A stretch of DNA of 38,812 bases from a virus. The DNA lies in the IMG/VR virus record IMGVR_UViG_3300042731_004073, positions 1-38,812 of that record. One strand, 5' to 3'. The position numbers and the translations under genes are program-made. Positions within the stretch are counted from its first letter, which is position 1, and the number at the start of each line of letters is the position of its first letter. Shown piece after piece: positions 1 through 38,812 of this stretch. Under the pieces are notes generated by a model. The model was not told the DNA's origin and ran no database searches. It was given only the letters and a program-made list of their open reading frames with translations.

Positions 1-562
1 TGTATCCACGCACATTGCCTCTTGTTGCATAGCGATCACACAGTTTCATCCACATACGAGCAAGTTCGTTAGTAGCTTTGCCGTGTGTTTTATCAAAGTA
101 ACCGTTTTCCATTCCGCCTACCCAATGGCTTTTGCCCACACAAATCAAATTGTCGTTATCATCAAATTTGTAGTGTTGGAATGGAGGAAAGTTAAGTTTT
201 GTTTTATGATCTGCTACTGTTTTAGGATTTTTCTTACGTCCTGGCTCATCTGGTATATGGTCAAATGTCATTATACGAAACACAAGGTCTGTTTTTTCAA
301 TTGTTCTATAATCTACTTCAAAGTCTGCTTGCTTTACCTTCTTACCAGCAGCTTTTGCAGCTTCGTATGCTGCTGTTCCTTGTTTTTTTGCTTTGTTACG
401 TTTTGCTTCTGCAACTGTACGTATGTTTATTTTATCTACATCTGGTAATATAATATCATAATCAGCATATTCAGGTGCTACATAACTGCAAAATGTGCTT
501 TTGCTCTTGTGTATTTCCTTTAACATGTCTTTGTTGTTTAAATAATTTACTTTTCTAGCCAT
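1..562 (-). CDS. 55: Late-transcription sigma factor, gp55-type (3' part cut off by window edge)
   Basis: The minus-strand frame is open from the ATG at 562-560 to the window edge, giving about 187 residues. The N-terminus MARKVNYLNNKDMLKEIHKS resembles the start of T4-type gp55 (NNK followed by LL/ML). Near the edge, LARMWMKLCDRYATRGNVRG resembles the core-binding sigma-2-like segment of marine T4-like gp55, which is followed by a YTY-DEM stretch in that family. In T4 this protein replaces the host sigma factor and directs RNA polymerase to TATAAATA late promoters, which fits the TAAATA motifs in this window. About 150 residues separate the two conserved blocks, more than in T4 gp55, and the intervening part is Lys/Ala-rich. 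A ribosome binding site (AAGGA on the minus strand, near 573-578) and a consensus sigma70 promoter precede the start. The product call rests on recalled family sequence, without an alignment. Confidence 0.75.
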   Translation of the reverse strand, partial: MARKVNYLNNKDMLKEIHKSKSTFCSYVAPEYADYDIILPDVDKINIRTVAEAKRNKAKKQGTAAYEAAKAAGKKVKQADFEVDYRTIEKTDLVFRIMTFDHIPDEPGRKKNPKTVADHKTKLNFPPFQHYKFDDNDNLICVGKSHWVGGMENGYFDKTHGKATNELARMWMKLCDRYATRGNVRGY

Positions 563-584
563 TTTTAGATTAATCCTTTTTTAC

Positions 585-613
585 ATTATAATATACGCAC
601 ATATTTTTGTCAA
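585..613 (-). promoter_or_regulatory. Consensus sigma70-type promoter for the gp55 gene
   Basis: Read on the minus strand, TTGACA (613-608) and TATAAT (590-585) are separated by exactly 17 bases. Both hexamers match the bacterial housekeeping consensus perfectly. Transcription would start near 578, giving a leader of about 16 bases before the ATG at 562. The -35 box overlaps the upstream edge of the divergent late promoter at 612-620, so host-type and late polymerase would compete for the same bases. Confidence 0.85.
589..602 (+). repeat. 14-base element, copy 1, upstream of late promoter
   Basis: TAATATACGCACAT occurs here and again, identical, at 7222-7235. In both places it lies in an intergenic gap and ends exactly 12 bases before a TAAATA late-promoter core. 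At this copy it also falls in the spacer of the minus-strand sigma70 promoter, but the second copy has no such promoter around it, so the shared context is the plus-strand late promoter. Confidence 0.6.
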
Positions 614-620
614 CTAAATA
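612..620 (+). promoter_or_regulatory. T4-type late promoter for the baseplate genes
   Basis: AACTAAATA carries the TAAATA core (615-620) of the T4 late promoter consensus TATAAATA. By T4 geometry transcription would begin near 626, directly before the AGGAG ribosome binding site at 627-631 and the ATG at 637. It is the first late promoter of the rightward structural block and lies back to back with the gp55 promoter. Confidence 0.6.
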
Positions 621-636
621 CATTATAGGAGTAGAC

Positions 637-1455
637 ATGGCAAATAATCCAAAATCGTCGCAAAATACAGGGTATAATAACAATAATGTCAGTGGATATT
701 ATGGTAGCGATACCTATAATAATAAAAATTTTGTTAACACAGGAAATTCTAACCAAATATTAAAAAATATTTTGTTAAAAAATTTACCATACGGTGCAGA
801 AGTTCAAAATGCTCCTAGTGCGACAGCAACTTTCTTACCCACAGACGATATGCAGCCCGATTATAGAGTTAAAGTTAGCGTACCGTCTTTGGGTACTTTC
901 CGAAGTAGTCCAATACTTTCGCCACTTGCTACTACTGGTTATAATGTTGTATTTCCTATTACTCCTGCTATTAATTTTGTGCATACAGCAAACTACGATG
1001 AATTATCTCCTGTACATAATAATTATCCTTTTCCTTCATACATGAACAGTAGGACAGAAGATATAACAATTTCTGGCAATTTTCCAGTTCAAACTCAAGA
1101 AGATGGGCTATATTGGATAGCTGCAACACATTGTTTTAGAAGTTTGACCAAAATGTTTTATGGAGAGTCGAGCAACAAAGGTGCACCGCCTCCGGTTGTA
1201 AAATTAAATGGGTATGGTAACTATGTAATGAATAACATTCCTGTTGTAGTAACACAATTTACTTTTGAATTGCCAAATAACGTTGATTATTTACAAGTTG
1301 GTACTGCTAGAACAACGTCATCGCCTTATCAAATGGTTCCAACTAACAGTTTATTAAGTGTTACACTGAAACCAGTTTACAGTAGGGCAAAAGTTAATGA
1401 GTTTTCTTTGGATGATTTTGTTAATGGTAGTTTGTCAGATAAAGGATTTGTATAA
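637..1455 (+). CDS. 48: Baseplate tail-tube cap/initiator protein, gp48/gp54-like
   Basis: This 272-residue protein is probably the cap of the baseplate hub on which the tail tube is nucleated (gp48/gp54 family of T4-like phages). The start is set at the ATG at 637 because AGGAG at 627-631 is correctly spaced; a longer frame from a TTG at 607 would begin inside the promoter. The first 40 or so residues are Asn/Ser-rich. Characteristic segments are AATHCFRSLTKMFYG (about residues 163-177), GAPPPVVKLNGYGNYVMNN (about 182-200) and the following QFTFELPNNVDY. T4 gp48 is longer (364 residues). The assignment to gp48 rather than the related gp54 rests mainly on its position just before gp53. Its stop overlaps the next start (TAATG). 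Confidence 0.6.
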   Translation: MANNPKSSQNTGYNNNNVSGYYGSDTYNNKNFVNTGNSNQILKNILLKNLPYGAEVQNAPSATATFLPTDDMQPDYRVKVSVPSLGTFRSSPILSPLATTGYNVVFPITPAINFVHTANYDELSPVHNNYPFPSYMNSRTEDITISGNFPVQTQEDGLYWIAATHCFRSLTKMFYGESSNKGAPPPVVKLNGYGNYVMNNIPVVVTQFTFELPNNVDYLQVGTARTTSSPYQMVPTNSLLSVTLKPVYSRAKVNEFSLDDFVNGSLSDKGFV

Positions 1456-1757
1456 TGGCACAATATGGAAAAACTAGTCCTTGGGGAAACACAGACTATT
1501 CTAAAACAGGAGAGTTAGATATTTTAAAAATTAGACCTGTGCCTGCTGAAGATGACGATATCCTTTACACAATTGAACCTCAATTTACATATAGACCTGA
1601 CTTGTTGGCATATGCACTTTATGATAATAGTAAATTATGGTGGGTATTTGCTCAACGTAATATTGATGTTTTAAAAGATCCTGTATTTGATTTTATTCCT
1701 GGTACAAAAATATATTTGCCAAAAAAATCATTGTTACAAAAAGGTTTGAATATATAA
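1455..1757 (+). CDS. 53: Baseplate wedge subunit gp53
   Basis: This 100-residue protein has the gp53 signature: a short N-terminal arm, then TYRPDLLAYALYDNSKLWWV and FAQRN (about residues 46-70), and a C-terminal PGTKIYLP strand resembling the LysM-like end seen in T4-like gp53. T4 gp53 joins wedges around the hub during baseplate assembly. Marine T4-like gp53 proteins can be short like this, while T4's is about 196 residues. Both ends overlap neighbours by one base (TAATG), so translation is probably coupled to the cap gene and to the VrlC-like gene. No separate promoter is seen. Confidence 0.85.
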   Translation: MAQYGKTSPWGNTDYSKTGELDILKIRPVPAEDDDILYTIEPQFTYRPDLLAYALYDNSKLWWVFAQRNIDVLKDPVFDFIPGTKIYLPKKSLLQKGLNI

Positions 1758-4105
1758 TGGCAACAGAAACAAACAGCTTACATCAGTTTAGCAGTTTTAA
1801 CACAATTTTTACTCTTAGTTGTTTGACTAGAGACGAAATAGCTGCACCCAATGAAACTTATCGTAGTACTGGACCTGCTAATGTAATATTTCAAAGTGGT
1901 GGAACAACTAAAAATAAAGTTACAACAGCATATGAAGATGCAATAGGCGGAAAGCTAGAATATTATGTTGATAATGTAATGATTGAAGCTTTATGTGTGC
2001 CTAACACAAAATCACGTAGTACAAATGCAACCTATATAGAATTTACAGTGACAGAACCTTACAGTATGGGCCTCTTTTTGCAAACTTGTCAATTAGCTGC
2101 TACTGCAAGTGGTTTTACTAACTATCAGCGTGCTCCATATATGCTTAGTATGGAATTTATTGGATACGACGACGACGGTGATATTATTGTAACCGAAAGT
2201 GGACAAAATTTACGCCGTGATATTCCTGTAAAAATTACAAATATTACATTTGAAGTAAATCAAGGCGGAACTGTGTACACAGTTGAAGCAATGCCCTGGA
2301 ATGAACAAGCATATTTAGACGATAAAACAGGCACTCCTATTGATATTGCACTTAAAGGCAATTCAATAGAAAAATGTTTACAAAGTGGCGAGCAAAGTTT
2401 GTGTACCATTATGAATGGACATTTTGAAGAATTACGACAACAAGAAAAAATCCTTGAAGCAGATGAGTTTATAGTAACGTTTCCAAAAGATATTGCAACA
2501 AAATTAAATCCTGCACAAACAACCAGTACTGGTGATGTAGGAGCAACTACACAAAGTAATACTGGATCTTCTGGAGGCAGCGGAGTATTTGGATCAATTT
2601 TATCAGGCGCAGTGGGCGGTATTATTGGCGGAGCCTTAAATGGCAATAACAATATAGGTCAAGCAGCTTTAGGAGGTGCTATTGGAGGTGCATTAGGCGG
2701 AAATAATATAATAGGAGGACTTTTAGGCGGTGCAAGTGTCGGTGGGTTATTACAAAATTTTAAAACTGGAAATGTACAAGGATTATTTGAAGGTATTAGT
2801 GGGTTTTTAGGCGCACAAGCACCTCAAAACTTTGAAGGATTTTTAAGTATGATTACAGGTCAGGTGCTTACAAAAAGTCCTATTGGCGAAACACTAGCTA
2901 AAATTGCACAAGATCCGAGTAGTCTAAACAATTTAGGTAAAGCAAAAATAATTGCGGGTCACGAAGAACAAGGTAAAGCACCTATGGCTCAAACTGGTCA
3001 AGTTTACGATAAGAAAAACAAAGTTATGACTAGAGGTAAAAACGTTGTTAGCAATGACGAACGTGTTTTTGAATACCCTGCTGGTACAAGTATGATTAAA
3101 ATCATTGAAGATGTAATTTTAACAAGTGATTGGGCAAAAGAATTAAAAGATAGAGCGCCTGATGAAAATGGTATGGTACCTTGGTTTAGAATAGATGCTG
3201 AAACTTACCTAAAACCAAATTCAACACAGGAAAATGTATACGGAGAAGATGCAAAAGTATTTCATTATAAAGTTGTTGAATATATGGTACATAGTAGTCA
3301 TTTACAAAGACCGGGAGACCCTGGATTAAGTTATACTGCATTACGTGAAAACGCTAAAAAAGAGTACAATTACATCTATACTGGCGAAAATTCTGACATA
3401 ATAAATTTTGATATCAGATTTAATGCTGCATTTTTCCAACTTTTACAGGCCGATTATGGTCAAGGCACAGTGGATTTCAAAACAGGTGGCATACAACAAA
3501 ACACTGTTCAACAAAAACCGGAAACACTGACTATGAAGACAGACAACTCTGGTGCAAACAGTGCAACAGGTTTAACAGTTCAAAGTTTTACAAACAATAC
3601 AAGTAGTCAAGGCAACGGCGGTGCTGGTATAGACAACAGTAAAATACGCTGGGCTCGCAACTTCCATGATAATATATTAGGAAGTGGTAGTATGGATCTA
3701 GTAGAAGTAGATTTAGAAATATTTGGCGACCCTTATTATATTGTAGATAGCGGAATGGGTAACTGGACAGATTCACCAGGAGATTTAAATAGCACTGCAA
3801 GTGGACAAGTCGAATATCAACGTAGCGAATGTGACATAATACTAAACTTTAGAACACCTATTGATTACAATCCTGAAACAGGTGGCATGACTTTTCCTGA
3901 AGACACAATTCCTGTTCAACAATTTAGTGGTTTATATAGAGTAATTCAGATTATAAATGAAATACGTGGTAATAAATTTACACAAACGCTAAAGTTATTA
4001 CGAAGAAGAGGACAGCCCGAAGATACAAATACATCAGGTGATAATCCTGTAAAAGTTAAAGATAGCACTCCTACACAAAACATGGCATCTCCGTATACAC
4101 CTTAA
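1757..4105 (+). CDS. VrlC-like baseplate hub protein with glycine-zipper segment
   Basis: This 782-residue protein sits between gp53 and gp5, the place where marine T4-like phages carry a 'VrlC' structural protein and where a gp27-like hub subunit would be expected. The N-terminal third (residues 1-230) is mixed alpha/beta. Residues of about 258-335 form a strikingly Gly/Ala/Ile-rich stretch with pieces such as GAVGGIIGGALNG and LGGAIGGALGGNN, a glycine-zipper pattern typical of membrane-inserting or tightly packing helices. The C-terminal third has hub-like beta motifs including GSMDLVEVDLEIFGDPYYI and a final segment with VIQIINEIRGNKFTQTLKLL. I infer a hub role facing the membrane; the VrlC name comes from gene order and recall of relatives. 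It follows gp53 with a one-base overlap. Confidence 0.65.
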   Translation: MATETNSLHQFSSFNTIFTLSCLTRDEIAAPNETYRSTGPANVIFQSGGTTKNKVTTAYEDAIGGKLEYYVDNVMIEALCVPNTKSRSTNATYIEFTVTEPYSMGLFLQTCQLAATASGFTNYQRAPYMLSMEFIGYDDDGDIIVTESGQNLRRDIPVKITNITFEVNQGGTVYTVEAMPWNEQAYLDDKTGTPIDIALKGNSIEKCLQSGEQSLCTIMNGHFEELRQQEKILEADEFIVTFPKDIATKLNPAQTTSTGDVGATTQSNTGSSGGSGVFGSILSGAVGGIIGGALNGNNNIGQAALGGAIGGALGGNNIIGGLLGGASVGGLLQNFKTGNVQGLFEGISGFLGAQAPQNFEGFLSMITGQVLTKSPIGETLAKIAQDPSSLNNLGKAKIIAGHEEQGKAPMAQTGQVYDKKNKVMTRGKNVVSNDERVFEYPAGTSMIKIIEDVILTSDWAKELKDRAPDENGMVPWFRIDAETYLKPNSTQENVYGEDAKVFHYKVVEYMVHSSHLQRPGDPGLSYTALRENAKKEYNYIYTGENSDIINFDIRFNAAFFQLLQADYGQGTVDFKTGGIQQNTVQQKPETLTMKTDNSGANSATGLTVQSFTNNTSSQGNGGAGIDNSKIRWARNFHDNILGSGSMDLVEVDLEIFGDPYYIVDSGMGNWTDSPGDLNSTASGQVEYQRSECDIILNFRTPIDYNPETGGMTFPEDTIPVQQFSGLYRVIQIINEIRGNKFTQTLKLLRRRGQPEDTNTSGDNPVKVKDSTPTQNMASPYTP

Positions 4106-4114
4106 GGAATATAA

Positions 4115-5614
4115 ATGAGTAATATACCAAAATCTGAACAACAACGTACATCAGGCATAGCAGAACCGGCCAAAAACTCTGGTCCATTTATTGCTCGTGT
4201 TGTTAAACACGCTGATCCGTATTATCTTGGCGGTTTAGAAGTTGAATTGTTAAAAACCACAGAAGCTGGCAATGCAGGTGAAACACTTGGCCAAACTGCA
4301 ATTGTATATTACGCAAGTCCGTTTTATGGTGTGACCGGCGCACAGCATTTAGGAAAAAATGATAGTTATTCAAACACACAAAAAAGTTACGGGTGGTGGG
4401 CAATACCGCCCGATCCAGGTACTTTAGTCTTGGTGACATTTGTTGAAGGTAGTAGAGAATTTGGTTATTGGTTTGCCTGTATACCAGAAAAAGGTATGAC
4501 ATATATGTTACCAGGAGGGCAGCCTGTAACTGAACAAACCAGTGGAAATATTCCTAGTGAATTAAAAGGTAAAAAACTGCCTGTCGGCGAATACAATAAA
4601 AAAATTACTAAACCAAATACTAATAATGTTGTAAAATACAAAAGACCTGTAAACGAAGATTTTATTAATGTATTAAAAGAACAAGGATTGGTTGAGGATG
4701 ACATTAGAGGAACTACTACTAGTAGTGCTCAACGTGAATTTCCTAGTGCAGTAACTGGCTGGAGTAGCCCAGGGCCTGTAGACAAACGTGGCGGATCTCC
4801 GCAAGGCAAGGTTGGAGTCAAAGAAAGCCAGGCCACTGTACACGTAAGTAGACTAGGCAGTAGCAGTATTGTAATAGATGACGGAGATGATAAATTTTTA
4901 CGTAAAGGATCTCCTACTGATACGCCTTACGAATACGTAAACAAAGAAGCAAGCGAAAGTGGTGGCGATGTAACAAGGCCTGCAAACGAAATGATCCGTT
5001 TCCGTACTCGTACTGGTGCACAAATTATGATCAATACCAGTGAAGATTTAATTTACATTAATAACAGCAAAGGAACTGCTTGGTTAGAAATGACTAGCAA
5101 TGGTAAAATTGATGTTTATGCACAGGATAGTATTAGTTTTCATACTGAAGTAGATTTTAATTTTGTTGCTGATAGAGATATAAACTTTGAAGCTGGTAGA
5201 AATATTAATATTATTGCAAATGAAAACATATATCAAAGTTGTGCAATTAATTGGGAAGTTTTAGTAGGTATTGATGGCAAAATTACCACAAGAAATAATT
5301 TAGAAACTCATGCCACAAATGATACAAAAATAACCAGCTTAAATAAAAGTCATATTAATAGCACTAATCAGCACATAGAAACTGCAAAACGAATTGATAT
5401 GAATGGTCCAGTGGCTGATATTGCCACAGAGAGTATTAAAAGCAAGTTTCCTCAAAGAGTGCCGCAACACGAACCATGGTTTGGTCATGAAAATTGGAAT
5501 CCTCCAGAAGTTGTTCCTGAAAAAACTGAAGCAGTAGAAACAGAAAGCCAAGATATACATATGGAAGAACGTCCGGTGCATACAGACAGAACTCCAATGA
5601 ATGAATTAAAATAA
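4115..5614 (+). CDS. 5: Baseplate hub spike gp5-like, without a recognisable lysozyme domain
   Basis: The N-terminus of this 499-residue protein is the gp5/VgrG-type OB-fold: PFIARVVKHADPYYLGGLEV (about residues 24-43) and GWWAIPPDPGTLVLVTFVEG (about 91-110). The C-terminal half (about 295-450) has short beta repeats of the kind that build a trimeric spike helix, such as DINFEAGRNINIIANENIY. T4 gp5 places a lysozyme domain between these parts. Here that stretch is a short linker rich in Lys, Pro, Ser and Gly, and I see no T4-lysozyme-like E-D-T catalytic pattern. The tail ends in the conserved-looking VPQHEPWFGHENWNPP and an acidic end. Start ATG 4115 follows AAGGA at 4104-4108. Its stop codon lies inside the next late promoter. 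Confidence 0.8.
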   Translation: MSNIPKSEQQRTSGIAEPAKNSGPFIARVVKHADPYYLGGLEVELLKTTEAGNAGETLGQTAIVYYASPFYGVTGAQHLGKNDSYSNTQKSYGWWAIPPDPGTLVLVTFVEGSREFGYWFACIPEKGMTYMLPGGQPVTEQTSGNIPSELKGKKLPVGEYNKKITKPNTNNVVKYKRPVNEDFINVLKEQGLVEDDIRGTTTSSAQREFPSAVTGWSSPGPVDKRGGSPQGKVGVKESQATVHVSRLGSSSIVIDDGDDKFLRKGSPTDTPYEYVNKEASESGGDVTRPANEMIRFRTRTGAQIMINTSEDLIYINNSKGTAWLEMTSNGKIDVYAQDSISFHTEVDFNFVADRDINFEAGRNINIIANENIYQSCAINWEVLVGIDGKITTRNNLETHATNDTKITSLNKSHINSTNQHIETAKRIDMNGPVADIATESIKSKFPQRVPQHEPWFGHENWNPPEVVPEKTEAVETESQDIHMEERPVHTDRTPMNELK

Positions 5615-5617
5615 ATA
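5611..5617 (+). promoter_or_regulatory. T4-type late promoter overlapping the gp5 stop codon
   Basis: ATAAATA matches seven of the eight late-consensus bases (TATAAATA) and contains the TAA stop of gp5 (5612-5614). The predicted start near 5623 falls in the AGGGAG ribosome binding site (5622-5627) of the gene at 5634, so the transcript would have an extremely short leader. Confidence 0.5.
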
Positions 5618-5633
5618 TTGTAGGGAGCAAAAA

Positions 5634-6779
5634 ATGGCAGATACTTGGGCAGTAGTGAATGGTGCAGTAAAGAATGCAGCACCTAAGGTAAGCAATGCAG
5701 TAAGCAATTTACCGAATCAAATTAGCAGCAAAGTTCCAGCAGGCATAGTTGCAACTATTGGTGACGGAATTGGGCAAGTTGACGCTAAATTAGCTAAAGC
5801 TGCTGCTGCACTTGATGTTCCTCCGGTGACAAATCCTGCTGCATTTGTTGAAGGTATAGGTTGGATGGAAAAAGCAAAACCTTCAACAAAAGATGTACAA
5901 AATGCAAAATTACAAAAAAAGAATTCTAAGACAACAACTTCAACCAAAGCAGGAACTACTGATGCAAGTAATCCTGAAGCTATAAGAACACAGATACTTG
6001 ATCCAGCAAAAACTGGTGTAGAATTAATAGTTGATAGTTTTTTACAAGGTTTACAAGGTGGACTTAGCAGTATTTTAGGACAAGGTTTAAACAATTTATT
6101 AGGCAGTTTACCTAGCGCAATGCAAAATTTATTAAGTAGCACTGGTTTAACAGGTGCGTTAGGACAAGCATTAGGAAAAATTGATGGAGCAATAGGTAAT
6201 GCTTTAAATGGATTAAGTAATGCATTAGGAGATGCAGCAGGCAAAATTGCTGGAGATTTAGGAGCAGCAATTAGTAACATTCCTGGTGTAGGGCCTGTCT
6301 TTGAAGGATTTACCAAAGGATTAGGCAAATTTACAGATAATTTAAAAGGCGCAGTAAACGGGTTACCTACTGAATTGCAAGGCGTACTTGCCGGTGCTGC
6401 AAAAGGCATAGGAGCAAATCTTGTAGGAAAAGCATTAGGAAAAGCAAATATTGCGCAAAATATAGGAAAACAAATTACTAAACAAATAAGTTTTCCGGAA
6501 AATCCTGCAACACTAGCCAATAATTTAGCTAATGCAGCTACAGCACTAAACAACAGAACCTATAAATCTACAGGAGATAAAATATTTTCACAAGTTGCAC
6601 AAAGTGCAAAAAAAGTAGCCAAAAAATTTAACACTAAACTTATTAAGAAAAAAGATTGGCAAATTAGTACACAAATATTTCCAGAAGCACCAAAAGTTGA
6701 AGCAGTTATCGAAGGTATTATATTAACTCCTACTGAACTAGAAAAACTAAGAAGAAATGGCTTAATTTTATCTGGATAA
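5634..6779 (+). CDS. Gly/Ala-rich putative baseplate-associated structural protein
   Basis: I do not recognise this 381-residue protein. It begins MADTWAVVNGAVKNAAPKVS and has a Lys/Thr/Ser linker (about residues 90-115). A long central region (about 130-300) is rich in Gly, Ala, Leu and Asn in short amphipathic pieces such as GLNNLLGSLPSAMQNLL and ALGQALGKIDGAIGNALNGL. The C-terminus is Lys-rich, then ILTPTELEKLRRNGLI. The central composition resembles membrane-active or helical-bundle proteins and recalls the glycine-zipper segment of the VrlC-like protein two genes upstream. Position between gp5 and gp25 suggests a virion component of the hub or its tip, made late from the promoter at 5611. 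A chaperone-like assembly role is also possible. Confidence 0.55.
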   Translation: MADTWAVVNGAVKNAAPKVSNAVSNLPNQISSKVPAGIVATIGDGIGQVDAKLAKAAAALDVPPVTNPAAFVEGIGWMEKAKPSTKDVQNAKLQKKNSKTTTSTKAGTTDASNPEAIRTQILDPAKTGVELIVDSFLQGLQGGLSSILGQGLNNLLGSLPSAMQNLLSSTGLTGALGQALGKIDGAIGNALNGLSNALGDAAGKIAGDLGAAISNIPGVGPVFEGFTKGLGKFTDNLKGAVNGLPTELQGVLAGAAKGIGANLVGKALGKANIAQNIGKQITKQISFPENPATLANNLANAATALNNRTYKSTGDKIFSQVAQSAKKVAKKFNTKLIKKKDWQISTQIFPEAPKVEAVIEGIILTPTELEKLRRNGLILSG

Positions 6780-6786
6780 ATACGTT

Positions 6787-7224
6787 ATGGCTACAAATGA
6801 AAAACCACTTTACAAAAACATAACAGTATCTACTCCTACTGTCAACGAACCTGTAAGATCAAAACAATACAGAGGCATTAGCACAGTTGCTAATCCTAAA
6901 GGTTTTAATTTGTACGATTTAGAAATTATCAAACAAGATATCATAAATCATTTTCATATTCGCAAAGGAGAAAAATTAGAAAATCCTAGTTTTGGAACTA
7001 TTATTTGGGATTTGCTATTTGAACCTTTTACAGAAGATTTAAAAGAAGTAGTAGTCAAGGATATCACTGAAATTGTAAATTATGATCCAAGAGTGAGTGT
7101 AAATTTTGTCACTGTTGACACTTATGAAAGCGGAATACAAATCGACTGTAGTATAACTTACATTCCATATAGTATCAGTGAAACAATGCGTATTAAATTT
7201 GATCAAAACAACGGCTTACTTTAA
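6787..7224 (+). CDS. 25: Baseplate wedge subunit gp25
   Basis: This 145-residue protein has the GPW/gp25 domain, with YDLEIIKQDIINHFHIRKGE (about residues 41-60), NPSFGTIIWDLLFEPFTEDL and then IVNYDPRVSVNFVTV. T4 gp25 (132 residues) is the conserved clamp of contractile-injection baseplates and pairs with gp6 and gp53 in the inner wedge. The first 35 residues are an extended arm. The gene starts seven bases after the preceding stop with no strong ribosome binding site in between, so coupling to the upstream gene is likely. It is followed by a 52-base gap carrying a late promoter. Confidence 0.88.
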   Translation: MATNEKPLYKNITVSTPTVNEPVRSKQYRGISTVANPKGFNLYDLEIIKQDIINHFHIRKGEKLENPSFGTIIWDLLFEPFTEDLKEVVVKDITEIVNYDPRVSVNFVTVDTYESGIQIDCSITYIPYSISETMRIKFDQNNGLL

Positions 7225-7235
7225 TATACGCACAT
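7222..7235 (+). repeat. 14-base element, copy 2, upstream of late promoter
   Basis: This is the identical second copy of TAATATACGCACAT, beginning at the end of gp25 and running into the gap before gp6. It ends 12 bases before the TAAATA core at 7248, the same distance as copy 1. The bases between the element and the core differ between the two sites. Confidence 0.6.
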
Positions 7236-7247
7236 TATGAAATCAGG

Positions 7248-7253
7248 TAAATA
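7248..7253 (+). promoter_or_regulatory. T4-type late promoter for gp6
   Basis: The TAAATA core lies in the gp25-gp6 gap. Transcription would start near 7259. A GAGGA ribosome binding site (7265-7269) precedes the gp6 ATG at 7277; an earlier out-of-frame ATG at 7270 opens only a seven-codon frame. Confidence 0.55.
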
Positions 7254-7276
7254 TATTACAACGTGAGGAATGGCTA

Positions 7277-10200
7277 ATGTCAACAACAGATAGGCAAAAT
7301 AGACTTCTATTGGCTGAGGACTGGAAAACAATATACCAGAGTTTCAAGTATGCAGATTTTCAGAGTTACGATTTTGATAATCTACGTAGAACAATGATTT
7401 CTTATATTAGAGAAAACTATCCAGAAGATTTTAACGATTATATTGAAAGTTCAGAATATCTTGCACTGATTGATTTAATTGCATTTTTAGGTCAAAACTT
7501 AGCCTTCCGTACAGACCTTAATGCTAGAGAAAATTTCATCGAAACAGCAGAGCGTAGAGAAAGCATTCTCCGCCTAGCTAGATTAATTAGTTACAATGTT
7601 AATCGTAACACTACTGCAAACGGACTTTTAAAAATTGAAAGTATCAGTACAACTGAAGACGTTTTTGATTCAAACAACAACAATTTAAGTGGACAAACAA
7701 TTCTTTGGAATGATGCAACAAATACAGATTGGTATGAACAATTTGTAAAAATATTAAATGCATCGTTGCCTGCAAATTCACGTTTTGGCCGTCCTATAAA
7801 AAAATCCACAGTTGATGGTGTTGTTACAGAACAATACAGATTTAATGGTACAAATACCGATGTGCCAGTATATTCATTTACAAAAACTGTGGATAACAAA
7901 AGTAGAAAGTTTGAAATTACAAGTGTAAGTATTGATACACAAGACAATTACATTTATGAGGAAGAGCCATTTCCTGGAAACAGATTAGCTTTCTTGTATA
8001 GAGATAATGGCCAAGGCGCAGGCAGTAGCAACAGCGGCTTCTTTTTACATTTTAGACAAGGTACACTAAACAATAATGTTTTTAGTATTACTAGCCCGGT
8101 ACCAAATACCACAGTGAATATTGATACAGACAATGTCAACGATACAGATGTTTGGCTATACAAACTAGACAGCAACGGTAATGAACAAGATTTATGGACA
8201 CAAGTAAGCAGTATCGAAGGAAATAACATTGTTTACAACAGTTTAGAAAAAGGCGTTCGTGACATATATGGAGTCCTTAGTAGAATTAATGATCGCATTA
8301 GTTTAATTTTCAGCGATGGAGTTTTTGGAACTCTACCAAAAGGTAGTTTCAAAGTATATTATAGAACAAGTTCAAATGAACAGTATAAAATTAACCCTGC
8401 AGATTTAGTTGGCATACAAATCCAAGTTCCTTACTTGAGCAAAAATGGAACTAACGAAACACTTAATTTAGTGCTAGAATTACAAAGTCCAGTGTCTAAC
8501 GCAGATACTAGTGAGTCTAATGAAAGTATTAAAACAAATGCTCCTAGTACATATTATACACAAAATAGATTGATTACAGCAGAAGATTATAACATTGGTC
8601 CTTTGGGTGTAAGTCAACAAATTATTAAAACCAAGAGCATCAACAGAACCAGTAGTGGAATTAGTCGTTACTATGATTTACGTGATGCGACAGGCAAATA
8701 CAGTAACACATTGATGTTTGGCGACGATGGTAGTGTTTTTGAAGAAACACTAAACAAAAAATTTAGTTTTGATTTTCAAACAAGAACAGACATTGAAGCA
8801 GTTATAAATTCACAAGTCACTGAAATTATTCGTCATACACAAACTAAGAATTTTTACTACAAAAACTTTGATAGAAATACTAGTGTTAGTGATTTAAATT
8901 ATACATGGCTTCCAACAACAAACGAAACAAATCAAAGTTCAGGTATATTTCAAGATCAGTTTGAAATTCCTATTGCTGTAGGTAGTTTTACAGCAAGTTC
9001 TATGCGTTTTGTTGCACCAGGTAGTTTAGTTAAATTTATACCCCCAAGTGGTTCTTGTTTTGATAAGAATAACGTTATTCAAGCAAGGACACCCAGTGTG
9101 GCAGGTGACAAAACATACATCTGGACAAAGATTGTAAGTGTATTTGAAAACGGTACAGTACAAGATATTGATAGTGATTTAGGACCAGTTATACTTAATG
9201 ATAATATTCCAGCTAATTCTCAACTAGCAGAAATTATTCCTGTACTTAATTTAGATATTGTTGCAGACACATTATCACAAATGGTTGATCAAATTTTTTC
9301 TTATAGAACGTTTGGTTTGAGATTTGATGTTGAAACTCTTAATTGGAAAGTAATAACAAACAACAATTTAGATACTGTTAACCCATTTAGCACAGGTAAA
9401 ACTGGAGATGCAACAGGAACCAATCAAGATAGTAGTTGGGTATTTTTGTTTGAAACAAATGGAGAAACTTACACTGTTACACACAGGGGATTAAGATACG
9501 TATTTGAAAGTGATGATCAAATACGTTTTTACTTTGATGGCAATGATAGAATTTATGATAGTAAAACTGGAAAGATTATTACAGATACCATTGACGTTTT
9601 GAGTATTAACACTAAACCAGATGAACTAGTTAGTTTTACGCAAGATTGGCGCTGGCAAGTAATTAGTGAATATAGAGACGAAGCTGGGTATGTTGATAGT
9701 AAAAAGTTAGAGGTTGGATTTGTTGATACAGACAGTGACGGTGTTATTGATGATCCAGACCTATTTACAGAAATTGTTGCTCCAGATTATTTGCCCGATA
9801 CAAAATATATATTTGCAAAAAAGATAATTCAAAATAATATAGAAACTTTTGAATATGCCGATGCAGACGAAAATTATATTATTGTTAAAAATACAGAAGC
9901 CGCTGTTGGTGCATTTAGTGATTACACAGGTAATGAAGTTTTTTATATTAGTAGTAAAGATGTGTTTAAAAAGTTTAATTCAACTCAAACAGCGTTGATA
10001 TTAGATATAAATTGGCAAGCATATAAAGGCAGAGATAAATTAAGATTTAATTATAAACACGCTGCTGCTGAAAATCGCAGGATAGATCCTAGCAGTAGTA
10101 ATATAATTGATCTATATCTACTTACAAAAACCTATGATATTGAATATAGAAAATATTTAAAAGGTGATATAGAAACTTTACCACTTCCACCTAGCAGTGA

Positions 10201-10741
10201 TTCTTTGTTTCTAAGTTACGGTCAAGATATCAAAAAAATAAAAAGTATTAGTGATGAAGTAATCTATCATCCTGTAAAATATAAACCATTGTTTGGTAGC
10301 CTAGCCGATGATGATTTACAAGCAACAATTAAAATTGTTAAAAATTCTAACAGAGTTGTAAACGATAACGATATTAAATCTCGTGTAATAGATAGTATGA
10401 ATGAATTTTTTGCACTAGAAAATTGGGACTTTGGCGAAACATTTTACTTCAGTGAACTTGCAGCATACATAATGAAACAAGTAGCACCTGATGTAGCAAG
10501 TATTGTTTTAGTACCAACAAGCGAAACACAGGTTTTTGGTAGTTTATACGAAGTTGTTTGCGAAAATGATGAAATTTTTGTTAATGCTGCAAATGTATCA
10601 AACGTGGAAATTATCGATAGTATTACAGCTTCAAGATTAAAAGCTCAAGGCAATGTAGTAACTAGCGACGAGGTGTTAAACACGGGTATACAAAGTAGCG
10701 AAACTAATACATATATTATTACTGAAGGAAATCAATATTAA
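7277..10741 (+). CDS. 6: Baseplate wedge subunit gp6, enlarged
   Basis: The first 115 residues (DWKTIYQSFKYADFQSYDFD, then IDLIAFLGQNLAFRTDLNAR) are typical of gp6, the J-like wedge protein whose dimers form the inner iris of T4-like baseplates. The C-terminal part (about residues 1003-1085, including DDDLQATIKIVKNSNRVVN and NWDFGETFYFSELAAYI) is also typical. The protein has 1154 residues against about 660 in T4, and the extra length is in the middle. A DTDSDGVIDDPD motif (about residues 815-826) looks like a calcium-binding DxDxDG loop of EF-hand or thrombospondin type. The start follows GAGGA. The stop overlaps the start of the giant gene (TAATG), so the two large wedge proteins are probably translated in a coupled way. 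Confidence 0.88.
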   Translation: MSTTDRQNRLLLAEDWKTIYQSFKYADFQSYDFDNLRRTMISYIRENYPEDFNDYIESSEYLALIDLIAFLGQNLAFRTDLNARENFIETAERRESILRLARLISYNVNRNTTANGLLKIESISTTEDVFDSNNNNLSGQTILWNDATNTDWYEQFVKILNASLPANSRFGRPIKKSTVDGVVTEQYRFNGTNTDVPVYSFTKTVDNKSRKFEITSVSIDTQDNYIYEEEPFPGNRLAFLYRDNGQGAGSSNSGFFLHFRQGTLNNNVFSITSPVPNTTVNIDTDNVNDTDVWLYKLDSNGNEQDLWTQVSSIEGNNIVYNSLEKGVRDIYGVLSRINDRISLIFSDGVFGTLPKGSFKVYYRTSSNEQYKINPADLVGIQIQVPYLSKNGTNETLNLVLELQSPVSNADTSESNESIKTNAPSTYYTQNRLITAEDYNIGPLGVSQQIIKTKSINRTSSGISRYYDLRDATGKYSNTLMFGDDGSVFEETLNKKFSFDFQTRTDIEAVINSQVTEIIRHTQTKNFYYKNFDRNTSVSDLNYTWLPTTNETNQSSGIFQDQFEIPIAVGSFTASSMRFVAPGSLVKFIPPSGSCFDKNNVIQARTPSVAGDKTYIWTKIVSVFENGTVQDIDSDLGPVILNDNIPANSQLAEIIPVLNLDIVADTLSQMVDQIFSYRTFGLRFDVETLNWKVITNNNLDTVNPFSTGKTGDATGTNQDSSWVFLFETNGETYTVTHRGLRYVFESDDQIRFYFDGNDRIYDSKTGKIITDTIDVLSINTKPDELVSFTQDWRWQVISEYRDEAGYVDSKKLEVGFVDTDSDGVIDDPDLFTEIVAPDYLPDTKYIFAKKIIQNNIETFEYADADENYIIVKNTEAAVGAFSDYTGNEVFYISSKDVFKKFNSTQTALILDINWQAYKGRDKLRFNYKHAAAENRRIDPSSSNIIDLYLLTKTYDIEYRKYLKGDIETLPLPPSSDSLFLSYGQDIKKIKSISDEVIYHPVKYKPLFGSLADDDLQATIKIVKNSNRVVNDNDIKSRVIDSMNEFFALENWDFGETFYFSELAAYIMKQVAPDVASIVLVPTSETQVFGSLYEVVCENDEIFVNAANVSNVEIIDSITASRLKAQGNVVTSDEVLNTGIQSSETNTYIITEGNQY

Positions 10742-13700
10742 TGGCATACGATAAAAATCAAAATGAGTATCCTGTTCCTGGGCGTGATGACAGCAAAAAA
10801 ACAAATAGTTCTTTATTGCCGAGATATTTTAGATCTGATGCAAACAAAAAATTTATTGGCAGCACACTAGATCAGTTAACTTCTCCTGGTGTTGTAGAAA
10901 AAATCAATGGGTTTGTAGGTCGCAGAGAATCGAAAGCAGTAAAAATTAATGATTCGTTTATTGCCGATGTATCCAAGCAAAGAGAAGACTATCAATTTGA
11001 GCCGTACACTGTTATTCAAGACGAAATTGGCAATATTACATATAATGCAGATTATTTAGATATTTTAGGCCAAATTTCTGCATTTGGAGGAAATGTAGAA
11101 AACCATGACAAGATATTTGCTCAAGAGTTTTATGCATGGAATCCGCATATTAATTTTGATAAATTTACAAATTTTAGAGAATATTATTGGTTACCAAATG
11201 GTCCGCAAGAAGTGCCTATAAAAGGACAAAGTAAAGAGGTTGTTAGTACATATAAGGTAACTCTTGTGGAAGATGATGATAATCAAGCGTTTGTTTTTTC
11301 GCCTGACGGTGTTACAAGAAACAAAATTTTAAAATTATATAGAGGACAAAAATATCGTTTTGTTGTTGATACACCTGGTCATCCTTTTGGTATTGCATTG
11401 AGTAGATTAAAAAAAGTACCATATTCTGATAGCACAGGTTATTTAGATAATTTGTATTTAGATGGTGTTAACATCATCGACGAATCAAAAAACACAGTTG
11501 TAAATAAAACAGATTTAGTTGAAGAAGGATTTGTTGAAAAAGGTGTTTTAGAATTTACAGTGCCTACAAATGCCCCCGATAACCTATATTATATTAGTCA
11601 AAACGATATTGACACAAGCGGTAATCTAAACATTTTTGACATAGAAGAAAACACTGAAATTGATGTAGAAAATGAAATAATAGGTAAAACATATTATACA
11701 ACTTCTGATGGTTGGCCGCTATCAAACGGAATGAAAGTATATTTTCAAGGAACAGTAACTCCTGAAAAATATGCTGAGGGTTTGTATTATGTAGAAGGAG
11801 TAGGAGAATCAATTCAACTTGTGTCTGCAAGTGATTTACAAGTTCCTGCTATTTTTACCCAAGACACACAAGTTCCTTTTGATGTAAATGGTTTTGACAG
11901 AGTTCCATTTGGAGATGCAAAAAGTTTTGCAGGAACCAAAGATTATATTTGTATTAATAGAAGTGATAAAAGCAGAAATCCTTGGGCTAGATATAACAGA
12001 TGGACACACAGAACTGTGATTGAAAAATCTGCAGAAATTAATAATCAGCCTATAGAAATACCGCAAGAATTACGAGCAAAACGTCCTATTATTGAGTTTG
12101 ACGCAAATTTAAGGTTGTTTAATCACGGCAATCAAGCTAAAAATGATGTAGACTTGGTTGATACATTTACTCAAGACGTTTTTAGCACAATTGAAGGAAG
12201 TATAGGCTACAATGTAGACGGCATAGATTTAGTTGAAGGTATGCGTGTATTATTCACAGCCGATCCTGATAGTTTAGTTAATGGTAAAATATTTCAAGTT
12301 AATGTTATTAGACACAACAATAGAGATCAATTAAGTTTAACAGAAACTATTGATACTGATCCAAGTTTAAATGATACAATTTTAATCAAAGATGGTGTAG
12401 AAAATGCTGGCAGAATGTTTTGGTACAATGGCCAAGAATGGATAGCAGCTCAAGATAAAACAGGTTTAAACCAGGCGCCTAAATTTGATTTATTTGATAC
12501 AAACGGTAATAGTGTTGGAGACGATACTGTATATGATAGTACAGAATTTACAGGAAATAGAATTTTTTCTTATCGTGTAGGCGAAGGATCTAACGATAAT
12601 GAACTAGGATTTCCTTTAACTTACAAAAACTTTGTAAACATAGGCGATATTGTTTTTGATTTTTCTTTACTAAACAGCACTTATAATTATAAAATAAATG
12701 GGGTATTTGATACTATAGATAGTGATGTATTGTATTTGCAAAAATATGAAAACAATACAATCACATATGAAAATGCATGGCGTAAGGCAGATATAAAAAG
12801 CCGTCAATATGTAATAAGAAAATATACAGGAGAAGATACAACAAATAATTTTCCAATTGATGTTTACGACAACAGTGCGGAACTAACTGATTTAGTTGTA
12901 CAAGTTTTTGTTAACAATGAATTTAAGTACGAAGGCACTGATTATGATTTTGTAAATATTAACAATACAAAGTTTGTTGCTTTTGAAAACAGTATAGAAT
13001 TCTCTGATATTGTTGTAATTAAAACACATAGTAATACCAAAAAAAATAAAAACGGATATTATGAAATTCCACATAACTTGGAACGCAATCCTTTAAACGA
13101 AAACATAACAGAATTTACTCTAGGTGAAGTGAACGATCACGTTGAAGGTATTGTAGCCGAAATAGTAAGTTCAAAACAAAAAGATTTTGAAGGCGCACAA
13201 CCTGGAGTTGGTAACTTACGTGATTTAGGAAACTTAACAAGATTTGGAAGAAAATTTGTACAACATTCTGGTCCATTAAATATACCAATGTATAATATTG
13301 TTTCAAAAAAAGCCAATGTTGTAAAATCTATAAGATATGCATCAAACGAATATCAAAAATTTAAAAGGAAGTTTATTCAATTAGCAACAGACAATTCATT
13401 TAATGGCACTGTAAAACAACAAGTAGATAGTATTTTTAAAACTTTAAATGAAGATAAAACTGAAAATATGAACTTTTACAGCACAGATATGGCAGGCACT
13501 GGCGGTAGTGTAGAAATACAATATGAAGTTTTAGATAATCGATTAAAAGTTTATGCTTTAAATCAAGTTTTCAATAAAAATACAATTAGCAACAAAGCAG
13601 TTTACGTTTATTTGAATGACGAACAATTAATACACAATTATGATTATGAGTTTACTGACACAGGTTTTATCGAATTTATCACAGATTTAAATAATGGCGA

Positions 13701-16700
13701 TATTATAAAAATATTTGAATATACTAACACCGAAGGCAGTTTTATTCCTCCAACTCCTACAAAGATTGGTATGTATCCTGCATACAAACCAGAAATATTT
13801 TATGATAACACCTATCAAACAGATTTTGACGAAAATGGCAATACCGTAGAAAATACTGGTCCTACAAATGTAATTAGAGGACACGACGGAAGTATAATTA
13901 TTGCCTTCAATGATTATAGAGATAATTTAATTCTAGAATTTGAAAAAAGAATTTACAATAATTTAAAAACAGAATACAATACAGACATTTTTGATATTTA
14001 CGATATTGTAGGTGGATTTAGTAGAAACACAGATATAACTAATGCAGATATTAACAATATTATTATTACTGATTTTATAAAGTGGTTAGATGTTGCACGT
14101 ATTGCTGATTATACTGAAAATAGATATACAGAATCTGGCAATACGTTTACTTACAATTATAGTCTGTCAACAAATATTGCAAATCAAAAATTGCCTGGTT
14201 TCTGGAGAGGCGTTTATATTCAAGCGTATGATACTGATCGTCCTCATACACATCCTTGGGAAATGTTAGGATTTTCTAGCGAACCTAAATGGTGGCAAGA
14301 AGTTTATGGACCTGCTCCTTACACAAGCAATAACTTGATACTGTGGACAGATTTGCAAAACGGAACTGTTAGAGAACCAGGTAAACCTGTAAAAGTAAAT
14401 TCAAAATTTGTTAGGACAAATTTATTAAACCATATTCCGGTAAATGAGAATGGACAATTATTATCTCCGTTAGAAAGCGGATATGTAAATAATTTCAGTT
14501 TTGCTAGACAGAATAATTTAGAATACGTGTTTGGTGATCACGCTCCTGTTGAAACAGCTTGGAGACGTAGTAGTGACTATCCGTTTGCTTTATTATTAGC
14601 AATGTTATTATTGCGTCCTGCTCATACAATGGGTATTGGACTAGACAGGTCAAGAATTAATCGCGATAAAGTAGGAAATTTAGTTTATAGTAACACTAAC
14701 AAAAGAATCAAGCTAGACAATATTTTATTTCCGCAACTAGACAAAAGTATTACAAGTGGTTTTTTAAATTATATTAGTAACTACATTAATACTGACACTG
14801 AGTTTACTTACAGTCAATATGTTAGTGATATAAAAAATATAAAAAATAAACTTGGATTTAAATTAGCAGGATTTGCTAACAAAGATAAACTAAAATTAGT
14901 TTTAGATAGTAAAACACCTTTAAATCAGGGTAATGTATTTGTACCATTTGAAAATTATAATATACAATTCCGTACATCATCTCCGCAGGAAGTGATAACT
15001 TATAGCGGTGTTGTAATCGAAAAAGTAGCAAGAGGCTATAAACTTACTGGATATGATAAAGAACAACCTTACTTTTTTTATAATCCTGCGCAAGAACTTG
15101 CAAATGATCCCTTTGTAAGGGTAGGAGGAATCAGTGAAAGTTTTGTTAAATGGGCAGAAAACAAAACTCTTGTAGCAGGTAAAATTGTAAATTACAATGA
15201 TGTTTATTATAGAGTAAAAGTAAATCATACTACAAGTTCGGTATTTGAACAAGACAAATATGCAAGATTGCCAAGTCTTCCGCAAACAGGAGGTACTGGT
15301 GCATTTTTTAGAAAAAAATTCAGTTTAACTGCTAAAAAATTAAACTATGGTACAGTTTTCAATCAAGAACAGGATTTAGTTGATTTTTTATTAGGATACG
15401 AAAATTATTTAAAAAACAAAGGTTTTACTTTTGATTTTTATAACAATCAAACAGAAGCAATAGAAAATTGGAAATTGGCAGCAAAAGAATTTTTGTTTTG
15501 GACAACGCAAAATTGGGCTGCTTCTAGTAGCATAACTTTGAGCCCTGCTGCAAATAATTTACAATTTTCAAAAGAATATTTTGTTGTAGATAATATTTTT
15601 AATAGTTTTTATGGCTTTCCTATTTTAGATCAAAATAGTCAAAAAATTAAAGACAAATTTATGAATCTATATAGAGATAATAATAATCAATTTAATTTAT
15701 CAAGTGATACCAATGGCATTTACATGATTAAATTGCCGGTGATACAAAAAGAACATGTGGTGTTTGTAGATAATAATACAGTGTTCAACGATACTTTGTA
15801 CAGTCCAAATACTGGTTATAGACAAGATAGACTAAAAGTTGTGGGTTACAGAACAGATGAATGGAACGGCGGCTTTGATATTCCAGGATTTATATATGAT
15901 GATGCTAAGGTTACTGAATGGGAAACGTATAAAGATTACAACGTTGGCGATATTGTTAAATTTAAAGAGTTCTATTATACAGCAGCTATATCTCATAGTG
16001 GAACTGAAAATTTTAATTACAATCTTTGGAACCAACTACGTGAAAAACCATCAAGTAAGTTAGTACCAAACTGGGAATACAAAACCAATCAGTTTGCTGA
16101 TTTTTATGACTTAGACAGCGATAATTTTGATAGCGAACAACAACGACTTGCACAACATTTAATTGGGTATCAAAAACGTAATTATTTGTCAAATATTATA
16201 CAAGATGATATAAGTCAATATAAATTTTATCAAGGCTTTATACAAGATAAAGGTACAACTAATAGTGTTACAAAGTTATTTGATAAACTAGGAAGTGCCA
16301 ATAAAGATAGTATCGAATTATTTGAAGAATGGGCTATTAGAGTAGGACAATATGGTGCAGTAACAAGTTTTGACGAAGTTGAATTTAAATTAGATGAAAA
16401 GCAATTTAGAATAGAACCTCAATTAATCGAACTTGTATCTCAAGTTGATAATTCACGTACTGATTTAGTTTATCAGTATCCTAGAAAAGATGTTTATATC
16501 GCTCCTACTAACTATGATACAGGATTTTTACCTACACTAAATGTTTCAGAAGAATATACCAAAACAGCAGGGTATGTAAAACTAGACCAAATTAATTTTA
16601 TAACAAAACAACAAATTGATGTTTTAAGTTTAGATATAGATAGTGTAGATATTGGCTCTTATATTTGGGTACCACAAGATGGAATTAGTTGGAACGTTTA

Positions 16701-19700
16701 CAAGCACGTTGTTTCTAATAATTCTGTTCATAGTATAGAAAAAACTGATTTAGGTTTTAAAGTTTATTTTATTAGTCCAATTACATTTACAGAAGACACT
16801 ATAATTGGGTTAAACAATATTAATGATGAAATAAATGGTTTCTATATTGCAACCAATATACAGGCTAATATGGTTATAGGCGAAAACTCTTCAAAAATAT
16901 TACCAAATATTGAGATAGAAACAGACACACCTATTACAGAAACTTTTATAGATCTAAGCGATAGTACTTTAGGTATTGTTTCAGAATTTAATTCTCGTAG
17001 GGTTAGTCAACCTGAAGATATTAACGAAATATTAAAACAGTTTGATTTGGACGAAAATGACAGATTTTGGATTGACAATGTAGAAAACAATCAAAGTGCT
17101 ACATACGATAGTAGTGTAATTAGACAAAGTATACAAAATATCACTGCGCCTGAAGAAAGCAGTTACGAATTTGGCAGAAGTGTATCAGCAAGTTATAATA
17201 ATACTATAATGGCAGTTGGCGCTCCAGACATAGGATTAAATGGAAAAGTTTATGTTTATACTCGTAGTAGTGAATCTTTAAATTATAATTTGACCCAAAC
17301 ATTAGAACCCTTACCTCAGTACCATAACAACGGCGATTTTGGATCAAGTGTTGCTGTGACAAAAAACGGTCAGTATTTGTTCGTTGGCGCACCTACTGCA
17401 AGTGAAGTAAAATCTAGATATAAAGGTGTACTCGATCCACTAGAAACCTATCTCGCAGGCGATATTGTTAGTTCTAAAGGAACTCTTTGGAAAGCAAAAA
17501 ATGATGTAACTGTAGAGAGTAGCACTATTAATCTTGATAGTCAAGATTGGGAACAAGTTAGAAAAATTACAAGCGATCCAGATGCAGACGCAATGGCGTA
17601 TTCTAATCAGGGTGTAATTTATGTTTACGAAAAATTAATTGACAATAGCTTTGACTTAGTAGAAATTATTTGTAGTTCTCAACCCGCCACTGATGAAAAG
17701 TTTGGATATGGAATTAAAGTTGTTTCACCAGGCGATTTTGATCATAATCTATTTGTAAGAAGTTTTGCAAATAACGGTCGTGTTTACATACTGAAAAATG
17801 GAGGCCAATCTGCTGTTAATGATTTTATTTACAACATAGATGAGAGATACAGAGGTGAATGGCAAACAGTTTCAAAGTATATTGAAAACGAAATTGTAAC
17901 TTATGCTAATAATATGTATCAAGCTAATCAAACAGTATTTCCTGGAAATCCGTGGAACCCTACTTTATGGAATCAATTAGATGATTTTGTTGACTATACA
18001 GGATACGTTCCAAACAATTTATCTGATACAACTGATATATTGAATGAAGATAGTAGCGGTTTTGGTTTAGCTACAGATGTTGGCATTACATTTGATATTA
18101 GTGGCAATGGCGAAGTTTTAGCGTTAAGTGCTATTTTAAATGGTTATGAGTATAGAGTTGCAATCTACAAAAAAGAAAATGGAAGATTTGTTTATTCACA
18201 AAATATTGATAGCCCTATAGACGATGAACAGTTTGGTTACAGTATTTCATTAAATGATTTAGGAAACAAATTGGCAATAAGTGCTCCTAATTCGAATGCC
18301 AATGGGATACTTAACGGACAAGTATACGTTTATACATTACAAAATCAGCAATTTGAATTAGATCAAAACTTATTTTCACCGTCAAATGTTAAAAACAACT
18401 ACTTTGGTAGATATGTAAAACTTGATGGCGATAAATTAGCCGTTACTAGTAGAGCAGGCGATACCACATTTGATTATGAATTTGATAATGGTGAACTTGT
18501 TTTTGATAATGATGCGACAAAAATTGTTGATAAAATTGAAGGAAATAATCAAGTTTATATTTTTGAAACATTAGGTAATAAATTTGTATATGCTGAAAAA
18601 CTATATACAGTCGTTGATACCACAGATGCAAATTATTCATACGGTTATTTAAACAGAAATCATTTGTATCTAGTATCGCCTTCGTTGCCTCTTGATGCAA
18701 TTTTACAAGATAGTACTAACAATAAAGGACTTATCCAAGATTATAGAGCAGACATAAATGAAACAGCTTGGAAAATAAATGATAGTGTTAAATCTTATAT
18801 AAACCTTAGTCAAATAAAAGGTGCATGGCTATACGATAATAAAACAAAAGATTTGATAACCTATCTTGATTATATTGATCCAATTCAGGGACGCATTGCA
18901 GGGCCTGCCGAACAAGAATTGTCCTACAAGTTGTATTATGATCCTGCGGTTTACAATTCAGGAAGTACAAATACGGGTAGTAGAGATCTTTGGGGAAGCA
19001 ACCAAGTTGGAAAACTATGGTGGAATCTTGATACTATAAAATGGTACAATCCTTATCAAGGAGATTTACAATATAAGTCTAATACCTGGAACAGAATTGT
19101 CGAAGGATTTAGCGTTGACATTTATGAATGGGTAGAAAGTGAATATATTCCAAGCGAATGGGATACACTTGCTGATACAACTGCTGGTTTAGCAGAAGGT
19201 ATAAGCGGTACAAGTTTGTACGGAGATGAAACATACGTTTTTGCAAATAGTTATGATTCGGTTACTGGACAACCAGTTCCAAAATATTATTTCTGGGTCA
19301 AATCAAAAACAACATTACCTAACACATATGGTAGAAAAATCAGTGCTTTAGATGTAGAAAATTTAATTGCAAATCCTGAAAGCCAAGGTTATAGATTTAT
19401 CAATATGTTTGACGGTAAAACATTTGCATTACACAATGTAAGAAATCTTGTCAAAGATTCTGATACCGTACTACACATTGATTATTATATAAATGACAAT
19501 ACAGAAAATAATATTCATAGTGAATACCAATTGTTAACCGAAGGTTTAGCGAGTAGTAAGCCAAATTCTGATATTGTAAATAAATGGATTGACAGTTTGG
19601 TCGGTTATAATTTACAAAATAAACAATTGCCCGATACTAGTTTAAGTATTGCAAGAAGATACGGAATATTAAACACACCAAATCAAAGTATGTTTGTAAA

Positions 19701-22700
19701 CAGAAAAGAAGCTCTTAAACAATTAATCGAAAGAGTTAACGCTATAATGACTCAATACGTTGTTGTTGATGAATTTGATATTTCGCCGTTAATGCAAACT
19801 GATCCAATTCCTAGTAAATTTACAAATTTATGGGATACCGAAATAGAAAGCGAAAGTTTACTTAGATTTATCGGCACAGCTAAAATTGAGCAAGCAAAAC
19901 TTACACCTACTATTGTAGATGGTACTATTACTGATGTTACTGTAACAAATTCTGGCAGAGGTTACATTGATAGTAATTACACTAGCGGCAATACAAGACA
20001 CGGTCCTACTGTTTCAATTGAAGGAACAGGAACAGGTGCAGAAATCAAAACGTACATTAATAATTTAGGACAAATTACAAATGTCGAAATTATTAACGGC
20101 GGCAAAAATTATCTAGATAACACTACGCTTATTGTTCGTCCGTTTAGTGTTCTTGTGAAAAACGACAGTGACATCGGCGGGTTTTGGGCAGTTTACAATT
20201 GGATTAGTAGTACAGGCGAATGGTTTAGAAATTATATACAGGATTACGATGTAACAGACTATTGGAATTATCAAGATTGGTACGCCGAAGGATACAGTAG
20301 CGAAACAGCAATAGACTTTGTTATTAAAGGCGCATATGCACTAGACGAAACACCTGATGTAATTGGTAATGTTGTAAAGATTGAAAATATAGGCACAGGT
20401 GGTTGGTTGTTATTAGAAAAGATTGACAGTCAAGAATTTGTTGATTATACGGTTAATTATAAAACTATAGGCCGTCAAAACGGAACAATACAGTTTAGCA
20501 GCCAATTATATCAAAGCGATAACTTTGGTTACGACAAACAAATTTATGATACTAGTTTTTATGATAGAGAACCTAGTGAAGAAATTAGAATTATTTTAAA
20601 AACTTTAGAATCTAATATTTTTGTTGATCAATTAGAAGTAGAATGGAATAAATTATTCTTTAGCAGTGTTCGTTATGCTATAAGTGAGCAAGTTGACGTA
20701 GATTGGATTTTTAAATCAAGTTTTGTTACAGCAAAACACAATGTTGGAGAATTACAACAAAAAGTTACATATCAAAATGACAATTTGGTAAATTATCAAC
20801 AATACATTGAAGAAGTAAAACCATATAGTACAAAAATTAGAGAATATGTTAGTGCTTATGAAAAAGTTGAACCTACAGAAACAAGTATTACTGATTTTGA
20901 TTTACCGCCTAGCTATGATTCTATTGTAGGTAAAGTAATACCAGAAGCAATTAAATTTATAAATAATGAATTTACAAATATTGAATCAGATGTATATCAG
21001 TATCCAAAAAGACATTGGTTGGATAACGTTGGTTTTGAAATTAAAGAATTTGTTATTTTTAATGGTGGTAAAGGATATACAAATACTGCCAATGTTACTG
21101 TTAGCGGTGGCGGCGGTCCTACATTAGAAGGGTTTGCATATTTAGGCGGTAGTAGTATACAGTTTATCGATGTTGATACTACCGGAGCAAAATATTATAA
21201 CACTCCAACTGTAACTATAAACGGTAGTTTGAAAGACGATGGCGAAGATGCAATTGTTTACGCTATCATTGGAAACAATCTTGTGCGTAATACACATATG
21301 CGCATGAAGTTTGACAGAGTATCGGGCAACTATTTGTTTACTACTTTAGACGAAACTGAAACATTTTTAGGCAATGGCGGTTTGACAGAGTTTAATCTCA
21401 AATGGCCAGTAAGTACACGTAGTGCAGATATTTCAATTATTGTTGATGGAGTAGACCAGCTTATTAGCGATTTTGTTGTTTCAAATGAATTAGACAAAAC
21501 CCGCAGTTTTGAAAGATATACAGGTAGAATAACATTTACAACAGCACCGGCAAACAATGCAGAAGTTGTAATAAATTACAAAAAGTCAACCGACTTGCTT
21601 ACAGCAGCAGACAGAATCAATTTCTTTTATAATCCTACAACAGGCATGCCAGGCAAAGACCTTGCACAGTTGATGGACGGTGTTGATTACGGCGGTGTTC
21701 AAATGGACAGCATTGGTTTTGGTGAAAACAAAGGATTTGAGTTACAGCCGTTTGGTGTAGATTTTGATACATTTGATATAAACAATGAAGATGAAATAAT
21801 TGTTTTAGATGGAAGTACACAAACAGTAAAATTAAGTTCTGTCTTAGAAGCAGGTATTACGTACAACGTGTACTTAAATAACGTTCGTATTGACGATCCT
21901 GCATATGATGGAGTTACAGAACTAAAAAATCCTAATGCAAAAATGATTTCGCCAGTTGGAGACGGTATTACAGATACAATTTTCTTAGACAGCGATGTAA
22001 TTGATACACAGCTAGACGATATAGTTGTTGTAAGAAAAGAAACTAGCGATGGTAGTTTTACTCCAGAAAGCACAGCTTTCGATGTAAGTTTAAAAGGCGG
22101 CACATTTGAAACTTCAACTGCAACTGGTATCGATGCTGGAGAAATTATAGTTGACGGAGACGGGTTTGTCACTGAAACTACCTCAAAAGGTCCTGAAGAA
22201 GAAGTTCCGGGACAAGTATTAGACACAGTTGATATTCAAGTATACAATAGAACAACAGACGGACAAGGAATGATTGCTGTCCGTAACTATATTACAGATG
22301 GGACAACGTTAGAATATAAGTTCGAATCGTACGCACAAACTAACGAAACTCTTATTGTTAGATTAGGCAGTGAAATTCTTGATAATAGTGACTTGAATAT
22401 AGATTGGATTAATAAAACTATTTCGTCAATCGATAGTAGTGTATTTAGTGAAGGTCAAAATTTAAATATTTTGACTATTGGAGCTAATGGAGTTGACATT
22501 ATTGATAGTGATAATATTGTTGCCGACGGTGTTACTTTATATTATGAAATTCCAGTTAAGTTTTCTGATAACATGAGTTCGTTTGTAACAGTAAATGGAC
22601 AATTTAGAGAAGAATTAGTAGATTATGGTTTTAACACAAATGACAGAGGTTTTGTAACTTTAGAATTTCCAACAAAATTGCCAGCAGGGGCTATAATTGG

Positions 22701-24501
22701 CTATACTATCTATGATGGAAAAATAAATCAATTTAGTCGAATGGTTATTGACAGTAGTATGACTACCGATGGTATTAACAAAGTTCATAGATTTGATAAT
22801 GACATATCTTTACCAGTGATAAGAAAGCCACTGGCACAAAATATACTTGTGCAAAGACAAGAAGGAAATAAATTCTTAAATCCTGGATATAGAAAATCAT
22901 ATACCATGACTGTATCACGTGTATATGATATAGATGCCTGGCAATTTGACAATCAAAGATTATTAGATACAAGTGATTTTGTAGTCTATATAAATTACGA
23001 AATAATTGACAGAAATGATTTTACATATGATCCTGTAAATGGACGTATTATTATTACAAAAGAAAATATTGGTAGTCCTGGTGATTATTTAGAAATATTT
23101 GTTATTAAAGATGCAGAATATTATTTTATTAATACAACTTTAGAAATAATAAATGGCGATGCAATTGATGATCCAAATACTGGCGATGTAGTTGATTTTA
23201 GACTAACTGATGATAGCACAGTAGTATCTGCAACAATTGAAAGTTTCACAAGAAATAATGGTGTTTTAAATCTTGAATTACAAGGATACGTTAGAGAATT
23301 ATTTAATTTACAAAGTGCCGACGACACTCCACCTGTTGTAGCAAGTGTCGACTTTGGAAGTGACAGAGATAGTACACAAGCAACTTTAGGTAAAATTAGT
23401 TTAAAAGAAACTGATGTATTAGTTTTAAAAGAAGCACCTGGGGATTGGGAAACAGTCGACATTTATGTATTCAGTAATCACGATATAAACGAATTTGAAA
23501 GAAATAGTTATAATGTAATTTGGAATACAACTGAAGCACCAGAAGGTACAACGGAATATATCAACAAAAATTTACTAAGTAAAGGATATATTTCACTTCA
23601 AAAACCTGCAGTAAGTGCAAACTACGTTTGGATCTTTAAGAATGGTTTAATATTGACACCTGAAGTTGATTACAAGATTTCAAGTGACAAACAAGGTATA
23701 CAGTTATATGAAAAAGTATTACCATCTGATACATTAGATGTGTTACAATTTGCTGCCCCAATTAGTAAGCCTAAATTTGGATATAGAATTTTTAAAGATA
23801 TGCTCAACAGATATCACTTTAAGCGTCTAAACAGAGATAATGAATATGAATTACAGCAGCCTTTAAATTATTATGATCAAGTTATTCAATTAAAAGATTC
23901 GACTGGTATACAAGCACCTAATGATGAGTCTAATTTACCTGGTGTAATATGGATTGACAAAGAACGCATCGAATATTTTGCAGTAGATGGTAATTTATTG
24001 CGTAAATTACGCAGAGGTACACTGGGTACAGGGATAAAAGAAATTCATCCTGTAAATTCAAAAGTTGTAGGACAAGGTATCGAAGAAAATATTCCATATA
24101 AAGACGAAGTACAAAAAACTGTGTTTATTGGAGATAGCAGTTCAAAACAATTTTTGCTTGATTTTATACCAAATAGTGTAAATGAAATTGATGTTTTCTT
24201 AGGCGGTGTTAGGTTAAGAAAAGACAACGTTGTAGAATTTGACAAAACTAAAGACCAAGATTCTCCACAGGCCGATATAACATTTGCACCAGAATATACA
24301 ATTGAACAAATTGTTTGGGGAGATAATATTGTAACTGCATTGTATCTAGCCGATTATATCGATCCTCCTGCAGACGGCACAAGAATAGAAATAGTAAGAA
24401 GAACAGGTAAAATTTGGAATGATCCTGGAAAATCAATAGCAGATAGTGAAAATCAAATTGCTAAATTTATAACAGACAAAACAATATCGCTACCCCGATA
24501 A
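10741..24501 (+). CDS. Giant 4586-residue baseplate/virion structural protein (gp7 position)
   Basis: One uninterrupted frame encodes a protein of roughly half a megadalton. The N-terminus (SLLPRYFRSDANKKFIGSTL; ADYLDILGQISAFGGN; NFREYYWLPNGPQ) matches the large structural protein that follows gp6 in marine T4-like phages, where T4 has the wedge initiator gp7 (about 1032 residues). Recognisable parts are: a cupredoxin-like beta domain (about 165-300, with YRGQKYRFVVDTPGHPFGIA); a core with FGDHAPVETAWRRSSDYPFA (about 1265-1285); four CBM-like modules (about 1464-2417); a seven-blade FG-type propeller (about 2141-2680); two Gly-rich beta domains with GRGY/GGKGY motifs (about 3073-3125 and 3441-3490); and a C-terminal block with WIDKERIEYF (about 4403). 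No signal peptide or catalytic motif was seen. I infer a peripheral baseplate scaffold with surface-binding modules. The gp7 equivalence is positional. Confidence 0.75.
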   Translation: MAYDKNQNEYPVPGRDDSKKTNSSLLPRYFRSDANKKFIGSTLDQLTSPGVVEKINGFVGRRESKAVKINDSFIADVSKQREDYQFEPYTVIQDEIGNITYNADYLDILGQISAFGGNVENHDKIFAQEFYAWNPHINFDKFTNFREYYWLPNGPQEVPIKGQSKEVVSTYKVTLVEDDDNQAFVFSPDGVTRNKILKLYRGQKYRFVVDTPGHPFGIALSRLKKVPYSDSTGYLDNLYLDGVNIIDESKNTVVNKTDLVEEGFVEKGVLEFTVPTNAPDNLYYISQNDIDTSGNLNIFDIEENTEIDVENEIIGKTYYTTSDGWPLSNGMKVYFQGTVTPEKYAEGLYYVEGVGESIQLVSASDLQVPAIFTQDTQVPFDVNGFDRVPFGDAKSFAGTKDYICINRSDKSRNPWARYNRWTHRTVIEKSAEINNQPIEIPQELRAKRPIIEFDANLRLFNHGNQAKNDVDLVDTFTQDVFSTIEGSIGYNVDGIDLVEGMRVLFTADPDSLVNGKIFQVNVIRHNNRDQLSLTETIDTDPSLNDTILIKDGVENAGRMFWYNGQEWIAAQDKTGLNQAPKFDLFDTNGNSVGDDTVYDSTEFTGNRIFSYRVGEGSNDNELGFPLTYKNFVNIGDIVFDFSLLNSTYNYKINGVFDTIDSDVLYLQKYENNTITYENAWRKADIKSRQYVIRKYTGEDTTNNFPIDVYDNSAELTDLVVQVFVNNEFKYEGTDYDFVNINNTKFVAFENSIEFSDIVVIKTHSNTKKNKNGYYEIPHNLERNPLNENITEFTLGEVNDHVEGIVAEIVSSKQKDFEGAQPGVGNLRDLGNLTRFGRKFVQHSGPLNIPMYNIVSKKANVVKSIRYASNEYQKFKRKFIQLATDNSFNGTVKQQVDSIFKTLNEDKTENMNFYSTDMAGTGGSVEIQYEVLDNRLKVYALNQVFNKNTISNKAVYVYLNDEQLIHNYDYEFTDTGFIEFITDLNNGDIIKIFEYTNTEGSFIPPTPTKIGMYPAYKPEIFYDNTYQTDFDENGNTVENTGPTNVIRGHDGSIIIAFNDYRDNLILEFEKRIYNNLKTEYNTDIFDIYDIVGGFSRNTDITNADINNIIITDFIKWLDVARIADYTENRYTESGNTFTYNYSLSTNIANQKLPGFWRGVYIQAYDTDRPHTHPWEMLGFSSEPKWWQEVYGPAPYTSNNLILWTDLQNGTVREPGKPVKVNSKFVRTNLLNHIPVNENGQLLSPLESGYVNNFSFARQNNLEYVFGDHAPVETAWRRSSDYPFALLLAMLLLRPAHTMGIGLDRSRINRDKVGNLVYSNTNKRIKLDNILFPQLDKSITSGFLNYISNYINTDTEFTYSQYVSDIKNIKNKLGFKLAGFANKDKLKLVLDSKTPLNQGNVFVPFENYNIQFRTSSPQEVITYSGVVIEKVARGYKLTGYDKEQPYFFYNPAQELANDPFVRVGGISESFVKWAENKTLVAGKIVNYNDVYYRVKVNHTTSSVFEQDKYARLPSLPQTGGTGAFFRKKFSLTAKKLNYGTVFNQEQDLVDFLLGYENYLKNKGFTFDFYNNQTEAIENWKLAAKEFLFWTTQNWAASSSITLSPAANNLQFSKEYFVVDNIFNSFYGFPILDQNSQKIKDKFMNLYRDNNNQFNLSSDTNGIYMIKLPVIQKEHVVFVDNNTVFNDTLYSPNTGYRQDRLKVVGYRTDEWNGGFDIPGFIYDDAKVTEWETYKDYNVGDIVKFKEFYYTAAISHSGTENFNYNLWNQLREKPSSKLVPNWEYKTNQFADFYDLDSDNFDSEQQRLAQHLIGYQKRNYLSNIIQDDISQYKFYQGFIQDKGTTNSVTKLFDKLGSANKDSIELFEEWAIRVGQYGAVTSFDEVEFKLDEKQFRIEPQLIELVSQVDNSRTDLVYQYPRKDVYIAPTNYDTGFLPTLNVSEEYTKTAGYVKLDQINFITKQQIDVLSLDIDSVDIGSYIWVPQDGISWNVYKHVVSNNSVHSIEKTDLGFKVYFISPITFTEDTIIGLNNINDEINGFYIATNIQANMVIGENSSKILPNIEIETDTPITETFIDLSDSTLGIVSEFNSRRVSQPEDINEILKQFDLDENDRFWIDNVENNQSATYDSSVIRQSIQNITAPEESSYEFGRSVSASYNNTIMAVGAPDIGLNGKVYVYTRSSESLNYNLTQTLEPLPQYHNNGDFGSSVAVTKNGQYLFVGAPTASEVKSRYKGVLDPLETYLAGDIVSSKGTLWKAKNDVTVESSTINLDSQDWEQVRKITSDPDADAMAYSNQGVIYVYEKLIDNSFDLVEIICSSQPATDEKFGYGIKVVSPGDFDHNLFVRSFANNGRVYILKNGGQSAVNDFIYNIDERYRGEWQTVSKYIENEIVTYANNMYQANQTVFPGNPWNPTLWNQLDDFVDYTGYVPNNLSDTTDILNEDSSGFGLATDVGITFDISGNGEVLALSAILNGYEYRVAIYKKENGRFVYSQNIDSPIDDEQFGYSISLNDLGNKLAISAPNSNANGILNGQVYVYTLQNQQFELDQNLFSPSNVKNNYFGRYVKLDGDKLAVTSRAGDTTFDYEFDNGELVFDNDATKIVDKIEGNNQVYIFETLGNKFVYAEKLYTVVDTTDANYSYGYLNRNHLYLVSPSLPLDAILQDSTNNKGLIQDYRADINETAWKINDSVKSYINLSQIKGAWLYDNKTKDLITYLDYIDPIQGRIAGPAEQELSYKLYYDPAVYNSGSTNTGSRDLWGSNQVGKLWWNLDTIKWYNPYQGDLQYKSNTWNRIVEGFSVDIYEWVESEYIPSEWDTLADTTAGLAEGISGTSLYGDETYVFANSYDSVTGQPVPKYYFWVKSKTTLPNTYGRKISALDVENLIANPESQGYRFINMFDGKTFALHNVRNLVKDSDTVLHIDYYINDNTENNIHSEYQLLTEGLASSKPNSDIVNKWIDSLVGYNLQNKQLPDTSLSIARRYGILNTPNQSMFVNRKEALKQLIERVNAIMTQYVVVDEFDISPLMQTDPIPSKFTNLWDTEIESESLLRFIGTAKIEQAKLTPTIVDGTITDVTVTNSGRGYIDSNYTSGNTRHGPTVSIEGTGTGAEIKTYINNLGQITNVEIINGGKNYLDNTTLIVRPFSVLVKNDSDIGGFWAVYNWISSTGEWFRNYIQDYDVTDYWNYQDWYAEGYSSETAIDFVIKGAYALDETPDVIGNVVKIENIGTGGWLLLEKIDSQEFVDYTVNYKTIGRQNGTIQFSSQLYQSDNFGYDKQIYDTSFYDREPSEEIRIILKTLESNIFVDQLEVEWNKLFFSSVRYAISEQVDVDWIFKSSFVTAKHNVGELQQKVTYQNDNLVNYQQYIEEVKPYSTKIREYVSAYEKVEPTETSITDFDLPPSYDSIVGKVIPEAIKFINNEFTNIESDVYQYPKRHWLDNVGFEIKEFVIFNGGKGYTNTANVTVSGGGGPTLEGFAYLGGSSIQFIDVDTTGAKYYNTPTVTINGSLKDDGEDAIVYAIIGNNLVRNTHMRMKFDRVSGNYLFTTLDETETFLGNGGLTEFNLKWPVSTRSADISIIVDGVDQLISDFVVSNELDKTRSFERYTGRITFTTAPANNAEVVINYKKSTDLLTAADRINFFYNPTTGMPGKDLAQLMDGVDYGGVQMDSIGFGENKGFELQPFGVDFDTFDINNEDEIIVLDGSTQTVKLSSVLEAGITYNVYLNNVRIDDPAYDGVTELKNPNAKMISPVGDGITDTIFLDSDVIDTQLDDIVVVRKETSDGSFTPESTAFDVSLKGGTFETSTATGIDAGEIIVDGDGFVTETTSKGPEEEVPGQVLDTVDIQVYNRTTDGQGMIAVRNYITDGTTLEYKFESYAQTNETLIVRLGSEILDNSDLNIDWINKTISSIDSSVFSEGQNLNILTIGANGVDIIDSDNIVADGVTLYYEIPVKFSDNMSSFVTVNGQFREELVDYGFNTNDRGFVTLEFPTKLPAGAIIGYTIYDGKINQFSRMVIDSSMTTDGINKVHRFDNDISLPVIRKPLAQNILVQRQEGNKFLNPGYRKSYTMTVSRVYDIDAWQFDNQRLLDTSDFVVYINYEIIDRNDFTYDPVNGRIIITKENIGSPGDYLEIFVIKDAEYYFINTTLEIINGDAIDDPNTGDVVDFRLTDDSTVVSATIESFTRNNGVLNLELQGYVRELFNLQSADDTPPVVASVDFGSDRDSTQATLGKISLKETDVLVLKEAPGDWETVDIYVFSNHDINEFERNSYNVIWNTTEAPEGTTEYINKNLLSKGYISLQKPAVSANYVWIFKNGLILTPEVDYKISSDKQGIQLYEKVLPSDTLDVLQFAAPISKPKFGYRIFKDMLNRYHFKRLNRDNEYELQQPLNYYDQVIQLKDSTGIQAPNDESNLPGVIWIDKERIEYFAVDGNLLRKLRRGTLGTGIKEIHPVNSKVVGQGIEENIPYKDEVQKTVFIGDSSSKQFLLDFIPNSVNEIDVFLGGVRLRKDNVVEFDKTKDQDSPQADITFAPEYTIEQIVWGDNIVTALYLADYIDPPADGTRIEIVRRTGKIWNDPGKSIADSENQIAKFITDKTISLPR
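15130..17990 (+). repeat. Four carbohydrate-binding-module-like repeats encoded in the giant gene
   Basis: Four segments share the pattern Y/L-x-x-G-x-I-V-x-(5)-Y/W-x-A, mostly followed by W/Y and a short acidic or basic end. They are LVAGKIVNYNDVYYRVKV (about residues 1475-1495), YNVGDIVKFKEFYYTAAI (about 1731-1748), YLAGDIVSSKGTLWKAKN (about 2234-2251) and YIENEIVTYANNMYQANQ (about 2378-2395). Copies two to four end with W-N-Q-L or W-E-Q-V. This is the layout of CBM5/12-type (chitin-binding-like) small beta domains often found in phage tail proteins. The last two copies sit inside the propeller region. Confidence 0.5.
17161..18720 (+). repeat. Seven FG-type beta-propeller repeats encoded in the giant gene
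   Basis: Seven blades start with FG (YG in the last) at residues about 2144, 2200, 2321, 2441, 2498, 2555 and 2634. Examples are EFGRSVSASYNNTIMAVGAP, QFGYSISLNDLGNKLAISAP and DFGSSVAVTKNGQYLFVGAP; several continue to G-x-VYVY. Uninterrupted blades are 56-57 residues apart. The two intervals of about 120 residues each contain one CBM-like insert. The pattern matches FG-GAP/integrin-alpha-type propellers, though the calcium-binding loops are not the canonical DxDxDG. Confidence 0.6.
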
Positions 24502-24504
24502 ATA
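24498..24504 (+). promoter_or_regulatory. T4-type late promoter overlapping the stop of the giant gene
   Basis: ATAAATA contains the TAA stop codon of the giant gene (24499-24501). Transcription would start near 24510, just before AGGAACGGA (24511-24519), the ribosome binding region of the gene at 24528. The downstream context TAAATACAATATAGGA closely resembles TAAATACATTATAGGAG at the first late promoter. Confidence 0.6.
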
Positions 24505-24527
24505 CAATATAGGAACGGAATAAAATT

Positions 24528-25130
24528 ATGATTAATGAACAAAGTGGCGTACATATAGAAGGACACATTAAAATACACAATCCAGAATCTGGACACGTAT
24601 TTGTTAATAAGCGTAATGCTATTCATTATGAAAATATGAGTATCAGTCTTGCTGAAAGTTTAGGCAATGCTGGCGAAGGTTTCATTTATGAAATGGCATT
24701 TGGTAATGGTGGCACAAGTGTTGATCCGACAGGTATTATTACATATCTTACACCTAATAGCACTGGAACAAATGCAAGTTTGTATAATCAAACTTACATG
24801 AAAGTTGTTGACGACCGTTCCGTTAACAACGTTGATCCACAGCGTAATAAGATAGAAACCCGCCACGTTACAGGTACAAATTATACAGACATTGTCGTAA
24901 GTTGTTTACTAGATTACGGTGAACCAGACGGACAAGATGCTTTTGACACTGCAACTGATACTGAAAATCAATATGTATTTGATGAGTTAGGTTTAAAGGG
25001 TTATGCAGCAGACGGCAATGGTAGATTGCTTACACATGTAATTTTCCATCCTGTACAAAAATCATTAAACAGACTTATTCAAATTGATTATACTGTAAGA
25101 GTACAAAGTTTGAGTGGGGGTAACAGCTAA
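24528..25130 (+). CDS. Conserved virion structural protein of marine T4-like phages
   Basis: This 200-residue protein starts MINEQSGVHIEGHIKIHNPE and continues with NKRNAIHYENMSISLAESL, GFIYEMAFGNGGTSVDPTGI (about residues 52-71) and a C-terminal block LLTHVIFHPVQKSLNRLIQI. I recognise this sequence type from structural proteins located before the fibre genes in cyanophage-like genomes, but know of no assigned biochemical role. Composition is beta-rich and soluble, with no catalytic motif, membrane helix or signal peptide. Its place between the giant wedge protein and the fibres, with its own late promoter, suggests a connector between baseplate periphery and fibres. That is an inference. Its stop overlaps the first fibre start by one base (TAATG). 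Confidence 0.6.
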   Translation: MINEQSGVHIEGHIKIHNPESGHVFVNKRNAIHYENMSISLAESLGNAGEGFIYEMAFGNGGTSVDPTGIITYLTPNSTGTNASLYNQTYMKVVDDRSVNNVDPQRNKIETRHVTGTNYTDIVVSCLLDYGEPDGQDAFDTATDTENQYVFDELGLKGYAADGNGRLLTHVIFHPVQKSLNRLIQIDYTVRVQSLSGGNS

Positions 25131-27157
25131 TGGCATATCAAGTTCCGTTCACAGACCAAGCAAACAAAGGCGAGATAGTAGTAGAAGATGGAGCCCCAAA
25201 TACTGAAACAAGTATGACATTACCGGGTCGCTTATCGACAGACTATGGTTTAGCTGTAAATACAAATTTTTTACATTTGTTAGAAAACTTTGCAAATGCA
25301 AGTCCTCCTGCAAATCCAGTTGAAGGGCAACTATGGTATGATACAACAACTGAAGTAGATCAATTAAAAATTTATGATGGCACAAATTGGGTTGCAGCAG
25401 GCGGCTTGAAAAAAGGTAGCTTTGAACCAGATATTTCAAACAGTGTAAAAGGCGATCTTTGGGTCAATACTAGTACAAGTCAACTGTATCTATATACAGG
25501 AAGCGGATGGTTACTGGTTGGTCCAAACTATATAGATGGTAACAAAAGTGGAGCTCTTGTAGAAGAAATTCCTGATACAGCTGGAAATATAAGAACTGTT
25601 GTAATTAACTATATCGAAAATATACCAGTAACAATTTATACGAGGGTTGAATTTTCACCTAAGACACCTTTTGCTGGATATAGCAGCAGTGTGCCATTGA
25701 AAGTTGGAGTAAACTTTAACAAATCGTTGGATGCTAAATTTAATGGCACAGCTACTCTTGCTGAAAATTTATTAATCGGTGGAGCCTCTGTTCCTACAAC
25801 AACGGTAATGAGAAACAACGTTGTAAATCAAGTTACAGAAAAATTACAAATAAAAGCCAATCAAGGTATTGAAATTGGTAATGCAAAAACATTGAGTTTA
25901 CTAGTAGAAGGTAATAATGGTATTATAGAAAATACTATACCCGGTGCACCTATTGATTTACGTGTTAATAATAATGGCACATTTACTATTCCAATCAGAG
26001 TAAAAAGTAATACTAATATTGGTATTAATAATTTAAATCCAACTGAAAGTTTAGACGTTGTTGGAAATATAAAAACTGATAGCAATATAAATGTTGCCGG
26101 AACAACACAAAGTAATGATCCTACTACAGGTGCTATAACAACAGCAGGCGGCCTAGGTGTTGCTAAAAACTTAAATATCGGAGGCAACTTTTTAGTTGAA
26201 GGAAATTCAACAGTTCAAAACATTTTACCAGATCAAGCCAATGTAAGAAATATTGGTTCAAGTGTATTGCCATTTGATACACTTTATGCAAATCGAATTA
26301 CAGGTAATTTAACAGGCAACGTTACTGGTAACGTTAGCGGTACAGCTGGTAGCACAGGAAAATTAAACAGTACAACAACGTTTGGAATGACAGGCCACAT
26401 TACCGCAGGCAGTTTTACGTTTGATGGCCAAACAGGCGGCAATGTAAAAACTTTTGCTACACTAGCTTCGCCTTCAATAATTTCAGATCAAACTGCTGCA
26501 AGTTCTATTAATAAAGTTACAGACACATTATTAGTAAATCAAGGAGGAGTCCTTGTAAGTGCTACTCCTAATCAACTAATAGGTGCATTGGAAGTCCTTC
26601 CTATAGGAACAATTACTATGTTTGGAGGAACAACAGCACCAGAGGGGTGGTTTATTTGCGACGGCCTTCCGCAAGATAGGAATACGTACATTGAATTAGC
26701 AAATAAAATAGGGTGGGTCCCGGCTGATCCTGAAACTCATTTTTATGGTACTGTAACAGATCCTGTAAACGAATTTACTATTCCTGATTTACGTGGTGTA
26801 TTTCCTACAATGGCAACCGATGTGTCAAGTAGAGGTCTAGCCACATTAGGAAGTAATGCAATTACAAATGATAGTTTAGAATTAGGCAGTAGAGGCGGCG
26901 AAGAAGAAGTCACAATCACTCAAGAAAACTTGCCTGATCACACACACGATTTACAAGATGGAGATGACAATCAATATTATGCAACATCAACTGGCACTTA
27001 CACAGGAACTGGAAGCGTAAGCGGAAATGGAGATACTGCCGGAACTGGTACACGTTTATTAAACAGCGGCGGTATGATTGATGTAACAAATTCTCCATTG
27101 AATATTTTAAACCCATATTTGGCACTTAACTTTATCATTTATCACGGAGTATCGTAA
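25130..27157 (+). CDS. Tail fibre 1 with C-terminal phage tail collar domain
   Basis: This 675-residue fibre has an N-terminal block shared with the next two genes (NFLHLLENFANAS, EGQLWYDTTTE, LKIYDGTNWVAAGG, then GDLWVNTSTSQLYLYTGSGW ending LLVGPNYI). The middle carries fibrous beta motifs such as GNLTGNVTGNVSGTAGST. The C-terminus is a tail collar domain: LPIGTITMFGGTTAPEGWFI (about residues 489-508), FTIPDLRGVFP (about 547), then LPDHTHDLQDGD (about 600), whose H-x-H resembles the metal-binding histidines of T4 gp12-type tips. The protein ends NPYLALNFIIYHG. It is probably a trimeric receptor-binding fibre on the baseplate; the collar end would contact the host surface. Confidence 0.82.
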   Translation: MAYQVPFTDQANKGEIVVEDGAPNTETSMTLPGRLSTDYGLAVNTNFLHLLENFANASPPANPVEGQLWYDTTTEVDQLKIYDGTNWVAAGGLKKGSFEPDISNSVKGDLWVNTSTSQLYLYTGSGWLLVGPNYIDGNKSGALVEEIPDTAGNIRTVVINYIENIPVTIYTRVEFSPKTPFAGYSSSVPLKVGVNFNKSLDAKFNGTATLAENLLIGGASVPTTTVMRNNVVNQVTEKLQIKANQGIEIGNAKTLSLLVEGNNGIIENTIPGAPIDLRVNNNGTFTIPIRVKSNTNIGINNLNPTESLDVVGNIKTDSNINVAGTTQSNDPTTGAITTAGGLGVAKNLNIGGNFLVEGNSTVQNILPDQANVRNIGSSVLPFDTLYANRITGNLTGNVTGNVSGTAGSTGKLNSTTTFGMTGHITAGSFTFDGQTGGNVKTFATLASPSIISDQTAASSINKVTDTLLVNQGGVLVSATPNQLIGALEVLPIGTITMFGGTTAPEGWFICDGLPQDRNTYIELANKIGWVPADPETHFYGTVTDPVNEFTIPDLRGVFPTMATDVSSRGLATLGSNAITNDSLELGSRGGEEEVTITQENLPDHTHDLQDGDDNQYYATSTGTYTGTGSVSGNGDTAGTGTRLLNSGGMIDVTNSPLNILNPYLALNFIIYHGVS

Positions 27158-29034
27158 TGTCCTATAAACTTAATAAAACAGATGGATCTTTATTAGTAGA
27201 ACTAATAGACGGAAGATTAGATACTACATCCGCTGATATTGCACTGATAGGAAAAAACTATCAAGGTTTTGGTGAAAGTATTAACGAAAACTTTATTAAA
27301 ATGTTGGAAAACTTTTCTAACACAACTGCACCTAGTAAGCCTATAACAGGACAACTTTGGTATGATACTGCCGAAGGTAGATTAAAAATTTACGACGGTA
27401 TAACGTTTAGAAGCACAGACAGTACAATATATTCAAGTTCGCAACCAAATGAACTTATCGAAGGCGACATATGGATTGATGGTTCAAAAGATCAAATGTT
27501 TTTTTGGAACGGCACTGAAACAATTCTTGTAGGACCAAATTATACAAAAAATCAATTACGTACCGGCGATGTAGTAGAAACAATTAGAGATACATTAGGT
27601 CAAAACAAAGTTATCACAAAACGTTATTTAAATGGTAGTATAGTAGGTATTGAATCAAAAGCACAGTTTACTCCATTTCCGGCTATCTCCGGTTTTACCA
27701 CAATTGATGTTGGATTTAATGTAAGCACAGCGTATCCTGATTATGCATTCCACGGTAAAGCCGACTCAGCAGAAAATTTAATTGGACTAGGTGGGCAATT
27801 ATATGATTATACCAGTTTTTTAAGCACTGACTTTGGCGGTACTGTAAAAGCAGAAACTAGATTTGCAACTAACGACGGTATTATAATAGGTGATAACGAC
27901 AATTTACGAATTAAGGTACAAGGAACAAACACGGTAATTACAAACGTTAAACCTGACTATGATCTAAAAATTGCTTTAACAGAAACTGCTGGACCAAATA
28001 ATGAATTTGATGCATTATATTTTGATGCCAGTATGAAACGTATAGGTGTATTCAAAACCGGATTGCCTGAATATACATTTGATGTTGCTGGTGATATGCG
28101 AATTACAGGTGATTTAATTGTAGAAGGTGATACAGTTGCATTAGAAGTACAAACACTAAGAGTTGAAGACAAGCAAATTGAATTAGGCAGAGGAGACGAT
28201 AGTACACATATCAAATATACGCAAGCTGATGATTCTGGACTGGTTGTTAGAGTTGACGACGGCGATGATATACGATGGACTTGGAGATCTGCAACAGAAG
28301 ATTGGACTAGTTCGCACGGTATCAATTTAGAAGTAGCAACAGATGCCTACTCGATTGATAGCTTAACAGTTTTATCTAAAAGAGCGCTAGGCGATACAGT
28401 TATAACAAGTAAACTTACTACTGTTGGCCAATTGGAAAGTTTAGCTGTTGGTAGTAGTTCTCAAACACATAAAATAACAATATCAGAAAATACAATTTAT
28501 TGTAGTACGGCATTGAATATTACATCAACTGGTGATATTACTTTTAATAACCAAGTGATAAAACAGGTTGCTACACCAGTAGATGCAACTGACGTTGCAA
28601 ACAAAAACTATGTGGATGTTTCATTAAATAGTCAGACAATTATTACAGGTATTGATGTTACAGGTTTAGGTGTTGATTATGCAGTAGGAACCTATGGAGA
28701 CGGAACTTGTGACGATCAACTTATTGTTGCAGTTACCGATTTGCTACAAGAAATCAGCCCTGCAAATTCTAGCAGAAATGGAACAGTAGCAAAAATCCAC
28801 GCAGTAAATTACGAAGCAACTACTGATCCAATTGACGTAAATAGTGAAATAAACAAAACATTAGAAGCTGTTGATAGCAACGGTGTACAAAACGTAAACG
28901 TACTTAGAGATATCACAATCAATGATCCAACTGCTACTGTTAATTTAACAGTGACACGTCTGATTATTACTGTAGAAATAAATGCAGGACTTTGGGATCC
29001 AAACACAGGTACAATTGCAGCATCAGCACTATAA
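27157..29034 (+). CDS. Tail fibre 2, paralogue with a different C-terminus
   Basis: The N-terminal half of this 625-residue protein repeats the pattern of fibre 1: NFIKMLENFSNTT, GQLWYDTAEGRLKIYDG, then GDIWIDGSKDQMFFWNG and ILVGPNYTKN. The middle has fibre repeats around LRVEDKQIELGRGDDS (about residues 333-348). A DATDVANKNYVD motif (about 475-486) is a common phage-fibre element. The C-terminal 130 residues lack the collar domain and end in strands such as TVTRLIITVEINAGLWDP. It overlaps fibre 1 by one base. I infer a second fibre or a fibre shaft/adaptor using the same attachment site through the shared N-terminus. Confidence 0.75.
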   Translation: MSYKLNKTDGSLLVELIDGRLDTTSADIALIGKNYQGFGESINENFIKMLENFSNTTAPSKPITGQLWYDTAEGRLKIYDGITFRSTDSTIYSSSQPNELIEGDIWIDGSKDQMFFWNGTETILVGPNYTKNQLRTGDVVETIRDTLGQNKVITKRYLNGSIVGIESKAQFTPFPAISGFTTIDVGFNVSTAYPDYAFHGKADSAENLIGLGGQLYDYTSFLSTDFGGTVKAETRFATNDGIIIGDNDNLRIKVQGTNTVITNVKPDYDLKIALTETAGPNNEFDALYFDASMKRIGVFKTGLPEYTFDVAGDMRITGDLIVEGDTVALEVQTLRVEDKQIELGRGDDSTHIKYTQADDSGLVVRVDDGDDIRWTWRSATEDWTSSHGINLEVATDAYSIDSLTVLSKRALGDTVITSKLTTVGQLESLAVGSSSQTHKITISENTIYCSTALNITSTGDITFNNQVIKQVATPVDATDVANKNYVDVSLNSQTIITGIDVTGLGVDYAVGTYGDGTCDDQLIVAVTDLLQEISPANSSRNGTVAKIHAVNYEATTDPIDVNSEINKTLEAVDSNGVQNVNVLRDITINDPTATVNLTVTRLIITVEINAGLWDPNTGTIAASAL

Positions 29035-29036
29035 CG

Positions 29037-29043
29037 ATAAATA
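29037..29043 (+). promoter_or_regulatory. T4-type late promoter for tail fibre 3
   Basis: ATAAATA lies just after the fibre 2 stop (29032-29034). Transcription would start near 29049, with the GAGGA ribosome binding site at 29054-29058 and the ATG at 29068. Confidence 0.55.
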
Positions 29044-29067
29044 ACATAAGCACGAGGAATAACAATA

Positions 29068-30597
29068 ATGGCATATATTGTAAACAGATTTAACGGTACT
29101 CAACTTACAGTAGTTGAAGACGGAACAATTGATCAAACAACAGACATAAAGTTTGTTGGTAGAAACTATAGTGGTTATGGTGAAGTACAAAATGAAAACT
29201 ATCTACATTTGTTAGAAAACTTTTCAGGAACTAGTGCTCCAGTTAAAGCACTAGACGGGCAAGTATGGTACGATGCAAGCACAACCAAACTAAAATTTTA
29301 CACAGGCAGTGCTTGGAAAACAGCAGGCGGCACAGAAGTTAGTGCAATTGAACCAGCTGGTTTAGACGAAGGCGATTTATGGTGGAGTAGTACAAGTAAT
29401 CAGTTGTACGGCAAAACTGGTGCAGGCGAATTTATCCTCGTAGGTCCGCAAGCAGCAGGCAGCGGTACTACTCAAATGCTTAGTGTTAATGTTTTAGATA
29501 ATGCCGATAATGAAAAAACAATAATTGTTGCACTAATTAATGACGTAGCAGTTTATACAATTTCAAATGAAGAATTTACTCTCAAAACTGATCAACCAGA
29601 CGGTGTTCCAGCTTTAACTGGTTTTAGTTTAATTAAAAGAGGTATGACACTTGTAAATAGTGCAACAGGTTTAACAAAAAATAATTTAGATGAATATATC
29701 AGCGGTGCAACTAATGAGCCAATTTTTTGGGGAACTGCAAATGATGCTCTAAGATTAGGTGGCACATTATATACTGATTTCCTAAAAAATACTGATACTA
29801 TAAGTTTTGGTGATGCAGGTTTTACAGTAGGTGATTCACCTGCTGATAATTTAAGAATATCTATCGAAGGATCTAATAATAACGCTCTTTTTAATAATAA
29901 AGGACCTAAAATTATTTTTGGAGCATCACAAGCAGGCGAAACTCCAACAGCTATTGTTAGTATACGAAACGTTGCGGGAGAAATAAAAGGGTTGTATCCT
30001 GAAGCTGATGCAGTTTATAATATTGGTGCAACAGGTTCAACCTTTGCAGAAATCTATGCCACTACGTTTAGAGGTACAGCAGATAAAGCAACGACAGTAG
30101 ATGTAGGCGGTACAGGACGTAGTGCAAGCACAGCCGCAGGTGCTAATACTGTAGCAGTTAGAGATGGAAGTGGAGATTTAACAGCAAGATTTTTCAATGG
30201 TACTGCAATTAAAGCACAATATGCTGATTTAGCAGAAAAATATACAACTGAAGAAGAATATCCTGTAGGAACAGCGGTTGCTGTTGCAAAGCCTAGATAT
30301 AGTGCAGAACAAGATATTAGTGCCGAAGCTAGAGCTTGTAAATCAAGTGATTTAGCATTTGGTGTTGTTAGTGGTAAACCTGCATATTTAATGAATGCAG
30401 ATGCTGATGGACAGGCTATTGCACTTAAAGGTAGAGTACCAGTTCGTTGCACAGGAGTTGTTTCAAAAGGCGAACCAGTATATGCTTGGGATAACGGAGT
30501 TTGTACAACAACTGCAACTAGAGCATTAGTAGGTGTTGCGTTAGAAACAAATACAGATGAAGGTGAAAAATTAGTAGAGTGTGTGCTGAAAGTATAA
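29068..30597 (+). CDS. Tail fibre 3, paralogue ending in a YADLAEKY-type domain
   Basis: This 509-residue fibre shares the N-terminal block of fibres 1 and 2 (NYLHLLENFSGTS, GQVWYDASTTKLKFYTG, GDLWWSSTSNQLYGKTG, FILVGPQAAG). A linker with the fibre motif YPEADAVYNIGATGSTFAEI (about residues 311-330) leads to a C-terminal domain starting YADLAEKYTTEEEYPVGTAV (about 385). It then has strands including VPVRCTGVVSKGEPVYAWDN and ends VECVLKV. YADLAE(K/N)Y domains are common at the ends of marine phage fibres, often after an intramolecular chaperone or collar-like segment; no autocleavage site is evident here. It is transcribed from its own late promoter. Confidence 0.75.
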   Translation: MAYIVNRFNGTQLTVVEDGTIDQTTDIKFVGRNYSGYGEVQNENYLHLLENFSGTSAPVKALDGQVWYDASTTKLKFYTGSAWKTAGGTEVSAIEPAGLDEGDLWWSSTSNQLYGKTGAGEFILVGPQAAGSGTTQMLSVNVLDNADNEKTIIVALINDVAVYTISNEEFTLKTDQPDGVPALTGFSLIKRGMTLVNSATGLTKNNLDEYISGATNEPIFWGTANDALRLGGTLYTDFLKNTDTISFGDAGFTVGDSPADNLRISIEGSNNNALFNNKGPKIIFGASQAGETPTAIVSIRNVAGEIKGLYPEADAVYNIGATGSTFAEIYATTFRGTADKATTVDVGGTGRSASTAAGANTVAVRDGSGDLTARFFNGTAIKAQYADLAEKYTTEEEYPVGTAVAVAKPRYSAEQDISAEARACKSSDLAFGVVSGKPAYLMNADADGQAIALKGRVPVRCTGVVSKGEPVYAWDNGVCTTTATRALVGVALETNTDEGEKLVECVLKV

Positions 30598-30600
30598 GTA
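30593..30600 (+). promoter_or_regulatory. Variant T4-type late promoter (TATAAGTA)
   Basis: TATAAGTA differs from the TATAAATA consensus by one base and overlaps the fibre 3 stop codon (30595-30597). The downstream bases CATTAGGAGA give an AGGAGA ribosome binding site (30605-30610) six bases before the ATG at 30616, the same compact arrangement as the other late promoters. Confidence 0.45.
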
Positions 30601-30615
30601 CATTAGGAGACAATA

Positions 30616-31527
30616 ATGGCAGAAATAATTTCAGCAGCAAGATACAATGAATTACAAGGAAGAATAGCAGCACTGTTAGGACCTGGATCAGGTGATAAAG
30701 GTTACAATCAAACTGTTTCGTCAACTAGTCAACCGGTAGCTACCGTAATATTAGCAAATCATATGAATGACGTGTATAATGATTTTGAAAAAGTATACGT
30801 GCATATCAACGGCACATTGCCTACAACTATTGAAACAGTCACCACCGATGATGAAATTACTGAAGATTTGTACGCAGCCTATGAAACACTGATAGTTGAT
30901 TTAGAAACTGATAGATTTTTAATAGCAGTCTCTGAGGCAGCTACCGAGTCTTCCGGAGTAAATAGTCAAAAAAGTGGATTATCTACTCCGTGGGGTGGAA
31001 CTTCTATGCCACAGCAAATTAATCATACAGTGGATGTAAGTTTTACAAGCGCAAATGCAAGAAGATGTTTTTTTAATGCAGGCGGACAAATTAGATTTGA
31101 CGCAAGTTTAGATATTTCTGATATTCCAGCAGATACAAATTTAGCCAAAAACCAAGACTGGCAAACTATGCTTAGTAATTCAGGACAAATTCAATTCAAA
31201 CGAAATGAAACTACAAATAATAATCCTGGAAGCGGAATAGCTTACAGTATAGGTAATGAAGATCTTACATCTGCATATCAAACTATCTATCTAAAAGAAG
31301 GCGACCCTAGCGGTACATACTCAGAAAATCAATGGTATATCGAAGCTAGAGAAAAAAATCCAACTACTATTACTTTTAACGTTGTATTCTGGGATCAAGA
31401 TGTTGGAAACGGTGGCGCTGATGAATATGTAGCAGGTCTTCTTACAAGTGCTATATCGCATCTACGTGCAGATGGTTCTTATGTTGATACTCCTGCTCCA
31501 AGTTATACAAAAACAAGTGATTTATAA
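30616..31527 (+). CDS. Putative tail-associated structural protein/adhesin A
   Basis: The N-terminus of this 303-residue protein (EIISAARYNELQGRIAALLG, then GSGDKGYNQTV) is of a type I associate with virion structural proteins of marine phages: a helical start followed by a GYxQ turn. The C-terminal half (about residues 120-300) is a beta domain: WGGTSMPQQINHTVDVSFTS, RRCFFNAGGQIRFDASLD, a WQTMLSNSGQIQF strand and IEAREKNPTTITFNVVFWDQ. The next gene has the same arrangement (NHTVDVSF/THEVTVDF; FNAGGQIRF/LAAGGEILF; WQTMLSNSGQIQF/WAQVLSDSGTVRF), so the two are paralogues. I infer a fibre tip or baseplate decoration protein. A sigma70-like promoter begins one base after its stop. Confidence 0.6.
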   Translation: MAEIISAARYNELQGRIAALLGPGSGDKGYNQTVSSTSQPVATVILANHMNDVYNDFEKVYVHINGTLPTTIETVTTDDEITEDLYAAYETLIVDLETDRFLIAVSEAATESSGVNSQKSGLSTPWGGTSMPQQINHTVDVSFTSANARRCFFNAGGQIRFDASLDISDIPADTNLAKNQDWQTMLSNSGQIQFKRNETTNNNPGSGIAYSIGNEDLTSAYQTIYLKEGDPSGTYSENQWYIEAREKNPTTITFNVVFWDQDVGNGGADEYVAGLLTSAISHLRADGSYVDTPAPSYTKTSDL

Positions 31528-31556
31528 TTGACAAATATACAAAAAAGTGCTAACAT
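31528..31556 (+). promoter_or_regulatory. Sigma70-like promoter before adhesin B
   Basis: TTGACA (31528-31533) and TAACAT (31551-31556) are 17 bases apart; the -35 is perfect and the -10 matches four of six bases. It lies in a 46-base gap before the gene at 31574, which has an AAAGGA ribosome binding site at 31562-31567. Confidence 0.55.
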
Positions 31557-31573
31557 AAGCTAAAGGATTTTTA

Positions 31574-32722
31574 ATGGCAGTAAACACACCAATATTAGCG
31601 TCACATTATAATGCAATTAGAGAACTAATTGCAGGTAGACTTGGTAACGTGAGCGTATACAATCAGTATGGATCGCTAACAACACCTTTGACTACAAGTG
31701 GCGGCTATGGACGTGGATTTACTAGTGGCATAGTTGTTGGTGGAAGCACACCTGGTGTAAGTGATATTGTTACAGAAGATCAACATTTCAATTTATGGCT
31801 AGATTTACAAGCTGGATATAATCATTGTTATGGTGCAATCAGTGCCGAAATTTCACCAACTGAATTTGAAGGTAAAACTACCTATCCTAATCTTGCTGAT
31901 TTTGCAAATAGAGATCCTATTGCTTGGCAACACAAACTTGACTTAGACACAATAGCAGATGATGTACTAGCATTCAATCACGATACAACAGAATTTCCTA
32001 GTTCTAGCTTTACAGGATTAGAACCTTTAGAAACTTCTGGTGGTGCAAGCACCTCCAGCACTAGAACTGCTGCTTGGGGTGGATCCGGATCTACTAATCC
32101 AATTACTCACGAAGTTACTGTAGATTTTGGGAGTCATAATGCTTTGATTTATTTCTTAGCAGCAGGTGGAGAAATATTATTCCAATCTAGCGCAACAGGT
32201 GGAACAACTGGTACACTTTACAGTAAAGATTGGGATTGGGCACAAGTTTTAAGCGATAGCGGAACAGTAAGATTTAGAAGACGCAATCAAACTGCTTGGG
32301 TATGTGAAGCAATCAGTCCAGGAAGCGGAACTGGATATGACGCAGCAACAATAGGCAGTGGTACAAGTTGGACAAAAGTTTTTGAGAAGCAAGGTGGCGG
32401 CAGGTCAGGCGGTAATCCAGGTGTTATTCCTGTTGCACAAATTTATGATGATAACTTTTTTAGAATATATGCACGTACAAATAATGCATTTGCTAGTGCG
32501 ACAGCCTTGCAATTTAAAATTGAATTTGATGACGGCGATACTGGTACTGGCGGTCAGGCAGCAGATGGATTTATTGGTCCAAAAACTGACGAAAATGTTA
32601 CTGCAACTATCACAAGCACAGTGTATACAAAAACACCAAATAGCACATTTGTATACGACGGTGTAACTTATAATGGAATAGTTTTGCCAGTGCCAACCGG
32701 AACACTTAATTCAAACTTATAA
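31574..32722 (+). CDS. Putative tail-associated structural protein/adhesin B (paralogue of A)
   Basis: This 382-residue protein has the same plan as the preceding one: helical start TPILASHYNAIRELIAGRLG, a VYNQYGS turn, and a C-terminal beta domain with NPITHEVTVDFGSHNALIYF, LAAGGEILFQSS, WDWAQVLSDSGTVRFRRRNQ and ALQFKIEFDDGDTGTGGQAA. It is longer than A mainly through Ser/Thr/Gly-rich linkers (about residues 150-175). No enzymatic motif is visible. An adhesive or decorative virion role is inferred from the paralogue and from position after the fibres. As with A, a TTATAATTGACAAA sequence spans its stop codon and forms the -35 of the next promoter. Confidence 0.58.
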   Translation: MAVNTPILASHYNAIRELIAGRLGNVSVYNQYGSLTTPLTTSGGYGRGFTSGIVVGGSTPGVSDIVTEDQHFNLWLDLQAGYNHCYGAISAEISPTEFEGKTTYPNLADFANRDPIAWQHKLDLDTIADDVLAFNHDTTEFPSSSFTGLEPLETSGGASTSSTRTAAWGGSGSTNPITHEVTVDFGSHNALIYFLAAGGEILFQSSATGGTTGTLYSKDWDWAQVLSDSGTVRFRRRNQTAWVCEAISPGSGTGYDAATIGSGTSWTKVFEKQGGGRSGGNPGVIPVAQIYDDNFFRIYARTNNAFASATALQFKIEFDDGDTGTGGQAADGFIGPKTDENVTATITSTVYTKTPNSTFVYDGVTYNGIVLPVPTGTLNSNL

Positions 32723-32751
32723 TTGACAAACTGCTTTTTTTAATATATACT
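32723..32751 (+). promoter_or_regulatory. Strong sigma70-like promoter for the glycosyltransferase/radical SAM operon
   Basis: TTGACA (32723-32728) and TATACT (32746-32751) are 17 bases apart, with a perfect -35 and a five-of-six -10. Transcription would start near 32758, a few bases before the ribosome binding site of the gene at 32774. No TAAATA late core is seen in this gap, so the downstream group is likely expressed by host-type polymerase, that is, early. Confidence 0.75.
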
Positions 32752-32762
32752 ACTACGTACTT

Positions 32763-32768
32763 AGGAGG
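32763..32768 (+). promoter_or_regulatory. Perfect Shine-Dalgarno sequence
   Basis: AGGAGG sits five bases before the ATG at 32774 and is the strongest ribosome binding site seen in the window. It fixes the start of the small gene that opens the operon. Confidence 0.8.
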
Positions 32769-32773
32769 TATAT

Positions 32774-33121
32774 ATGGACGAGCGTCTTCAAAAAGCATTA
32801 GATCATAGTAACTACATGATTACACTTAACAATCAAAAGAGATTGTTAAAAGAACAGTACAAAGAAAATCTTGTTTATTATTATAACGGCGGTCAATTTA
32901 CAGTTACTCAAGAACTTATCAGTTTTTGTCAAAGTTTGGTAAATTTGGAACAAGATAGCACAATTCTAATCGATGACAATGATTTACCAATTATGGTAGA
33001 TAATTTAAAAGAATTTGCAAATGAAGTTTACACTACTTATTTTGAATGCTCTAACAAATACCTAAACGAATATTCTAAATTGAAGAAAAATAGAACAGTA
33101 GAAAGTATTGTTGAACTATGA
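32774..33121 (+). CDS. Small unknown protein opening the modification operon
   Basis: I do not recognise this 115-residue protein. It is charged and probably mostly helical: DERLQKALDHSNYMITLNNQ, then a short YYYNGGQFTVTQELI turn and a second helical part ending NKYLNEYSKLKKNRTVESIV. This heptad-like pattern suggests a small coiled-coil protein. It has no membrane segment, no cysteine pairs for metal binding and no catalytic motif. It is first behind the sigma70-like promoter with a perfect Shine-Dalgarno, so it should be made strongly. Its stop overlaps the next start (ATGA), linking it to the first glycosyltransferase. Similar small proteins occur near structural genes in T4-like phages, but I cannot assign a role. 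Confidence 0.65.
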   Translation: MDERLQKALDHSNYMITLNNQKRLLKEQYKENLVYYYNGGQFTVTQELISFCQSLVNLEQDSTILIDDNDLPIMVDNLKEFANEVYTTYFECSNKYLNEYSKLKKNRTVESIVEL

Positions 33122-33957
33122 CCAAAGGTGTTTTGCTTTTTGCAAACAATAATGGCACATTAAATTATGTAAAACAAGCACATTATCTAGCAAAGCGTAT
33201 AAAAAAGTATTTAAATTTACCAACTAGTGTAGTTACTAATATTGATATAGAATCTAAATATCCTGAATATTTAGAAACTTTTGATTTGGTAATAAATGAT
33301 TTGAATAGTTATAATAACACTAACAAGCGATATCATGACGGTGACTTATATAATGTCACTGGAAAATTTTATAATAAAAGTCGTGTAAATTCTTACAATC
33401 TATCTCCGTATGATGAAACTATTGTAATGGATACTGATTATATAATTTGTAATGATATACTTAACAATTGTTTTGTACAGCAAAAAGATCTTTTGCTGTA
33501 CAAAGATGCAGTTCATATAGGCACATACACAGGAACATCAGAATTTATGCGCATAAGTGATACTAGTGTAGAGTTTTATTGGGCTACTGTTTTCTTTTTT
33601 AGAAAAACAAAACAAACTAAAATATTCTTTGATTTGTTGCAACATATAGAAGAAAACTATATGCATTATAGAAGTATGTATCAATTCCGTACAACAGTAT
33701 TTAGAAATGATTTTGCATTTAGTATTGCAATTCATATTATGAATGGTTATAAACAAGGCAATTTTGCTGGAAAATTACCTGGAACAAAATTTTATGCCAT
33801 TGATAAAGACGTTTTGATAGATATTATAGACGATGAAATTAAAATACTTGTACAAAAAACAAATCGTTTAGGAGAATATACTGCTGTAAAAACCAAAGGT
33901 ACTAATTTACACGTAATGAATAAATTTAGTCTGGAGCGAATAATTGACAACAAATAA
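33118..33957 (+). CDS. GT-A-type glycosyltransferase-like protein 1
   Basis: The N-terminal part of this 279-residue protein looks like a nucleotide-sugar-binding Rossmann-like half (GVLLFANNNGTLNYVKQAHY, then LPTSVVTN). ETIVMDTDYIICND carries a DTD motif at residues 105-107 after a hydrophobic strand, the usual metal/nucleotide-sugar site of GT-A enzymes such as GT8. Further on, ATVFFFRKTKQTKIFFDLLQ and FRNDFAFSIAIHIMNG resemble acceptor-side elements of that fold. No signal peptide or membrane helix is seen, so it should act in the cytoplasm. The start overlaps the upstream stop by four bases (ATGA). It is a diverged relative of the next gene. Sugar and acceptor are unknown. Confidence 0.6.
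   Translation: MTKGVLLFANNNGTLNYVKQAHYLAKRIKKYLNLPTSVVTNIDIESKYPEYLETFDLVINDLNSYNNTNKRYHDGDLYNVTGKFYNKSRVNSYNLSPYDETIVMDTDYIICNDILNNCFVQQKDLLLYKDAVHIGTYTGTSEFMRISDTSVEFYWATVFFFRKTKQTKIFFDLLQHIEENYMHYRSMYQFRTTVFRNDFAFSIAIHIMNGYKQGNFAGKLPGTKFYAIDKDVLIDIIDDEIKILVQKTNRLGEYTAVKTKGTNLHVMNKFSLERIIDNK
33933..33936 (+). promoter_or_regulatory. Ribosome binding site supporting a TTG start
   Basis: GGAG lies seven bases before the TTG at 33944, inside the 3' end of the previous gene. No in-frame ATG occurs near the conserved N-terminal strand (FTILAQNSDFDYI), so TTG is the best start for the second glycosyltransferase. Confidence 0.6.
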
Positions 33958-34792
33958 TTTTACAATACTTGCTCAAAACAGTGATTTTGATTATATTAGA
34001 CAAGCCTGTTTGGCTGCAATGAGTATTAAGGTAACTAACGAAAATAGCAGTATTTGTCTTGTTACTAACGATCCAGTACCAACTAAGTATAAACCTTTAT
34101 TTGATCATATTGTAGAAATACCGTGGGGCGATCACGCATCAGATGAACAATGGAAGGTTAGCAACCGTTGGAAAATTTATCACGCTACTCCATATACAGA
34201 AACTGCTGTAATTGACACTGATATGCTAATATTAGATGATTTATCTGTTTGGTTTGATTTTCTTAAAAATTATGATTTATTTTACACCAGTACTGTTTTT
34301 ACATATAGAGGTGAACAAGTCAAAAAAGATAGTTATTATAGAAAACATTTTTATAGGAATAATTTACCAGATTTGTACAATGGGTTTCATTACTTTAAAA
34401 AGAGTGATACGGCTCATGAATTTAATAATTGGTTAGAATTAATTACAAATAACTGGCAACAATTTTATAAACAAATTGATAACAAATTAAAACATTTGCC
34501 AGGACCGAGTATGGATTTGACTGCTGCAATAGCAAGCGTAATTATGGATAATGAAAATCTTATTACAAACAATAAAACTACATATCCAAGTTTTGTTCAT
34601 ATGAAATCTAAAGCACAAAATTGGAATGAAAATTTTCAATACAGATGGCAAGACAGAGTTGGTGTATACATTGACGAACAATTGAAAGTTAAGATTGGAA
34701 ATTATCAGCAAAATGGAATTTTACATTACACTGAAAAAGATTTTATAAATTTAGATATTATGAAAAAATATGAAAAGGTGTTAGGAATATAA
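33944..34792 (+). CDS. GT-A-type glycosyltransferase-like protein 2
   Basis: This 282-residue protein has the same layout as its upstream neighbour: FTILAQNSDFDYIRQACLAA, SICLVTNDPVPTKYKPLFDH, and a hydrophobic strand ending in DTD at residues 91-93 (TETAVIDTDMLILDDL). It continues with DLFYTSTVFTYRGEQ, a YNGFHYFKKSDTAHEFNNWL segment and a C-terminal PSMDLTAAIASVIMD region where GT8-like enzymes carry catalytic or acceptor residues. Translation appears to start at TTG 33944, overlapping the upstream gene by 14 bases. The two proteins probably arose by duplication and may add successive sugars. Cytoplasmic action is inferred from the lack of signal or membrane segments. Confidence 0.62.
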   Translation: MTTNNFTILAQNSDFDYIRQACLAAMSIKVTNENSSICLVTNDPVPTKYKPLFDHIVEIPWGDHASDEQWKVSNRWKIYHATPYTETAVIDTDMLILDDLSVWFDFLKNYDLFYTSTVFTYRGEQVKKDSYYRKHFYRNNLPDLYNGFHYFKKSDTAHEFNNWLELITNNWQQFYKQIDNKLKHLPGPSMDLTAAIASVIMDNENLITNNKTTYPSFVHMKSKAQNWNENFQYRWQDRVGVYIDEQLKVKIGNYQQNGILHYTEKDFINLDIMKKYEKVLGI

Positions 34793-34793
34793 A

Positions 34794-35342
34794 ATGAAAA
34801 TTACTCGTTATGTTTGTTTTGAAAACGACGGAACAATTTACAAAATTTCAAATAAACCTGACGATAGGTTTAAGCATTTAGAAGTTGATATTTCTGAAGT
34901 AGAAGATTTTATCACTGGTAAATTAAGTTTGTTAGAACACAAGGTTGAATTTGATTTTGTAGAAAAAAAGTATTCGATAAAAAATCAAAAACAAATTGAC
35001 GAAGATAAATTGATGTGGAGTTTTTTGTATGAAATTCCCACAAAAGTGCCTGATCAAAAACAAATAATTATTACCAAAGACAACAAAAAAAAGTGTTGGC
35101 GTTTAATGTTAGATGATGTTTTTGAATTAGATTTAGCCCAAGAAGGCATTAACGTAAATCTTAGTAATTACTATTTTAGTGTAACAAAGAAACACGACCC
35201 TAATGTACTTTATAGATTGTTAAGATTTACAAATGGCAATTATATACCGTTTAACGATGACTTTGAGTTTGACGGAACGCCTGTTTCTGTGTATACTACA
35301 CGTAGATTTGATTCTTATTATTATGAGGAAATAAATGACTAA
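34794..35342 (+). CDS. Unknown protein within the glycosyltransferase operon
   Basis: I do not recognise this 182-residue protein. It starts MKITRYVCFENDGTIYKISN, has an acidic, Lys-rich middle and two Trp-containing strands (DKLMWSFLYEIPTKV; NKKKCWRLMLDDVFELDL). It ends with a beta-rich segment FDGTPVSVYTTRRFDSYYYE. The alternating strands suggest a compact beta domain, possibly a binding or virion-associated protein rather than an enzyme; no nucleotide, metal or catalytic motif is evident. An AGGAA ribosome binding site precedes the ATG, one base after the previous stop, and the 3' end overlaps the next gene by eight bases, so it is embedded in the operon. Similar small beta proteins lie near fibre genes in other T4-like phages, but I cannot name a family. 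Confidence 0.6.
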   Translation: MKITRYVCFENDGTIYKISNKPDDRFKHLEVDISEVEDFITGKLSLLEHKVEFDFVEKKYSIKNQKQIDEDKLMWSFLYEIPTKVPDQKQIIITKDNKKKCWRLMLDDVFELDLAQEGINVNLSNYYFSVTKKHDPNVLYRLLRFTNGNYIPFNDDFEFDGTPVSVYTTRRFDSYYYEEIND

Positions 35343-36252
35343 TACTTTTAGAGTTGTAGATTATGACATTATATACTTGTCATATGATGAACCTAATGCA
35401 GAAAAAAATTATGCTGATTTAGTTAGCAAATGTCCTTGGGCAGAACATGTCAGTGGAGTTAAAGGCAGTGATAGTGCGCACAAAGCAGCCGCTGAAAAAT
35501 CAACAACAGACAGATTTATTACCGTTGATGCAGATAATATTATTAATGATGACTTTTTAAATCAAGTAATTGATTTTGATGAAAATACAGATTTAACTAA
35601 TAAAGTTATAAGCTGGACTGCAAAAAATATCATTAACGGATTAAGTTACGGTAACGGCGGTTTAAAGTGTTGGCCTAAACAACACGTCTTAAACATGCGC
35701 ACACACGAAAATGCACCAGATGACAATCCACACGCACAGGTAGACTTTTGTTGGGATACACAATACATTCAAATGAACGGCACATTTAGTACTATTTACA
35801 ACAATGCTACACCACAACAAGCATGGCGAGCAGGTTTTCGTGAAGGTGTTAAAATGGCACTAGATCAAGGTGTACGCCCTGACTATGAAGGATTTAAACG
35901 CAACCACTGGAAAAATTTACATCGCCTTTATATTTGGCTAATGGTAGGCGCCGATGTCGAAAACGGACGTTGGGCAATACACGGTGCTAGAGAAGGTTTG
36001 TATAAAACAATGTGTACTGACTGGGATTATATAAATGTACGTGATTTTGAATATTTGAACGATTACTGGGATAGCAAAGACATTTCCGATATGGAAGAAC
36101 AAACAGAAGATCTTGGCGCTAAATTGATTCATGAATTAGATATTCCAATTGCAGAAGAATGTTTAAATGCACAACAAAGTGCGTTCTTTAAAAGTGTATA
36201 TCAAAATCCTGTTAGAGACAACAGTACAAAATTTTTAGATAGAGAAAATTAA
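35335..36252 (+). CDS. Glycosyltransferase-like protein 3 (GT-A fold, marine-phage type)
   Basis: The sequence of this 305-residue protein is of a type seen in cyanophage-like genomes: DIIYLSYDEPNAEKNYADLV, SKCPWAEHVSGVKGSDSAHK, then TTDRFITVDADNIINDDFLN, which carries DAD at residues 65-67 as the likely metal/nucleotide-sugar motif. A Trp- and Asn-rich centre (NGGLKCWPKQHVLNMRTHEN) and a helical segment with QQAWRAGFREGVKMALDQGV follow. It is not close to the two upstream DTD proteins, so it probably handles a different sugar or acceptor. Start ATG 35335 follows GAGGAAA. The stop overlaps the radical SAM start by one base (TAATG). Functional assignment beyond a GT-A-like fold is open. Confidence 0.6.
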   Translation: MTNTFRVVDYDIIYLSYDEPNAEKNYADLVSKCPWAEHVSGVKGSDSAHKAAAEKSTTDRFITVDADNIINDDFLNQVIDFDENTDLTNKVISWTAKNIINGLSYGNGGLKCWPKQHVLNMRTHENAPDDNPHAQVDFCWDTQYIQMNGTFSTIYNNATPQQAWRAGFREGVKMALDQGVRPDYEGFKRNHWKNLHRLYIWLMVGADVENGRWAIHGAREGLYKTMCTDWDYINVRDFEYLNDYWDSKDISDMEEQTEDLGAKLIHELDIPIAEECLNAQQSAFFKSVYQNPVRDNSTKFLDREN

Positions 36253-37625
36253 TGGAGCGTAGCGAAAGCGAAGAAATCAAGCGTATTGATAAAATTACGC
36301 AGGAAATATCTCCTACATTTTGTTTTGCCAAATGGTATCACGCAAACATATATTTTCAAACAGGTGAAACACACAGTTGTTACCACCCTGCTCCCCATAA
36401 GATTGACACAGCACCCTTGTTAGAAAATCCAAGTGCTATACATAATACAGCACAAAAGAAACAAGAACGTGCTGCTATGATGCGTGGTGAACAACCTGCT
36501 GGGTGTAACTATTGTTGGAAAATTGAAGCACTTGGCAAAGACTATGTTAGTGATAGAAAGCAACGTAATCAAACTATTTTCTTCAAACATAGACTAAACG
36601 CTGTAAAAGAAGGCGGCGCAGAGTTTGATGTAAACCCAGAATATCTAGAAGTATCTTTCGGTAACGAGTGTAACTTCCGTTGTGGTTATTGTCATCCAAA
36701 AGCAAGTAGTAGATATTATCAAGAAATTAAACAGCACGGCCCATACACAAATGTAAAAAATCATAGATGTGATATCGATTGGTTTCAAATATTTGAAGAA
36801 GAAAACAATCCTTATTTAGATGCATTTTGGCGCTGGTGGCCTGAGCTTAGTAAAGAGCTACACATATTGCGTATTACAGGCGGCGAGCCAACAATACAAC
36901 AAAGCACATACAAACTATTTGATATGCTAGATGCAGATCCAAAGCCAGAACTAGAGCTTAACTGCAACAGCAACTTAGGCGGTAAACCAAAGCAGTTGGA
37001 AAAGTTTACAAATCGTGTAAATGACTTGCTAACAAACAACAAGATTAGACGCTTTAAAATGTTTACAAGTATTGATACTTGGGGCAAACGTGCTGAATAC
37101 ATACGTGACGGATTAGACATCGAAGTGTTTGAACGCAACTTGGATTATTTTATGCGCAACTGTGAAGCACCTATGGTGTTGATGATTACGTTTAATATTT
37201 TTAGTGTTACAACATTCCGCACACTGTTAGAAAAAATATTAGAATGGCGTGGTAAGTATAATGACGTTGAAACACACAGATGGCAGCGATTAGGATTTGA
37301 TACTCCGCATTTGAAAGAGCCTCTGCAATATGATATTAACATATTGCCAAATAACTATATAACTTATATGCGTGACCATTTGCAGTTTATAAAAGAAAAT
37401 GTAGATGACAATCGCAAAGATGCGTTTAGCACTATTGAGTATGAAAAGTTTAGACGGGTTGTTGATTATATGGATACAACAGAATATCCGCTAGAAAAAG
37501 TTATACAAGGACGCAGAGATTTTCACAATTTCTTTACAGAACAAGACAAACGCCGCGGAAATGATTTTACCGCAGCGTTTCCTGAAATGTCAGATTTTTT
37601 TGAACTTTGCAAAAAATATGTTTAA
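36252..37625 (+). CDS. Radical SAM enzyme with N-terminal twitch-like domain
   Basis: This 457-residue protein has a canonical CX3CX2C cluster at C140, C144 and C147 (ECNFRCGYC), which would bind the [4Fe-4S] cluster that cleaves S-adenosylmethionine, and the SAM-contacting GGE at residues 210-212 (RITGGEPT). Ahead of it are C24, C43 (THSCYHP) and C85/C88 (GCNYCWKIE). With R-A-A-M-M-R-G-E this matches the layout of N-terminal-twitch radical SAM proteins, which carry an auxiliary Fe-S cluster. Such enzymes often modify peptides or sugars. It is the last gene of the plus-strand operon, directly after glycosyltransferase 3, and runs into a convergent pair of genes. I infer a step in building a modified sugar or in modifying a fibre or host polypeptide; the substrate is not deducible. 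Confidence 0.82.
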   Translation: MERSESEEIKRIDKITQEISPTFCFAKWYHANIYFQTGETHSCYHPAPHKIDTAPLLENPSAIHNTAQKKQERAAMMRGEQPAGCNYCWKIEALGKDYVSDRKQRNQTIFFKHRLNAVKEGGAEFDVNPEYLEVSFGNECNFRCGYCHPKASSRYYQEIKQHGPYTNVKNHRCDIDWFQIFEEENNPYLDAFWRWWPELSKELHILRITGGEPTIQQSTYKLFDMLDADPKPELELNCNSNLGGKPKQLEKFTNRVNDLLTNNKIRRFKMFTSIDTWGKRAEYIRDGLDIEVFERNLDYFMRNCEAPMVLMITFNIFSVTTFRTLLEKILEWRGKYNDVETHRWQRLGFDTPHLKEPLQYDINILPNNYITYMRDHLQFIKENVDDNRKDAFSTIEYEKFRRVVDYMDTTEYPLEKVIQGRRDFHNFFTEQDKRRGNDFTAAFPEMSDFFELCKKYV

Positions 37626-38251
37626 CTAAAAAGAGGGATGGCTTCTTCTGCTTCAGGCCATCTTGCATCTTTTAGTAATTCATAAAGACGATCAACGTCA
37701 ATACGATAAAATGTTTGAAAAGTACCTTTGTACTCTAGTTCAATAGGATCTTTGGTTATTCCTAATTGATTTGTAAAACGTTTGGTCCATACTCTATGAA
37801 CACGATCTTGACTACCTACGCCACCTTCATGTGTACTAATATAAACGGGTTTATCTCTGCCTACGTGTTCTATGCACACAGGAAACAACATTTGTAATGT
37901 ATGATGATTGATAGGACCCCATGATCTAGGAGCATAAACTCTATTACCGTCGATATGATCTCTTACCAAACAAGTTCTAGCACCAATGCGGTATGCATCC
38001 TTACCTAAAATACCTAAGCCTTTTAAACTATGTACAACACTATTTCCTACAATTTTGTCATTATAGTAAAGTAAAAATAGTGTTGCATCTTCGTATTTTG
38101 CAATATAATCAATAAGCATTTCTTTACTACTGTTATTATAGTATCCGTGCTTTTCGGCATCTTCAAACCATTGTGTTAGGTCTTGTGATCCGTCGTACGC
38201 TTCAAATCTATACAAACACTTGATTCCTATCAATTTTACGCAAGTTATCAT
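37622..38251 (-). CDS. Acyltransferase-like (possibly GNAT-fold) protein
   Basis: This 209-residue minus-strand gene has a strand pair TLFLLYYNDKIVGNSVVHSL followed by YRIGARTCLVRDHIDGNRVY, reminiscent of the central strands of GNAT acyltransferases, but a clear R/Q-x-x-G-x-A acyl-CoA loop is missing. DKPVYISTHEGGVGSQDRVH and a C-terminal YKGTFQTFYRIDV complete it. The start is uncertain: the ATG at 38251 overlaps the upstream AMP-ligase gene by 44 bases with a weak ribosome binding site. A TTG at 38215, nine bases after a GGA, would reduce the overlap to eight bases. Its stop overlaps that of the radical SAM gene by four bases on the opposite strand. It is likely co-transcribed with the AMP ligase and could accept its activated acyl group. 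Confidence 0.45.
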   Translation of the reverse strand: MITCVKLIGIKCLYRFEAYDGSQDLTQWFEDAEKHGYYNNSSKEMLIDYIAKYEDATLFLLYYNDKIVGNSVVHSLKGLGILGKDAYRIGARTCLVRDHIDGNRVYAPRSWGPINHHTLQMLFPVCIEHVGRDKPVYISTHEGGVGSQDRVHRVWTKRFTNQLGITKDPIELEYKGTFQTFYRIDVDRLYELLKDARWPEAEEAIPLFS

Positions 38252-38812
38252 CTACTTTAATAGTATCAACTTTTTTTGGTACAATTTCATATGCACATTG
38301 ATGCTGTTTTGTAAAGTTTTTTACGTCTAGATCTCCTGTATAGTAAACAACACATTCATGATGCACTTTTCTACACAATGCTAAACTTGCTCCATTTTCG
38401 ATAGCAACTTTTTCAATCTGTTCTGGATAAACTCTGTCTCCACAGTTTTCCATTTTAAACGCATTATATCTGCGACCACTTAGTGCAAATTCATCTGCAC
38501 TATTGAACTCAACTAGATCGCCGCTGTCCCACCATTCAGTTTGGTCTTTGTATTTGCAATAAAATTCAGTACTACCGTTATCATGTTCAACAAATTTAAA
38601 ATCAATGTTGGGATTGATATCACTGAATTTGTAAACATCTTGGCACTCTGTACTCATAATAATTGGAGGTACTTCTGTGCTTCCATAAGCTGTGTTAACT
38701 TGTTGAGCTCCTTTTGCACGTAAATCTTCCATTAAACCGTTAGGAGTAATGTCACTGCCTACTTGCATTTGTTTCATACAACTCAAGTCTAAGTTTTTCC
38801 ATTTTTTATGTC
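38208..38812 (-). CDS. Acyl/aryl-AMP ligase, ANL superfamily (C-terminal part; N-terminus beyond window)
   Basis: The minus-strand frame is open to the window edge, so at least the N-terminal half is missing; a TTG at 38786 is not a real start. Visible ANL motifs are YGSTE (encoded by 38687-38673; acyl-adenylate site), WWDSGDLVEF (nucleotide ribose contact), GRRYNAFKMENCGDRVYPEQ followed by IE (hinge and C-terminal lid), and LRKIDR near the end, whose Lys (codon 38237-38235) fits the catalytic A10 lysine. Family members activate a carboxylic acid with ATP to an acyl-AMP and pass it to CoA, a carrier protein or an amine. No carrier protein is seen here. The downstream acyltransferase-like gene overlaps its 3' end. 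Confidence 0.78.
   Translation of the reverse strand, partial: HKKWKNLDLSCMKQMQVGSDITPNGLMEDLRAKGAQQVNTAYGSTEVPPIIMSTECQDVYKFSDINPNIDFKFVEHDNGSTEFYCKYKDQTEWWDSGDLVEFNSADEFALSGRRYNAFKMENCGDRVYPEQIEKVAIENGASLALCRKVHHECVVYYTGDLDVKNFTKQHQCAYEIVPKKVDTIKVDDNLRKIDRNQVFV

Follow-up and report, generated by a model that had tools for sequence, protein, structure and literature searches.

Residues 2138-2684 of a 4,586-aa giant virion structural protein are predicted, by concordant profile and structure computations, to fold into a seven-bladed FG-GAP_2 propeller. Alignment of relatives further showed that insertions are nearly restricted to the B-C and D-A loops of this propeller, which by standard topology form one face. 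The protein is encoded by a large, T4-like jumbo phage genome, IMG/VR record IMGVR_UViG_3300042731_004073, and the whole stretch analysed (38,812 nucleotides) is referred to here as the window. On sequence comparison, the scaffold around the propeller is common to jumbo phages and the propeller is an insertion into it.

Blade repeats and predicted fold

A sequence-only reading of the window had proposed seven FG/YG blade starts, and their positions are exact: FG at residues 2144, 2200, 2321, 2441, 2498 and 2555, and YG at 2634. The six FG dipeptides compare with 1.73 expected in shuffled sequences (P = 0.005), which is weak evidence alone, and the repeats were therefore tested independently. 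The FG-GAP_2 profile (PF14312) matched the whole protein with an E-value of 6e-10 and the region with 5.6e-14, where its 52.5 bits exceed the curated cut-off of 23 and identify the region as a family member. A blade-5 HMM, built solely from blade 5 of relatives with the window excluded, was then searched against the 4,586-aa protein. It scored 79 bits on blade 5, 25.8 on blade 1 and 20.8 on the N-terminal half of blade 2, with weaker scores for blade 4 (8.0 bits) and, after a gap of ∼50 residues, for the C-terminal half of blade 2 (3.8 bits); among 500 shuffled regions the highest score was 5.9 bits. Blades 3 and 7 were not detected by this HMM in the 4,586-aa protein, and their assignment therefore rests on the structure model. 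The strand motifs were found as described: blades 1, 2 and 5 contain [VIL][GS]AP (the (V/I)GAP/ISAP strand), blades 1, 3, 5 and 6 the G-x-VYVY-type strand. The two long FG-FG intervals each correspond to one blade plus one insert.

An AlphaFold2 model of residues 2085-2710, computed from a 36-row alignment (A3), gave a confident seven-blade propeller with the inserts on loops (pLDDT 86.6, pTM 0.86). Its best Foldseek matches in the PDB are integrin-alpha heads (E ∼2e-11, probability 1.00), with a TM-score to the target of up to 0.60, a value lowered by the inserts. The consecutive four-stranded blades of the FG-GAP_2 family are thus present in both the AlphaFold2 and Foldseek results. When the A3 sequence profile was compared with all PDB sequences, integrin alpha-4 (7e-6) and alpha-6 (8e-6) ranked first, so that the profile search also found integrin-alpha FG-GAP propellers as its best matches; a single-sequence phmmer search of the PDB returned nothing significant for the propeller, and a profile was needed. 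A model of an insert-free relative, L019 (pLDDT 86.8, pTM 0.87), contains exactly 28 core strands (7 × 4) and matches integrin heads and the seven-blade WD40 protein G-beta with a TM-score to the target of up to 0.69. The 28 strands and the full-length matches to seven-blade rings favour a closed ring, as judged from these matches.

The possibility that a chance run of FG dipeptides lies within another beta-rich fold draws on the modest significance of the FG count (only P 0.005) and on the failure of the single-blade profile to detect blades 3 and 7. It is extremely improbable and was rejected: Pfam, the profile search, AlphaFold2 and Foldseek all agree on a propeller, which for practical purposes refutes it.

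All features mapped here lie on the plus strand. N-terminal strands (residues 2108-2135, nt 17062-17145; AlphaFold2 and isolate alignment) precede blade 1, and the Wxx..WxV hairpin before blade 1 appears to be part of the scaffold common to isolates lacking the propeller, the isolate alignment at this seam having been read by eye. Blade 1 (residues 2138-2193, nt 17152-17319) is supported by Pfam, AlphaFold2 and the blade-5 HMM. Blade 2 (residues 2194-2315, nt 17320-17685; AlphaFold2, blade-5 HMM and alignment) is split by an insert between strands B and C, and blade 3 (residues 2316-2435, nt 17686-18045; AlphaFold2 and alignment) has an insert after strand D, ahead of blade 4. Blade 4 (residues 2436-2491, nt 18046-18213) and blade 5 (residues 2492-2548, nt 18214-18384) are both defined by AlphaFold2 and the blade-5 HMM, and blade 6 (residues 2549-2627, nt 18385-18621; AlphaFold2 and alignment) has a hairpin extension in its B-C loop. 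Blade 7 (residues 2628-2684, nt 18622-18792) is supported by AlphaFold2, the alignment and the L019 model. The propeller lies where the sequence-only reading had placed it (17161-18720) and is slightly longer, spanning nt 17152-18792 (residues ∼2138-2684): with the last two strands of blade 7 reaching residue ∼2682, its end lies near nt 18790 rather than 18720.

The domain resembles FG-GAP_2 propellers and integrin alpha heads in its seven four-stranded blades, FG start and (V/I)GAP strand. The I domain of integrins is likewise a domain inserted into propeller connections, comparable to the phage inserts. Unlike integrin heads, the phage domain has CBM5/12-like inserts, lies inside a 4,586-aa structural protein and has no calcium motif in the window: a search for the DxDxDG-type motif of integrin A-B loops (PF01839) found none there and any match in only 1 of 64 sequences. 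FG-GAP propellers of the same fold occur in giant eukaryotic viruses and in a few phage proteins in BFVD, but these are separate proteins, and the BFVD listing names no connection between them and a wedge scaffold. Two of the separate phage proteins with similar predicted propellers are A0A2L0UZX4 (Atu_ph07) and H6WG31 (cyanophage S-TIM5), one of them annotated as a hemagglutinin. An uncultured-phage fragment, A0A6J5L0K2 (27% identical), may be a true homologue of the propeller.

Modules and variation on one propeller face

Profile computations assign both ∼63-residue propeller inserts to CBM5/12-like modules. The module in the blade-2 B-C loop (residues 2228-2277, nt 17422-17571) was found by Pfam CBM_5_12 with an E-value of 0.003 on the piece, below the curated cut-off, and by a module-2 family HMM with an E-value of 6e-9. 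The other module, which follows strand D of blade 3 and precedes strand A of blade 4 (residues 2371-2419, nt 17851-17997), is above the Pfam CBM_5_12 cut-off (E 1.1e-6). Further CBM5/12-like modules lie outside the propeller at residues 1471-1500 (nt 15151-15240; E 1.3e-5) and 1726-1768 (nt 15916-16044; E 4e-4), the latter absent from the six isolate homologues aligned. CBM5/12 (PF02839) membership is supported with an E-value of 1e-11 over three stretches of the giant protein and, in the propeller region, by 29 bits against a cut-off of 26.2. The AKWW-type chitin-binding aromatic pair (WW motif) of CBM5/12 is absent from all 64 sequences. The earlier description of the inserts as binding modules therefore holds for family membership but not for the canonical chitin-binding motif; because this pair is absent, glycan binding by the modules may be lost. 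CBM5/12-like folds could also serve as structural spacers.

Relatives were collected by scanning viral contigs with the conserved C-flank, and the best 80 of at least 596 confirmed relatives were kept. Among these 80, the flank-to-flank distance ranges from 491 to 1,349 residues, FG-GAP_2 was found in 63/63 propellers scanned, and CBM_5_12 in 51 of the 63. The propeller lineage turns up in many metagenomic contigs. Inserts vary among the relatives, which may have none, a CBM-like module, a block of ∼520-650 residues, or extra modules at other sites. In a clade of 27 the blade-2 B-C segment measures 521-655 residues (e.g. in L086:2076-3779), with a CBM-like start followed by a conserved block; this ∼500-aa block matched no consistent Pfam family. 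Since some relatives have neither module, the modules are not essential. L005, a close relative with 75% identity in the region, has one more CBM-like module, located between blades 3 and 4, and modules therefore change on short time scales.

Many of the 64 aligned sequences are only 22-30% identical to the window, yet the seven-blade strand framework aligns throughout. A-B loops measure 6-11 residues and most C-D loops 9-14, and long inserts are located at 7D-1A, 1D-2A, 2B-2C, 3D-4A, 4B-4C and 6B-6C. Only one C-D loop has an insert: 3C-3D holds a CBM-like module in 8 sequences, all from one clade, and a strict rule of insertion on one face only was dropped on account of this clade. A tree built from 600 flanking residues requires a minimum of 2, 4, 3, 3, 3 and 8 changes in the six B-C/D-A loops, against 1 in the C-D loop. 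The B-C/D-A loops thus account for at least 23 changes by insertion or in length, versus 1 in C-D (binomial P ∼1e-6 if loops are equal); without the 6B-6C extensions the counts are 15 versus 1 (P ∼3e-4). In the standard propeller topology, one face carries both the B-C and the D-A loops, and integrins use this face for ligands; the concentration of changes in these loops therefore makes one propeller face variable. These loops may simply be more tolerant of insertions.

The scaffold and its gene neighbourhood

The giant gene (nt 10741-24501) was identified from its ORF, its match to phrog_10938 (1069 bits) and its homologues. It sits directly downstream of a gene for a gp6-like baseplate wedge subunit (nt 7277-10741; phrog_10646, E 8e-296, and phrog_219), which is preceded by a gp25-like wedge subunit gene (nt 6787-7224; phrog_43 and phrog_261). 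These wedge genes neighbour the giant gene in the window and in isolates alike, and the baseplate label of the giant protein derives from them. Its position directly after the gp6-like gene is that of T4 gp7, but an HHalign comparison of T4 gp7 with all parts of the giant protein family gave a probability of 0.2% or less. T4 gp6, gp7, gp8 and gp10 were rejected as homologues, family-profile comparison having given no homology. The proposed T4-like baseplate is thus upheld by the gp25- and gp6-like gene neighbours and not by homology to these four T4 proteins. The PA5oct homologue of the giant protein is annotated as detected in virions (ESI-MS/MS).

Three consecutive fibre-type genes (25130-30597, plus strand), encoding 675, 625 and 509 aa, are related in their N-terminal halves (BLASTP E 1e-27 to 1e-40, 28-38% identity), and the first bears a Phage Tail Collar domain. 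Their sequences suggest an array of paralogous fibres that use a common anchor. A possible radical-SAM enzyme is encoded near the tail genes (36252-37625, plus strand; Pfam E 3e-5, below cut-off); Atu_ph07 and Phosso likewise have a radical SAM gene near the giant gene.

The giant protein resembles the phrog_10938 proteins of RaK2-like and PA5oct-like jumbo phages, with homology over the N-terminal ∼2,040 residues and again after ∼2690, and these phages have the same gene order, the gp6-like wedge gene followed by the giant gene. For the homologues from PA5oct, Atu_ph07, Phosso, SCTP-2, Vibrio phage 2.275.O and fEgEco12, the alignment covers residues 1-2040 at 26-31% identity and resumes beyond residue 2690. 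The intervening segment, 741 residues in the window (residues 2040-2780), corresponds to 341 residues in PA5oct, 1,378 in Atu_ph07, 1,373 in Phosso, 472 in SCTP-2, 259 in Vibrio phage 2.275.O and 201 in fEgEco12. Unlike the window, none of the six isolates checked (0/6) has an FG-GAP domain at this site, where Pfam matched neither FG-GAP nor CBM, and a tblastn search with the propeller against 50,697 isolate phage records gave no match. As the six isolates lack FG-GAP there and differ in length, the propeller is a lineage-specific occupant of a variable site. LamG-like and CBM-like domains read by eye in the isolates' occupants had no Pfam support and are not claimed. In rhizobial jumbo phages (L109:9456-13589 and L112:7447-11565, both minus strand) the site is occupied by ∼1,375 aa (741 in the window), among which several G-rich YTSxPTVxVxGGxGxGA-like repeats occur; Pfam gave no convincing match.

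Possible functions of the propeller

The arrangement suggests a receptor function. The likeliest reading, which we favour slightly, is that the propeller is a lineage-specific, exchangeable display domain on the tail or baseplate scaffold, probably adhesive, acting as an auxiliary adhesion platform. It would form a rigid platform at the distal end of the virion. Present in several copies, the propeller and its variable-face modules would attach with low affinity to glycans on the host surface or to other receptors. Such binding would aid adsorption alongside the true tail fibres, with the constant face or edge packed against the particle. Host or surface specificity would be adjusted as modules are gained, lost or exchanged. 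In standard topology the chain's entry point (blade 1) and exit point (blade 7) are both on the variable-loop side, so the variable face could point toward the particle.

A precedent exists in siphophages, where CBMs in loops of "evolved Dit" baseplate proteins bind the host (PMC7291167). As in those "evolved Dit/Tal" proteins, carbohydrate-binding-type modules here occupy loops of a tail-tip protein and are variably present among relatives. Their Dit is galectin-type and unrelated to the FG-GAP propeller, the CBM type differs, and host binding, proposed for the propeller modules, has been shown for them (PMC7291167).

The main rival, less probable though a serious contender, gives the propeller an architectural role, as a rigid spacer or as a docking hub for fibres, whiskers or neighbouring wedges, with the modules as protein-protein contacts or filler. 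FG-GAP and WD40 propellers commonly mediate protein-protein interaction, the modules lack the canonical sugar-binding pair, CBM5/12-like domains occur in other tail-type proteins of solved particles (All3316 and phage tail fibre or spike entries), and the three paralogous fibre genes, alike in their N-terminal halves, lie downstream in the window. Relatives of the scaffold nevertheless manage without a propeller, which is hence not needed for assembly, and the strong turnover of modules on one face resembles adaptation to outside targets more than a fixed internal contact. The wide variation in occupancy and size of the site across the broader family, together with module gain and loss, would also fit neutral elaboration, in which a loop tolerates insertions and the propeller and modules are passengers with no selected function. 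This is improbable given that the seven-blade framework persists across the 64 divergent sequences, that A-B and C-D loop lengths are nearly constant, and that every member scanned among the best 80 of at least 596 relatives retains FG-GAP_2.

The open-access literature searched contains no work joining FG-GAP, phage and baseplate; a search on beta-propeller, phage and FG-GAP returned only unrelated work, and no propeller is mentioned in the RaK2 papers. Both fold and modules are already known; their context is new, and no description of the combination was found in that literature. The analysis yields precise, expressible domain borders, and FG-GAP_2 plus CBM5/12 within phrog_10938 provides a marker for the lineage.

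A bolder and rather doubtful extension of the display-platform reading is that an integrin-like propeller serves a widespread uncultured jumbo-phage lineage as a one-faced plug board. A giant wedge-type protein would hold several copies of it, and small lectin-type modules and the ∼500-aa block would be exchanged on the B-C/D-A loops to retarget attachment apart from the tail fibres. The tail fibres of myophages are usually taken as the variable host-range part. Here, variation concentrates on one face of an integrin-like propeller within the largest structural protein, and the baseplate scaffold itself would thereby be a site of adhesion-module exchange.
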